The notes under the pieces were generated by a model that saw only the letters and a list, made by a program, of their open reading frames with translations, ran no database searches and was not told the DNA's origin. The translations under genes were made by a program, and so were the position numbers. Shown here piece by piece: positions 1 through 55,985 of a DNA stretch of 55,985 nucleotides. Every line of letters begins with the position of its first letter. The first letter of the stretch is position 1. Origin of the DNA: an uncultured Chitinophagaceae bacterium (lineage in GTDB: Bacteria > Bacteroidota > Bacteroidia > Chitinophagales > Chitinophagaceae); NCBI GenBank assembly GCA_903884185.1, contig CAISDV010000135.1:1-55985 (forward strand), in the 5' to 3' direction.

Positions 1-435
1 AGTTATATTTTGATTTGAAAAAAAATCTGCCCCAAATATTTTGCTTTTATTATTCTCAATAAATAATTCTTTGGAGAGATCTTTTTCAGTGCCCCTATTA
101 TATGATTTTGAATTGGAGAGATCTTTTTCAGTGCCCCTATTATATGATTTTGAATTAGCTGGGTTTGAAGAACTAACATTCATTCCTAATTTAGCAACCC
201 TCTCCTTTAGTTTCGATGCTTGCTCGCGACTAAAGCCAGCTTCTATTGCCTTTAATTCCAATTGACTGTCATCCAATCCTTTCAAATTAGCGCGGCTTAT
301 TAATAGGCTAATTTGATCATCAGATAAATTATCTATATTGATTTTGGAAAAGTCTGTGCCTTCAATGACTTGCCCAATAGAAGACAGAATGAATAAAAAA
401 GAGACAAAAAAGAGAGTGATTTTGCTATGTCGCAT
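1..435 (-). CDS. Polysaccharide export (SLBB/Wza-like) protein, N-terminal part, cut by window edge
   Basis: The reading frame is open from an ATG at 435 to the left edge (145 codons, no stop). It begins MRHSKITLFFVSFLFILSS, a signal peptide, followed by DFSKINIDNLSDDQISLLISR. That block is clearly paralogous to the start of the export protein at 17337-18143 (LSKINIDKVSDADIATL). A helical segment with REQASKLKERV follows in both proteins. By analogy with full-length relatives, the missing part should hold the poly_export and SLBB domains of an outer-membrane polysaccharide export channel. The protein contains an exact 14-residue tandem duplication (see 71-154). The shared leader element lies 118 nt upstream. 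The identification rests on similarity to the second copy; no export domain is visible inside the window. Confidence 0.8.
   Translation of the reverse strand, partial: MRHSKITLFFVSFLFILSSIGQVIEGTDFSKINIDNLSDDQISLLISRANLKGLDDSQLELKAIEAGFSREQASKLKERVAKLGMNVSSSNPANSKSYNRGTEKDLSNSKSYNRGTEKDLSKELFIENNKSKIFGADFFSNQNIT
71..154. repeat. Exact 42-bp tandem duplication inside the export gene
   Basis: Positions 71-112 and 113-154 are identical over 42 bp. In the minus-strand gene this repeats the peptide NSKSYNRGTEKDLS twice in frame. The identity at every wobble base shows that the duplication is recent. It lies in the low-complexity linker between the N-terminal helical segment and the expected export domain, so it should be tolerated. 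Confidence 0.95.
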
Positions 436-552
436 CGAACAAAATTTTTTTTATTAAAAATGTATTCGGATCCTATTTTTGATATGAATCACAAAAATAC
501 CTCCAATATACAACATCCATGTCTAGCTAGTTTTATAATTGGAATACTTATG

Positions 553-573
553 GCTTCGCCCTCCTTAGTCACA
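553..573 (-). promoter_or_regulatory. Conserved EPS leader element, copy 1 (ops-like candidate)
   Basis: On the minus strand this reads TGTGACTAAGGAGGGCGAAGC. It matches copy 2 (18275-18295) at 19 of 21 positions. It ends 118 nt before the export-gene start codon; copy 2 ends 132 nt before its own. Conservation in non-coding DNA at the same position ahead of two paralogous genes suggests a cis-acting regulatory element. The GGCGAAGC core loosely recalls the enterobacterial ops core GGCGGTAGC, but the functional analogy is only an inference. Confidence 0.6.
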
Positions 574-577
574 GTAT

Positions 578-612
578 ATTTGCAATTAAATACAATTTGC
601 AATTAAATACAA
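578..612. repeat. Two tandem copies of a 17-bp AT-rich unit
   Basis: The unit ATTTGCAATTAAATACAA starts at 578 and again at 595 (17-bp period). It lies immediately upstream, in the direction of transcription, of the leader element at 553-573. It could be an operator, part of the promoter, or a slippage duplication. No protein can be assigned to it. Confidence 0.7.
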
Positions 613-866
613 GATGACAAGATTTCAAGGACATAAAACTAACAATTCTTTCTCTGAGAAATACGGTTATGAATTTTAAAAAAAACAGTCGCTTCTGAAA
701 ATACTATTAACTCTTATTTAACCACAAAATTCTCACTTAAAAGAGTACAAATATACGGCACGGATGCTTTTATAAAAACATTAAATAGATTTTAAATTAT
801 ATTTCATTTTTTTTGTATTTGACATATAAAAGTGTTCCGCCTAAAAGAGGCAAGCTGTATTATTTT

Positions 867-2090
867 CTATGGTTTCAGGTTACATTTTTCAAGCATCTCA
901 ACTATTTTATTTTTTACTAAACCCGGATCAAAATGCCTGCATGCATATACCCGATTAATATTTCCGGCCATTTGTTCCAAGTTACCCTGCGAATTTGAAA
1001 AGGAAATTAACTCAGCAACTAATTTATCTGTATTATGTGCAACTATAATATTCCCTTCACATTCAGCCAGCATATCAGTTATGTGAGATGGTGCAGGGCC
1101 AATATATATAATTGGCTTTCCAATAAACATTGCTCCATATATTTTGCCTGGATGAGTGAATCCTACCTGACCCTCGCCCAAGATAACGACATGTACGTCG
1201 GCTGCTCCCAACGAGAGATGTATTGACTCTATTGGCTGGAAAGGTAACTGAATAATATTTTGAAGCTTATTTTTAAGTTTAAAATCACTAACCTGTTTTT
1301 TCTTCACCCCCTCCCCGATAAAGACAAATAAGAACTCAAGATGGTCTTTTAATCCCAAAGCAGCACCAAGGAGCGTATCTAAAGGGTGTACAAAAGAATG
1401 ATTACCTGAATACATGATAACGATCTTTCCAGTGAATTGATGTGCAATCCTGAATGGGTTTTCCTCATGTTCCCCCTCGTAGACCCTTTCCATGATAGGC
1501 CATAGAGGTATTACAGATATCTTACGTGGATGTATTCCCTTTGAAAGAAGATACTGCTTCATGTACTTATCTAAAACAATAATCGAATCTGCTTTCCTGA
1601 ATATCGAAAGGCCTGCAAGCAGCAATAACTTTGCCAAAATGTTTTTCTCTGAAAGCAGCCCCGATGCTATAGAAAGTTCGGGCTGAAGGTCCATTGCCCA
1701 ATAAACGAATTTTATCTTTTTGGCTCTTGCTATCTTTCCCGAAATAAACGATGTAAAAGGCGGGGATGTCATGCCTATTACGATATCATAACCTTTTTTT
1801 CGCATAAAAAGCAACTTCCAGAGAAGAAGAAGATCAAATGATATAATATCGGTAGCCCGACCCATTATGGTTGATTTGCCAAATGCGGTATTACGCAACC
1901 TGGAAACCCGGACACCATTGATGGTTTCTTTTCTCAGATACCTCTCATGCATATTCTCATAAGCATGCCCGCTTGTAATTACATGCACCTGGTGCCCTTT
2001 TCCGGTTAAAGTAGCGGACAGATCATACAAATGTTGCCCTAAAGCAACTGTATCAGGATAATAAAATTGTGTAATGATCAGGAAACGCAT
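867..2090 (-). CDS. Family-4 type glycosyltransferase (GT-B fold)
   Basis: This 407-residue protein begins MRFLIITQFYYPDTVALGQH, typical of WcaI/GT4-like glycosyltransferases with an N-terminal Rossmann domain (FYYPD...G..LYDLSATLTGKGHQVHVIT). The C-terminal half has IVIMYSGNHSFVHPLDTLL and FIGEGVKKKQV, the nucleotide-sugar binding domain, and ends near GKPIIYIGPAPS. It probably transfers a sugar to a lipid-linked or surface glycan. The ATG at 2090 was chosen over an upstream TTG at 2162 because family members start at MRFLI and the longer form would overlap the preceding gene. It is the last gene after ispF, exosortase and the small membrane protein, 64 nt downstream of the latter. The acceptor and donor cannot be told. 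Confidence 0.85.
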   Translation of the reverse strand: MRFLIITQFYYPDTVALGQHLYDLSATLTGKGHQVHVITSGHAYENMHERYLRKETINGVRVSRLRNTAFGKSTIMGRATDIISFDLLLLWKLLFMRKKGYDIVIGMTSPPFTSFISGKIARAKKIKFVYWAMDLQPELSIASGLLSEKNILAKLLLLAGLSIFRKADSIIVLDKYMKQYLLSKGIHPRKISVIPLWPIMERVYEGEHEENPFRIAHQFTGKIVIMYSGNHSFVHPLDTLLGAALGLKDHLEFLFVFIGEGVKKKQVSDFKLKNKLQNIIQLPFQPIESIHLSLGAADVHVVILGEGQVGFTHPGKIYGAMFIGKPIIYIGPAPSHITDMLAECEGNIIVAHNTDKLVAELISFSNSQGNLEQMAGNINRVYACRHFDPGLVKNKIVEMLEKCNLKP

Positions 2091-2154
2091 AATCCATGTA
2101 AGCCTTGTCAAAGCCCAAATTACAGGCAAATATAAACCCCCGGGGCATATTTTT

Positions 2155-2562
2155 TTACTCAATATACTTCTGCTCAGGCCTTTCTTTCATAGTCAATGAA
2201 AACACATATACCGCTATAAAGGGCCCCGGAGTAATAAAAAAATAGAATAAACCCGCAGCTCCTTTTTTTATTAGTTTGAAATGCACGCCAGGTATGCAAA
2301 GACTAATGACACCAAATAAGAGCAGCAGTGAAATAAGCACAAAATATATCAGCAGCCATATTTTTTTCACCCATCTTTTTTGATATCCTCCCAAACCCCA
2401 AAACCCTATAATCGTGATGATCGCCAAACAAAGAAAATGACAAGGGTAAGTATATATTTTCTGCATATTCCTACTATCAGTATTCTCATAGATATAACTG
2501 TATCCCAGCCAGGTAATTATATTAAGAATAACAAATGCGATCCATGGCTTAACTTTATTCAT
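2155..2562 (-). CDS. Small four-helix membrane protein, probable exosortase partner
   Basis: This 135-residue protein has about four hydrophobic segments (roughly residues 7-25, 43-58, 69-90 and 104-122) and a polar C-terminus. Its start overlaps the 3' end of the exosortase gene by 8 nt (ATGAATAA), so the two are probably translationally coupled. Bacteroidota exosortases are commonly followed by a short membrane protein of about this size (the XrtF- or XrtX-associated proteins), and this gene fits that slot. No catalytic motif is visible. Its role, perhaps a scaffold or substrate-presentation factor for the exosortase, is inferred from position alone. Confidence 0.7.
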   Translation of the reverse strand: MNKVKPWIAFVILNIITWLGYSYIYENTDSRNMQKIYTYPCHFLCLAIITIIGFWGLGGYQKRWVKKIWLLIYFVLISLLLLFGVISLCIPGVHFKLIKKGAAGLFYFFITPGPFIAVYVFSLTMKERPEQKYIE

Positions 2563-3139
2563 CTGAAGTATTTATACTGCCACGCGAATAAAAAATCCAT
2601 ACCCCAAAAATCAGTCCATAAATAACCACTTTAAAAACATAATGGTGTGCAAGACCTGTTAATGTATAATGATGGAAGTTCATCCATGCCAATCCCGCAC
2701 AACGCAGGATATTGCAAATTCCGATCATTGCTATACCTAAGATTGTATAAGCCGTCATTTTTCCAATAGCAGCAGGAATACAGAACAAAAAGCCTGCATA
2801 CAGCGCTATTAACTCAAGCCCGTTACACCCGTCAGCGATCACAATTATTTTTTGATGCCCCATCATCACATAATCATAGCAAAAAAATTGTTTGTCCGAA
2901 TCCAGCTCACAGGTTTCTCCCACCATGAAATTCATGTCCGGATAAATTTTTGAGAGTATTTGTTCCGTTCCGGCAGAAATAAGATGTGTTAATTGTTTAT
3001 CCGGGAACCTTGATGGATACAAAAAAAATCCATACAACAACTTCCATATAACAAAAATCAATAATGCCCTTTTCAAAAACCGTTTTACTTCCCTGGGAAT
3101 TTCCTTATACGTTTCCTTAAACTCTTTCACAATATTCAT
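2555..3139 (-). CDS. Exosortase/archaeosortase family protein
   Basis: This 194-residue integral membrane protein shows the exosortase catalytic signature: Cys105 in ADGCNGLE, Arg146 in CNILRCAG and His165/166 in LAHHYVFK, each near a membrane segment. Exosortases cleave and re-attach proteins that carry a short C-terminal sorting signal (motif, hydrophobic helix, basic tail). The ATG at 3139 was chosen because the upstream extension to 3304 is not protein-like and overlaps ispF. It is coupled by an 8-nt overlap to a small membrane protein and sits 136 nt downstream of ispF in the T9SS porU-porV block. No substrate with an obvious exosortase-type tail is encoded in this window. The XrtF or XrtX subtype is suspected but not established. 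Confidence 0.85.
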   Translation of the reverse strand: MNIVKEFKETYKEIPREVKRFLKRALLIFVIWKLLYGFFLYPSRFPDKQLTHLISAGTEQILSKIYPDMNFMVGETCELDSDKQFFCYDYVMMGHQKIIVIADGCNGLELIALYAGFLFCIPAAIGKMTAYTILGIAMIGICNILRCAGLAWMNFHHYTLTGLAHHYVFKVVIYGLIFGVWIFYSRGSINTSDE

Positions 3140-3275
3140 ACAGTAAAATTTACATGTTTTGAATATTGAGGAGTATGGGCAAAGAGAAAAAAAAATGATT
3201 CTATAATCATCATTTCTTAATACAAATACTGAAGGGAAATACTTTGAGGGGGTTAATTCAGAGAGATAAGCAAAT

Positions 3276-3749
3276 TTAAGACTTATCCAGCAAAACTGTT
3301 GCATATGCCACCAGGCCTTCTTCCCTTCCTACAAAACCCAATGTTTCTGTAGTAGTGGCTTTAATGGAAACATCTTTAAAGTTGATACCTAATATTCCTG
3401 CAATTGTTTCCTGCATTTGAGGAACATAGGATTTTATCTTTGGCAATTGAAGGCAAACAGTAGAATCAATATTGATCACTTTATAACCTTCGGCCCGGAT
3501 TAGTGCAAATGTTTTTGCCAGCAATATTTTACTATCAATATTTTTGTACTCAGGTGAGGTGTCGGGAAAATGTGAGCCGATATCGCCAAGACTCAAAGCA
3601 CCAAGAAGTGCGTCGCAGACCGCATGCAACAGAACATCCGCATCACTATGGCCTAAAGCTCCTTTATGGTGAGGGAGTTTTACACCCCCTATCCATAATT
3701 CCCTTCCTTCAACCAGTTGATGAAAATCAACTCCTGATCCTATTCGCAT
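3276..3749 (-). CDS. ispF: 2-C-methyl-D-erythritol 2,4-cyclodiphosphate synthase
   Basis: This 157-residue protein converts CDP-methylerythritol 2-phosphate to the cyclic diphosphate in the non-mevalonate isoprenoid pathway. The zinc ligands Asp8 and His10 (GVDFHQ) and His42 (LLHAVCD) are present. So are the family blocks GHSDADV, GDIGSHFPDT and TTTETLGFVGREEG, and the length is normal for IspF. The ATG at 3749 gives the canonical MRIGSGVDFH start, 7 nt after the porV stop, so ispF is probably co-transcribed with porU-porV. Confidence 0.97.
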   Translation of the reverse strand: MRIGSGVDFHQLVEGRELWIGGVKLPHHKGALGHSDADVLLHAVCDALLGALSLGDIGSHFPDTSPEYKNIDSKILLAKTFALIRAEGYKVINIDSTVCLQLPKIKSYVPQMQETIAGILGINFKDVSIKATTTETLGFVGREEGLVAYATVLLDKS

Positions 3750-3756
3750 AGCAGTA

Positions 3757-4911
3757 TTAATTAGATGGGTCAAGATAGAACAGTAACCCAAAACGTAAAG
3801 TTTTTGACAAAGGATTCCTGGTAACCCCATTACCAGAAGGTACGAGGTAAGAAAAATTCAACCCTATATTACTGTATTTGAGGCCAATACCTACTGAAAA
3901 ATACTGGCGGTTGCCTTGCGTTTTATCCTCATAAAAATATCCCGTTCTCAAAAAGAAAAGATCACTATAAGAGTACTCAACACCCAACGAAGCCTGAAAA
4001 CTTTTCAAAAGATCAGTACTGCCGCCAAAAGATTTGAACCAGCTTGAAATAACGCTACTGTTCCTATAATCTGCAAGTGCAGCAGAATCAGTAGAAAAAT
4101 TATTGGTTGCTACAGGCGGTGCCGGTACCAATAGTTTATTGACATCGAGCCCAAAAGTCATTTTATTACTTTCATCGAAAATCTTTGTGTATGCCACACC
4201 CAAACCCATATTGGCAGGTATATAATCCTTGTTCTGTGCATCATTGGTATAACCGATCTTTGAACCAAGGTTTGACAAAGTAATTCCCCAGTTAAGCCCC
4301 TGCTTTGTTCCTGATTCAGTACCATCATGAAATAAGGTAATATCACCTGCTACGGCATTCCCGGCTTTATAACTTACTCCATTTACAGATCCGTTGGCAA
4401 GACTTGAGTTAATATACCTCAATGCAAGTCCTAATCCCAGGTTAGGCGATAGCTTCAATGAATACCCAAAATCTATGCAAAATTCTTTAGGCCGAAAGCT
4501 GTTTAAAGGATTCCCTGCAAAGTCTGTGAACTGTATACTTCCCAGGCTGAAATAGCGCATGGAAGCTGAAATTGCCTGGTCATCCCCTATTTTATGGTAT
4601 CCTGCCAGGCTGGCAAGAAATACGTCACCCACGCCAAGATCCTGTAACCACGGCGTGTAGGTCAATCCAATGGCATTGGTCTTTTTGGCAAATGGGGTTT
4701 TAGCGCGGTTCCAGAAAGCTGCATTGGCATCCGGAGACATGGCAATACCCACATCACCCATACCCCCGGAACGGGCATCGGGCGAGATCCTCAAAAAAGG
4801 AACTGCAGTAGTTACCACATTTACAGCGCCTGATTGTGCTGTTGCACCCGCTGCAAAGAAAAATATAGCTGTACACAGAGCAATGAAATATCCCGTGGCT
4901 TTTCTTCTCAT
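3757..4911 (-). CDS. porV: Type IX secretion outer-membrane protein PorV (LptO)
   Basis: This 384-residue protein has a signal peptide ending around ATAQSGAVN. It has the PorV hallmark VPFLRISPDARSGGMGDVGIA followed by repeated amphipathic beta strands (for example NLGLGLALRYINSSLA and LFFLRTGYFYEDKTQG), and ends in a strand with RFGLLFYLDPSN. PorV is a FadL-like outer-membrane barrel that takes cargo from the SprA translocon and delivers it to the sortase PorU. It lies 92 nt downstream of porU and 7 nt upstream of ispF. The porU-porV pairing matches the arrangement known in Flavobacterium, which supports the assignment. Confidence 0.95.
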   Translation of the reverse strand: MRRKATGYFIALCTAIFFFAAGATAQSGAVNVVTTAVPFLRISPDARSGGMGDVGIAMSPDANAAFWNRAKTPFAKKTNAIGLTYTPWLQDLGVGDVFLASLAGYHKIGDDQAISASMRYFSLGSIQFTDFAGNPLNSFRPKEFCIDFGYSLKLSPNLGLGLALRYINSSLANGSVNGVSYKAGNAVAGDITLFHDGTESGTKQGLNWGITLSNLGSKIGYTNDAQNKDYIPANMGLGVAYTKIFDESNKMTFGLDVNKLLVPAPPVATNNFSTDSAALADYRNSSVISSWFKSFGGSTDLLKSFQASLGVEYSYSDLFFLRTGYFYEDKTQGNRQYFSVGIGLKYSNIGLNFSYLVPSGNGVTRNPLSKTLRFGLLFYLDPSN

Positions 4912-5003
4912 GGAATAAAATTAAAATAAATAATTAGATGAACACACTTAAAAAAAGTAATTAAACTGCCTTTTTGGAGTAGAGATCAAATCATTCAATT
5001 TGT

Positions 5004-8000
5004 TTAGAAGAGAAGCAATTTTTGTGTAGCCTGTGCCATCCCATTTCTTGATGATACAATAATACGATAAATATAAATACCCCTTGATAGTTTTTCGCCA
5101 TAGATGCTCTTTCCATCCCAGGTGATCTCATTGCTCCGGTTTCCTGCATCATTGACCGCTTTCCTTAACCGATAAACCAACTGGCCGCTGCTGCTCAAAA
5201 TATCGAGAGAAATATCCATGTCAATCCCCGGCTGGTTATGCTCAAAAGAGAACGTTGTTTTTGTGGTCATTGGGTTGGGATAATTAAACAGGTTGCCGAT
5301 CTGTATCTTCTGCTTTTTCACTACCCTGAACCGGATAGTGGCTTCGCTTGAATTATCTGCCACATCCCAGGCTTTCACCTTAATGGTATGCAAACCTTCA
5401 GTCATTACCGGTAATTGGTAACGGACCAGCCCCCTCTGATAACTATCCAGTAATGCTTCATAATAACTGTTCAGGACGATCACATTTTTGTCGTTCCCAT
5501 CAATGATACAAGTTATATCGTGTCCGATGCCTGCACCTGATGTGTTGATCCCGGAAGAATCAAACAGGTCTGCGAGCAGAACTGGTGTTTCGTTTGTCAA
5601 TCCACCATCAATAAAGCTCTCGTCATTCATGAAAAGTTTAATAACAGGGCCAGACTTGTCAGTTAAAACAGCATTCCCCGCACCTCCCACAGAAAAGGCT
5701 GTAGAAACGCCATTCGCATCATGTACCCCATCATCTGCATACAAACTCAACCTTCCTTTTCCCGGCTGATAATGAATGTCTTTGGGAACGATAAAAGTGA
5801 AATTGAATAATCCATTTTTCACTGTTGCTTTTCCTTTGTATAAAATATTTGTTTGCTCTGTGAAAATAGTGACCGGACTTGCGGGGTCATTCCCTAAAGT
5901 ACTTACCTGTTGCGGCTGATCAAAAACTGTTGGGTAAAGTGTACCATTAAAGCTATTGAGAAAATTCCCGCTGACATCAATGACCCTTCCGGCAAAAACA
6001 TATGTGTTTAATGCAGTAAGTGTATCCTTTCCTGCCACTGCATGGTTATTGATCGAGGTGAGCTGAAGACGCAAAGCGGGAAAAGCCAAACGCATGGCAG
6101 GATCGCCCAATAATGCAAATTTTCTATTATTGACTACGTCTGTATATGTCTGGTAAGTATAATTTTTTGCCTGCTTCACTGCTTCTCCCAAGGTGAGATA
6201 ATTGCCATTTGCTCCCGGCTGCAAAGCGATCTTTAAATAATTGTCGTTCATGATGCGGTTACTGAAAGCATACACATCCCTGGTGGTTGTCATGAGTGCA
6301 ATAGCTCCTGTAGAATCTCCATATAAAAGGCTGCCGCCAATAGAATTTTTTGTTGGATCATCATACGGTGCAAAATCGCATGTGGCTGTTATAAACAAAG
6401 GAAGTTTATCGGGATTATTAAATTGATTTAATTCAGTTTGCCCAAGAACCGCTTCATCCGCCAGCCGCTGGTATCCGCCATGCCCGTTATAATTAAAAAA
6501 TAATACCCCATTGGATATTCCATTAACAATAGCTGCATTTACCGCCGGGTACCTGCCACCGCCACTACCACTCACGAGTGGATAAGCATCCAGGTATATT
6601 TTTGACTGATTGTACAGGGAGTTTGTTGTACCCGCATCGCCTGATACTGCTTCTGCATCATTCAAATGAATATCATTGTCCTTATCATCTGCCACAAATA
6701 TTGTTTGATTGCGCCAGGAACCAAGCCCGGATGCAGAATTATACCTGATGATCTTATCAACGATGGTTGTTGCTTCATCAAGGCTTCTTGCCGGAAGCCT
6801 TCCAATCCCGATAGCTAACAGGCCTGGCGGCGATATTGTGTTCACATCATCGGAATCTTTTATCAGCCCAAAAAAATCATCCGAAGTATATGTGCTGAGT
6901 GGATCTAAAGAATTGATGCTTTCATAACAAGGCACCAGGTTGCTATTATTATTGATCCTGTTTTTATAGTCGAAAGAAGATGCACCAAAAAGCAATAAAT
7001 ATTTGGGGCGCTTTGTAGTATCTGTGCCCGCCTTATCATAATACATTTTTACAAAATCTCGAATAGCAGTGGGATCGGGCACGCCACTTCCAAATTCATT
7101 GAATATCTGGTCGGTTGTTGCCACTATTGTTGTAAGGCCATCATGCTGTGTATGAAATGTGGCAAGGCGATTGGCTTGTGCCAGCAAAGATGAATGAGTG
7201 ATGATGATACCATCCACAACAGATGAGTTATGCAGGTTTTGATTGCTGACCTTTCCCAATGAAACAGGAGAAAGAAAATTTGCATTATTGAAAACCGCAT
7301 ACTCCCTCAATCTTGAAGCATCATTTACAAAACCTGTTTGGGAGGAGGCAAACTGAGTGGCCATTTTCTGCGGTTGTAACGGATCGGTTATTTCCCAAAC
7401 TTCTGTTGCGGATGTGGTGGTGCCTACTGTAAATTGAGCAACTGCGGTGTTGGCAACGGAGGACCAATCGCGGAAGAAAACCTGGTCTTTGCCATTCATA
7501 GCAAGGGCTCGCCTGCCCTGTAACTCAAACCAGTTAAGCCATCCCTGTGCACCGGATACAGATGAATTAAAATTAAATGCAACTGTAATTGCCGGTTGCG
7601 TGGCCAGGGAATTATTTTGTTGTGATATTTCATTTGCAACAGGGTCTAAGAAATAGCCTGTGATGGCAGGTATACTTATATTTTGAATTTGCTGCCCGTT
7701 TACATTCACAGTAAAATTTCCAGGAGCTCCAATGCTTGCAGCAGCAAGGCTTGATGAGATCGTAAGTGGTTGTGTAGTTATCAAACCGCTGAAATCCACA
7801 TTAAAAGAATGGCTTAAAGAATTTCCACTAATGTTACTGAATGTTTCGCCATACCATTGCTTGCCGCTATTCAAAAAGTTAGTGAGATCATTTTCATAAA
7901 AGTATCTTTCGTTATAAGCACTGACATTTTGATTAGGCGTGAGTGTTATATTTTTTATTGATATTCTTTTCCCTGTTCCACCGATCGTGATAAAATAAAA

Positions 8001-8429
8001 TACAGTATCAGTGTACAGGTTTTTTTGATGGATAAAGCGTTGGTTTAAACTGTCCTTCAACCAGCGGTTTGGCCCCGGTGCATAAAACAATAAATAGTCG
8101 CTGCCATTAAAAATCCCATCCCCTCCATCAAACATTTCGACAGGATTTTCAAAGAGATCATCCTGCCTTGGCTTTACATTGTTTTCATCCAACATAGCGC
8201 CGCCGTTCCCAAATAAACGAATAGAAGAAGAAGACATGCCGGATGTATTGATGCCAAGAGAATTCAGGAATGGCAAATCAATTTTATATACTCCTTCCCG
8301 GCTAATCCCAATTTTGAACCAGTTACCGGTTGACAGCACAGAGTTGGTAGCATAGTTTCGCTGCGCTTCTGCATTACCAGCAAGAGCTATGAAAAAGACG
8401 ATCATCAGGATTCTATTCCTTGTACGCAA
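5004..8429 (-). CDS. porU: Type IX secretion sortase PorU (C25 gingipain-family peptidase)
   Basis: This 1141-residue protein removes the C-terminal sorting domain of T9SS cargo and attaches the cargo to anionic lipopolysaccharide on the cell surface. The C25 catalytic dyad is visible: His650 in FFNYNGHGGYQRLAD and Cys684 in FITATCDFAPYDDP. The N-terminal part (about 30-330) is the PorU-specific beta domain. An Ig-like region follows the peptidase, and the C-terminus (from about IGNLFNYPNPMTTKTTFSF) is a FlgD/CTD-like domain. The likely start is TTG at 8429, which supplies the basic n-region RTRNR of the signal peptide; the first ATG (8405) would lose it. A TAnnTTTG box lies 20 nt upstream. 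It is divergent from gldJ. Confidence 0.95.
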   Translation of the reverse strand: MRTRNRILMIVFFIALAGNAEAQRNYATNSVLSTGNWFKIGISREGVYKIDLPFLNSLGINTSGMSSSSIRLFGNGGAMLDENNVKPRQDDLFENPVEMFDGGDGIFNGSDYLLFYAPGPNRWLKDSLNQRFIHQKNLYTDTVFYFITIGGTGKRISIKNITLTPNQNVSAYNERYFYENDLTNFLNSGKQWYGETFSNISGNSLSHSFNVDFSGLITTQPLTISSSLAAASIGAPGNFTVNVNGQQIQNISIPAITGYFLDPVANEISQQNNSLATQPAITVAFNFNSSVSGAQGWLNWFELQGRRALAMNGKDQVFFRDWSSVANTAVAQFTVGTTTSATEVWEITDPLQPQKMATQFASSQTGFVNDASRLREYAVFNNANFLSPVSLGKVSNQNLHNSSVVDGIIITHSSLLAQANRLATFHTQHDGLTTIVATTDQIFNEFGSGVPDPTAIRDFVKMYYDKAGTDTTKRPKYLLLFGASSFDYKNRINNNSNLVPCYESINSLDPLSTYTSDDFFGLIKDSDDVNTISPPGLLAIGIGRLPARSLDEATTIVDKIIRYNSASGLGSWRNQTIFVADDKDNDIHLNDAEAVSGDAGTTNSLYNQSKIYLDAYPLVSGSGGGRYPAVNAAIVNGISNGVLFFNYNGHGGYQRLADEAVLGQTELNQFNNPDKLPLFITATCDFAPYDDPTKNSIGGSLLYGDSTGAIALMTTTRDVYAFSNRIMNDNYLKIALQPGANGNYLTLGEAVKQAKNYTYQTYTDVVNNRKFALLGDPAMRLAFPALRLQLTSINNHAVAGKDTLTALNTYVFAGRVIDVSGNFLNSFNGTLYPTVFDQPQQVSTLGNDPASPVTIFTEQTNILYKGKATVKNGLFNFTFIVPKDIHYQPGKGRLSLYADDGVHDANGVSTAFSVGGAGNAVLTDKSGPVIKLFMNDESFIDGGLTNETPVLLADLFDSSGINTSGAGIGHDITCIIDGNDKNVIVLNSYYEALLDSYQRGLVRYQLPVMTEGLHTIKVKAWDVADNSSEATIRFRVVKKQKIQIGNLFNYPNPMTTKTTFSFEHNQPGIDMDISLDILSSSGQLVYRLRKAVNDAGNRSNEITWDGKSIYGEKLSRGIYIYRIIVSSRNGMAQATQKLLLF

Positions 8430-8448
8430 CTGAGAGTCTGAATTTCAT

Positions 8449-8456
8449 CAAAAGTA
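8449..8456 (-). promoter_or_regulatory. Candidate -7 box upstream of porU
   Basis: Read on the minus strand this is TACTTTTG, a match to the Bacteroidota -7 consensus TAnnTTTG. It is 19 nt upstream of the TTG start codon at 8429. No good -33 TTG box stands at the usual spacing, so confidence is limited. Confidence 0.4.
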
Positions 8457-8671
8457 AGGCATACTTGCCAGTAGGCCGGAACTGGGAAGGCAGCAAATAT
8501 GAGGAGATGGGTATCTGAAGAACGGGCTGGATACAGCGGCTAATATTAAGATTTTTCTAACACTAAGTTTGGACATGGATAAAATGGTTTTTATATAAAA
8601 ACTGCTATATTCGCATAGCACAAAAAATTCTACACTTAATTTTTACTGTTTACGAACCTTAAATTACAACT

Positions 8672-10234
8672 ATGCAAGTGCTAACAGGTGTAAGAAATTG
8701 TGTTTTATTTTTAGCCGTAACCGGCGCAATGTCATCCTGCAAGATCTTCAAAAAGAAACAAGAGCAATCTGCCGTAACGGGCTGGAACTACAATGACAAG
8801 ACCCAGGGGGGATTTTATGTAGCGAAGCCAAAGGACATTAAAACTGCGCCAGGGCTTGTATTTGTACAGGGAGGTACTTTTACTATGGGCCAGACGCAGG
8901 AAGACGTAATGGCTGACTGGAATAATATCCAAAAGAAAATTACCGTTTCCTCTTTCTTTATTGACAGGTCTGAAGTGGCAAACGTACACTATCGCGAATA
9001 CCTTAACTGGGTAGAGAATGTTTTCAGCGATCCTCAATATGAAGCTGTAGTGGAAGGTGTGAAACCGGATACGCTTGTTTGGAGAAGTGAACTGGCATAC
9101 AATGAACCTATTGTAGAATATTATTTCAGGCATCCAGCCTATAATTATTACCCTGTTGTAGGTGTTAACTGGAAACAGGCCAATGATTTTTGCGTATGGC
9201 GTACAGATAGGGTTAATGAACTTGAACTGCAGAAAAAGGGGTTCATTAATCCAAATAATATCAAGACAGAAATGAATGGTGGAGGCCAGGAAAATTTCAA
9301 TACAAAAGCTTACCTGATGGGCGAATACCAGGTTCAGCCAGGTAAACTCGCGACTTCAAAAAATAATCCTTTAAAAGATGCCCAGGGAAGGCCGCGGACA
9401 GCTGTTAAGTTTGAAGACGGTATTGTTTATGGCGATTATCGCCTGCCATTAGAGTCTGAGTGGGAATATGCTGCTTATGGCGCTATCATACAAAACCCGC
9501 AAAGAAAACAAAGCTCTAAAAAAAGAGGTGAAGAACTGGTTGCCAACAAGCAGATATATTCATGGCCTAATGATGGGTTCGATAATCTCCGTTCTACAAA
9601 GCCCGGCGCTTACCAGGGAGCTTTCCTTGCTAATTTCAAACGCGGCAATGGTGATTACATGGGTGTTGCAGGCGGCCTAAATGATAATGCAGCTATACCC
9701 GGCCAGGTAGTTTCATTTCAGCCAAATGGATTTGGATTGTATAATATGGGTGGAAACGTAAGTGAATGGGTTGCGGATACTTATAGACCGTTGACAAATA
9801 TGGAGGAGGACGACCTGAACCCTTTCAGGGGTAACGTTTTCAAAAAAGTAGATCTAAGCAAAGGACAAGGCAATCTGCGTGACAGCCTTGGCCGAATCAA
9901 AATGATACCTGAATCTGATTCTGCCTTGAGAAATCGTCGCAATTACCAGCACTTTTATGCCCTGAACTATATGGATGGTGATTCTTTGAGTGCTAATAGT
10001 TATGGTTATGGTATCACTACTTTGATATCAGATAAGTCAAAAGTCGTAAAAGGTGGTAGTTGGAATGATATGGCCTATTGGTTAAGTCCTGGCACAAGGC
10101 GCTTTTTGGAAGAAGATCAAAGCAGCCGTACCATTGGTTTCCGTTGTGCGATGACGCATTATGGCGCACCGGAAGGGCTTTCCAGTAAAGCACAGGCGGG
10201 TAATTTCTTCCCTCCGCGCAGAGCAAAAAAATAA
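8672..10234 (+). CDS. gldJ: Gliding motility/T9SS lipoprotein GldJ (SUMF1-like domain)
   Basis: This 520-residue lipoprotein has its lipobox Cys at residue 23 (GAMSSCKIF). A formylglycine-generating-enzyme-like (SUMF1) domain runs from about residue 60 to 500, with GGTFTMGQT, DYRLPLESEWEYAAYG, GNVSEWVADTYRP, VKGGSWND and RTIGFRCA. GldJ is an essential accessory lipoprotein of the T9SS/gliding apparatus that stabilises GldK and related parts. The domain is thought not to be catalytic in Gld proteins. It is transcribed divergently from porU and followed by murF, the same order as in Flavobacterium johnsoniae, which favours GldJ over the paralogue GldK. The intergenic stretch contains a weak TATATTCG box at 8606. 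Confidence 0.9.
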   Translation: MQVLTGVRNCVLFLAVTGAMSSCKIFKKKQEQSAVTGWNYNDKTQGGFYVAKPKDIKTAPGLVFVQGGTFTMGQTQEDVMADWNNIQKKITVSSFFIDRSEVANVHYREYLNWVENVFSDPQYEAVVEGVKPDTLVWRSELAYNEPIVEYYFRHPAYNYYPVVGVNWKQANDFCVWRTDRVNELELQKKGFINPNNIKTEMNGGGQENFNTKAYLMGEYQVQPGKLATSKNNPLKDAQGRPRTAVKFEDGIVYGDYRLPLESEWEYAAYGAIIQNPQRKQSSKKRGEELVANKQIYSWPNDGFDNLRSTKPGAYQGAFLANFKRGNGDYMGVAGGLNDNAAIPGQVVSFQPNGFGLYNMGGNVSEWVADTYRPLTNMEEDDLNPFRGNVFKKVDLSKGQGNLRDSLGRIKMIPESDSALRNRRNYQHFYALNYMDGDSLSANSYGYGITTLISDKSKVVKGGSWNDMAYWLSPGTRRFLEEDQSSRTIGFRCAMTHYGAPEGLSSKAQAGNFFPPRRAKK

Positions 10235-10271
10235 ACGTAAGGTAAATACAGCGTCCCGTTTGCAGCGGGAA

Positions 10272-10305
10272 AAAGTCACTCCTTTCATGGGGTGACTTTC
10301 TTTTT
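10272..10305 (+). terminator. Intrinsic terminator after gldJ
   Basis: AAAGTCACTCC (10272-10282) pairs with GGGGTGACTTT (10289-10299), with one G-T wobble and a 6-nt loop, followed by CTTTTT. It lies 40 nt after the gldJ stop codon. Confidence 0.8.
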
Positions 10306-10389
10306 GGAGCTATAAAATATATAAGGCCAATTGCACTGCGCTTTCCTGTAAGATAAAATCATTCTATTTTTGATACTTAAAGATCATCA

Positions 10390-11679
10390 GTGAACATAGA
10401 TCAGCTTTATAGTATTTATAAGGACAACCCTTCGGTGCAAACTGATACCAGGAAGTTACAAAGGGGTGATCTCTTCTTTGCGTTAAAGGGCCCGAGTTTT
10501 AATGGCAACCAGTTTGCATTAAAGGCACTGGAAATAGGCGCAGCCTGGAGTGTGATCGATGAGGATATTCCCTCAACTGATAAAAGATTGATCCGTGTCG
10601 CAGACGCATTGGCCACTTTACAGGAGTTAGCAAAGTATCATAGGTCACAGTTCAGTAACAGGAAAATTCCTTTTATTGCTATTACAGGCAGCAATGGCAA
10701 AACAACCACCAAGGAATTGGTAAGTGCTGTCCTTTCATCACATTATAAAACTTACACAACAAAAGGCAATCTCAATAATCATATTGGAATACCACTGACT
10801 TTATTAAGTGTGCGGGAAGATGCTGAGATGGCAGTGATAGAAATGGGTGCCAATCATTTGGGTGAGATCAAAGATTATTGCAGTTACACCCTGCCTACTC
10901 ATGGCGTGATCACGAATTGTGGTAAAGCACATCTGGAAGGGTTTGGAAGTATGGAAGGGGTTAGAAAAGGGAAGGGTGAATTATTCGATTTTTTACGTGC
11001 GAATAATGGTACAGCATTTATTAATACTGATGAAAAATATTTCGAGGATATGAGTAAGAACATTGCTCATGTGATTGGCTATGGAACTGACAAAGGCGAA
11101 GTAACAGGCGTTGTAAAGACAAGTGATCCTTTTTTAGAACTCAGAATGAAAAGTGGTATGGGACTGTCTTTGATCCAGACACATTTAGTTGGACAGTACA
11201 ATTTGCCTAACGTGTTGTGTGCCCTGGCATTTGGAAAATATTTTAATGTACCGGAAGAAAAGATAAAAAAAGCCATCGAAGATTATTTTCCCTCGAACAG
11301 TCGGTCTCAACTGATCGAAAAAGACGGGAACCAGGTGATCATGGATGCCTATAATGCCAATCCTTCGAGTATGGTAGCTGCGATCGAAAATTTCGGGGAT
11401 CTTATTGCCGAGAATAAAATAGTTATACTTGGTGCAATGATGGAGTTGGGAGAAAGCAGCATTGCGGAACATGAGGCGTTGATAGCGTTATTACAGAAAT
11501 ATAAATGGAATAAGGTGATTTTGGTGGGAGGTGATTTTGGAAAAATAACACACCCTTATATTTATCTTAAAACTTCTGAAGATGCAAAAAAATGGTTTCA
11601 GCAAGCGCATTTGAAAGGTGCACACCTGTTGATCAAAGGATCGAGGAGTATGCAAATGGAAAAGGTGCTGGAGGCATAA
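10390..11679 (+). CDS. murF: UDP-N-acetylmuramoyl-tripeptide--D-alanyl-D-alanine ligase
   Basis: This 429-residue Mur ligase adds D-Ala-D-Ala to the UDP-MurNAc tripeptide in cytoplasmic peptidoglycan synthesis. The ATP-binding P-loop is ITGSNGKTTTKEL (about residues 98-110). The central domain shows AVIEMGANHLGEI and the C-terminal domain VIMDAYNANPSSM, both typical of MurF. The N-terminal TDTRKLQRGDLFFALKG is the UDP-binding MurF/MurE domain. The start codon is GTG at 10390, since no ATG gives the conserved N-terminus. It follows gldJ after a terminator, so it probably has its own promoter. Confidence 0.95.
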   Translation: MNIDQLYSIYKDNPSVQTDTRKLQRGDLFFALKGPSFNGNQFALKALEIGAAWSVIDEDIPSTDKRLIRVADALATLQELAKYHRSQFSNRKIPFIAITGSNGKTTTKELVSAVLSSHYKTYTTKGNLNNHIGIPLTLLSVREDAEMAVIEMGANHLGEIKDYCSYTLPTHGVITNCGKAHLEGFGSMEGVRKGKGELFDFLRANNGTAFINTDEKYFEDMSKNIAHVIGYGTDKGEVTGVVKTSDPFLELRMKSGMGLSLIQTHLVGQYNLPNVLCALAFGKYFNVPEEKIKKAIEDYFPSNSRSQLIEKDGNQVIMDAYNANPSSMVAAIENFGDLIAENKIVILGAMMELGESSIAEHEALIALLQKYKWNKVILVGGDFGKITHPYIYLKTSEDAKKWFQQAHLKGAHLLIKGSRSMQMEKVLEA

Positions 11680-11750
11680 AATAATTCACTTTCTTTAATA
11701 AATTCACCTCATATGGGAAATCCCGTCAATCAGAAGTAACTTTGCCTGTC

Positions 11751-12221
11751 ATGAACCAGCAACCGTTACCACAGCAAAAACCACTTTATCTATGGAGTGC
11801 TTTTACCAATAAATGCCCCCGATGCCGGCAAGGCGAAATATTTCAATCAAAAAATGCGTATCGCTTCAAGGATAACCTGGTGATGTTGGAAAAATGCCCT
11901 GTTTGCGGGCAACCTACGGAAATTGAAGTGGGATTCTATTACGGTACTGGGTTCGTTAGTTATGGTTTAACGGTTGCTTTTTCAGTAGCCACTTTTATAG
12001 CCTGGTGGGTGTTTCTTGGTATGTCATTTTCTATCAATGATAACAGGATTTTCTATTGGTTGATCATTAATGCAGTTTTAATGCTGGCATTACAGCCCCC
12101 TATCATGCGTTTATCCCGGAGCTTATGGCTGAGTTGGTTTGTAAAATATGATCCGGATTGGAGGATACATCCTGTTGAAGAGCCGGAGAGGCTTGTTGAT
12201 GAACAGAAGAATAATTGGTAA
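11751..12221 (+). CDS. DUF983 family membrane protein
   Basis: This 156-residue protein has two CxxC pairs in its N-terminal half (CPRCRQGEIF and KCPVCGQP), probably a zinc ribbon. Two membrane segments follow (roughly residues 67-90 and 98-115). This is the arrangement of the DUF983 family, whose function is unknown. The ATG at 11751 was preferred to the TTG at 11742. A TAACTTTG box ends 6 nt before this ATG, suggesting a leaderless or nearly leaderless transcript. The gene stands alone between murF and a scarred intergenic region. Confidence 0.85.
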   Translation: MNQQPLPQQKPLYLWSAFTNKCPRCRQGEIFQSKNAYRFKDNLVMLEKCPVCGQPTEIEVGFYYGTGFVSYGLTVAFSVATFIAWWVFLGMSFSINDNRIFYWLIINAVLMLALQPPIMRLSRSLWLSWFVKYDPDWRIHPVEEPERLVDEQKNNW

Positions 12222-12333
12222 CTTCATTGCTATTTCAGACGGAAGCATCCCTTCTTATTGACTTATCGTATTAAATAGTCAATTCTGGGAACCGTGACAG
12301 GTTTATATTATTTTTATTCTATAAAGAAATATT

Positions 12334-12486
12334 ATGCTTTTATATTTTGACCCAGGAAGTGGTTCGCTCTTACTTCAAATCATCATAGCTGCCTTTGTTT
12401 CTATCCTTAGCTTCTCAAAAAAGATTAAAATTTCTTTACGTGCCTTTTTTAAAACCCTCTTTAAGCAAAAGATCAAAAAAGAGTGA
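12334..12486 (+). CDS. Small DPGSGS-motif membrane protein
   Basis: This 50-codon gene runs from ATG 12334 to TGA 12486. It begins MLLYFDPGSGSLLLQIII, continues as one hydrophobic helix (about residues 12-28), and ends in a very basic tail (KKIKISLRAFFKTLFKQKIKKE). Short proteins with a DPG(S/T)GS N-terminus, one membrane helix and a basic tail recur in many bacteria, often beside surface-glycan or methyltransferase genes. Their function is unknown. An RDPDGFVF methyltransferase-like remnant begins 1 nt after its stop. The motif and composition make it a real gene despite its length. Confidence 0.75.
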   Translation: MLLYFDPGSGSLLLQIIIAAFVSILSFSKKIKISLRAFFKTLFKQKIKKE

Positions 12487-12487
12487 T

Positions 12488-12595
12488 ATGGAAAGAATAT
12501 CCTATCGCGACCCCGATGGCTTTGTGTTTTCCGCAATTAACCAGCTACACTGTGTACAGGATATAGGCAACCTGATCAATCATGCTTTTAAATAG
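12488..12595 (+). pseudogene. Truncated remnant of a class I methyltransferase-like gene
   Basis: This 35-codon frame begins MERISYRDPDGFVFSAINQ and then loses resemblance to anything before stopping at 12595. An N-terminal (Y/F)RDPxGFVF followed by INQ is, to my recollection, typical of SAM-dependent methyltransferases encoded directly after DPGSGS-type small proteins. Here only the N-terminal tip remains, with an apparent deletion of the rest. It starts 1 nt after the stop codon of the small protein, as expected for a former operon partner. The family link is from memory and needs a search. Confidence 0.5.
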
Positions 12596-12652
12596 CCCTT
12601 TTCTCACCGCTTTACTATTTCAAATAGACTTAACCTGTAACACGTTTTTCGC

Positions 12653-12660
12653 TATTTTTG
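12653..12660 (+). promoter_or_regulatory. Candidate -7 box for tRNA-Ser
   Basis: TATTTTTG matches TAnnTTTG and ends 13 nt before the mature 5' end of the tRNA, an appropriate distance for a primary transcript. No clear -33 TTG is visible. Confidence 0.45.
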
Positions 12661-12673
12661 CCCCCTTAAAATT

Positions 12674-12760
12674 GGAGAGTTGTCCGAGTGGTTGAAGGAG
12701 CACGCCTGGAAAGTGTGTATACTCGAAAGGGTATCGAGGGTTCGAATCCCTCACTCTCCG
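12674..12760 (+). tRNA. tRNA-Ser (anticodon GGA)
   Basis: This 87-nt type II tRNA has acceptor stem GGAGAGT/ACTCTCC with discriminator G. The anticodon stem is CACGC/GTGTG with loop CTGGAAA (GGA at 12708-12710). It has a long variable arm (TACTCGAAAGGGTA) and the T-arm GAGGGTTCGAATCCCTC. CCA is not encoded. It reads serine UCC/UCU codons. A perfect hairpin terminator begins 2 nt downstream. Confidence 0.98.
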
Positions 12761-12761
12761 C

Positions 12762-12807
12762 AAAATAAAAATGCCATCCTGTATTCATCGGATGGCATTT
12801 TTATTTT
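12762..12807. terminator. Perfect 18-bp bidirectional terminator
   Basis: The arm at 12762-12779 is the exact reverse complement of 12790-12807 (core AAAATGCCATCC / GGATGGCATTTT), with a 10-nt loop and A/T runs outside. It can end the tRNA-Ser transcript on the plus strand and the EPS operon on the minus strand. Confidence 0.9.
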
Positions 12808-12831
12808 GAAGCATTGTCCGTTGTTGCAAAG

Positions 12832-13194
12832 TTATTTGTAATACAGGTTGACATTAAATCTTCCAACCTGTATATTATTCAGAGCAAGTTTTTCTGAAAG
12901 CATTCTTTCTTTTGATTCATCGATCTCTTTGGTAGATATTAAAACAACTGTGGCTTTTGCTTTTTCACAGGCGCTTACGAGTTGCTCTTCGCCGCCATAA
13001 ATTTTAAACCCGTATAAAAACATATTTTGTTTTGTTTCATCATCATCTATCCATCCAACAGGGCTTAGGCCATATTTCCGGTTTTGTAAAAGTTCTTTAA
13101 CCAATAAATAGCCGCTATCACCTGCACCGTAGATGATCACTCTTCTTTTAAGTTCACCACTCTTATTAATAAATTCTTTCAGCGACCTGTAAAT
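12832..13194 (-). pseudogene. C-terminal fragment of a polyprenyl-phosphate sugar transferase (NAD-binding domain)
   Basis: The frame from [19 protein letters not shown] (13194 downward) through VIIYGAGDSGYLLVKELL and PVGWIDDDETKQN to NVNLYYK is a Rossmann-type CoA_binding_3 domain. It resembles the C-terminal part of WecA/MraY-like UndP-sugar-1-phosphate transferases or the N-terminal part of CapD-like dehydratases. No start codon or membrane domain precedes it; the frame abuts a truncated epimerase read in another frame. A GTG at 13140 could initiate about 102 codons, but that product would lack any catalytic domain. It is best read as the 3' remnant left by a deletion, the last piece of the EPS locus before the terminator. 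Confidence 0.7.
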
Positions 13195-13363
13195 CTTTAA
13201 GGTTATGCCGAAAGCCTGTTGAAAAATTATCTAGTACGCGAACTTTTTTTGCCCCGTATTTGAGCAGGTATTCAACCAGGTTGGATCCAATGAACCCCGC
13301 GCCTCCTGTGACAAGGAAGGTATATTGAGAGAGGTCAACTGTATGGTATTGTGTTTCGTACAT
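13166..13363 (-). pseudogene. 5' fragment of an NAD-dependent sugar epimerase (WbpP/TviC-like)
   Basis: The frame starts [20 protein letters not shown] and continues [37 protein letters not shown]. This is the NAD-binding beginning of an extended short-chain-dehydrogenase epimerase, normally about 320-340 residues. It then runs out of homology and stops after about 65 codons. It starts 1 nt after the stop of the UDP-sugar dehydrogenase (an ATG at 13378 overlapping that gene is also possible). A dehydrogenase plus this epimerase is the TviB-TviC/WbpA-WbpP pair that makes N-acetylgalactosaminuronic-type sugars. The substrate-binding half is gone, so the product cannot work. Confidence 0.8.
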
Positions 13364-13364
13364 A

Positions 13365-14666
13365 TTATAGCCTGGCATCCACCAGTGGAGATCGCAACAA
13401 TCCTTTTACATCAAATAATACTCCTGGCTTATTTAGCATTTTTCCATAATCGAGATCGAGGAATTCTTTATGCCCAACTGCAAGTATGACAGCATCGAAT
13501 TTTTTTAATAATGGGAATTCATTACATTTTTTTAAGCCATATTCTTTCTGAACCTCAATTTCATCAGCCCAGGGATCATAAACTGTAATTTTAGCTTTAT
13601 GCGATTTTAACTCATTGATAATATCTACGACTTTTGTATTACGCACATCAGTACAATTTTCTTTAAAAGTAATACCTAATACTAATATTTCGGCATTATG
13701 AACCGGGATGTCTTTATCAGACATAAGCTTTATAACCTGTCCTGCTACATGACTGCCCATACTGTCATTAAGTCTCCTGCCTGCTAAAATAATTTCTGGG
13801 TGATACCCAACAGACTGCGCCTTTTTTGCAAGGTAATATGGGTCAATGCCTATACAATGCCCCCCTACCAATCCTGGTTTAAAAGAAAGGAAATTCCATT
13901 TTGTGCTCGCCGCTTCCAGCACGTCACGCGTATCTATGTTCAAAAGGTTAAATATTTTTGACAATTCATTCACGAAGGCAATATTAATATCCCGTTGTAC
14001 ATTCTCTATAACTTTTGCAGCTTCGGCTATTTTGATAGAAGGAGCCAAATGTGTACCTGCAGTAATAATTGAACCATAGAGCTCGTCTATACGCTTTGCA
14101 ATTTCCGGTGTAGATCCTGATGTAATTTTTTTGATTTTAGCAAGTGTGTGTGCTTTATCTCCGGGATTAATCCTCTCAGGAGAATAACCGCAAAAAAAAT
14201 CCCGGTTGTACTGTAGCCCAGATTTTTTTTCAAGAACAGGAACACATTCTTCTTCTGTACACCCTGGGTAAACAGTAGATTCGTAAATAATAATATTACC
14301 CTTGCTGATTGACAACCCTACAGTTTCTGTCGCTTTTAATAATGGGGATAGATCAGGGGCATTAAAAGCATCAACAGGAGTAGGAACAGTTACAATATAA
14401 ATATTGTAGCCTTTTAAAAAATTTGGGTCAGAAGTAAAAGAAAGCCCTTTTTCACTATTTTCGACAGATACATTGGTGCTAACCAATTGCAGGGATGCAA
14501 GATCTGCTTCCAGAGTGTGGTCGAGGCCTAATGACAATTCTTTTATCCTTTGCTGATTGATATCGAAGCCAATTACCTTATATTTTTTTGCAAATTCAAT
14601 GGCAAGGGGCAAGCCTACATACCCAAGGCCAATGATTGCAATCGTACTCTTCTCTACCTGTCCCAT
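13365..14666 (-). CDS. UDP-N-acetylhexosamine 6-dehydrogenase (TviB/WbpA family)
   Basis: This 433-residue protein has the N-terminal NAD-binding [20 protein letters not shown] and the central [18 protein letters not shown] and [12 protein letters not shown]. Its catalytic Cys lies in [19 protein letters not shown]. The C-terminal UDP-binding domain has [17 protein letters not shown]. It oxidises a UDP-HexNAc to the uronic acid for EPS or O-antigen. The ESTVYPG and [12 protein letters not shown] blocks fit the TviB/WbpA group better than plain UDP-glucose dehydrogenase. Its start directly follows the stop of the Wzz-like gene, and the truncated epimerase follows it. The gene itself looks intact. 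Confidence 0.9.
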
Positions 14667-15698
14667 CTACTTTGACATTTTTTTATTGCTCAATCTATAC
14701 CAGCGGCTCATTACCAATAATACCAACATAAAAAAAACACTGATACCGGCATCCCTGATAATACTTTTCCTATTATCGGGTACAATAATTGCCAAAGGGG
14801 TTTGTGGTTCATCAATTACTTCGAAAAGAGGAGTTTCTTTCTGAACACTTATTTTAGCTATTTCTAAATTCCTCATTACCTCCGAATATGCAACGCTTAA
14901 TGCAGCCATTCTTGCCTGGTTAAGTTGTATCCCGGAGCGCTGAATAACTATTGAAGGGTTCATATTATAGGTTCTGTCTGAAACATATGCAGTTGCCTCT
15001 ATCGTAGTTCCAAGCAGGTTTTTTAAACTATCTGCTTCTTTTGTTAAAAGTTCCAGGTTTTGCCTGGCAACCTTGAGTTTAGTATCAATAAAATAACGAG
15101 AAGTCACTTCTACAATATTTTCCACCATATAATATGCCACCCCTTCAGAGGCTGAAGTAGCATCAACTATGTAAAAACTTAATTTTTTGTCTTTCTTAGA
15201 AACATTAATAGAGGCAGTTGTTGAATTCACAATTTTGCGAAATAATTTATTTTGTACTGGCGTGAATTTTGCAGTATCATCCGGGAATTTTGGAAACCCT
15301 TTTTTGAACATATTCTGCTCTTCCCCAATAAGGTTCAATAGATTTATGTTTTTCCCTTTAACCTCATGCAAAAGCATCTTTGTGATAAGTTTTCTTGATT
15401 TAAAGAGTTCCAAAATGTTATCGCCGGCAAAAATGCTTTCATTTCCCATGCCACCCACTTCCAGCCCAAATTGAGAAGCCAGGCCAGAAATACCAGCGCT
15501 TTTCGATTCAGTGGCCAATACAAAAGTGAGGCTTGCTGTATAAACTGGTTTTGTATCTTTTATATATATATATCCAATTACTGTACCTGATATTATTGCT
15601 AAAAGAAGGTATATCCAATTGCGCAGAAAATATATCACCCAATTTCTTGCGTTGCTAACCCATTGATACAATGAAAACTCTTCCAGCAATTCTAACAT
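14667..15698 (-). CDS. Wzz/Wzc-type polysaccharide chain-length (co-polymerase) protein
   Basis: This 343-residue inner-membrane protein has one membrane segment near the N-terminus (about 28-48, NWIYLLLAIISGTVIGYIYI) and one near the C-terminus (about 318-333, ISVFFMLVLLVMSRW). They bracket a large periplasmic region, the Wzz topology. A PxxP-like segment (DEPQTPLAIIVPDN) precedes the second helix, as in polysaccharide co-polymerases. No BY-kinase domain is attached. It starts 4 nt after the SLBB export gene and abuts the dehydrogenase, so it is in the EPS operon. It probably regulates chain length and links synthesis to the outer-membrane exporter. Confidence 0.88.
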   Translation of the reverse strand: MLELLEEFSLYQWVSNARNWVIYFLRNWIYLLLAIISGTVIGYIYIKDTKPVYTASLTFVLATESKSAGISGLASQFGLEVGGMGNESIFAGDNILELFKSRKLITKMLLHEVKGKNINLLNLIGEEQNMFKKGFPKFPDDTAKFTPVQNKLFRKIVNSTTASINVSKKDKKLSFYIVDATSASEGVAYYMVENIVEVTSRYFIDTKLKVARQNLELLTKEADSLKNLLGTTIEATAYVSDRTYNMNPSIVIQRSGIQLNQARMAALSVAYSEVMRNLEIAKISVQKETPLFEVIDEPQTPLAIIVPDNRKSIIRDAGISVFFMLVLLVMSRWYRLSNKKMSK

Positions 15699-15702
15699 AT
15701 CA

Positions 15703-17316
15703 TTACTTTAATGAATTTAATATAGCTATGATAACACCCGCCATTGAAAGCAGGATACTTGCAGATCCAATAATTTCCGTACCGGTTACTCTTGCCTTTT
15801 CCCTCCTTTTCGGAACAACTATCTCAGAGCCAGCGAATACCCCAGGATAAGACCGGAATAAACCAAATAAACCAGGCTTTGTTTTCTCGATTTGGCCATT
15901 GGCTTGAATTACATACACCCTCGACCTGCGGGCATTATCAGTCACACCACCCGCCCGGTTCAGGTATTCTTTCAATTTGAAATTTTCCATAAAGCCAACC
16001 TTGGTAGGCAAGTATACTTCGCCGCTTATTTTAACAAGCATATCATTTTTAGGCACATCCAGTATATCTCCTTCTTCAAGTACCAAATCTTCTTTTGATC
16101 CGGGATTTTGAATCACTTCCTTCATGTTAATACTGATCCTCGTAACAGGATTGATTATATCTTCAATAGCGGAGCTGCTTGTATCGCTTATACTCCTCTG
16201 ATAGTTCTTAGCTACATCAATTTTTTGAATCCCCAAAACACTACTTGTGTTGTTTTTCCTTATCAATGATATCCCTTCCATGTAGGCTGCCGGCGTTGTA
16301 CCGCCCGAGCGTTTTAATAGATCGCTTACCCGATCTGTCTTTGACTGAATGGTGTATGGGCCGGGATATAAAACTTCACCTACAACTGATATAGTTTTTT
16401 GTATAAAAAATCCAGGCTTTTTCCGAACAGTTATTACATCAAATGGCTTTAATTTAAAATAATCTGCTTTAACAGACAGGTCGCGGTCTCCGCTAATGTC
16501 GAATACCTCGGCTATAACATTATCAGAAACAGGACTGAAGTTGTCTTTATTAACTCGTCTTGCTATTTCAATATGATAAGCCGATCCAGCTTCAGTAAAG
16601 CCCCCGGCCTGAAATAGAATATCACTGAACTTTAGGCTGTCATTATATTGAAAACTACCTGGTTTACGTACTTCTCCTCCAATACTAACAGATTGCTGAT
16701 CTTTAAAATCAAAAATGGAAGCAATGTTGATAATGTCCTCATTTTTTAGCAGGATGTCTTTCTCACTCCCATTCAGAATGCCTTTCAGGTTGAAGGCAAT
16801 TGTTTCTTTAGTTTGATCGTCATTTGTTCTTTGTATTAACCCCCGATCCAGGAAAACATCACCTTTTACTCCATCTGCTTTTCGAATAAGGCTGCCAACC
16901 GTTAGCCCAGACGTTAATTCATACTGCCCGGGCCTGTAAACAGCTCCTGAAATACTGACATTATTTTCAAATTTTTCAAGAATAGACCCAACAGTAAACT
17001 CATCACCATTCTGTGGATTATATGCATTAAATTCCTGTTTTGGAATATCTTTTATTCTACGCTGCTTGTCGGTAATTTGCTGAACTTTAATACTTGCTGT
17101 ATAAGCCTTTGCAGTAAATCCCGCTGCAAAACTTATCAATTTCTCCATGTTCTCACCTTCCAGCATTTCATAAATACCTGGCCGTTTTACTTCTCCGCTG
17201 ATAGTTACCCTCTTTTGGTAGACAGGGATATTGATCAAATCATTTTCATTAAGAAGCACATTGCCTGATTGATCCCCATAAAGAAGAAAATTATAGAGAT
17301 CGATCTTTTGGTACAA
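15703..17316 (-). CDS. SLBB polysaccharide export protein, C-terminal part of a frameshifted gene
   Basis: This frame of 537 codons from a TTG (MYQKIDLYNFLLYG) contains a series of SLBB repeats (VTISGEVKRPGIYEMLEGE, VSISGAVYRPGQYELTSG, VSIGGEVRKPGSFQYNDS, ISVVGEVLYPGPYTIQSK, VKISGEVYLPTKVGFMEN) and ends in a hydrophobic tail. It lacks a signal peptide and poly_export domain. Those lie in the frame at 17337-18143. The frame is open upstream through RQVELIRNNKLYQKI, homologous sequence that joins the N-terminal part if one G is added to the G run at 17369-17372. It is therefore one gene of about 813 codons, 15703-18143, split by a 1-nt deletion or a sequencing error. Whether the C-terminal half is ever translated alone is doubtful. 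Confidence 0.85.
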   Translation of the reverse strand: MYQKIDLYNFLLYGDQSGNVLLNENDLINIPVYQKRVTISGEVKRPGIYEMLEGENMEKLISFAAGFTAKAYTASIKVQQITDKQRRIKDIPKQEFNAYNPQNGDEFTVGSILEKFENNVSISGAVYRPGQYELTSGLTVGSLIRKADGVKGDVFLDRGLIQRTNDDQTKETIAFNLKGILNGSEKDILLKNEDIINIASIFDFKDQQSVSIGGEVRKPGSFQYNDSLKFSDILFQAGGFTEAGSAYHIEIARRVNKDNFSPVSDNVIAEVFDISGDRDLSVKADYFKLKPFDVITVRKKPGFFIQKTISVVGEVLYPGPYTIQSKTDRVSDLLKRSGGTTPAAYMEGISLIRKNNTSSVLGIQKIDVAKNYQRSISDTSSSAIEDIINPVTRISINMKEVIQNPGSKEDLVLEEGDILDVPKNDMLVKISGEVYLPTKVGFMENFKLKEYLNRAGGVTDNARRSRVYVIQANGQIEKTKPGLFGLFRSYPGVFAGSEIVVPKRREKARVTGTEIIGSASILLSMAGVIIAILNSLK

Positions 17317-17336
17317 TTTATTATTGCGGATCAGTT

Positions 17337-18143
17337 CTACCTGCCTGTAACTATTAATGTTGTCAGGGCCCCACTGTTATACAGGGCATTAAAGAGAGTG
17401 GTAAGCGATGATACAGTATAATTACCCGATTTCACAGCTCCAATAATAGTTATATGAATACTACGGATCTTTCCAAGGGATATGTTTAATTTACTTAACC
17501 CTGAAGCAAGTGTTGGATAAGTGCCTGAAGCCATCTTTTTTTTGATCCGTTGTGTAGCATCCTCGATCGTAAGCCCACTAACAGAAACAATACCTAATTG
17601 GGGAATCGTAATCGTACCTTCAGGTTGCAACATTAATCTGAAATTGGCTTCCTGGTAACCACTTACTGTTATTATCAATTCATCATCCGTCCCTAACACA
17701 TAGCCTAAAGGAGTAGCCATTTTTAAGTTAGGCTCAAAAGAGAGAGAAGGGTTATTAAGCAATGAACCAAACACATTTGATTGTTTAACACTGGGCCCTT
17801 CTTTAGGTAATTCTTTATGCTCAGGAGCGATCGCCTGCCTGTTGGCACCTGATGCTTTTGGGCCAGTAGTATCCACTACAGCTTGTGTACGGCTCAACCT
17901 GTCGCGCAATTTTGCAATTTCAGTTGCCGGCATCCCTTTTGAAGCAGCCATTTGTTCTGCTTGTTGTTGCGTCATACCTGATGCCTTCAACTGCTGCTGT
18001 AAGGTTGCAATATCAGCATCGGAGACTTTATCAATATTGATCTTGCTCAAATCTGCCTGCTTAAGAAGGTCCTGTGCACAAAGGCTCACTATCCCGAAGA
18101 AGAGAAAAGCCAGGAGCAATAACCAACGTTTTGTAATGTTCAT
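17337..18143 (-). CDS. SLBB polysaccharide export protein, N-terminal part of a frameshifted gene
   Basis: The ATG at 18143 gives a signal peptide (MNITKRWLLLLAFLFFGIVSLCAQ); the upstream ATG at 18185 would bury it. The helical segment LSKINIDKVSDADIATLQQQ is shared with the gene at 1-435. A poly_export domain follows (PLGYVLGTDDELIITVSGYQ, EGTITIPQLGIVSVSGLTI). The first SLBB repeat starts at IHITIIGAVKSGNYTVSSL. After NALYNSGA the frame goes astray and stops (LTTLIVTGR*). One base over, the expected GPDNINSYRQVELIRNN continues, locating a 1-nt loss in the G run at 17369-17372. A full product would form the outer-membrane EPS channel. Truncated, it lacks most SLBB repeats. Confidence 0.9.
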   Translation of the reverse strand: MNITKRWLLLLAFLFFGIVSLCAQDLLKQADLSKINIDKVSDADIATLQQQLKASGMTQQQAEQMAASKGMPATEIAKLRDRLSRTQAVVDTTGPKASGANRQAIAPEHKELPKEGPSVKQSNVFGSLLNNPSLSFEPNLKMATPLGYVLGTDDELIITVSGYQEANFRLMLQPEGTITIPQLGIVSVSGLTIEDATQRIKKKMASGTYPTLASGLSKLNISLGKIRSIHITIIGAVKSGNYTVSSLTTLFNALYNSGALTTLIVTGR

Positions 18144-18598
18144 AGAGTTATATATAACAAAATAAAAATGTACAACAAAAATCAACTAAGAAAGGTGATT
18201 TTCCTAAATATTTATACCGGTCATAATTCAGGATTTTATTATGGAACCACATCAAAGTGTCATGGCCTTATAATGCTTCGCCGTCCTCAGTCACATTTTT
18301 CATTCTGTAACTTAAGCAAGCGGCTTTTATTTAACTGTTCAATTAACTAAGCCTGCGACTCGAATGATACTAAGCTATCTTATTGACCAAAAGCAAATTA
18401 CACTCATATTACATTTTTAATATGCTCCAATTTGCCCCCCTGCAAAATAAGCTCTTACTGCCATATTTATTCATCCAATTTTATTAAAATCGGATTAGTA
18501 AGTTCAATTTTTTCTAACAAAAGGCTCCTGCCCTTACCCAGGCAGCTTTTGGTTATTTCCTGAATCCCCAAAAGGGAGTACGATATCCAGGATGCAGG
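18144..18598. other. Gene-free leader region of the EPS operon
   Basis: There is no convincing ORF between the EPS export gene (start 18143) and the tatD stop (18599). The stretch is AT-rich and includes the second copy of the shared leader element (18275-18295). The rest shows no clear TAnnTTTG promoter and no strong hairpin. It resembles the leader at 436-866 in length and composition. Confidence 0.6.
18275..18295 (-). promoter_or_regulatory. Conserved EPS leader element, copy 2 (ops-like candidate)
   Basis: On the minus strand this reads TGTGACTGAGGACGGCGAAGC, differing from copy 1 (553-573) at two positions. It lies 132 nt upstream of the export-gene ATG at 18143. The flanking sequence is not conserved, so the match is not explained by duplication of the whole leader. 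See the finding that links it to the UpxY-like protein at 25165-25674. Confidence 0.6.
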
Positions 18599-19366
18599 TC
18601 AATTCTCAAATATCTTTTTGGCATTGACAGTTGTAGCTGAAGCTATCTCGTCGACCGGCAAACCCTTTATTTCAGCAATCTTATTAAGGATATATTCCAA
18701 ATAACTGCTTTCATTTCTTTTCCCCCGGAATGGGACAGGAGTTAAATAAGGAGCATCCGTTTCTAAAACAATATTTTCCAGGCTTATTTCTTTGACCACT
18801 TCAGCCAACCCCGAATTTTTATATGTAACTACGCCACCAATACCCAGGTAAAATCCCATTTCAATGATACGCGCTGCCTGGCTTGCATTGCCGCTGAAAC
18901 AATGAAAGATCCCTCTCAATCCTTTTTCTGCAAATGGCTTTACAGTTTCGATCGTTTCTTCCATCGCGCTTCGTGTGTGGATCACTATCGGCAATTTCTT
19001 ATTCAATGCCCATCGCATTTGCAATTTGAATGCATCGTACTGTTGATCGGTAAAAGTTTTATCCCAATAAAAATCCAGCCCTATTTCACCAATTGCAACA
19101 AATTTTCTTTTGTTCAGCCAATGTTCTACTATATCCAGCTCTTCACGGTAATTTTCCTTTACAGAACAAGGATGCAGCCCGGCCATGGGTATACAAACAC
19201 CAGGATATTTTTCTTCCAGCAAAAACATTTCTTTGATGACTCCACTATCAATAGCAGGCAAATAAAATTTCTCAACCCCGATTTGTTTTGCGCGCGAGAT
19301 CACCCCTTCTATATCCTGCCTGAATTCTTCGAGGTACAAATGGCAATGTGTATCTATTAAAATCAT
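18599..19366 (-). CDS. TatD family metal-dependent hydrolase
   Basis: This 255-residue TIM-barrel hydrolase has metal ligands in DTHCHLY (residues 4-9), the conserved Glu in IGEIGLDFYWD, His in IVIHTRSAMEE, His in GIFHCFSGNASQA and Asp in VLETDAPYLTP. TatD proteins are 3'-5' DNA exonucleases or deoxyribonucleases linked to DNA repair and quality control. The ATG at 19366 gives the canonical MILIDTHCHL start; a longer form to 19450 overlaps the deacetylase. It follows the deacetylase by 16 nt and may share its transcript. Confidence 0.95.
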   Translation of the reverse strand: MILIDTHCHLYLEEFRQDIEGVISRAKQIGVEKFYLPAIDSGVIKEMFLLEEKYPGVCIPMAGLHPCSVKENYREELDIVEHWLNKRKFVAIGEIGLDFYWDKTFTDQQYDAFKLQMRWALNKKLPIVIHTRSAMEETIETVKPFAEKGLRGIFHCFSGNASQAARIIEMGFYLGIGGVVTYKNSGLAEVVKEISLENIVLETDAPYLTPVPFRGKRNESSYLEYILNKIAEIKGLPVDEIASATTVNAKKIFEN

Positions 19367-19382
19367 ACAAAAAATAAAATTA

Positions 19383-20012
19383 TTACTGAGAGATCGATTC
19401 AAACCGGTATCCCTTCCCATTAAAATATTCCAATACCCTGGGCAATGCATAACTCATCCTCTCAAATGCTTTTTCGCTATCATGAAAAACAATGATCGAT
19501 CCCTGCCTTGCATGGTCTGTAACATTTTTTACGCATTTATCCGGATGCAGGCTCGTATCAAAATCACCACTCAAAACATCCCACATAATAATTCTTGAAG
19601 GAACGCCTTCTGTACGCATGATCTGTCTTGCCTGTGACCTTGTGATACGGCCATAAGGCGGCCTGAAAAGATCAGATTTAATCAATTCAGATGCCTTTTC
19701 TATATCCTCCAAATATGTTTTCTTATTTGTTTTCCAACCATTCAAATGATGATTGGTATGATTGCCGGTTTGATGCCCTTCATCAATGATTCGCTGATAG
19801 AGTTCTTTATTTACTGCTACATTTTTCCCAATGCAAAAAAAAGTGGCTTTTGCATTGTACTTTTTAAGTTCATCCAGGACAAATGAAGTAACTGTTTCGT
19901 GGGGACCGTCATCAAATGTGAGGTATAATACTTTATCCTCTCCTTTTATCGTCCAGGTAAATGAAGGATATAATTTCTTTAGCCACCAGGGAGTCTTTAC
20001 CAAATACAGCAT
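19383..20012 (-). CDS. Polysaccharide deacetylase (NodB domain)
   Basis: This 209-residue protein has the NodB motifs: LTFDDGP (catalytic base and metal Asp), HQTGNHTNHH (metal His pair), RPPYGRIT, and SIIVFHDSEKA. It would remove acetyl groups from N-acetylglucosamine-containing polymers such as peptidoglycan or an EPS. There is no clear signal peptide, only a short amphipathic N-terminus (MLYLVKTPWWLKKLYPSFTW), so export is uncertain. The ATG at 20012 was preferred to the TTG at 20021. Its 5' end is divergent from gltX with about 68 nt between. Confidence 0.92.
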   Translation of the reverse strand: MLYLVKTPWWLKKLYPSFTWTIKGEDKVLYLTFDDGPHETVTSFVLDELKKYNAKATFFCIGKNVAVNKELYQRIIDEGHQTGNHTNHHLNGWKTNKKTYLEDIEKASELIKSDLFRPPYGRITRSQARQIMRTEGVPSRIIMWDVLSGDFDTSLHPDKCVKNVTDHARQGSIIVFHDSEKAFERMSYALPRVLEYFNGKGYRFESISQ

Positions 20013-20067
20013 CGGTAACAAAGTTAGCTAATTGCCTGTTACTCATCGCTTGTTGCCTTTTGCCGAT

Positions 20068-20075
20068 TATCTTTG
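20068..20075 (+). promoter_or_regulatory. Candidate -7 box for gltX
   Basis: TATCTTTG matches TAnnTTTG and ends 5 nt before the gltX ATG (20081), implying a leaderless or nearly leaderless mRNA. The -33 element is not evident at ideal spacing. Confidence 0.45.
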
Positions 20076-20080
20076 CAGTT

Positions 20081-21598
20081 ATGAGCAAGAGAGTGAGACT
20101 TCGCTTTGCACCATCACCTACCGGCGGCCTGCACCTGGGCGGCGTAAGGACAGTTCTGTTCAATTACCTGTTTGCAAAACAGCAGGGAGGCGATTTTATT
20201 GTACGTATCGAAGACACTGATCAAACCCGGTTTGTAGAAGGCGCCGAAGAATACATTTTTGAAACGCTCAAATGGTGCGGGCTGGAACCTTCCGAAAGCC
20301 CTGTTCATGGCGGCCCTTATGGCCCCTATCGTCAAAGTGAAAGAAAAGATATCTATAGAAAATATGCTGATCAACTGGTAAAAAATGAACAAGCATATTA
20401 TGCCTTTGATACGCCCGAAGAATTAGAATCAAAGCGGAAAGAGATCCCCAACTTTCAATATAACCAGTTGTCGAGAGGGCAAATGAAAAATTCACTTACT
20501 CTCAGCAATGAAGAAGTAAACCAATTGATCAGCACAGGGACAAGGCATGTGATCCGCATTAAAGTTCCTGAAAATGAAGAGATCCGTTTTACAGATATGA
20601 TCCGTGGAGAAGTGATTTTTCATTCTTCACAAGCCGATGATAAAGTATTATTGAAAGCCGATGGAATGCCTACATATCACTTAGCTGTTGTGGTGGACGA
20701 TTACCTGATGAAGATCACACATGCTTTCCGTGGTGAAGAATGGCTGCCTTCTGCACCTGTACATATTTTATTATGGCGATATCTAGGCTGGGCTGATGAA
20801 ATGCCTCAATGGGCCCACCTACCTCTAATTCTGAAGCCTGATGGAAACGGGAAACTAAGCAAAAGAGATGGCGACAGGCTTGGTTTTCCGGTATTTGCAA
20901 TGGACTGGACAGATCCGAAATCAAATGAAAAAGCAAGTGGGTTTAAAGAACGTGGGTTTTTACCAGAAGCATTTGTGAATATGCTGGCTCTTCTTGGATG
21001 GAATGATGGCACGGGACAGGAAATTTTTTCTTTGGCTGAATTGACTGAAGAATTTTCCATGGACCGTGTACATAAAGCGGGTGCCCGCTTTGATTATGAG
21101 AAAGCAAAATGGTTCAACCATGAATGGATCAAACATTCTACTGCAGAAAAACTGGAACCGGAAGTAAAGAAACTGTTTTTAGCAAAAGGGATTTCGGTTA
21201 CCGATCAGAAAAAATTTGAGCACATCATAGAATTAGTGAAAGACAGGTGTACTTTACTTGCAGATTTTGTGCAACAGGCCTCTTTCTTTTTTCAATCGCC
21301 AGAAACCATTGATATCGCTGCTATCCAGCCTAAATGGGATGATAAGAAAGAACTGTTTTTTGTTGAATTGATAAGGGCATACCAACTAAGCGCATTATGG
21401 GAAGCAGGCGACCTTGAAAAAGAATTCAAAGAACTCGCGGCGGCCAATCAGTTAAAACCTGGCGAATTAATGCTACCCCTGCGCGTGATGCTGGTAGGCG
21501 GAAAATTTGGCCCGGGGGTATTTGATATTGCTGTCGTAATTGGCAAGGATGAAACTGTTCACCGCATTCAACATTGTTTACAATTGCTCCGTCCATAA
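20081..21598 (+). CDS. gltX: Glutamyl-tRNA synthetase
   Basis: This 505-residue class I synthetase has the HIGH-like RFAPSPTGGLHLGGVRT at residues 8-24, the GluRS segment IVRIEDTDQTRFVEGAEE, and the KMSKS-like GKLSKRDGDRLGF. An alpha-helical anticodon-binding C-terminal domain follows. It charges tRNA-Glu. Whether it also charges tRNA-Gln cannot be told. The ATG at 20081 gives MSKRVRLRFAPSPTGG, the normal family start; the frame extension to 19961 overlaps the deacetylase. Confidence 0.97.
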   Translation: MSKRVRLRFAPSPTGGLHLGGVRTVLFNYLFAKQQGGDFIVRIEDTDQTRFVEGAEEYIFETLKWCGLEPSESPVHGGPYGPYRQSERKDIYRKYADQLVKNEQAYYAFDTPEELESKRKEIPNFQYNQLSRGQMKNSLTLSNEEVNQLISTGTRHVIRIKVPENEEIRFTDMIRGEVIFHSSQADDKVLLKADGMPTYHLAVVVDDYLMKITHAFRGEEWLPSAPVHILLWRYLGWADEMPQWAHLPLILKPDGNGKLSKRDGDRLGFPVFAMDWTDPKSNEKASGFKERGFLPEAFVNMLALLGWNDGTGQEIFSLAELTEEFSMDRVHKAGARFDYEKAKWFNHEWIKHSTAEKLEPEVKKLFLAKGISVTDQKKFEHIIELVKDRCTLLADFVQQASFFFQSPETIDIAAIQPKWDDKKELFFVELIRAYQLSALWEAGDLEKEFKELAAANQLKPGELMLPLRVMLVGGKFGPGVFDIAVVIGKDETVHRIQHCLQLLRP

Positions 21599-21652
21599 GA
21601 ATCATTTGCATCACTGGAAACTGGTTACTATCTTTCTGCAAACAAATAATTT

Positions 21653-23203
21653 ATGAAAACTGATAACAGGGTTTTATTCTTATACCTGTTTGCTATCCTG
21701 AAATTTGCTTTCCCTTTTTTCCTCCAAAATTCCATATACGAACCCCATAGGGATGAGTTCCTGTATTTATCAGAAGGCCATCATATGGCATTGGGGTTCA
21801 TGGAAGTACCGCCCTTACTTTCAGTATTTGCCTGGTTTACGAATTTGTTTGGCGATAGTATGTTCTGGCTAAAGTTCTGGCCATCCTTTTTTGGTGCGCT
21901 TACATATATTTTAATGAGGAAGATCATTCTTTCATTGGGCGGACGAACATTTGCACTCTTCCTTGCTTTTCTGTCATTGATCTTTGGCGCTTACCTGCGT
22001 GTACACTTTTTATTTCAACCCAATTTTCTTGAAATATTTTTCTGGACACTGATCGCGTACCATATCATCCGTTATGTTCAAACAGGAAAAAATAAATGGC
22101 TTTTGTTTGCAGGAGTAAGTGTTGGATTGGGTATGCTAAGCAAATATTCTGTCGCATTTTTTGTTGTGAGCATTTTAATAGGATTGTCACTGACAAAACA
22201 AAGAAAGATTTTCCGCAACCGTTATTTATATTATTCATTACTGATCGCATTCATTCTCTTTCTTCCAAACCTTATCTGGCAATATACCCGGCATTTTCCT
22301 GTTGTCTTTCACATGAAAGAATTAGAAAGGACTCAACTGCAATATCTAAGCCCTGTAAGGTTCCTGATAGACCAGCTTATCATGAACTTTCCCTGTGTTT
22401 TTATCTGGCTCGCAGGCTTATGGTTTGTAAGTTTCTCGCACAGATCCAGGCCTTACCGTTTCCTCGGCTGGGTTTATGTTGTCGTGATTGGATTGTTGCT
22501 GATCGGCAGCGGAAAAAATTATTATGCATTGGGAGTATATCCTGTTTTATTTGCGTTTGGCGCATACCGCCTCGAGCAACTGACCGCAGAACGGTTTGCA
22601 GTAGCGAGATACCTCTTTGTTATCATCCCGCTTTCTCTTAGCTATTGGTTGATACCTATTGCCTTACCCATTTTTAAACCTGATAAATTAGCTGCTTTTT
22701 ATAAAGAGCGCCATGTAGAAAAATTGGGCGTACTGAAATGGGAAGATCAAAAAAATCATCCCCTGCCACAGGATTTTTCAGATATGCTGGGCTGGGAAGA
22801 AATGGCAAAAAAAATGGGAGCGGCTTATGCAACTCTCGACAGCAATGAAAAAAAACATACTGTTCTGTTCTGCGATAATTATGGTATTGCCGGCGCAGTA
22901 AATTTTTACGGCAAAAAATACGGGCTTCCCGAAGCGTATAGTGATAACGCGAGTTTTTTATACTGGATGCCCGATCATATGCATATTGATAACCTGTTAT
23001 TGCTGACAGATGATGAATTAGAAATGCAACATCCGTTTATAAAAGATTTTGTTTCGGCAGTGGTTACTGACAGTATCACCAATCCTTATGCAAGAGAAAG
23101 AGGCGATCTTATCATCATTTTAAAAGGAGCGAATGAAAGTTTCAATCAAATGTTCAAACAAAAAATAGAGAAAAAGAAAGTCACTGTCCGTGAATTGGAG
23201 TGA
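21653..23203 (+). CDS. GT39-like membrane glycosyltransferase
   Basis: This 516-residue protein has about 9-11 membrane helices. Its first periplasmic loop is EPHRDEFLYLSEGHHMALGFMEVPPL; the acidic pair DE is the expected catalytic feature of ArnT/PMT (PMT_2, GT39) enzymes. A hydrophilic periplasmic C-terminal domain runs from about residue 340. These enzymes use a polyprenyl-phosphate sugar to modify lipids or proteins outside the membrane. Donor and acceptor are unknown. It is 54 nt downstream of gltX and 42 nt upstream of the B12-domain gene. Confidence 0.85.
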   Translation: MKTDNRVLFLYLFAILKFAFPFFLQNSIYEPHRDEFLYLSEGHHMALGFMEVPPLLSVFAWFTNLFGDSMFWLKFWPSFFGALTYILMRKIILSLGGRTFALFLAFLSLIFGAYLRVHFLFQPNFLEIFFWTLIAYHIIRYVQTGKNKWLLFAGVSVGLGMLSKYSVAFFVVSILIGLSLTKQRKIFRNRYLYYSLLIAFILFLPNLIWQYTRHFPVVFHMKELERTQLQYLSPVRFLIDQLIMNFPCVFIWLAGLWFVSFSHRSRPYRFLGWVYVVVIGLLLIGSGKNYYALGVYPVLFAFGAYRLEQLTAERFAVARYLFVIIPLSLSYWLIPIALPIFKPDKLAAFYKERHVEKLGVLKWEDQKNHPLPQDFSDMLGWEEMAKKMGAAYATLDSNEKKHTVLFCDNYGIAGAVNFYGKKYGLPEAYSDNASFLYWMPDHMHIDNLLLLTDDELEMQHPFIKDFVSAVVTDSITNPYARERGDLIIILKGANESFNQMFKQKIEKKKVTVRELE

Positions 23204-23227
23204 AGCCAATTCCAATGCTTACTTTTG
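23195..23227 (+). promoter_or_regulatory. Bacteroidota promoter for the B12-domain gene
   Basis: TTG (23195-23197), a 22-nt spacer, then TACTTTTG (23220-23227), fits the TTG-N19-22-TAnnTTTG pattern. The likely transcript start is about 10 nt before the ATG at 23246. The -33 box lies within the last codons of the preceding gene. Confidence 0.55.
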
Positions 23228-23245
23228 AAATATTATTATCACCCC

Positions 23246-23680
23246 ATGAAGAATGAAATGAATACTTCTGCACACCATCGTCCGATTCGTGTATTGGTAG
23301 CGAAAGTGGGGCTGGACGGGCATGATAGGGGTGCTAAGGTCATTGCAACGGCCCTGCGCAATGCTGGCATGGAGGTGATCTATACAGGCCTTCGCCAAAC
23401 TCCTGAAATGGTTGTAAATGCTGCATTGCAGGAAGACGTAGATGCCATTGGCATCAGCATTTTAAGCGGTGCACACATGACGGTCTTTCCAAAGATCATT
23501 GCACTGATGAAGAAAAAAGATATGAAAGATGTTTTGCTTACAGGTGGCGGTATCATACCTGAAGATGATATGAAAACATTGAATGATTCAGGCGTGGGGA
23601 AATTATTCGCTCCCGGCGCAGCCACAACCGAGATCGCTTCTTATATTACCAATTGGGTAAAAGAACACAGGGATTTTTAG
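23246..23680 (+). CDS. Stand-alone cobalamin-binding domain protein (methylmalonyl-CoA mutase C-terminal type)
   Basis: This 144-residue protein consists only of the B12-binding Rossmann domain: [15 protein letters not shown] (DxHxxG, the His that replaces dimethylbenzimidazole), [21 protein letters not shown] and [10 protein letters not shown]. It closely matches the C-terminal domain of methylmalonyl-CoA mutase and its split small subunits. No catalytic mutase subunit is nearby, so it either pairs with one encoded elsewhere or serves a related isomerase. The start could be 23225, 23246 or 23258; 23246 sits best behind the promoter box. Its 3' end overlaps the TRIC gene by 4 nt in convergent orientation. 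Confidence 0.93.
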
Positions 23681-24279
23681 ATCTCAGGCAACTTCAGCCG
23701 TTTCCATTTTGAAATGATCCTGATGGCAACTATCACCACTACACAAATAAACAACCCCGCGTTATGGCCCACTCCCAAATTTTGTGTGCCAATATAAATG
23801 ATACCACCTGCTAAACAAGCCGTAGCATATAGTTCTCCACGTTTTAAAAGATCAGGAACAGTATTACTGATCATATCGGCTATCAGCCCGCCAAATGTTG
23901 CAGAAATAACTCCCATGATAATGGCATACCCGTCATTGATACCATGAGCTATGCTTGTTTCAATACCAGCTGCTGTAAACATTCCAAGTCCAATAGCGTC
24001 AGTAAAGAATATGGTCCTTCTAAATTTTGCCATATTGGAGTTGAAAAGAGAAACAATGATTACCGCTCCCACCACCAATCCCAGGGCCAGGTAATCGTTT
24101 ACCCAGTTCACCGGACGAACCCCGATCAATAAATCTCTTATCGTTCCGCCGCCATAAGCCGTTGCAAATGCCAGTACCGCTGCACCAAATACATCCATCT
24201 TGTGTGTGCGTGCTTTTAATGCGCCGGTTATGGCAAAAACAAATATTCCTGTATAGCTAATGATGCCAATAAAGTTCAT
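23677..24279 (-). CDS. TRIC-type cation channel family protein (UPF0126)
   Basis: This 200-residue protein has about seven membrane helices arranged as two UPF0126 repeats. The hallmark is [13 protein letters not shown] in the first repeat, and [12 protein letters not shown] is the equivalent segment in the second. Prokaryotic TRIC homologues form trimeric potassium-permeable channels. The gene is convergent with the B12-domain gene and divergent from the enoyl-CoA hydratase. No regulatory partner is seen. Confidence 0.93.
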
Positions 24280-24352
24280 GGCCGAAAGGTATAAAACTTA
24301 GCTTTGATTCGATACCCTCTTGTTATCTTCGCTCATCAAATTGCTCAACGAA

Positions 24353-25132
24353 ATGGCTTACCAGACCTTATTGACCTCTCTCGAAAATGGGATATTTACC
24401 ATCACTATCAATCGTCCCGATAAATTGAATGCATTGAACCGGGATGTGATGCACGACCTGGATGAAGTAATGAATGAAGTATATAACAATGCAGCCATTC
24501 GCTCTGTTATTATTACCGGTGCCGGCCCAAAAAGTTTTGTTGCGGGTGCCGATATCAGTGAGTTTATTGGCTTAAGTGGTGAAGAAGGAAAATTACTTGC
24601 AAAAAAAGGGCAGGATATTTTTTTTAAGATCGAGAATGCACCTAAACCTGTTGTGGCTTGTATCAATGGCTTTGCTTTGGGTGGCGGGTGTGAGTTGGCG
24701 ATGAGTTGCCATTTCAGGATAGCTGCTGAAAATGCAAAATTTGGCCAGCCGGAAGTGAATCTTGGATTGATACCCGGTTATGGAGGCACACAACGTTTAA
24801 CGCAACTGATCGGCAAAGGCAGGTCATTAGAATTATTGATGAGCGCAGGCATGATAGATGCAAAGACGGCTTTGCAGTATGGCCTTGTAAATTATGTTGT
24901 ACCGCAGGAAGAATTGCTGGGCAAAGCAATTTCCATTCTCGAGATCATCAATAGCAAAGCGCCTTTAGCAATAGCTGGTTGCATTACTACGGCAAATGCC
25001 GTATTTGACGAATCTAACAATGGTTTTGAAGTGGAACGAAATGAGTTTGCCAAATGCTTTGGAACAGAAGATATGAAAGAAGGAACATCTGCTTTTCTTG
25101 AAAAAAGGAAAGCGGTTTTCCAGGGAAAATAA
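24353..25132 (+). CDS. Enoyl-CoA hydratase
   Basis: This 259-residue crotonase-fold enzyme has both catalytic glutamates: Glu114 in GGGCELAM and Glu134 in FGQPEVNLGLIPGYGGTQR. The oxyanion-hole segments FVAGADISEF and NGFALGGGC are also present. With both Glu residues it should be a true hydratase (beta-oxidation or butyrate-type metabolism) rather than an isomerase. The ATG at 24353 was chosen for the family start MAYQTL. A TATCTTCG box lies 21 nt upstream with TTTG 17 nt further up. The UpxY-like gene follows 32 nt downstream and could be co-transcribed. Confidence 0.95.
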   Translation: MAYQTLLTSLENGIFTITINRPDKLNALNRDVMHDLDEVMNEVYNNAAIRSVIITGAGPKSFVAGADISEFIGLSGEEGKLLAKKGQDIFFKIENAPKPVVACINGFALGGGCELAMSCHFRIAAENAKFGQPEVNLGLIPGYGGTQRLTQLIGKGRSLELLMSAGMIDAKTALQYGLVNYVVPQEELLGKAISILEIINSKAPLAIAGCITTANAVFDESNNGFEVERNEFAKCFGTEDMKEGTSAFLEKRKAVFQGK

Positions 25133-25164
25133 AATGATCATTTAAAAATAAAGGATTGTTGAAG

Positions 25165-25674
25165 ATGGAAGAGGATAAAAAATGGTATGCCTTATACACC
25201 AAGCCCCGTTGGGAGAAAAAGGTAGATAGAAGTTTACTCTTAAAAGGAGTGGAAAGTTGGTGTCCATTACAGAAAATTGAAAAACAATGGAGTGATAGGA
25301 AAAAAATAATTGATGAGCCCCTTTTTAAATCTTATGTATTTGTGCATATTGATGATAAAAAAGAAAAAGTAGCTGTGCTATCAACAAATGGTGTCCTCAA
25401 TTTTGTTCATTACCTGAAAAAGCCTGCTATCATCAGGGACGAGGAAATAGACCTGATAAAAAGGTACCTGACAATGAAGGACACCACTATTACACTCATC
25501 GCAGGCATGTCCATTCCAGAAGAGACAAAAATAAAAGTGAACTCAGGTATTTTTATTGGCAATGAAGGCACTGTAGTTCGCGGTGGAAGAAAAAAAGTGT
25601 ATGTAAAGCTCGAAAGCCTGGGGCAAATAATGGTTGTAGAATTCCCGGTAGAATTCCTTACACCGGTACAATAA
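25165..25674 (+). CDS. UpxY/RfaH-type NusG-like transcription antiterminator
   Basis: This 169-residue protein has an N-terminal NGN domain (KKWYALYTKPRWEKKVDRSL, SWCPLQKIEKQWSDRKK, PLFKSYVFVHID) and a C-terminal KOW segment (SGIFIGNEGTVVRGGRKK). This is the architecture of UpxY proteins, which act in cis on long capsule operons in Bacteroides, and of RfaH. General NusG in Bacteroidota sits with the rpl/rpo genes, so this is a specialised paralogue. It is not inside an EPS operon here: it follows an enoyl-CoA hydratase and faces a GH35 gene, with EPS leaders about 7 and 24 kb away. The ATG at 25165 was used rather than the TTG at 25156. Confidence 0.9.
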   Translation: MEEDKKWYALYTKPRWEKKVDRSLLLKGVESWCPLQKIEKQWSDRKKIIDEPLFKSYVFVHIDDKKEKVAVLSTNGVLNFVHYLKKPAIIRDEEIDLIKRYLTMKDTTITLIAGMSIPEETKIKVNSGIFIGNEGTVVRGGRKKVYVKLESLGQIMVVEFPVEFLTPVQ

Positions 25675-25715
25675 TTTCATTCTTATATACCATGCATCAA
25701 AAATAATTACTTTAT

Positions 25716-27518
25716 TTATTCCAATGTCTTTACTCCGCGGATCGATTGTGGGGTTGATTGCAACAAGTCTAACACGATCACCTCATTTTTTCCTTTCTTT
25801 AAAAAATTGGCCGGGCAAAAAAGGTGTTGCTGCGGGCCTATATTCCAGTACCTGCCCAGGTTATGGCCATTTACCCATATTATTCCTTTCTTGTAATTAC
25901 TCAGATCAAGGTAGGTGTCGGCTGTTTCATTCAATTCAAATCCGCCTTTAAAAAATATGCCATCATGCATAGGCTTATTCTGGGTTTTCAAAGTGCCAAT
26001 AAATTTTCCATCCAAAGGGAGAGGGAATATTTCCCAATCCATCAGTGTCATACCATTCAATGTTACCCTATCTGTGATCCCTTTTCTATCTATCATGTAT
26101 TGCGCAAAATTGATATGCCCCATTCCTTCTACAAGAATTTCAAGCAAAGGGTCTTTCACATCTGATTTTGGCAATGTGATTGTCCATTTGCCACCATCTC
26201 TAAAAATTGTATCAACTAATTTTCCATTTAATAAAACCAATGCAAAATCATGCGGCTCAGTGATAGTGAGCTTGCCGCTTTTATGACCGATGAGTTTGGT
26301 ACGATATAAGATCAACCCGTTTGATTGGCCAAACATTTCCATTGGCTTGGGCTGAGGGGATTGAATTAATGGTGGAAGCTGCTCCCATACACTTGTAAAT
26401 GGCTGCATTTGAAACTCCGCAATATTCATTACAGGGATGGCAGCCGGTGGATCAGGAATTTTATACGAAACATATTTGCCGATAAGATTTCTTATCGCGA
26501 AATATTTTGGTGTTGCCTGCCCCTGTTCATTGATGGGTGCATCATAATCATAACTTGTAATATCAGGCTGATATTGTGTTGCGCTAAATGCATTGGCTCC
26601 TGCAGAGAATCCGAAATTCGTTCCTCCATGCACCACATAGAGATTGAAAGATCTTTTATGCTCGAGCAAATAGGTCAGTTCTTTTTTTATACTGGTGGTA
26701 TCTGCCCTTGCCCATTTTTCTTTCCAATGCGTAAGCCAGCCGGGATATGTTTCGGCGCTAAAGGCTGGCACATTTGGATTTCTCTTTTTTGCCTGCGCAA
26801 AATCTTCATCACTACTTCCGCTATCTAACCCAATGGCAGCGCCGTCAATATTTCCTGCATCCAGCATAAAGGGTGTTGCTCCGTCTGCGGTATAGAATGG
26901 GCCATTGATACCGTTTGACTGCCATAGTTTTCTTAGTGCCAGGAGATAGTTTTTATCATTCCCAAAACTGCCATATTCATTTTCAACCTGTACCATTACA
27001 ATCGGGCCACCATTGCTGCACATCAATGGTTTCACTTGCGCACTTAATGCAGCAACATAACGTGTAACTGCCGACATATACCGCGGATCCATACAACGCA
27101 ATTTGATATCGGGTATTTTTAAAAGATAGGGTGGAATTCCTCCGAGGTCCCATTCAGCGCAAACATAGGGGCCCGGCCTAAGCAATACCCACATGCCTTC
27201 TTCTTTGCATATTTTAATAAAAGAAGCAATATTCCTGTTCTCAGTTGTGAAATCAAATATTCCGGGTTTGGATTCATGATAATTCCAGAAGATATAAGCC
27301 GCAATGGTGTTACATCCCATTGCTTTTGCCATTTGAATTCGCTGGCGCCAATAGATCGCAGGGATACGCGCGGGGTGCATTTCTCCACTAATCATTTGAA
27401 ATGGCTTGCCATCTAACAAAAAATCTTCTTTACCTAATGTAAATTGGTGTGATTGTTTTTGAGCGAGGGAAGAAAAAATCAATCCCAAAAAAATAAAAAA
27501 TAATATGGATTTTTTCAT
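25716..27518 (-). CDS. GH35 beta-galactosidase, secreted
   Basis: This 600-residue enzyme has a signal peptide (MKKSILFFIFLGLIFSSLAQ). Its GH35 TIM barrel shows LLRPGPYVCAEWDLGGIPPY, the acid/base Glu181 in VMVQVENEYGSFG, and the nucleophile Glu256 in FSAETYPGWLTHW. Beta-sandwich jelly-roll domains follow (GIIWVNGHNLGRYWNIGPQ near the end). It would release terminal beta-galactose from oligosaccharides, probably in the periplasm. It lies 5 nt downstream of the phosphatase-family pseudogene and in the same operon as the GH29 fucosidase, suggesting a shared fucosylated galactoside substrate. Confidence 0.95.
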   Translation of the reverse strand: MKKSILFFIFLGLIFSSLAQKQSHQFTLGKEDFLLDGKPFQMISGEMHPARIPAIYWRQRIQMAKAMGCNTIAAYIFWNYHESKPGIFDFTTENRNIASFIKICKEEGMWVLLRPGPYVCAEWDLGGIPPYLLKIPDIKLRCMDPRYMSAVTRYVAALSAQVKPLMCSNGGPIVMVQVENEYGSFGNDKNYLLALRKLWQSNGINGPFYTADGATPFMLDAGNIDGAAIGLDSGSSDEDFAQAKKRNPNVPAFSAETYPGWLTHWKEKWARADTTSIKKELTYLLEHKRSFNLYVVHGGTNFGFSAGANAFSATQYQPDITSYDYDAPINEQGQATPKYFAIRNLIGKYVSYKIPDPPAAIPVMNIAEFQMQPFTSVWEQLPPLIQSPQPKPMEMFGQSNGLILYRTKLIGHKSGKLTITEPHDFALVLLNGKLVDTIFRDGGKWTITLPKSDVKDPLLEILVEGMGHINFAQYMIDRKGITDRVTLNGMTLMDWEIFPLPLDGKFIGTLKTQNKPMHDGIFFKGGFELNETADTYLDLSNYKKGIIWVNGHNLGRYWNIGPQQHLFCPANFLKKGKNEVIVLDLLQSTPQSIRGVKTLE

Positions 27519-27523
27519 TTTGA

Positions 27524-28606
27524 TTATTTGATAGCTGCTTTTATTTCTTCTGCCACCGGGTGTTCTGCTTTATATGTGTAACCCATCAGTTTGGCCATTG
27601 TTTGTGCAAACTGTTTTTGATACAATTGTACTGGCGTTTTCATTTCTCCCGAAGCCGGTGTATTCGGCCCCAGAACTGCGCACCATATCTGGTATGCGTC
27701 TTTTACAGATTGTCCATGACTTGTCCATTTTTCCTTTGGATCATCACCGCGCCCATGATCTGTGGCAATAAATAAAGTGGTCTTGTTTTTATACTGCGGA
27801 TCGGTTTGCACAAACTCCCAGATCTTACTGATCCATTCATCTACCTGGTGTGCCGCATCCAGGTATGATTTGTATTCTCCCCTATGTGCCTATTCATCTG
27901 TTTCGCCATAACTGATATATAATACGCGTGGTTTTTTTGTGGCGAGATATTCCATTGCCGCATATTGCGTAAATACATCCAGGCATTCTTCATCGCCAAA
28001 GGGGCGGTAAGAATCTTCGAGCATGGAATTGATCAGTTTTTCATTTGAAGAAGGGTTAGCGCCGCCCGATTTATCAAAAGCCGCTACTACCGGAATACCG
28101 CTTCGTTGTTCATTTAGTATCCTGTTAAAAGCATCCCACGATGCAAAAGCAGCAACTTTATTTTTTATTACAGGCTGCGCATTAAAGAATTCAAGCAAGG
28201 TTGTGTTGGGATTGTTCTTATAATCGTTCGAGTTTACCGCTGTATCTACATACCCGCAAAAGATCTCGCTATACCCAGGATAGGAAAACCAATAATTATT
28301 GGCGTTATTGACGAGATTGCCAATGGTTCTGTTACCATACAATTGCCCTTGTTTGGCAACAGTGTTCCATAAAAATGGCATCAGTTTTTTTCTTCTTTCC
28401 ATTTCATTATCACTCCAGTATTTTTTATAGAGATAAGCGCTATCGCCCTGGTTAAATTTTTTATTGTTAGCGATGGCCGGATCCATCCCTTTAAAAATTT
28501 CCTGCCAGCGAAAACCGTCTGTTGTAATGATAATGATGTTCTCTGTTTTTTGTGCAAACAGAACGGAGCTGATCGATACACTAATTAAAAGGAATATTTT
28601 TTTCAT
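27524..28606 (-). pseudogene. Alkaline-phosphatase/phosphodiesterase-superfamily gene interrupted by an amber codon
   Basis: One frame of 360 codons runs from ATG 28606 to 27524, interrupted only by TAG at 27890-27892. The first part (238 residues) has a signal peptide, IIIITTDGFRWQEIFKG (metal-site Asp and nucleophile region) and SYPGYSEIFCG. After the stop it continues AHRGEYKSYLDAAHQVDEW and LFIATDHGRGDDPKEKW (metal-binding Asp-His). The stop falls inside GETDE-W-AH, where relatives have Trp, so TGG to TAG is the simplest explanation. The truncated protein loses metal ligands and should be inactive. The gene overlaps the GH29 stop codon (ATGA) and precedes GH35. A sequencing error is possible. 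Confidence 0.88.
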
Positions 28607-30774
28607 TTTTGAGCTGAAGTTATTGTTGAATGAAACAATATTGAAGAAGGAACTTCTGTTTTAGTTTCTCCCAATTTATTATAGCTGATCTTCAGGTTAT
28701 TCTCGCCACCACTATCAAAATATTCTACGCTTATTCTGTGAAATCCTTTCTCCAGCAAGCATTTTCCTTCTTCTTCTACCATACCATGATCTCCGTCATT
28801 ATTTACGATCAGCTTATCATCAATATACAACACACTGCCATCATCACTTTCCGTATAAAAAGAATAACCGCCTGTTTTTTCTATTTTGATATAGCCATCG
28901 AATATCAATCCATATTTATCCTTGCGTTGTTTCACAGAAACAGAAACCTTATCTGAAACTCCTTGCTTGACTGGTTTAAGTTTTGATAATGCAGCTAAGT
29001 TTAATTTATCATCTTCGAAATACCTGTATTTTAATCCATTTTGTAATGCCCTCGCTTCCACCGCTTCCATCTTTGGGTAAGAATGGATAGTTACTTCTGC
29101 TGGATCACTTGGCAAAAAACCCTGTTTCTTAGCATAAGCTATAATCCTGTTGTGATTACCGTCAATAACATTAACTGAAAATGGCTTCGTATATGTCATA
29201 AGGAGAACATATGGATTCAGAATATCGCCATCTTCATAATTAATAACGGCAGATTTATCTTTTGATTCCATACTCACTGTCGCCTGTAATGTTTCCGGAT
29301 CATAAGCCACATTGATCACAGGTTTTTTTACAAAAGCGCCATAGTTACTGATCTTGATAACATAAGCATTCGCTGAACCTGTTACAGGTGGGCCATATTC
29401 GGGTAATTGAATCGTAATATCATTTCCTATATAACGATAGGTCAAGGGATCACCTGTAGTGAGGAGTGTTATATCGCCCGTTGGAGCAATCGGCATATTC
29501 TTCAATACAATCCTTTTATTGGAAGGGTATTTTGGAAAGATGGCATACAATGAATTAGTTGTTGCATTATAAGTATAGAATACTTCTTTTGTTGCATAGC
29601 CTGGTTCAGGATCAACCGTGAGTTTCATCATTATGTCTTCACCTTTTTTTGCTTTATAATCTTTCTTCCCTTCTGTCCACTGGCAATCACGTTTCCATCT
29701 CGTTGTATTGTATATCGCTTCGCCATTTACTTTTAGCCATGCGCCAATTTGCAGCAAACGTTCCTGCATAATAGGCGGGATCTTCCCATGTGAGTCGGGC
29801 CCAATATCCAGTAAAAAATTCCCGCCGCGACTTACTTTATCCAGCAAATGATAGATCAATGATTGGGCTGAGTTATAATCCCAGGCATCTTCTTCGCGAT
29901 TATAACCATAAGAGTAGCCCATACCTCGGCTTTCTTCCCAGGCATGGTCTTCAAAATCAAGCTCCGGCTGGTATTCGGGTGTATAAATTCCTGCATGATG
30001 AAAACGCACACCCGATCCCCACCTGTCGTTCACCACAATTTTATCTTTTACCGGACTTTGATTGTAGAGCCATGCTAAGAACTCCTGCGACTTCCATACA
30101 TCAGGGCTTGCTTCCCAATCACCATCGGTCCATAATACATCGGGTTGGTAAGTATTGATAAGGTCTTTCATTTGCGGCCACGCATGTTGTATGGCATAAT
30201 TAGCCGGATCTTTTTTCCATAAAGGATTATACCATTCGTATAAAGAATAATACAATCCTGCATGAACAGAAGTTTTGCGTACCGCTTTAAAAAGATCACC
30301 TATCAGATCCCTTTTCGGCCCAACATCCATGGCATTCCATGGAAAGCCCCAATCCCTGTTAGATTCCTTACTCGGCCAAAGACAAAACCCATCATGGTGT
30401 TTGGAAGTGAGTACAATATATTTTGCACCGGATGCTTCAAATAATTTTGCCCATTCAACAGGATCAAATAATTCTGCTTTGAACTGATCGGCAAAAGAAT
30501 AATAACTCATGTCGCCATAAGTGCTGTGATGGTAAGCATACGTTTTACTGGATGTGTTACTCAATGCATTCTGGTACCACTCTGCATAAGAACCTTTTTG
30601 CACCCATGCAGGAACCGAGTACACACCCCAATGAATAAAGATGCCAAACTTTCCGTCGTTGAACCATTGCGGTACAGGCCGTTTGTCTAAAGATTCCCAA
30701 ACCGGTTGATAGGTTTGCGCGGACAGGTAAATTGTTGTAAGCGCCAGTAAAAGGCATAGCCCTGTTTTTCTCAT
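28603..30774 (-). CDS. GH29 alpha-L-fucosidase with C-terminal PA14-like domain
   Basis: This 723-residue protein has a signal peptide (MRKTGLCLLLALTTIYLSAQ). Its GH29 barrel shows GKFGIFIHWGVYSVPAW, YIVLTSKHHDGFCLWPS, the nucleophile region DVLWTDGDWE, and GGNFLLDIGPDSHGKIP. The last about 130 residues (KYGLIFDGYIKIEKTGGYSF, DDGSVLYIDDKLIVNNDGDHG) form a PA14/GLEYA-type carbohydrate-binding domain. It releases alpha-L-fucose from glycans. The ATG at 30774 gives the signal peptide directly; the longer frame to 30810 adds unrelated residues. It is the first gene of a three-gene operon and is divergent from fumC. Confidence 0.93.
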   Translation of the reverse strand: MRKTGLCLLLALTTIYLSAQTYQPVWESLDKRPVPQWFNDGKFGIFIHWGVYSVPAWVQKGSYAEWYQNALSNTSSKTYAYHHSTYGDMSYYSFADQFKAELFDPVEWAKLFEASGAKYIVLTSKHHDGFCLWPSKESNRDWGFPWNAMDVGPKRDLIGDLFKAVRKTSVHAGLYYSLYEWYNPLWKKDPANYAIQHAWPQMKDLINTYQPDVLWTDGDWEASPDVWKSQEFLAWLYNQSPVKDKIVVNDRWGSGVRFHHAGIYTPEYQPELDFEDHAWEESRGMGYSYGYNREEDAWDYNSAQSLIYHLLDKVSRGGNFLLDIGPDSHGKIPPIMQERLLQIGAWLKVNGEAIYNTTRWKRDCQWTEGKKDYKAKKGEDIMMKLTVDPEPGYATKEVFYTYNATTNSLYAIFPKYPSNKRIVLKNMPIAPTGDITLLTTGDPLTYRYIGNDITIQLPEYGPPVTGSANAYVIKISNYGAFVKKPVINVAYDPETLQATVSMESKDKSAVINYEDGDILNPYVLLMTYTKPFSVNVIDGNHNRIIAYAKKQGFLPSDPAEVTIHSYPKMEAVEARALQNGLKYRYFEDDKLNLAALSKLKPVKQGVSDKVSVSVKQRKDKYGLIFDGYIKIEKTGGYSFYTESDDGSVLYIDDKLIVNNDGDHGMVEEEGKCLLEKGFHRISVEYFDSGGENNLKISYNKLGETKTEVPSSILFHSTITSAQK

Positions 30775-30887
30775 ATGGGGTAAGTTATTCCCGAAATTAG
30801 CGAAATACATGATGCATCTTTTTCATCATTCAATATTTGTTAGGGCGTACCTTTGCAGTGCCGGATAAACCCTTTAAAATCACAAGT

Positions 30888-32288
30888 ATGGAATACAGGA
30901 TCGAGAAAGATACCATGGGTGAAGTAAAAGTGCCCGCACATGTTTACTGGGGCGCTCAAACCGAGAGGAGCGTTGAGAATTTCAAGATCGCCAGGGATAT
31001 CAACAAGATGCCAAAAGAGATCATCAGGGCATTTGCTTTTCTGAAAAAAGCGGCGGCACTGGCCAACACAGAATCGGGTGTATTGTCACAGGAAAAGTGC
31101 GATATCATTGGTACTGTTTGCGATGAAATACTGGAAGGAAAATTAGACGACCAGTTTCCGCTGGTAGTATGGCAAACAGGCAGTGGTACACAAAGCAATA
31201 TGAATGTAAATGAAGTGATTGCCTATCGCGCTCATGTGATCAAAGGCGGATCGCTGACTGATAAAGAAAAATCCATCCACCCTAATGATGATGTAAACAA
31301 GTCACAATCATCTAACGATACATTCCCCACGGCCATGCATATTGCGGCTTACAGTATGCTGATGGAAACAACTATTCCGGGAATACAGAAACTGAGAGAT
31401 ACACTTGCTGTCAAAAGCAAAGAGTATATGAGGGTGGTAAAGATCGGCCGCACGCATTTTATGGATGCAACACCACTGACTGTTGGACAGGAGTTCAGTG
31501 GCTATGTTTCTCAGTTAGATCACGGATTAAAAGCTATTAAAAATTCACTGGCGCATTTAAGCGAACTGGCATTAGGTGGTACTGCTGTTGGTACGGGCAT
31601 CAACACTCCAAAGGGTTATGATGTTTTGGTAGCTAAAAAAATTGCACAGTTAACCGGGCTTCCATTTATCACTGCAGAAAATAAATTTGAAGCACTTGCT
31701 GCACATGATGCAATAGTGGAAGCACATGGCGCATTAAAAACAGTTGCGGTAAGCCTGATGAAGATCGCGAATGATATCCGCATGTTGTCATCCGGCCCAC
31801 GTTCGGGTATTGGTGAAATTTTTATTCCGGATAATGAACCGGGTTCTTCTATCATGCCGGGTAAAGTAAATCCTACGCAGTGTGAAGCGTTGACCATGAT
31901 TGCCGCGCAGGTAATGGGCAATGATGTGGCCATCAATATTGGTGGCGCTACGGGCCATTTTGAACTGAATGTTTTTAAACCGGTGATGATCTATAATTTT
32001 CTGCATAGCGCCCGCCTGATCGGTGATGGTTGCGTGAGTTTTAATGATAAATGCGCCACCGGCATAAAACCCATCGAAGCAAATATTAAAAATCATTTGA
32101 ATAATTCATTGATGCTGGTAACGGCATTAAATCCTAAGATCGGGTATTATAAAGCTGCCGAGATCGCCCAAAAAGCCCATAAGGAAGGCACCACTTTGAA
32201 GGAAATGGCCGTAAAACTGGGGTACCTGACTGCCGAGGAATTTGATGCCTGGGTTGATCCGGCCCAAATGGTGGGCGACCTGAAATAG
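30888..32288 (+). CDS. fumC: Class II fumarate hydratase
   Basis: This 466-residue TCA-cycle enzyme interconverts fumarate and malate. The superfamily signature [17 protein letters not shown] is present, along with [29 protein letters not shown] and [20 protein letters not shown]. These match the iron-independent class II type rather than aspartase. The ATG at 30888 gives [16 protein letters not shown], the usual family start. A TACCTTTG box (30848-30855) lies 32 nt upstream of it. Confidence 0.96.
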
Positions 32289-32385
32289 AAGGGCTAAAAG
32301 ACATTAAAATTTTAACGGTAAGGCAGCATTCCCTCTATAAAACTTATCTTAGAATGTAATAACTTACACCCACATAGGCATTCTT

Positions 32386-33375
32386 ATGAAAAAATCAGTC
32401 AATATTATCCTGTTTCTTGCCGTTGTTTTCTCTGTTTTTATGGCCTGCCAGAAGGAATATAGTTATGAAACAGGCAACGGGCTGGGTGGTACTGCCGGTG
32501 GTAGCCTGCAGGATTCTCTGGGAAATTGCCAGGGTGGAGTGATTTATGGCAACTATAAAGTGGATACATTACTGACCGACAGCAATTATGTTAAGGTAAA
32601 AGCTACTATTTCATCTCCCGGAAAATATAAAGTTTATACAGATACAGTGAATGGTTGCTGGTTCATGGATTCGGCTTATATCATTAGCACAGGTACGCAA
32701 ACCTTCAAGATGAAGGGATTTGGCAAGCCTATTTTACCACTCGCATCTACTTTTACCGTACATTTTAATAATTCTATCTGCCAGTTCACGATCAATATGG
32801 CAGCTGCACCTACCAGCAGTGATTATTTCCCCACAACAGTTGGAAGTAACTGGACCTATTACGACAATTTTGCCGTTGCACTTGATACTGTGGTTTCAAC
32901 AAACTATAACGCAACCGTTACGGGCTCCAGCAATATTTACAGGCTGTTTGCAGATTCATTCGGGGATACTTCTTTATATCGAAAAGATGGAGTGGGTAAT
33001 TATTACCAGTATGCACAAATAGTAGATAGCTCTAACCCTATCGAATATATTTTCCTGAAAGACAATGTGGCTAAAAATACAGGATGGGATTCTCCTGAAA
33101 CCCCTGCTTATTTGAATGGTATTCTTACTACTGCAAAATATCATTTCACCATTACTGCAAAAGACACATCTCGGTTTGTTAGTGGTTATCCAACGAAAAT
33201 TGATAGTGTTATTATAGTGCGAGAAGATATTATGTACAAAATAAATGGCACTTACCAGACTGGCAGCGTACCAGGGTATGCATCATATGCCAAAAAGATC
33301 GGCTGGATAGACTATGAGTATCCAACATATACTCCGCCGTATAGTTTTACCATCCGCAGATGGCAGGTATTTTAG
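32386..33375 (+). CDS. Lipoprotein of unknown function
   Basis: This 329-residue protein has a signal peptide and lipobox Cys near residue 21 (VFMACQKEYSYE), then a Gly-rich linker (GNGLGGTAGGSL). The body is predicted beta-rich with SSDYFPTTVGSNWTYYDNF, a phrase common in Bacteroidota outer-membrane or surface lipoproteins. No catalytic motif is recognised. It stands alone between fumC and lspA. Membrane anchoring is supported by sequence; any role in binding or the cell envelope is unknown. Confidence 0.8.
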   Translation: MKKSVNIILFLAVVFSVFMACQKEYSYETGNGLGGTAGGSLQDSLGNCQGGVIYGNYKVDTLLTDSNYVKVKATISSPGKYKVYTDTVNGCWFMDSAYIISTGTQTFKMKGFGKPILPLASTFTVHFNNSICQFTINMAAAPTSSDYFPTTVGSNWTYYDNFAVALDTVVSTNYNATVTGSSNIYRLFADSFGDTSLYRKDGVGNYYQYAQIVDSSNPIEYIFLKDNVAKNTGWDSPETPAYLNGILTTAKYHFTITAKDTSRFVSGYPTKIDSVIIVREDIMYKINGTYQTGSVPGYASYAKKIGWIDYEYPTYTPPYSFTIRRWQVF

Positions 33376-33390
33376 CCCTCAATAAATATT

Positions 33391-34077
33391 TTACGATATC
33401 TGTGTCTTATCATCAACAATTGAATTGGTCTCAACAGTTGAATGTTGTTCCTTTGGTTCTTTCTTAAAGAACCTGTTCTGAAAGATGAGTAGTGTGATCA
33501 CTCCCACAGAAATAGAAGCATCGGCTATATTAAATACCGGTTCAAAGAATGTAAATTCCTGCCCGCCTTTAAAGGGCACCCACGATGGATAATGTGCATG
33601 TTCAATGATAGGGAAGTACAGCATATCTACCACCTTACCGTGCAAAAAACTGGTATAACCATGTCCGAACTGAACCAGTTTGGCAATATTCTGATTTGGT
33701 GAGTAGGCAATTTCACTGCTGTCAAAGATCAATCCATAAAACATACTGTCAAGCAGGTTTCCCAACGCCCCCGCATAAATCAATGCAGCACATATAATAA
33801 ATCCTTTGTGGTATTTTTTCCGGATAAAATCCCTCAGCAAAAAACTTCCCCATATCACTGCCACCAGGCGGAACAACGTAAGTGCGATCTTACCAAAAGC
33901 ACCACCAAATTTCCAACCCCAGGCCATTCCTTCGTTCTCAACAAAATGTAATTTGAACCAGTTTCCCATCACACGATGTTCTTCCCCGGGAGTATAGCTT
34001 AGTTTGATATAAAACTTCAATGCCTGGTCTGCAAAAATGATCAGGAGTATGACTAGAATAACTTGCCTGGGTTTCAC
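33391..34077 (-). CDS. lspA: Lipoprotein signal peptidase (signal peptidase II)
   Basis: This 228-residue inner-membrane aspartyl protease removes signal peptides from prolipoproteins. The two catalytic aspartates lie in GALGNLLDSMFYG and PVFNIADASISVG; FVENEGMAWGWKFG and GKVVDMLYFP are further family blocks. About four membrane helices are visible. The frame extends to a TTG at 34125, but a TATCTTTG promoter box (34098-34105, minus) lies inside that extension. The GTG at 34077 (VKPRQVILVILLIIFADQ) is therefore the better start. The long loop between helices is typical of Bacteroidota LspA. Confidence 0.92.
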   Translation of the reverse strand: MKPRQVILVILLIIFADQALKFYIKLSYTPGEEHRVMGNWFKLHFVENEGMAWGWKFGGAFGKIALTLFRLVAVIWGSFLLRDFIRKKYHKGFIICAALIYAGALGNLLDSMFYGLIFDSSEIAYSPNQNIAKLVQFGHGYTSFLHGKVVDMLYFPIIEHAHYPSWVPFKGGQEFTFFEPVFNIADASISVGVITLLIFQNRFFKKEPKEQHSTVETNSIVDDKTQIS

Positions 34078-34097
34078 TGGTAATTGATTTAGGTGGG

Positions 34098-34105
34098 CAA
34101 AGATA
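34098..34105 (-). promoter_or_regulatory. -7 box deciding the lspA start
   Basis: On the minus strand this reads TATCTTTG, a perfect TAnnTTTG. A TTG at 34123-34125 stands 17 nt upstream as a possible -33 box. Transcription would begin a few bases before the GTG at 34077, which rules against the longer TTG-started frame. Confidence 0.5.
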
Positions 34106-34139
34106 AAAGAATTGAGGAATTTCAATTAGCCTGTTTCAT

Positions 34140-34153
34140 CCGCCAGTTGGCGG
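34140..34153. repeat. Short GC-rich palindrome
   Basis: CCGCCAGTTGGCGG is a 6-bp stem with a 2-nt turn, followed by GC. It lies between the flippase stop and the lspA promoter. No T tract follows on either strand, so it is not a standard terminator. Compare the GC-rich hairpin at 46059-46089. Confidence 0.6.
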
Positions 34154-34197
34154 GCAAAGGGATTTCAAGAAATAGTAAGATTTGTTTCAAACTCTAC

Positions 34198-35697
34198 TTA
34201 TTTCAGCCATTTGCCAATTACTGGTAACCCCTTCATTTCTTTCTTTTCTATTAATAAGATGAAGAGTCCGAATCCAAGAGTAAGCACCGTTGCAAGGCTT
34301 AAGCTGAATATTTTTCCTTCAACAAGATAGGTGCACCCTTTATGAACAAAGAATATCAGCACCACTATCACCATATAGGCGATCAATTTTTTTGTAGCAT
34401 AAGGAATATAATATTCTTTTTGTCCCCATACATAACTTGCCACCATCATGCTTCCATAACACGCAAATGTTGCCCAGGCACATGCCATATAACTGAAATA
34501 AGGGATGAGGAAATAATTGATCAGGAGCGTAATCGCCGCTCCCATCAAAGTGATCCAGGCACCAGCCATGGTCTTATTTCCCAATTTATACCACACACTT
34601 AAACTGTAATAAATACCAATGAACATATTCGCGAGCAACAATATTGGCACTACTTTTAATCCCACCCACATATTGGGATTGCGGATAAATTGTTTCCATA
34701 TATCCAGGTATAATGCCACCATTAAAAACATCAGGCATAAAGTGATCACGAAAAATTTCATTACCCGTGCATAAACTTTTGGCGCATTTTCTTCAGTAGA
34801 TTGTTTAAAGAAAAAGGGTTCTGCCCCCATCCGGAATGCCTGTACTGCTAATGTGATAAGAATAGATAATTTATAACACGCCGAATAAATACCAACCTGT
34901 GCCTTGGCAGCGTCCACACTATCTACTGGCGCCCACCAACCCAGCATGATCCTGTCGAATGTTTCATTGATCATCCCTGCAAAACCTGCAATGATCAAAG
35001 GCAAACCATAGATCATTATTTCTCTCCATAATTTATTGCTGAATTTCCATTCAAAGCTGAAGAATTCTTTTGTAAGGAATAATAATGTGAGCCCCGCTTG
35101 TATCAGATTTGCTACCAGTGCATACCCCACTGCCCATTCAGGCCTGAAAAAAGCGCTGCACCAATGATTGGGATTGGCTGCCAGCCATCTTGGGCACAAA
35201 CTCAAAAAGAAATAAATGCTAATGATATTAATCAGGATGCCACCCACTTTTATCATCGCAAATTTAACCGGCCTGTTGTCTAAACGAAGTTTGGCAAAGG
35301 GTATTACCGTGAGTGCATCAAGTGCAATAATTCCAGCTGCAAGAGACAGGTATTCGGGATGTTCTTTGATCTGTAGTAATATGGATAGTGGGTGCTGCAG
35401 TGCAACCAGCACAACTGAGAGCATGATAGTGGAAATGATAAGTGAGATACTTGTGGTATCGTGCACCATCTTTTTATCTGTCTTATGTGCAAACCGGAAA
35501 AAAGCCGTTTCCATTCCATAAGTGAACACTACATTCATGAAAGGAATGAAAGCGTACACAATACTCATTTCGCCATACTGCGATTCGGTAAATTTAAAAG
35601 TGAGGTATGGCGTTAGCAGGTAATTAATGAACCTTGCGGCAATGGAACTAAGCCCATACCACATTGTTTGACCCGCTAATTTTTTTATTCCGCTCAA
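34198..35697 (-). CDS. Polysaccharide/lipid-linked oligosaccharide flippase (MOP family, Wzx-like)
   Basis: This 499-residue protein has 12-14 predicted membrane helices. It begins with GIKKLAGQTMWYGLSSIAAR, the common N-terminus of Bacteroidota Wzx-type transporters. Such proteins flip undecaprenyl-linked sugars across the inner membrane. The start is TTG at 35697; the first ATG (35664) would cut into the conserved N-terminus. It is not inside an EPS operon here and stands alone between lspA and the MbnH gene. Its substrate is unknown. Confidence 0.88.
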   Translation of the reverse strand: MSGIKKLAGQTMWYGLSSIAARFINYLLTPYLTFKFTESQYGEMSIVYAFIPFMNVVFTYGMETAFFRFAHKTDKKMVHDTTSISLIISTIMLSVVLVALQHPLSILLQIKEHPEYLSLAAGIIALDALTVIPFAKLRLDNRPVKFAMIKVGGILINIISIYFFLSLCPRWLAANPNHWCSAFFRPEWAVGYALVANLIQAGLTLLFLTKEFFSFEWKFSNKLWREIMIYGLPLIIAGFAGMINETFDRIMLGWWAPVDSVDAAKAQVGIYSACYKLSILITLAVQAFRMGAEPFFFKQSTEENAPKVYARVMKFFVITLCLMFLMVALYLDIWKQFIRNPNMWVGLKVVPILLLANMFIGIYYSLSVWYKLGNKTMAGAWITLMGAAITLLINYFLIPYFSYMACAWATFACYGSMMVASYVWGQKEYYIPYATKKLIAYMVIVVLIFFVHKGCTYLVEGKIFSLSLATVLTLGFGLFILLIEKKEMKGLPVIGKWLK

Positions 35698-35742
35698 GTT
35701 GAATGAATTATTTGCTAAAGTAACGAATCGTATATCAACCCA

Positions 35743-36801
35743 TTAATGTAAATGAATAAATGATGGAACGATCTCCGCTCCGGGTGGTGAGAATCGTTTG
35801 TCTTTCAAAAACGTGGTGTCCGTTAACGTATACAGAAATGCCGTCAACTGCCCGATCTCATAATTGGAAAGTGGCATTTTATTCCTGAGGAGTGAATCTG
35901 TTGTTGGGCCTACTACCATTTCTTTTCTGTAGTGCTCAAACACACTTCTCAATGAAAAAAATCTTCCGTCGTGACCATAGGGAAATGTCATTGCCACATT
36001 GCGAAGGCTTGGCACTTTGAATTTGAGTGAGTCTTCTTTATTACCTGTGATCTTCATCCGCCCATAATCTTTTAAAATATCATCGATGGGTAAGCCTGTG
36101 TTCCTGTAAGACAAGTCAGTGAACAAAGGTTCTGTATGGCAGCTCGTGCATTTCTTTTTAAAAATATCATACCCCAATTGTTCGGGCAGGATAAAACTTG
36201 TTTCCCCTCGCATCACCTTATCATATTTGCTGTTGCTGCTAACAAGCATCACAAGAAACTGGCTGAGCGCTTTGCTTAAACGCTGTGTGTTGATGAGTTC
36301 ATCACCAAAAGCTGATTTGAATAATTTCTTGTACTCTGCATCTGCCTTTAATTTATTGAGAACATTCTCAATTGTTTCGCCCATTTCGTTGGGTGCGGTG
36401 ATTGGTGCCAACGGCTGCAGGTCGAGATGGTTGATCCCTCCATCCCACATATATTCCTTTTGCCAGGCAAGGTTTGCGAGCCCAGGAGCATTACGGAAGG
36501 TGAATGAATTATTATATCCGTGGCTGAGGTTATGGTCATAAGTGGCAAATGCGCCGAATTGCTGGTGGCATGCTGCGCAGGAAAAATTACCATCACGGCT
36601 TAATCTTCCATCATAAAATAATTTTCGTCCTAATTCAAAACCTTCTTTTGTTAACGGGTTGTTTTTAAAATCGTATTTCGGTTGGGGCCACCCTTTGGGT
36701 ATTTCAAATTTTAGAGGAGTGGGCTTGAATGCAATACTCACCCAGGATCCACCTGTAATGATGAAGATGAGTAAAAAAAATATCGTCCTGTACAGTTTCA
36801 T
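35743..36801 (-). CDS. Di-haem cytochrome c peroxidase family protein, MbnH/MauG-like
   Basis: This 352-residue exported protein has two haem c motifs, CAACH (75-79) and CTSCH (218-222). The CCP/MauG core includes FELGRKLFYDGRLSRDGNFS, FTFRNAPGLANLAWQ, and PSLRNVAMTFPYGHDGRFFS. Its ATG overlaps by 1 nt the stop codon of the MbnP-like gene. In methanotrophs MbnH is a MauG relative that oxidises a Trp of its partner MbnP to kynurenine, creating a copper site. The tight pairing here favours MbnH over an ordinary peroxide-detoxifying CCP, though the two cannot be separated by motif alone. Confidence 0.85.
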   Translation of the reverse strand: MKLYRTIFFLLIFIITGGSWVSIAFKPTPLKFEIPKGWPQPKYDFKNNPLTKEGFELGRKLFYDGRLSRDGNFSCAACHQQFGAFATYDHNLSHGYNNSFTFRNAPGLANLAWQKEYMWDGGINHLDLQPLAPITAPNEMGETIENVLNKLKADAEYKKLFKSAFGDELINTQRLSKALSQFLVMLVSSNSKYDKVMRGETSFILPEQLGYDIFKKKCTSCHTEPLFTDLSYRNTGLPIDDILKDYGRMKITGNKEDSLKFKVPSLRNVAMTFPYGHDGRFFSLRSVFEHYRKEMVVGPTTDSLLRNKMPLSNYEIGQLTAFLYTLTDTTFLKDKRFSPPGAEIVPSFIHLH

Positions 36802-37532
36802 TATTTGAATTGCCCGATTGAGAACATATCAGAATAGTTGTCTGCTATTTGCATAGCCAGCGCACCGGGCGAATGGCAGATGGGTGTACGTGAGATCAAT
36901 ATCTCGTATTTTGAAAGGAACCATTTGCTGATGTCTGCGTCAATGTTAATAGATGCTGGATTCGCGATGCGGGATACGGGCAACTGCAAAGTGATTTTCC
37001 TGGCTGCGTTCTCTCCTTTTTTAAAGCCACCAATATCATAAGTAAAATAATGACCTGGCACTTTAGCGGTATCTGAATAACCTTCCAGTTTTGCAAAAAT
37101 GTATCCTGTGTTCCATGTCCAGAACATTCCTTTTAATGGGTCAAGGCTACCTGTTTGTACACCGCTAACATTTTTTATACTATCGATACCCACCTGGAAT
37201 TGAATGGAAGTAATATTTGTGAATGGCGAACTAATATGTATACTTTTAGAAGAAGAATCTGCTTCATCTATCAGCCAGGGAGAGGCAGCAATAGCGGCCG
37301 TTTTCCCCCCATCACCTGTCAATACAATATTTGAAATATAATATTTGAATTTGGCGATGATCATTCCCTCTCCAAAATCATTGATATACTTTTCATCCAT
37401 TAGCTTCAACTCTTTCAAGCCTATCTTATGATTGAAATGAATCGTGAATTTATGTTGCTGTTTTGTATCAAACCCAAACAATACAACCAGCAACAAGCAA
37501 CCCGTAACCAGCAAGTATGCTTTGTTTTTCAT
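36801..37532 (-). CDS. MbnP-like copper-binding protein
   Basis: This 243-residue exported protein starts with a hydrophobic signal (MKNKAYLLVTGCLLLVVLFG). Family-typical blocks include ITIHFNHKIG-like KFTIHFNHKIGLKELKL, KFKYYISNIVL, IQFQVGIDSIKNVSG, and the signature LKGMFWTWNTGYIFAKLEG with Trp138 and Trp140. One of these is the likely equivalent of the tryptophan converted to kynurenine by MbnH. It overlaps arfB by 4 nt upstream and the MbnH gene by 1 nt downstream, so all three are translationally coupled. Copper binding is inferred from the family. Confidence 0.82.
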   Translation of the reverse strand: MKNKAYLLVTGCLLLVVLFGFDTKQQHKFTIHFNHKIGLKELKLMDEKYINDFGEGMIIAKFKYYISNIVLTGDGGKTAAIAASPWLIDEADSSSKSIHISSPFTNITSIQFQVGIDSIKNVSGVQTGSLDPLKGMFWTWNTGYIFAKLEGYSDTAKVPGHYFTYDIGGFKKGENAARKITLQLPVSRIANPASINIDADISKWFLSKYEILISRTPICHSPGALAMQIADNYSDMFSIGQFK

Positions 37533-37939
37533 AAATGATCTGCACGGTTTATTTTTCTCCGCAATTCCTTATCAGCCGATCTTTTCTTTTTGCCTTCTAT
37601 TCTTTTTTCTTTTGATGCTTTGGAAGGCTTGGTGGATATCCTGCTCTTTTTTTTGATCAAAGCCTGTGTAATCAGGTCATTCATCTTTCTGATCACAATT
37701 CCTTTATTCCCTAATTGGGTACGGTCCTCCTGCGACTTTACCAATAACCATCCTTCACCGGTGATCCTGTTGGCGAGTTTCTGTGAGATAACCTCTTTTT
37801 GTTCATCATTGAATAAAGCGCTTCCCGCAATATTCCATCTCCCTTCCACCATTGTTTCCAGTTTATTCACATTTTGGCCGCCTTTGCCACCGCTACGTGC
37901 TGTCCGGAATTCAATCTCCTGTGTAATATCTATCTTCAT
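37529..37939 (-). CDS. arfB: Alternative ribosome-rescue factor / peptidyl-tRNA hydrolase ArfB
   Basis: This 136-residue protein resembles the catalytic domain of class I release factors: FRTARSGGKGGQNVNKLET with the GGQ at residues 20-22. It lacks codon-recognition domains and has a long basic C-terminal tail (SRISTKPSKASKEKRIEGKK). That tail inserts in the mRNA channel of stalled ribosomes. Length and layout fit ArfB (YaeJ). Its stop overlaps the start of the MbnP gene, an unexpected pairing that is probably only transcriptional. Confidence 0.95.
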   Translation of the reverse strand: MKIDITQEIEFRTARSGGKGGQNVNKLETMVEGRWNIAGSALFNDEQKEVISQKLANRITGEGWLLVKSQEDRTQLGNKGIVIRKMNDLITQALIKKKSRISTKPSKASKEKRIEGKKKRSADKELRRKINRADHL

Positions 37940-37974
37940 TGCTGTAAAGTTAACCGGAAAACTGTTAAAGAAAT

Positions 37975-38427
37975 ATGAGAGTAGTTATCCAAAGGGTCAG
38001 CGAAGCTTCGGTAACAGTGGATTCCAATATTACCGGCAGCATACAAAAGGGTTTGCTGGTATTGGTGGGGATCGAAGATGCAGATACCAATGAAGATATT
38101 GAATGGCTTTGCGGCAAGATCATCAACCTGCGGATCTTTGATGATGAAGAAGGAGTGATGAACAAAAGTGTGATGGATGTTGGAGGTGAGATTTTATTGG
38201 TGAGCCAGTTCACCCTTCACGCCAGTACCAAAAAAGGAAACAGGCCATCCTATATTAAAGCATCCAAAGGGGATTTTGCTATACCCATGTATGAAAAGAT
38301 GATCGCTGAACTGGAGAATGTCTCCGGTAAAAAAATTCAGGCAGGCATTTTTGGGGCTGATATGAAAGTACGATTGCTGAATGATGGGCCCGTAACTATT
38401 GTGATAGACTCAAAGAATAAGGAATGA
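37975..38427 (+). CDS. dtd: D-aminoacyl-tRNA deacylase
   Basis: This 150-residue protein starts MRVVIQRVSEASVTVD. It has the DTD active-site motifs LLVSQFTLHAS and LLNDGPVTIVID (the Gly-Pro cis motif), plus GNRPSYIKAS. It hydrolyses D-amino acids from mis-charged tRNAs. It is divergent from arfB by 35 nt. Its stop overlaps the next gene's ATG (ATGA, 38424-38427), indicating coupling to the MazG-like gene, which is also a quality-control enzyme. Confidence 0.97.
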   Translation: MRVVIQRVSEASVTVDSNITGSIQKGLLVLVGIEDADTNEDIEWLCGKIINLRIFDDEEGVMNKSVMDVGGEILLVSQFTLHASTKKGNRPSYIKASKGDFAIPMYEKMIAELENVSGKKIQAGIFGADMKVRLLNDGPVTIVIDSKNKE

Positions 38428-38831
38428 AAAAAGAGATGACCATCAGCGAAGCACAAAAAGAAGTGGACGAATGGATAAAGACCGTTGGTGTACGTTATTT
38501 TAATGAGCTCACTAATCTTGGCATACTCACAGAAGAAGTGGGTGAACTCAGCCGCTTGCTGGTACGCATATACGGTGAGCAGTCTTTCAAAAAGAGTGAC
38601 CTGGAAAAAAGCCTGGAGCCCAATGAAATAGAATTGTATAAAAAGGAAGGAAAATTACCCTCAGCTATTCAGAATAAAATGTTATCCGATGAGATGGCAG
38701 ATGTATTATGGGTGCTACTCTGCCTTGCCAATCAAACAGGCATTAACCTTACTGAAGCGCTGCAAAAGAACCTGGAAAAGAAGCATACACGTGATGCCGA
38801 CCGGCATAAGAATAATGATAAGCTTCAATGA
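38424..38831 (+). CDS. MazG-like nucleotide pyrophosphohydrolase
   Basis: This 135-residue all-alpha protein has the MazG metal-binding pattern: NLGILTEEVGELSRLLVR (ExxE of the first helix) and LSDEMADVLWVLLCLANQ (ExxxD of the second). It would hydrolyse non-canonical or excess NTPs to NMP and pyrophosphate. A roughly 35-residue insertion between the two helices (KKSDLEKSLEPNEIELYKK) is longer than in short MazG proteins. It is translationally coupled to dtd and followed by a bidirectional terminator. Confidence 0.92.
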   Translation: MKKEMTISEAQKEVDEWIKTVGVRYFNELTNLGILTEEVGELSRLLVRIYGEQSFKKSDLEKSLEPNEIELYKKEGKLPSAIQNKMLSDEMADVLWVLLCLANQTGINLTEALQKNLEKKHTRDADRHKNNDKLQ

Positions 38832-38873
38832 CACTTTCTTAAAGCATCAAATAATTTCTATTCCTGATACCCA

Positions 38874-38910
38874 ATAAAAAACGCCACAAAAATATTGCAG
38901 CGTTTTTTAT
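38874..38910. terminator. Bidirectional hairpin terminator
   Basis: ATAAAAAACGC (38874-38884) is the exact reverse complement of GCGTTTTTTAT (38900-38910), with a 15-nt loop. The T and A runs serve both strands: the plus-strand dtd-mazG transcript and the minus-strand gene ending at 38928. Confidence 0.8.
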
Positions 38911-38927
38911 ACAAAATTTGAAATGGA

Positions 38928-39239
38928 TTATCTCCAGCGACCTGCTACCCAATAGTGCCCATGCCCTGGTGAATTTTTCCAATACCCTGCTACCCAGGTT
39001 CTGCGATGAGCAGGAGGTGCTTCCCAGTGGCCGCCAACATGTACATAACTTCCATTCCGCCATGCCCAGTCTTCACCAATCCATACATGTGCCCTGGAAG
39101 GGCGTGCAGGCCTTTCCCCAATTGAAAGGGAAATACTGGGGCGAATCTTTACATAATTCCGTTCCTGCGCATTTGCTGCCTGTGAAAACCCAACCAGCAT
39201 GGCTGCAGAAACGAAAATTGATACTAAATACTTTTTCAT
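38928..39239 (-). CDS. Secreted YXWGXW-like Trp/His-rich repeat protein
   Basis: This 103-residue protein has a signal peptide (MKKYLVSIFVSAAMLVGFSQAANAQ). A series of short aromatic repeats follows: HVWIGEDWAWRNGSY, VHVGGHWEAPPAHRR, TWVAGYWKNSPGHGHY and WVAGRWR. This is the pattern of YXWGXW repeat proteins, which are small exported proteins of unknown function in many Gram-negative bacteria. The mature protein is rich in Trp, His and Arg. It is monocistronic, with a terminator directly downstream. Confidence 0.9.
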   Translation of the reverse strand: MKKYLVSIFVSAAMLVGFSQAANAQERNYVKIRPSISLSIGERPARPSRAHVWIGEDWAWRNGSYVHVGGHWEAPPAHRRTWVAGYWKNSPGHGHYWVAGRWR

Positions 39240-39340
39240 AACAAATGATTTAAACTACTGGTGGCAAGAACTGTTCCACATTTTGAATTTGGGCCTTTTC
39301 AAGGGTTTACAGGCCTCAATCCTGCAACATTTCATCAGCA

Positions 39341-39375
39341 TTTGCAGGGTCATCTTTGCCTCCCCCTTATCTTTG
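39341..39375 (+). promoter_or_regulatory. Bacteroidota promoter for glyS
   Basis: TTTG (39341-39344) and TATCTTTG (39368-39375) are separated by 23 nt. The -7 box ends 7 nt before the glyS ATG, so the mRNA should have almost no leader. Confidence 0.5.
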
Positions 39376-39382
39376 CGGCAAT

Positions 39383-40843
39383 ATGAGTACGCAACAGGAT
39401 ATCTTCCAATCGATCATTTCTCATGCCAAAGAGTATGGCTTTGTTTTCCCCAGTAGCGAGATCTATGACGGGCTCAGCGCAGTATACGATTACGGCCCCT
39501 ATGGCAGTGAGTTGAAAAAAAACATCCGCGATCATTGGTGGAAGAGTATGACCCAGATGCACGAGAATATTGTGGGTATTGATGCCGCAATTTTTATGCA
39601 TCCAACGGTATGGAAGGCCAGTGGCCATGTGGACAATTTCAGCGACCCCATGATTGATAATCGTGATAGCCAGAAACGTTACCGTGTAGATCATTTACTG
39701 GAATCCTATGCAGAAAAGTTAGCAGCTGAAGGAAAAGAAGAAGAAAGAGAGGCTTTGTTAAAACAGATGGATCAACTTCTGGTTGCAGAAGATTTTGCAG
39801 GATTGAAACAATTGATCGAAAGCAATAAAATAACCTGTGCTGTCAGTGGCACTTCTAACTGGACCGATATTCGCCAATTCAACCTCATGTTCTCAACACA
39901 AGTGGGTTCTGTTGCAGAAGAATCTGATACCATTTATCTCCGCCCCGAAACCGCACAAGGCATCTTCGTGAATTTTCTGAATGTGCAAAAGACAGCCAGG
40001 TTAAAGGTTCCGTTTGGTATTGCACAAACAGGAAAAGCATTCAGGAACGAGATCGTTGCAAGACAGTTCATTTTCCGCATGCGCGAATTTGAACAAATGG
40101 AAATGCAATTCTTTGTGCGCCCGGGCACTCAAATGGAATGGTACCGTTACTGGAAAGAAGCAAGATTGCAATGGCATTTGGGCTTAGGTATATCTCCCGA
40201 AAAATATCGCTTTCACGATCACGCAAAATTGGCTCATTACGCAGATGCTGCTGTTGATATTGAATATGAATTTCCTTTTGGTTTTAAAGAGGTAGAAGGT
40301 ATTCATTCGCGTACCGACTTCGATTTGAAAAGTCATGAAAAATTCAGCAAGAAGAAATTGCAGTATTTTGATAATGATCTGGATGAAAATGGAAAACCCT
40401 TTGGCAATTATATTCCTTATGTGGTTGAAACCTCTATCGGGCTCGACAGGATGTTCCTTCTATTATTGAGCAACTCATATGAAGAAGAAACGATCAATAA
40501 GGAAGATGGCACTACAGACAGCAGAACGGTGATGCATCTCCCCGTTAAACTGGCACCGATTAAGTTGGCTGTATTTCCTCTCACAAAAAAAGATGGCCTG
40601 CCCGAGATCGCTCGCGAGTTGATGAATGAGTGCAAACCTTATTTTAAATGTTTTTATGAGGAGAAGGATGCTATCGGAAAACGTTACAGAAGGCAGGATG
40701 CTATTGGTACCCCGTTTTGTATAACAATAGACCACCAGACAAAAGAAGACAATACTGTTACCATTCGTTACCGCGACAGCATGTTACAGGAAAGGATATT
40801 ACTTGATAAAGTGAAAAGCCTTGTTGAAGAAGCGATCATGTAG
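39383..40843 (+). CDS. glyS: Glycyl-tRNA synthetase (dimeric type)
   Basis: This 486-residue class II synthetase has motif 1-type IYDGLSAVYDYGPYGSELKKN, motif 2 FRNEIVARQFIFRMREFEQME and motif 3 VETSIGLDRMFL. A C-terminal anticodon-binding domain follows (KLAPIKLAVFPLTKKDGLPE). The length and single-chain form identify the alpha2 GlyRS used by Bacteroidota, eukaryotes and archaea rather than the alpha2-beta2 form. The ATG at 39383 directly follows the promoter box. Confidence 0.96.
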   Translation: MSTQQDIFQSIISHAKEYGFVFPSSEIYDGLSAVYDYGPYGSELKKNIRDHWWKSMTQMHENIVGIDAAIFMHPTVWKASGHVDNFSDPMIDNRDSQKRYRVDHLLESYAEKLAAEGKEEEREALLKQMDQLLVAEDFAGLKQLIESNKITCAVSGTSNWTDIRQFNLMFSTQVGSVAEESDTIYLRPETAQGIFVNFLNVQKTARLKVPFGIAQTGKAFRNEIVARQFIFRMREFEQMEMQFFVRPGTQMEWYRYWKEARLQWHLGLGISPEKYRFHDHAKLAHYADAAVDIEYEFPFGFKEVEGIHSRTDFDLKSHEKFSKKKLQYFDNDLDENGKPFGNYIPYVVETSIGLDRMFLLLLSNSYEEETINKEDGTTDSRTVMHLPVKLAPIKLAVFPLTKKDGLPEIARELMNECKPYFKCFYEEKDAIGKRYRRQDAIGTPFCITIDHQTKEDNTVTIRYRDSMLQERILLDKVKSLVEEAIM

Positions 40844-40852
40844 TAGCTGACC

Positions 40853-41581
40853 TTATCCGTAGAGTTCAAGGTGAATGTCTTTCCGGTCGTAACCGAGATT
40901 CACAATACGCAGTTTGGCCTCATCTATCATATTTTTCCACCCGCATAAATAAAATTTTGCGGGCTTTTTTTCGTCCTTTAATAAATTTTCATAGACCTGG
41001 TGCACATATCCTTTATACATTCCCTCTCCTACTTCAGCTTCTCTTGACATGGCCGGATGATAGAAAAAATTATTTTCGGTTGCAGCCAAAGCCTTTAACT
41101 CTTCCCGGTACAGGCAGTCGGTCAATGTTCTGCAGCCAAAGATCAAATGGATATCCTTGTGTGTGATCTTATGGGCATGAATATAATTAGCCATGGAACG
41201 GAAAGGCGCAATGCCAGTACCTGTGCAAATCAAATACAGGTCTTTATCGATCTCAGCAGGTAACGTGAATTTACCTTGCGGGCCACGTAGTGTTAATTCA
41301 CTTCCTACACTTATATGATTAAAAAGATAAGTGGTGCCGGCGCCGCCTTCCAGCAGAACGATCACCAGCTCTATCACATTTGTACCATCGGGTGCTGAAG
41401 CAATAGAATAACTTCTCCATCTTTTATTTTTCTGTTCATGAATAGGAAGGTCCAGTGTTACAAACTGGCCCGGTTGAAAATCAAAATTTTCGGTATCGGG
41501 TACCTGTATCCAAAAACGTTTCGTGCTGGGGCTTGCATCCTGGATGTCGATTACTTTTCCTGTTTGCCATTCTAAGGCCAT
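40853..41581 (-). CDS. Ferredoxin--NADP(+) reductase-like FAD oxidoreductase
   Basis: This 242-residue flavoprotein has the FAD motif RWRSYSIASAPDG (RSYSIAS, residues 56-62) and LEGGAGTTYLFNHISVGSEL. Its NAD(P)-binding part shows LYLICTGTGIAPFRSMANYI, IHLIFGCRTLTDCLYREEL and KFYLCGWKNMIDEAK, ending HLELYG. It lacks an iron-sulfur domain, so it must pass electrons to or from a separate ferredoxin or flavodoxin. It is convergent with glyS (9 nt between stops) and monocistronic. Confidence 0.9.
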   Translation of the reverse strand: MALEWQTGKVIDIQDASPSTKRFWIQVPDTENFDFQPGQFVTLDLPIHEQKNKRWRSYSIASAPDGTNVIELVIVLLEGGAGTTYLFNHISVGSELTLRGPQGKFTLPAEIDKDLYLICTGTGIAPFRSMANYIHAHKITHKDIHLIFGCRTLTDCLYREELKALAATENNFFYHPAMSREAEVGEGMYKGYVHQVYENLLKDEKKPAKFYLCGWKNMIDEAKLRIVNLGYDRKDIHLELYG

Positions 41582-41639
41582 ATTAATTGTTTTAGCTAAT
41601 ATACAGTTACATAATTGATTTTTACATTTTGACAGGCAT

Positions 41640-41670
41640 AAAAAAACTGTCCGCCGGAGGGCGGACAGTT
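41640..41670 (-). terminator. Strong intrinsic terminator of the subtilase gene
   Basis: On the minus strand AACTGTCCGCC, a CTCC loop and GGCGGACAGTT form a perfect 11-bp stem followed by a T run. It begins 22 nt after the stop codon at 41692. Confidence 0.92.
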
Positions 41671-41691
41671 ACAATCATTGAAAAGAAGGTA

Positions 41692-44600
41692 TTATCTTAA
41701 AATCATCAGTTTCTGGTGATAGACCTTATTATTTTGCTGCACTTTCAGGATGTACATGCCATCAGGAGCAGTTACACTGTATTGCTGCGAGAATTTACCT
41801 GAGAAACCTGGGTATGATCTGCTCATGGTATTTTGCCCGGCAGCATTGATCAGCTCAACTGTTACATCGGCTTTTGTTGGAACATTAAAGCTTACATTAA
41901 ATGAGCCATTGCTTGGGTTAGGCGTTGCTGTCAACCCAATTTCTGTGCTGCTTACATTTACAACTGCGGTTACCACAAAACTGAAATTAGCAGAAGCACG
42001 TGAACATCCGAATCCATCAGTCACCGATACGGAATAAGTTCCCGATACCGTAGGTGTATAGATTTGACCAACAGCACCCCCAATGGCAACGCCATTCAAA
42101 GACCATTGGTTACCCGTAGTAACACTGCTTGAAAGAGTGGCACCTACCTGTGAAATCACAGGTGTTGGCGCAGTAGAAGCCGCAACTGTTGCACGGTCAC
42201 TCACACAATCCGGAGAGCTGAACCTCATATCATACAAGTAGTAATAAAAATTCTGGTAGTAGTTAGGGTCAGTAGTAGATGTAGCGCTGTTACCCGTAAA
42301 CGTGATCACATTCTGAATACTGAATGGATACGGCGCACCGGTAACATTATTATTACGGAAGATAGTTGCATCCGCGTCTGTTGTTGTAATGATGGTATGG
42401 GTTCCAACAGGTAGCGGCAGGTTAATAGTAAAGACCGCACCAGTATCTGTTGGGTCGTTTACTGATTGCGAACCAACTAAAGGAACCGGTTTGGTAGCGT
42501 ATACATCGATGGTCGTACTGGCAAGTGGATAATAGCTATAAGAACCATCAGCATTTACAACAGCAATATCCGCAGCAATAAACGTGATCTGTCCGGGAAA
42601 GCCAGTGAACAATCTTGCAGTTTCCAGTGTTACAGGTACAGTGGAAGTATAGTTCATATAGTTACCTCCATTTGCCTGGTAGCCGCCTATGCCGCCTGTT
42701 ACGACGCTGGAGCTTGTATATAAATTTTTTGTAGCGATACCCAAACCTCCTCTAACGCCACTTGCTAAATAATAATTCTTATCGGAAGTAATGACGGTAG
42801 TATTGGTAGATGCCCCGGCTGCCAAAGCTGAGGTGGCGGTTGGGGTATTATACCAGAAATAGTTGGAAGATGAGCTTGGGCTGGTAACTTTCAGGAATAC
42901 GGTAGAACCGCAAATTTCTGCGGTACCTGCAGCTGTGCTTGGTTTTGCTGCGATGGTAATACTTGCTGTAACCGTATCATTAGCCCTGTTTTGATCTACT
43001 GTAGCGCTTGCATAAGCAATAACAGTATAGGTAGTTCCTGCTACAGTTGGGAAAGGCGTCTGGAATGTATAAGTAACATTCGTGTTCCCGATAATTTGCG
43101 GGTGTATTCCGGTAATAGTAGCAAGTGTGGTTGAACCATTCTTAACGATGGCTGTTAATGGCACATTTGATTTATTAACTGAGCCCTTGTTCCTGATAGC
43201 CACTTCAATATATTGAGCGCCATTGGAACAATTGCCATTGCTGGTAGGAAATAATACCTGGTTTACTGCAAGGTCATTAGAAGGATTAATTATCGTAACC
43301 CTATAGTCCTGTGTTTCACCATTTGAGTATGCCCCGCATGGTTTCACTAAAGAAGTATCTGTTGTTTCCTGTGCTACTACACGCATCAATGTTACATTGC
43401 CTACAGTTAGATTACCCGGAACGGTAATATTTGTAGTGAAGGTGCCCCCTGTGCCAGCGATAACAGCACTGGTAGCAACCAATTCTCCCGGATCAGTAAA
43501 TACACCGTTATTGTTATAATCGATATATACTTTTACTACTTTGCTGGCAGTGGTTGCATCGCAACTGCTTACTTTAACTGTTACAGGAAGTGTTTGATTA
43601 GGTTCAATTTTAGCATTCAGGTTAGTGAAGTTGCTATAGGTTTTACAACCTGCTGTATTCTTATTGCTCATTCCGCCAAAAGCCACACTGTCAATACGCG
43701 TACCCACATTACTGGAAGGAACAGAAGTACAATAAGCGGTTCCGCCAATACCACTGATAATTAAAGAGAATGCCTGGCTTCCTCTTGCCAAACTTCCCTT
43801 ATTTGAAACTGTGACAGTATATGTTTGTCCCGGAACAGTGCTGTCAACCAATACCTGTTCCATATTATTTAATTTATCATCTCCTCTTGTAGCTGCAGCA
43901 GTAGGATTAGCAGGATCTAATACCCATGGCAAATAAGTAGAACTACCGGAGCTTACCCGCAGATCAAGATCATGAACCAGTTGCGGAATAGTATTTAAAT
44001 AGTTAACGTTATCAACTGTGCCTTTGGGGTCTGTCCATGCAATAGTAGCTTTTATAGGGCTGTTACCGGAAGCAACTACATTGATCGTATAAGGTGTGCC
44101 ACTGTTTAATGTTTTCTCAATGATCGTATCTGTTTTGTTATTGTAAGAAGAAGTAATAACATTCGTTGCACTCACAACATCCAGTAATCCATATCCAAAA
44201 ATAAAGTCAGGTCCCGGATTACTTCCTGCTTCATCTGCTGTATGAATAGCTAATGCCTTTACGGTAGCTGCACGCATAAAGTTTGTGCCGCCATGTTTTT
44301 GATTATAATATTCCTGCACTAAAAGTAAAGAACCGGTTGTATTTGGTGCGGCCATAGAAGTACCGCTTTCGGCTTCATATGAGGTAGTTGATGCAGAACT
44401 TGTTGAGGTAACATTGATCCCATCTGCAACAACATCTGGTTTTATACGGCCATCATTGGTAGGGCCTGATGCGCTGAAATTACCAATTTGAACATCGCCG
44501 GGAACCGTGTATCCAACAGGCAAGCCGGCAGCTGCTCCAACAACAAGAATATTTTTTGCTGTTTGTCCGCCTGCTATAGAACCATAACTTGGATTACTAG

Positions 44601-45492
44601 GGATCTGTGCCGTTCTTTTTTTAGATGTTCCTCCGTTATATAAGTAATTACTACCAACAGCCGGGCCCTGGTTATCAGAATAGTTCCCATTCGAGTTTGC
44701 TGCCGCAAAAACCATTAAGTATCCGGGTGCATTATAAGCAATGGAATCGTATAGTTGTGCTTTAGGATGATACCAGCCGAATATATAAGATTTTGTAGTG
44801 CTGACAGTAGTATCTCCGTACCAGCTAAAATTTGTACCATCATAATACCAGCCAGCCGGTTGGCCGTATGAGTGGTTAGACAAAATAAGATTCGGTGCTT
44901 CCGTTGTCATCGTTGAAACATCATTTCCCAAACCGTAATAAGCAATTAATTGCTGCAAGCCGAATGCCATGCCTTTTGCAATTGGGTTTACACCACTCGC
45001 GATCATTGTACCAGTAGTATGTGTCGCATGGTCATCCAGTACCAATCCGCTTACTGCAGAATCTTTTTGCAGAATACGTCCTGCTGCAAATTCAACATGG
45101 GTTCGTAATATCAAACCGCCATCCCAGGTACCCATCTTGCCTTTTACTGCATTAGAGGAACCTGATAAATTCAAGCCCGAACTTCCACCGGGCCATAACT
45201 GGTTGGCACGTGTAGTAGCGGCTGCTATTGTATTGTTGAAGGTTACTGCATAAACAGGGTTTCCCAGTTCATCTATGTATTGCAGCGCCATTACAGACCC
45301 ATTTTTTCCCACCGTGCGGATCGGCCAGCCTTTTATAGTAGCCATGGTAACCGCGTGCGCATAAGCCAGGTCTTCTTTTATACGGTGTTGTTGCGCAAAA
45401 GTTTGTAGTACTTTTATATTTGTTGTTGTCTGGGATATGGCCGACAAACAAATAGTAAAGGTCAAAAACAATACAAGATTTTTCCTAAGCAT
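41692..45492 (-). CDS. T9SS-secreted subtilisin-like serine protease (S8) with GEVED and CARDB domains
   Basis: This 1266-residue protein has a signal peptide (MLRKNLVLFLTFTICLSAISQ) and an S8 catalytic triad: Asp124 (GTWDGG), His155 (LDDHATHTTGT) and Ser379 (ESGTSMAAPN). A domain with KATIAWTDPKG follows. A GEVED domain (VYIDYNNNGVFTDPGELVA...NGETQDYRVTI), a CARDB-like domain and an Ig-like segment (SGTYSVSVTDGFGC) come next. The C-terminus is a type A T9SS sorting domain (ATPNPSNGSFNVSFNVP...GMYILKVQQNNKVYHQKLMI). It is exported to the cell surface or medium, most likely by the PorU-PorV system encoded in this window. It is monocistronic and divergent from a lipoprotein gene. Confidence 0.95.
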   Translation of the reverse strand: MLRKNLVLFLTFTICLSAISQTTTNIKVLQTFAQQHRIKEDLAYAHAVTMATIKGWPIRTVGKNGSVMALQYIDELGNPVYAVTFNNTIAAATTRANQLWPGGSSGLNLSGSSNAVKGKMGTWDGGLILRTHVEFAAGRILQKDSAVSGLVLDDHATHTTGTMIASGVNPIAKGMAFGLQQLIAYYGLGNDVSTMTTEAPNLILSNHSYGQPAGWYYDGTNFSWYGDTTVSTTKSYIFGWYHPKAQLYDSIAYNAPGYLMVFAAANSNGNYSDNQGPAVGSNYLYNGGTSKKRTAQIPSNPSYGSIAGGQTAKNILVVGAAAGLPVGYTVPGDVQIGNFSASGPTNDGRIKPDVVADGINVTSTSSASTTSYEAESGTSMAAPNTTGSLLLVQEYYNQKHGGTNFMRAATVKALAIHTADEAGSNPGPDFIFGYGLLDVVSATNVITSSYNNKTDTIIEKTLNSGTPYTINVVASGNSPIKATIAWTDPKGTVDNVNYLNTIPQLVHDLDLRVSSGSSTYLPWVLDPANPTAAATRGDDKLNNMEQVLVDSTVPGQTYTVTVSNKGSLARGSQAFSLIISGIGGTAYCTSVPSSNVGTRIDSVAFGGMSNKNTAGCKTYSNFTNLNAKIEPNQTLPVTVKVSSCDATTASKVVKVYIDYNNNGVFTDPGELVATSAVIAGTGGTFTTNITVPGNLTVGNVTLMRVVAQETTDTSLVKPCGAYSNGETQDYRVTIINPSNDLAVNQVLFPTSNGNCSNGAQYIEVAIRNKGSVNKSNVPLTAIVKNGSTTLATITGIHPQIIGNTNVTYTFQTPFPTVAGTTYTVIAYASATVDQNRANDTVTASITIAAKPSTAAGTAEICGSTVFLKVTSPSSSSNYFWYNTPTATSALAAGASTNTTVITSDKNYYLASGVRGGLGIATKNLYTSSSVVTGGIGGYQANGGNYMNYTSTVPVTLETARLFTGFPGQITFIAADIAVVNADGSYSYYPLASTTIDVYATKPVPLVGSQSVNDPTDTGAVFTINLPLPVGTHTIITTTDADATIFRNNNVTGAPYPFSIQNVITFTGNSATSTTDPNYYQNFYYYLYDMRFSSPDCVSDRATVAASTAPTPVISQVGATLSSSVTTGNQWSLNGVAIGGAVGQIYTPTVSGTYSVSVTDGFGCSRASANFSFVVTAVVNVSSTEIGLTATPNPSNGSFNVSFNVPTKADVTVELINAAGQNTMSRSYPGFSGKFSQQYSVTAPDGMYILKVQQNNKVYHQKLMILR

Positions 45493-45560
45493 AATTAACG
45501 TTGATATCTGGTATAAATAATAGCTCTAAATATAGATACTTTCACCCTTTAATACGTGGC

Positions 45561-46028
45561 ATGAGGCAAATTCTTTTTTGGCTTGTTTTTTCAAGTTTAA
45601 CAATTATCAGTTGCTCTTCCACAAAAGTAACAAAGCCGGATATTGCCGCTATACAAGGGGTCGAAGGGCATGTATACCAGGTTACAGGCAATAGAATGCC
45701 CATTTCCGATGCACCGCCTGTTATTCCAAAAGGCATCCAAACCACCATTTATATTTATGAAAACACTAATATAAAGGATGTGGCACGGGTTGGAACCTCT
45801 GCTTTTTACCAATCAATCAGAACTAATCTCGTTAAGACCATTGATACTGATAGTACGGGTTATTTTACCGCCCAGTTGCCTGTGGGCACTTATTCATTAT
45901 TTACAAAAGTGAATGGCCTCTTCTATGCCAACCAGTTTGACATTGACAATAATATTTTTTCAGTGAAGGTGATAAAAGGAGAAATGACACAAGTCATTTT
46001 TAAAATGGATGCCGGGGCAAAATATTAA
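45561..46028 (+). CDS. Small lipoprotein with carboxypeptidase-regulatory-like fold
   Basis: This 155-residue protein has a signal peptide and lipobox (LTIISCSSTK, Cys18). The body (GVEGHVYQVTGNRMP, TTIYIYENTNIKDV, TDSTGYFTAQLPVGTYSLFTKVNGLFY) resembles a transthyretin-like/CarboxypepD_reg beta sandwich, here alone. Such domains usually mediate surface or protein interactions. The function is unknown. The ATG at 45561 is the one that yields the signal peptide. It lies 69 nt upstream of mfd and reads toward it. Confidence 0.8.
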   Translation: MRQILFWLVFSSLTIISCSSTKVTKPDIAAIQGVEGHVYQVTGNRMPISDAPPVIPKGIQTTIYIYENTNIKDVARVGTSAFYQSIRTNLVKTIDTDSTGYFTAQLPVGTYSLFTKVNGLFYANQFDIDNNIFSVKVIKGEMTQVIFKMDAGAKY

Positions 46029-46052
46029 GATGCATCTAAAGCAGGTGTGCTT

Positions 46053-46089
46053 TATCTTTGCCCGCCCGGCCAGGCCGTTCGGACGGGCA
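46053..46089 (+). promoter_or_regulatory. mfd -7 box overlapping a GC-rich hairpin
   Basis: TATCTTTG (46053-46060) matches the -7 consensus. It runs directly into TGCCCGCCCG (46059-46068), which pairs with CGGACGGGCA (46080-46089) with one mismatch and encloses GGCCAGGCC. The hairpin would form at the very 5' end of the mfd transcript, 8 nt before the ATG, and may modulate translation or be a mobile palindromic repeat. Confidence 0.5.
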
Positions 46090-46097
46090 GTGCTTTT

Positions 46098-49000
46098 ATG
46101 AATGTAAGTGTGTTGTTGGAGCAGTATCAAAATTCCCCCCGCCTTTTGCAACTGGCGGACAGGCTTTCTATTGCCCATGATGCCGGTTCCCCAAAAATTT
46201 TCCTTAAAAATTTACAAGGCAGCAGCGCAGAATTTATCCTGAGCAGTTTATTCCTTGATCCAAAATACCAGGAATATAACCACCTGGTGGTGCTGAATGA
46301 TGCAGAAGAAGCCGCCTATTTTCATAACACAATAGAAAATCTTACTCACGCATTAGACCTGTTTTATTTTCCTTCTTCGTTTAAGAACAGGAAAAATTTC
46401 ACGTTGTTGAATTCATCGCATGTAATGCTTAGGACCGAGGCATTGACAAAACTTTCGGCGGGTGGTAACAAAAAGATGATCATCACTTACCCCGAAGCAT
46501 TGTTCGAAAAAGTGGTCCTTTCAAAAACCCTGAGAAATAATATCATCAGCATAAAAACAAATGATACCATCCAACTGGACAGCCTGATGGAATTGTTTCT
46601 GATGTATGGTTTTGAACGGACTGATTTTGTTTATGAACCCGGCCAATTTGCACTGCGCGGCGGCATCCTTGATATTTATTCCTTTGGTAATGAAAAGCCT
46701 TACCGTGTAGAACTTTTTGGTAACGAGGTTGACAGTATCCGCATATTCGATCCGGAGTCACAACTGAGCGAAAGAAAATTGTTACAGGTAAATATCATTC
46801 CAAATGTAGAAACACAATTTGCCAGCGGCGAAAAAGTTTCCCTTCTTGAATTTTTACCGGAAAATACTGTTGTGTGGTTAAAGGACTGGGATGTGATCAA
46901 AGAAAAAATACACAACGAAGAAGAAGAACTGGAATCATTTTTCAGGATCCCCCTCACTGGCGCAAACACTCAAAATAATTATGAAGAGGATGATTCAAAA
47001 GTGATCAGGGAAGTAAGCTGGGAGGATTTTGTAAAGGCTGATGTTTTTGAAAAACAATTATTATCAACCCCAGTTATTGAGTTTGGCTATAAACCACATT
47101 TCGCCAATTCAGAAATAGAATTTACTACCCGTTCACAGCCTTCCTTTAACAGGCGGTTTGAATTATTGATCAAGGACCTGAAAGCACACGAGGATGCTAA
47201 ATACAGCATTTACATTTTTGCAGAACAGGCAAAACAATTAGAAAGATTGGGAAGTATTTTCCAGGACCTGAATACCGATATTCAATTTGTTCCCGTAGCA
47301 GCAAGTATTCACGAAGGTTTTATAGACGAAGACCTGAAAGTGATCTGCTATACCGATCACCAGATATTCCAGCGTTACCATAAATACCGCGTAAAACAGG
47401 CGTATAATAAAAACAAGGCGCTTACGCTGAAAACGCTGCGTGACCTGCAACCGGGAGATTACGTAACACATATTGACCATGGTGTTGGCACCTATAGTGG
47501 TTTGCAAAAACTGGAAGTAAACGGCAGGCTTCAGGAAGCAGTTAGGATCATTTATCGCGACAGTGATATTTTATACGTGAACATTAATTCGCTTCATAAA
47601 ATATCAAAATATACCGGCAAAGAAGGAACCGTTCCAAAAATAAACAAGCTGGGAAGTGATGTCTGGAATAAGCTGAAAGAAAAGACAAAATCCAAGGTAA
47701 AACAGGTGGCGTTCGACCTGATCAAATTATACGCACAGCGAAAAGCACAACATGGGTTTCAGCATTCGCCCGACAACTACATGCAGACAGAACTGGAAGC
47801 TTCATTTATTTATGAGGACACGCCCGATCAAAGTAAAGCAACGGCTGATGTAAAGAAGGATATGGAAAGTGCTTCCCCAATGGACCGCCTTGTTTGCGGC
47901 GATGTTGGTTTTGGAAAAACAGAAGTGGCCATCCGCGCAGCGTTCAAATCCTGTCTTGATGGGAAACAGGCTGCGGTGCTGGTTCCTACTACCATCCTTG
48001 CTTTCCAGCATTATAAAACCTTCCAGGACAGGTTGAAAGATTTTCCGGTAACCGTTGACTATATCAATCGTTTTAAATCGGCCAAAGAAAAAAAAGAGAC
48101 ATTAAAAAAACTGGAAGAAGGCAAGATCGATATCATCATTGGTACACATGGTTTACTCGGCAAAGAAATAAAATTCAAAGACCTGGGATTAATGGTGATC
48201 GATGAAGAACAAAAATTTGGTGTAGGGCATAAAGAGAAATTGAAGACTTTAAAAACAAGTGTTGATTGTCTTACCCTCACTGCTACACCCATTCCACGCA
48301 CACTGCAATTCAGTTTAATGGGTGCGCGCGATCTTAGTATCATCAATACTCCTCCTCCTAACAGGCAACCCATACAGACAGAAGTGCATGTTTTCAATGA
48401 TGATTTTATCCGCGATGCCATTTATTTTGAAGCAGAGAGAGGCGGACAGGTTTTTTTCATTCATAATCGCGTACATGGACTGGCTGAAATGGCTGCTTTG
48501 ATACAAGGCCTTTGCCCCGACCTGAGTGTTGGCTTTGCTCACGGGCAATTAGAAGGGCATGAACTGGAAGAAAGGATACTTGATTTTATTGATAAGAAAT
48601 ATGATGTGCTGGTGTGCACCAATATTGTGGAAAGTGGTGTTGATATTCCCAATATGAATACCATTATCATTAATAGCGCGCACCAGTTTGGGTTAAGCGA
48701 TCTGCACCAGTTACGCGGCCGTGTAGGAAGAAGTAACCGCAAAGCATTTTGCTACCTGCTGGCGCCTCCGTTGAGTACCATGCCAACAGATTCAAGGAAA
48801 CGTTTGCAAACGCTTGAACAATTCAGTGATCTCGGAAGTGGTTTCCAGATAGCTATGCGTGATCTCGATATCCGTGGTGCAGGTAATATGCTGGGTGGAG
48901 AACAAAGCGGGTTTATGGCAGAGATCGGTTTTGAAATGTACCAGAAGATACTGGATGAGGCAATACGTGAATTAAAACGCACAGAATTTAAAGATCTCTT

Positions 49001-49514
49001 TAAAGAAGAGATCAGCAAACAAGACGATTTTGTGAGTGATTGTACGATCGATACTGATCTTGAAATACTGATCCCCGATAGTTATGTTGAGAGCATCACT
49101 GAACGCCTCTCATTGTATACCCGCCTCGACAGTTGTGAGAAAGAAGAAGAACTGGAAGAGTTTCACAGGTCTATGGTCGACAGGTTTGGACCAGTGCCTG
49201 CAGAAGTAGAAGACCTTTTTGCAACGGTGCGCTGCCGCTGGATGGCTGTTGACCTTGGCTTTGAGAAAATGGTATTGAAGAGTGAAGCACTCAGGTGTTA
49301 TTTTATCAACCGCCCCGATTCCCCTTATTTTGAATCGTCTCTTTTCAAAAATGTACTCGCATTTTTACAAACCGGTACTAATAAAGCCCGGTTAAAACAA
49401 GCAGGCAAAAATTTTCTGCTGGTAGTAGATAATGTAAAAGATATGGAAGCGATGGAACGTTTTCTGCGTAGCATGCACCGCGGGGTAATGTCAAAAGCAG
49501 GTGGAACTAACTAA
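46098..49514 (+). CDS. mfd: Transcription-repair coupling factor
   Basis: This 1138-residue protein removes RNA polymerase stalled at DNA lesions and recruits UvrA. It has the N-terminal UvrB-like module, the RNAP-interaction/CarD-like domain (LRDLQPGDYVTHIDHGVGTYSGL), and helicase motifs: Walker A GDVGFGKTEVAIRAAF, the DEEQ box LMVIDEEQKFGVGHKE, TATPIPRTLQFSL, and motif VI LHQLRGRVGRSNRKAF. A C-terminal TRCF (D7) domain completes it. The ATG at 46098 gives MNVSVLLEQYQNSPR. It is convergent with the retropepsin-like gene, overlapping it by 4 nt. Confidence 0.97.
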   Translation: MNVSVLLEQYQNSPRLLQLADRLSIAHDAGSPKIFLKNLQGSSAEFILSSLFLDPKYQEYNHLVVLNDAEEAAYFHNTIENLTHALDLFYFPSSFKNRKNFTLLNSSHVMLRTEALTKLSAGGNKKMIITYPEALFEKVVLSKTLRNNIISIKTNDTIQLDSLMELFLMYGFERTDFVYEPGQFALRGGILDIYSFGNEKPYRVELFGNEVDSIRIFDPESQLSERKLLQVNIIPNVETQFASGEKVSLLEFLPENTVVWLKDWDVIKEKIHNEEEELESFFRIPLTGANTQNNYEEDDSKVIREVSWEDFVKADVFEKQLLSTPVIEFGYKPHFANSEIEFTTRSQPSFNRRFELLIKDLKAHEDAKYSIYIFAEQAKQLERLGSIFQDLNTDIQFVPVAASIHEGFIDEDLKVICYTDHQIFQRYHKYRVKQAYNKNKALTLKTLRDLQPGDYVTHIDHGVGTYSGLQKLEVNGRLQEAVRIIYRDSDILYVNINSLHKISKYTGKEGTVPKINKLGSDVWNKLKEKTKSKVKQVAFDLIKLYAQRKAQHGFQHSPDNYMQTELEASFIYEDTPDQSKATADVKKDMESASPMDRLVCGDVGFGKTEVAIRAAFKSCLDGKQAAVLVPTTILAFQHYKTFQDRLKDFPVTVDYINRFKSAKEKKETLKKLEEGKIDIIIGTHGLLGKEIKFKDLGLMVIDEEQKFGVGHKEKLKTLKTSVDCLTLTATPIPRTLQFSLMGARDLSIINTPPPNRQPIQTEVHVFNDDFIRDAIYFEAERGGQVFFIHNRVHGLAEMAALIQGLCPDLSVGFAHGQLEGHELEERILDFIDKKYDVLVCTNIVESGVDIPNMNTIIINSAHQFGLSDLHQLRGRVGRSNRKAFCYLLAPPLSTMPTDSRKRLQTLEQFSDLGSGFQIAMRDLDIRGAGNMLGGEQSGFMAEIGFEMYQKILDEAIRELKRTEFKDLFKEEISKQDDFVSDCTIDTDLEILIPDSYVESITERLSLYTRLDSCEKEEELEEFHRSMVDRFGPVPAEVEDLFATVRCRWMAVDLGFEKMVLKSEALRCYFINRPDSPYFESSLFKNVLAFLQTGTNKARLKQAGKNFLLVVDNVKDMEAMERFLRSMHRGVMSKAGGTN

Positions 49515-49903
49515 TCTTTTTTGATAAGGTTGATAAGGATTAATTTGGCAACACGAGGATCTACAATCACTTTATCGTGCTCAAAATCTAATTTTAATTT
49601 CCACTTTTGCATAGTGGTGGCACCAATGATCACTTGCTCACTTAAACCCGGGACAACAAGAAACTCATCTGAGAGCCTTACATCTTCATGATAAAAATCC
49701 AGGCGGCAGGTATTATCAATTTCCATGTATGTATGATCGCTTGCAGTAGCCAACCGCATAGGGGTATGAAGTGGGGTTAGTATTTCGAGGCTTTCTACTA
49801 ATTCAGCATTGATACAGGAATAAGTTGCCCCGCTATCAAACAAAGCATAGAGTACTTTCTCGCCCCGGCTTCCCTCGAACCTCATTGGTAAACGGATAAT
49901 CAT
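49511..49903 (-). CDS. Retropepsin-like aspartyl protease-fold protein
   Basis: This 130-residue protein has a single DSGA motif (YALFDSGATYSCINAELVES) near residue 23 and a second half with VIIGATTMQKWKLKLDF (the ILG-like flap/loop position). This is the layout of a retropepsin monomer; such proteins act as homodimers with one Asp from each chain. There are no transposon or retroelement genes nearby, so it appears to be a cellular family member. Protease activity is unproven. The ATG at 49903 was used (MIIRLPMRFEG). Confidence 0.8.
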   Translation of the reverse strand: MIIRLPMRFEGSRGEKVLYALFDSGATYSCINAELVESLEILTPLHTPMRLATASDHTYMEIDNTCRLDFYHEDVRLSDEFLVVPGLSEQVIIGATTMQKWKLKLDFEHDKVIVDPRVAKLILINLIKKD

Positions 49904-49936
49904 ACACAAATTTACAAATTCTCCTCTGTTAGAGGC

Positions 49937-49970
49937 AATAAAAAGGCCCGGTGGGAATACCACCAGGCCT
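49937..49970 (-). terminator. Intrinsic terminator after the 68-residue gene
   Basis: On the minus strand AGGCCTGGTGG pairs with CCACCGGGCCT (one wobble), separated by a short loop and followed by TTTTATT. It ends the transcript of the gene at 49994-50200, just before the retropepsin-like gene. Confidence 0.8.
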
Positions 49971-49993
49971 GATCTTTTGAATGTCTTTTCTGC

Positions 49994-50200
49994 TTAGAAG
50001 TTCTTTTTAGCAACCCCATCAGCAATAGCCTGCAATGCTTTTGCTTCGCTCATGATAGCGGCCATTTTATTGCCTTTGCCATCGTGGCCAGCTGCCATAT
50101 ATCCGCCCCTGGCAGTTTTGGTAACAACCGCATCCTGCATTGGGACGTTTTTTTCCTTCGTCTTCAGGCAGTATGCTTTGATCATTTTTGAAGTGTCCAT
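49994..50200 (-). CDS. Conserved-looking 68-residue protein of unknown function
   Basis: This is a small soluble, basic protein (MDTSKMIKAYCLKTKEKNVP, then VVTKTARGGYMAAGHDGKGN, then AIMSEAKALQAIADGVAKKN). The pattern KAYCxKT...TxxGxYMxxGxxxxGxKM recalls DUF5679-like short proteins but lacks their second cysteine pair, so a zinc ribbon is unlikely. The own terminator and codon-like composition support a real gene. The upstream 50201-50384 stretch shows no ORF. No function is proposed. Confidence 0.75.
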   Translation of the reverse strand: MDTSKMIKAYCLKTKEKNVPMQDAVVTKTARGGYMAAGHDGKGNKMAAIMSEAKALQAIADGVAKKNF

Positions 50201-50384
50201 AATCCGATGAATTTAATGGTTAGTAAATGAGTTCATGGTTAGTAAACTTCCACAAGCTATGAATTTTTTACGGGAAAAGGAAATGAGGAGGTTTTCTGAC
50301 ACTTAATAGTCAGATAATCAGCTTATTAAATAAGCATTTCCTTATTGCAACCTGTATTTTTCTTAGCCTGAGAAAGCCTGCAGA

Positions 50385-52370
<1,986 letters not shown>

Positions 52371-52544
52371 TTATCTATCCTGTGTTTTAGTGAAATTTCA
52401 GAAGTGTGCGAATGTACGAAAAATAAGGCGTTAAACCGGCAATATTTGAGGCTATTTTTTCACCGAAAAATTGTTGTTTTTAGGCGATGTGAGAATGCTT
52501 GTTTTTTGTGGATTTTACGGCTATTTGCAAATCATTTTACCGCA

Positions 52545-52562
52545 GATCCCGAAGTTTCAGGC
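52545..52562. repeat. Intergenic repeat GATCCCGAAGTTTCAGGC
   Basis: This 18-bp segment in the gyrB/AraC intergenic region matches the reverse complement of 54915-54932 (between hemL and hemB) at 17 of 18 positions. The second copy forms a CCCGAA/TTCGGG hairpin. It is probably a small dispersed palindromic repeat. Confidence 0.6.
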
Positions 52563-52593
52563 TCCCCGGTGAAAAACCTAGCCAAACCTTAAC

Positions 52594-52624
52594 TTGGAAA
52601 TTACATGTAGATACATTAATTTTG
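52594..52624 (+). promoter_or_regulatory. Strong Bacteroidota promoter for the AraC gene
   Basis: TTG (52594-52596), 20 nt, then TAATTTTG (52617-52624): a near-ideal TTG-N20-TAnnTTTG. The -7 box ends 7 nt before ATGATG, so the mRNA is probably leaderless or starts within a few bases of the start codon. Confidence 0.7.
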
Positions 52625-52631
52625 TTCGAGA

Positions 52632-53555
52632 ATGATGCAGGCATTGGATATATTGAAAGTAGCACACCGTAACGGAATAGAACCGAGTATGGATCTTTTG
52701 CACCAGAAAGAGCAAAATATCCCAGGCTCTATTCAGTATGATATCCGGAGATATTATGCCCAGCATCCATGGGTGGCCGAGGATACGGGCATGATGGTGT
52801 ATCACTATAATCCAAAACGCCCCAATGAAAATTATTTAGAGTTACGGTATTGCACAACCGGCAACCGTTATTGCGAAGAAAGAAGCTGCTCGCATTGTAA
52901 CCAGTTACCCACCACCAATTGCAGTGGCAAAATGGAAACCGTTGATGTATTCACGTTTCATTTTACTTCTACTTTTTTATACCAGTTCACACATAATGTA
53001 AAACTGAGCAACCACAAGGATGAAGTGCTGGCATTCAAACACCCGAATGCTTTTACAAAAGTGTTTCCGCTTTGTGCAAAAAAACGCAATGTGCTGGACT
53101 CCTTACTGAATCATAGTTATAGCGGTTCTCTTGAAAACATTTTTGTGAATGCGAAGATCCACGAATTGTTGTTGTACAGTTTGGATTGTTTGCTGGATGA
53201 AAAAGAAGAAGGCTTTGCATGTAAGTTCCTTGCAGATGAATCAGGCAAAGAAAGGATCTACCAGGCAAGGGATATTTTACTGGAACGTATTGGCGACCCT
53301 ATCACGATAAAAGAACTGAGCCGTAAAGTGGCCATGAACGAATGCTATTTAAAGAAAGGTTTTAAAGAAGTGTTCGGCACCACCATTTTTGATTTCTACC
53401 AGCAGCAAAGAATGGAACACGCAAAATATTTGTTGTACGAAAAAGGATTGAGCGTAACCGATGTATCTGCATTATTAGGCTACTCATCCATCTCACATTT
53501 CTCCGCGGCATTCAAGAAACACACGGGTTTAAAGCCTTGTGAGCTATTGAAATAA
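52632..53555 (+). CDS. AraC-family transcription regulator with an N-terminal Cys cluster
   Basis: This 307-residue protein has a C-terminal double helix-turn-helix (about residues 210-305): DPITIKELSRKVAMNECYLKKGFKEVFGTT and VSALLGYSSISHFSAAFKKHTG. The N-terminal sensing domain contains five cysteines in a short stretch (RYCTTGNRYCEERSCSHC and then TTNC, spacing C-x6-C-x4-C-x2-C-x7-C), which suggests a metal or redox site. It resembles PchR-like AraC regulators, which respond to iron-related ligands. It is convergent with hemL, only 2 nt between stop codons. A link to haem or iron metabolism is plausible but unproven. Confidence 0.88.
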   Translation: MMQALDILKVAHRNGIEPSMDLLHQKEQNIPGSIQYDIRRYYAQHPWVAEDTGMMVYHYNPKRPNENYLELRYCTTGNRYCEERSCSHCNQLPTTNCSGKMETVDVFTFHFTSTFLYQFTHNVKLSNHKDEVLAFKHPNAFTKVFPLCAKKRNVLDSLLNHSYSGSLENIFVNAKIHELLLYSLDCLLDEKEEGFACKFLADESGKERIYQARDILLERIGDPITIKELSRKVAMNECYLKKGFKEVFGTTIFDFYQQQRMEHAKYLLYEKGLSVTDVSALLGYSSISHFSAAFKKHTGLKPCELLK

Positions 53556-53557
53556 TA

Positions 53558-54841
53558 TCAAAGAATTTCTTCCAGGCTTTCTTTCGTTGCCTTTATGGTG
53601 AGGTCAATATCCTCTTTTGTCAAAGCATTATTGAGGAACCAGCTTTCAAATGCAGAGGGAGGTAAATAAACACCGCGCTTTAACATCGAATGAAAATACT
53701 TATTGAAGAATTTATTATTGGCAGAAGCTACCGTTGCAAAATCATTCACCGCATGATCACTGAAATGAATGCTGATCATAGAGCCACAACGATTAATGAC
53801 AAAAGGTATTCCCGAATGCATCAACACTTTGTGCAAGCCATCCGCGAGATAATTTGTTTTTTCTTCTAATTGCGAATAGATAGAAGGATCATCCTTCAAT
53901 GTTTTCACTGTGGTATACCCTGCGATCATAGCAATAGGGTTTCCGCTTAAAGTGCCCGCCTGGTATACGTTTCCGAGTGGTGCAATATGCTGCATGATCT
54001 CTTTTCTTCCGCCAAAAGCACCCACAGGCATGCCACCACCGATCACTTTTCCATAAGTAATAAGATCAGCTTTCACATTTAATTTTTCCTGCGCACCACC
54101 AGCAGCTAACCTGAAACCTGTCATCACTTCATCAAAAATGAAAATGATGTTTTCTTCATCACATATCTTTCTCAATCCTTCTAAAAAACCCGGCTGAGGA
54201 AGAATACAACCCATGTTTCCCGCTACGGGTTCAATGATAATGGCAGCAATTTCATTTTTATTTTCCTGCACCAATGTTTTAACAGCAGCGAGATCATTAT
54301 ACGCGCACGTCAATGTATCGTTTGATACGCCCGCAGTAATTCCTGGTACGGATTGAATATTTAATGTAGCCACTCCGCTTCCTGCTTTTACAAGAAAACA
54401 ATCTGCGTGGCCATGATAGTTGCCTTCAAATTTGATGATCTTGTTTTTACCTGTAAAACCTCTTGCTAAACGAACCGCGCTCATACAAGCTTCTGTTCCG
54501 CTGCTCACCATGCGGACAAGATCTACATTGGGCGCCATGCTAATGATCAATTCCGCCATTTCAATTTCTAATTCTGTTGGCGCACCAAAAGAAGTGGAGT
54601 AACCGGCATATTCCCTTATCGCACTTACAACAGGCTCGTAAGCATGGCCAAGTATCATCGGTCCCCATGACGCGATATAATCAATATATTTTTTCCCATC
54701 TGCATCGTACAAATATGCACCCTTCGCAGATTTCATAAACACGGGTGTACCGCCTACACTCTTAAATGCACGTACCGGTGAATTCACTCCGCCCGGTATA
54801 GAGAGTTGTGCGCGTTGGAATAATTGCTCACTTTTATTCAT
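53558..54841 (-). CDS. hemL: Glutamate-1-semialdehyde 2,1-aminomutase
   Basis: This 427-residue PLP enzyme makes 5-aminolevulinate in the C5 tetrapyrrole pathway. PLP Lys265 lies in [21 protein letters not shown]. Other blocks are [55 protein letters not shown], and [14 protein letters not shown]. The AFKSVGG and SWGPMILGH features separate it from ornithine-type aminotransferases. It lies 103 nt downstream of hemB; the gap holds a large inverted repeat. Confidence 0.97.
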
Positions 54842-54867
54842 AATATTTTTTTAGAGTTAGCCACAGA

Positions 54868-54917
54868 GGCACAGAAACACAGAGATATTTTTTGATTTTT
54901 TTCTGTGTTTCTGTGCC
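54868..54917. repeat. 16-bp perfect inverted repeat between hemB and hemL
   Basis: GGCACAGAAACACAGA (54868-54883) is the exact reverse complement of TCTGTGTTTCTGTGCC (54902-54917), with an 18-nt T-rich loop. It partly overlaps a second hairpin, CCCGAAACTTCGGG (54916-54929). Sequences of the type CCACAGAGGCACAGAAACACAGAG recur in intergenic DNA of many bacteria as dispersed palindromes. As RNA it would form a long stem that could attenuate hemL. Confidence 0.8.
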
Positions 54918-54932
54918 CGAAACTTCGGGATC
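54915..54932. repeat. Second copy of the GATCCCGAAGTTTC repeat
   Basis: Reverse-complement match (17 of 18) to 52545-52562. It includes the CCCGAA-AC-TTCGGG hairpin. Confidence 0.6.
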
Positions 54933-54944
54933 GGTGGCAACCTT

Positions 54945-55925
54945 CTACTTTTCATTAAGTAGTTCAACTGCTTCTTTTGCAAAATATGTTGCTATCATAT
55001 CTGCTCCCGCCCTTTTGATCGAGGTTAATGTTTCCATGATGGCTTTTTCTTCATTGAGCCATCCCATCTTCGCTGCTGCTTTTATCATCGCATATTCGCC
55101 GCTTACCTGGTACGCACTAACTGGAACATCTACTGCATTTTTTACTTCACGGATGATATCCAAATACGCAAGCGCCGGTTTTATCATAACAATATCTGCG
55201 CCTTCCTCAATATCCATCAGCGTTTCACGGATCGCTTCTTTGCGGTTGGAAAAATCCATCTGGTATGTTTTCTTATCGCCAAAACCGGGAGCGCTATCCA
55301 GTGCATCACGAAAAGGGCCATAAAAACAGGAAGCATATTTGGCGCTGTACGACATGATACCAGTCTTTGTAAAATTATTTTCTTCCAATCCATTCCTGAT
55401 TACCCCAATGCGGCCATCCATCATATCGCTTGGTGCAACAAAGTCTGCACCGGCTTTTGCATGGCTGATACTCATTTTTACCAATGCTTCCACTGTTGCA
55501 TCATTTACGATCTCTCCATTTTCTACAATGCCATCATGCCCGTAAGAAGAGTATGGGTCAAGCGCTACATCGGTCATTACTACCATTCCCCGAACAGCAT
55601 CTTTTATTGCACGGATAGCTCTTTGCATCAATCCATCTTCTTTCCATGCTTCTTTCCCTGTGTTGTCTTTCCATTCGTCTTTGCATTTGATGAAAAGCAA
55701 TACAGACCTGATTCCCAGCGCCCATAACTCTTTCACTTCTCTAATTGTAAGATCCACCGAACGACGATAATATCCCGGCATAGAAGGGATCTCGAAAGCG
55801 ATATCCTTTCCTTCATCAATAAATAATGGCGCGATGAAATCATTAGGTGTGAGAAGAGTTTCTGCCACCAGGCTTCTTATCGCCGGTGATTGCCGCAGTA
55901 TCCTGTTTCTTTTTTGTAAATGCAT
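54945..55925 (-). CDS. hemB: Porphobilinogen synthase (delta-aminolevulinate dehydratase)
   Basis: This 326-residue enzyme condenses two 5-aminolevulinate molecules to porphobilinogen. The two active-site lysines lie in TGIMSYSAKYASCFYGPFRDA and ADIVMIKPALAYLDI. The metal-site segment is VALDPYSSYGHDGIV; the zinc-type cysteines are replaced, so it belongs to the zinc-independent (magnesium/potassium) type. The ATG at 55925 gives MHLQKRNRILRQSPAIRSL, typical of the family. It is followed by hemL 103 nt downstream on the same strand. Confidence 0.97.
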   Translation of the reverse strand: MHLQKRNRILRQSPAIRSLVAETLLTPNDFIAPLFIDEGKDIAFEIPSMPGYYRRSVDLTIREVKELWALGIRSVLLFIKCKDEWKDNTGKEAWKEDGLMQRAIRAIKDAVRGMVVMTDVALDPYSSYGHDGIVENGEIVNDATVEALVKMSISHAKAGADFVAPSDMMDGRIGVIRNGLEENNFTKTGIMSYSAKYASCFYGPFRDALDSAPGFGDKKTYQMDFSNRKEAIRETLMDIEEGADIVMIKPALAYLDIIREVKNAVDVPVSAYQVSGEYAMIKAAAKMGWLNEEKAIMETLTSIKRAGADMIATYFAKEAVELLNEK

Positions 55926-55985
55926 ATTATCTAACGTGTTTGTATTATCAAGAACATACCTAATCAAAATATTTTTTAACCACAA

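Follow-up and report, generated by a model that had tools for sequence, protein, structure and literature searches.

The window, a stretch of 55,985 nucleotides from an uncultured Chitinophagaceae bacterium, carries at 12832–18185 what is, at a probability of about 0.85, the remnant of a Wzx/Wzy-type exopolysaccharide (EPS) operon, probably acquired on the 3′ side of a tRNA-Ser(GGA) gene and inactivated by an internal deletion of approximately 13 kb together with a frameshift in the exporter gene. The scar lies at 13190–13197, where, read on the minus strand, the first 58 or so codons of an epimerase gene are followed, in a different frame, by the last 120 or so codons of a GT4 transferase gene. 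From the sequence comparisons described below, a large internal deletion is the best reading of this join. Inactivation of capsule and EPS loci is well known, and the deletion scar is an ordinary event.

Two gene stubs and their join

The epimerase stub (13190–13363, minus strand) was recognized as that of a TviC/WbpP-like nucleotide-sugar epimerase from Pfam, NCBIfam, and operon homologues. Its minus-strand ORF (13166–13378) aligns only with positions 2–40 of the 240 of the Pfam Epimerase model (E 2.2e-8), and among NCBIfam models it is matched best by TviC, over residues 7–65 (E 2.3e-10), scoring 40 bits where the cut-off is 760, as a stub would be expected to. The segment matching Pfam positions 2–40 is the nucleotide-binding N terminus, with the GxxGxxG motif of TviC/WbpP epimerases; the catalytic and substrate-binding remainder of approximately 270 residues is absent, the frame leaving the family at about 13190. 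The alignment of relatives begins at the ATG at 13363, which is the probable start codon and would leave about 58 of some 330 codons. No intact counterpart of the stub was seen in the bacterium's own genome, where none of the 12 places compared, among 15 other epimerase-family places, exceeded 31% identity to the intact epimerase.

On the other side of the join lies the stub of a GT4 (WecA-type)-CoA_binding_3 transferase (12832–13194, minus strand), comprising its last ∼120 codons and identified by the identity and domains of its homologues. The minus-strand frame at 12832–13215, which ends in NVNLYYK before a stop at 12832, has no Pfam match, PF00953 included, and its NCBIfam matches fall on the Rossmann-like part of sugar-phosphotransferase models, all below the cut-offs. 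When a collection of 84,980 species was scanned by pattern, 71 loci related to this stub were returned, nine of which (in Mucilaginibacter, Pedobacter, and another member of the Sphingobacteriaceae) are 53–59% identical to it, the other 62 reaching at most 47%. The higher identity extends mostly over 118 residues, equivalent to residues ∼475–598 of homologues of approximately 600 amino acids. Full-length genes of 593–621 amino acids are present in seven of the nine loci, and the three that were scanned carry both PF00953 and PF13727. By homologue identity, the part kept in the stub is the C-terminal Rossmann-like domain of GT4. Within the host family, 147 genomes gave 21 matches besides the window's own, at 21–40% identity; 14 of these sit in open frames of 628–680 amino acids, and the one examined by Pfam has a domain of this kind near its N terminus. 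A CapD/FlaA1-type origin of the stub was considered and rejected, the close relatives being GT4 proteins with the domain at the C terminus. The name “WecA/CapD-like” given in the initial annotation is accordingly apt in its WecA half, in view of the GT4 relatives and their C-terminal domain.

The junction (13190–13197, minus strand) was placed by alignments of both sides and is good to a few bases. Epimerase similarity is lost at about 13190, and GT4 similarity runs from about 13194. BLAST ends are more scattered, reaching 13199 or 13187 on the epimerase side and beginning on the GT4 side at 13191, or at 13206–13203 in two of the nine loci. Taken together, the alignment limits and the BLAST ends on both sides put the junction at approximately 13190–13197, inside the interval 13185–13200 that had been proposed; the accompanying claim, that the start of an epimerase is fused out of frame to the C-terminal part of a transferase, also holds, since both stubs are found where it placed them. 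The two similarities overlap by perhaps 5–8 nt, or by ∼20 nt at the outermost BLAST ends. A chance join is excluded by the match scores and by the order and orientation of the stubs, which are as in intact operons. Comparison of a 42-mer at the junction with viral contigs gave no match and is uninformative.

Intact operons and the missing stretch

The exporter was searched for in ten genomes behind the GT4 loci, and six Sphingobacteriaceae genomes with GT4 were compared. In G405, G407, and G410, exporter and GT4 share a contig and a strand, with GT4 downstream; in G406, G408, and G409, the exporter and GT4 ends are on different contigs. The ends are collinear with the window in all three genomes that have both on one contig, one of which lacks the dehydrogenase. 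The loci of G407 (L198) and G405 (L199) have an exporter (809 and 833 amino acids, respectively), Wzz-like gene, dehydrogenase, and epimerase in order. The same genes, with an exporter of 774 amino acids, are present in G409 (L201); the G410 locus (L200), which is without a dehydrogenase, has an exporter of 834 amino acids, a Wzz-like gene, and an epimerase, and the G408 locus (L202) breaks off inside the Wzz-like gene.

Between the points equivalent to the junction, there are 13436 bases in G407, 13421 in G405, and 14120 in G410, and these 13.4–14.1 kb in intact operons bear out the proposal that a large internal deletion removed the synthesis genes. The gap genes recognized by Pfam in both G407 and G405 encode a flippase-family protein, several glycosyltransferases, an asparagine-synthase-like protein, and a second epimerase; G407 has in addition a methyltransferase and a hexapeptide transferase, and one gap ORF of G405 has no Pfam match. 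The comparison with relatives that the initial annotation had suggested for finding the missing genes has thus supplied flippase, glycosyltransferase, and modifying genes in the equivalent gap, while no polymerase was identified by Pfam between the same flanks. In the window, no flippase, polymerase, or glycosyltransferase is found in 12832–18185, nor any other of these gap genes. A search of the bacterium's own genome for the missing four fifths of GT4 did not find it, the single PF00953 match being MraY by position because it lies between two Mur-ligase-like ORFs.

In the relatives, the second epimerase gene directly precedes GT4, and a small deletion of ∼2 kb between these neighbouring genes was therefore considered. 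It was rejected: the stub is only 42–50% identical to that epimerase, in short matches of 35–40 residues in three relatives, as compared to 71–77% over 55–57 residues to the same-position epimerase of four operon loci, the one behind the dehydrogenase or Wzz-like gene, and the large gap is preferred for this reason. The parent operon and the size of the deletion are modelled on another family, as no genome of the same genus was found.

Deletion within one operon has to be set against other origins of the join. Were it an assembly artefact, the contig would skip sequence that the cells do contain, through collapse or a mis-join between strains; the genome is indeed a draft of 188 contigs, and synthesis loci vary between strains. 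However, the overlap of the two similarities is short for a mis-join on assembler k-mers, 12832–13400 has no second copy in the genome, and the skipped GT4 part with PF00953 is on no other contig of a genome rated 100% complete, so that an artefact is very unlikely. Another kind of rearrangement, such as recombination of two operons, could also have juxtaposed the stubs, but we consider this quite unlikely. EPS loci do recombine often, and another glycosyltransferase adjoins IspF at the left window end, but the order and orientation of the remaining genes match single operons in each of the three genomes with both ends on one contig. That the join is a functional fused gene has next to no probability, even though both stubs are without stops in their own frames: a functional fusion protein was rejected because the two stubs are in different frames, the epimerase frame meets a stop codon 7 codons past the join, and approximately four fifths of each protein is gone, a loss that in GT4 includes the PF00953 domain.

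The split exporter and the two whole genes

The outer-membrane exporter of the window (Poly_export plus SLBB) does not occupy one reading frame but is divided between two minus-strand ORFs in different frames. The N-terminal part of this Wza-like protein (17337–18185) has a signal-peptide-like start and, by Pfam, the Poly_export domain; the C-terminal part (15703–17316), assigned by Pfam and homologue alignment, has the SLBB domains. The frameshift is placed at 17317–17367 (minus strand), as the two ORFs differ in frame and are consecutive in homologues: in five relatives, they align up to residue 260–283 and from residue 278–304, respectively, of one protein of 809–834 amino acids. The ORF at 17337–18185 is the only Poly_export match in its own genome. 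Exporter matches at E up to 1e-120 occur in 81 of 394 host-family genomes, this one included. Outside the window, 88 host-family exporter places are listed, and in 85 the frame stays open for at least 802 amino acids (two with stops inside the match), which makes the split gene unusual; the remaining three are shorter, at 580, 649, and 664 amino acids. The exporter genes with stops inside the match (two TAA and one TAG) are those at G240:C505:1732-3312 and G384:C18:7498-9093, and because of them exporter decay may be recurrent in the host family.

Two genes of the remnant look whole. The nucleotide-sugar dehydrogenase (13365–14666, minus strand; 433 amino acids), assigned from Pfam, NCBIfam, and operon homologues, is TviB-like: TviB is the best of the NCBIfam models listed, at 537.9 bits and thus below its cut-off of 592, and the cut-off of the general family model TIGR03026 is passed. 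It is 67–68% identical to its operon homologues over the full length. The apparently full-length Wzz-like chain-length protein (14667–15698, minus strand; 343 amino acids) was assigned by homology to the gene at the same position in four loci, to which it is 43–46% identical; its Pfam Wzz match (E 5.7e-4) is below the cut-off, and it has no NCBIfam match. With the exporter split by a frameshift and only these two genes whole, the view that the deletion left the export module does not stand. Elsewhere in the genome, PF03721 matches a 433-amino-acid dehydrogenase on contig C186, which is 25.6% identical to that of the window, and weakly a place on C169.

The exporter frameshift could be a sequencing error, in which case the remnant might serve to export a polymer whose enzymes are encoded elsewhere. 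In favour of this reading, which is unlikely, the break amounts to a single small shift of frame, neither the dehydrogenase nor the Wzz-like gene is interrupted anywhere along its length, and glycosyltransferase-like genes are present outside the remnant, for example at 867–2162. Against it, a split is unusual given the many unbroken exporter frames listed in the host family, and the operon's own synthesis genes are gone regardless. It is similarly doubtful, and rather more so, that the cell retains the intact dehydrogenase and Wzz-like genes for another surface-polymer pathway, the deletion having rewired the locus and not simply killed it. A candidate partner for the retained genes is, for example, the glycosyltransferase group that adjoins IspF at the window's left end.

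Insertion site, origin, and history

The remnant lies on the 3′ side of tRNA-Ser(GGA) (12674–12761, plus strand; ARAGORN), beyond a terminator-like inverted repeat with flanking A/T runs (12763–12808; 12761–12808 matches its own reverse complement at 88%). Across the insertion site is a conserved neighbour, a TatD-like DNase gene (18599–19450, minus strand; Pfam), which adjoins tRNA-Ser in some relatives. With the small gene after the Mur ligase (11742–12221), tRNA-Ser(GGA), and TatD as markers of the site, 13 loci or locus pairs and 20 stretches were compared; 12 have all three markers, and the other 21 are without at least one in the stretch covered. Five of the 12 genomes (G148, G063, G083, G212, and G259) have no insert, that is, no ORF of at least 80 amino acids in the gap. 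The other seven (the window, G010, G151, G066, G161, G242, and G076) have an insert of at least one ORF, in every case on the 3′ side of the tRNA, for either tRNA direction. None of the 35 gap ORFs of the six other insert genomes resembles window proteins of at least 100 amino acids at E 1e-4, so that among the 12 an EPS module occupies the site in the window alone. The variable site spans 12221–18599 in the window, and inserts are seen in L051, L097, L098, L101-L102, L105-L106, and L243; L091 and L225 represent the same tRNA-Ser(GGA) interval, covered in part only.

The tRNA 3′ end is not repeated in 12762–19500, where the best 25-nt match has 11 mismatches, and a direct check found no exact match of the tRNA longer than 9 nt. 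The longest direct repeat listed in 12600–19500 is 33 nt at 73%, and the tRNA is in none of the 20 repeat families shown (of 30). Repeats as the mechanism of deletion or integration were rejected, none fitting among the families listed and the tRNA not being repeated. No integrase is present among the Pfam-scanned ORFs around the site. Relatives also carry EPS genes at the IspF place: G010 and G242 have exporter, Wzz-like, and dehydrogenase genes behind IspF rather than at the tRNA-Ser site. In the window, a glycosyltransferase gene and two genes without a Pfam match adjoin IspF (1–3304), up to the contig end at position 1, and beside IspF (3757–8429) are type IX secretion system genes, encoding PorV and a C25 (PorU-like) peptidase, as in relatives such as G010.

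The module has a GC content of 38.1%, against 39.5–42.7% in all 321 stretches of equal length from 18600 to the end of the window; low GC is not unique to it, window positions 1–3275 having 35.4%. Most of its genes are nearer to Sphingobacteriaceae than to the host family: the dehydrogenase at 67–68% versus 50–64% for the host-family genes seen, the epimerase stub at 71–77% versus 42–66%, the Wzz-like protein at 43–48% versus 26–40%, and the GT4 stub at 53–59% versus at most 40%. The exporter shows the reverse, its best host-family relative (G226) being 53% identical and Sphingobacteriaceae 44–50%, and this speaks against transfer from a single Sphingobacteriaceae donor. The flanking Mur-ligase gene, which serves as a control for acquisition, is nearer to the host family, at 60–70% at the listed best host-family places versus 47–48% in two Sphingobacteriaceae genomes, with 49–50% in two Chitinophagaceae-labelled genomes; this control draws on two Sphingobacteriaceae genomes because the best match in G410 covers only part of the protein, at 32%. 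The dehydrogenase tree comprises 18 rows, and in it the window joins three Sphingobacteriaceae rows with support of 92/91, below the tool's starred level. Holding the window dehydrogenase in a clade with nine host-family rows was rejected (p-AU 0.0115, the deep row L012 left out); the host-family rows come mainly from DNA matches in one 29-genome sample and are not a full survey. On this comparative evidence, acquisition of the operon is likely, and the variable site 3′ of tRNA-Ser, the low GC, and the affinity of most genes to Sphingobacteriaceae together indicate that it was probably acquired and then decayed.

The deletion would have run from epimerase codon ∼58 to GT4 codon ∼475, removing ∼13 kb if the lost part resembled that of the relatives. 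One event may have made it, several also being possible, and short homology or end-joining may have sealed it. The cell would then have stopped making this polymer; no lipid-linked intermediate should have built up, because the deletion took the start enzyme, GT4, together with the later steps. Neither stub has so far acquired a stop in its own frame, which suggests a loss that is not ancient. By analogy with Klebsiella, it is plausible that synthesis was lost first and that exporter decay, by then harmless, followed. The genome of 2.95 Mb thereby seems to have lost its apparently only Wza-type polysaccharide operon, a loss tied to a tRNA-Ser site at which the inserts of relatives differ. For annotation, the ORFs of 102 and 70 amino acids are pseudogene stubs, and the two exporter ORFs are one broken gene; the general view of how such loci evolve is unchanged.

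Genomic islands are known at tRNA 3′ ends, and the site shares with them a variable content 3′ of one tRNA gene in relatives, unlike them being without an integrase in the scanned neighbours and without a repeated tRNA end. The closest likeness is to the exporter-Wzz-TviB/TviC-flippase-glycosyltransferases-GT4 operons of Mucilaginibacter and Pedobacter (L110/L199, L114/L198, and L118/L200), which have the gene order and orientation of the window on both sides of the scar and are 43–77% identical in protein to its remaining genes; in contrast to the window, they have an unbroken exporter and 13–14 kb more between epimerase and GT4. The pattern of loss is reminiscent of capsule loci in Klebsiella pneumoniae, for which a within-species survey (PMC8259999) counts, among 9% of loci, 447 pseudogenes and 55 missing genes, with the first step (wbaP/wcaJ) and glycosyltransferases hit most often in single-gene cases, and describes loss of late steps while early ones work as potentially harmful. 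Those inactivated loci resemble the window in having lost the first-step transferase and glycosyltransferases while retaining part of the locus; the window differs from them in combining a single large gap with a frameshift in the exporter, and in being one draft genome, from a different phylum.
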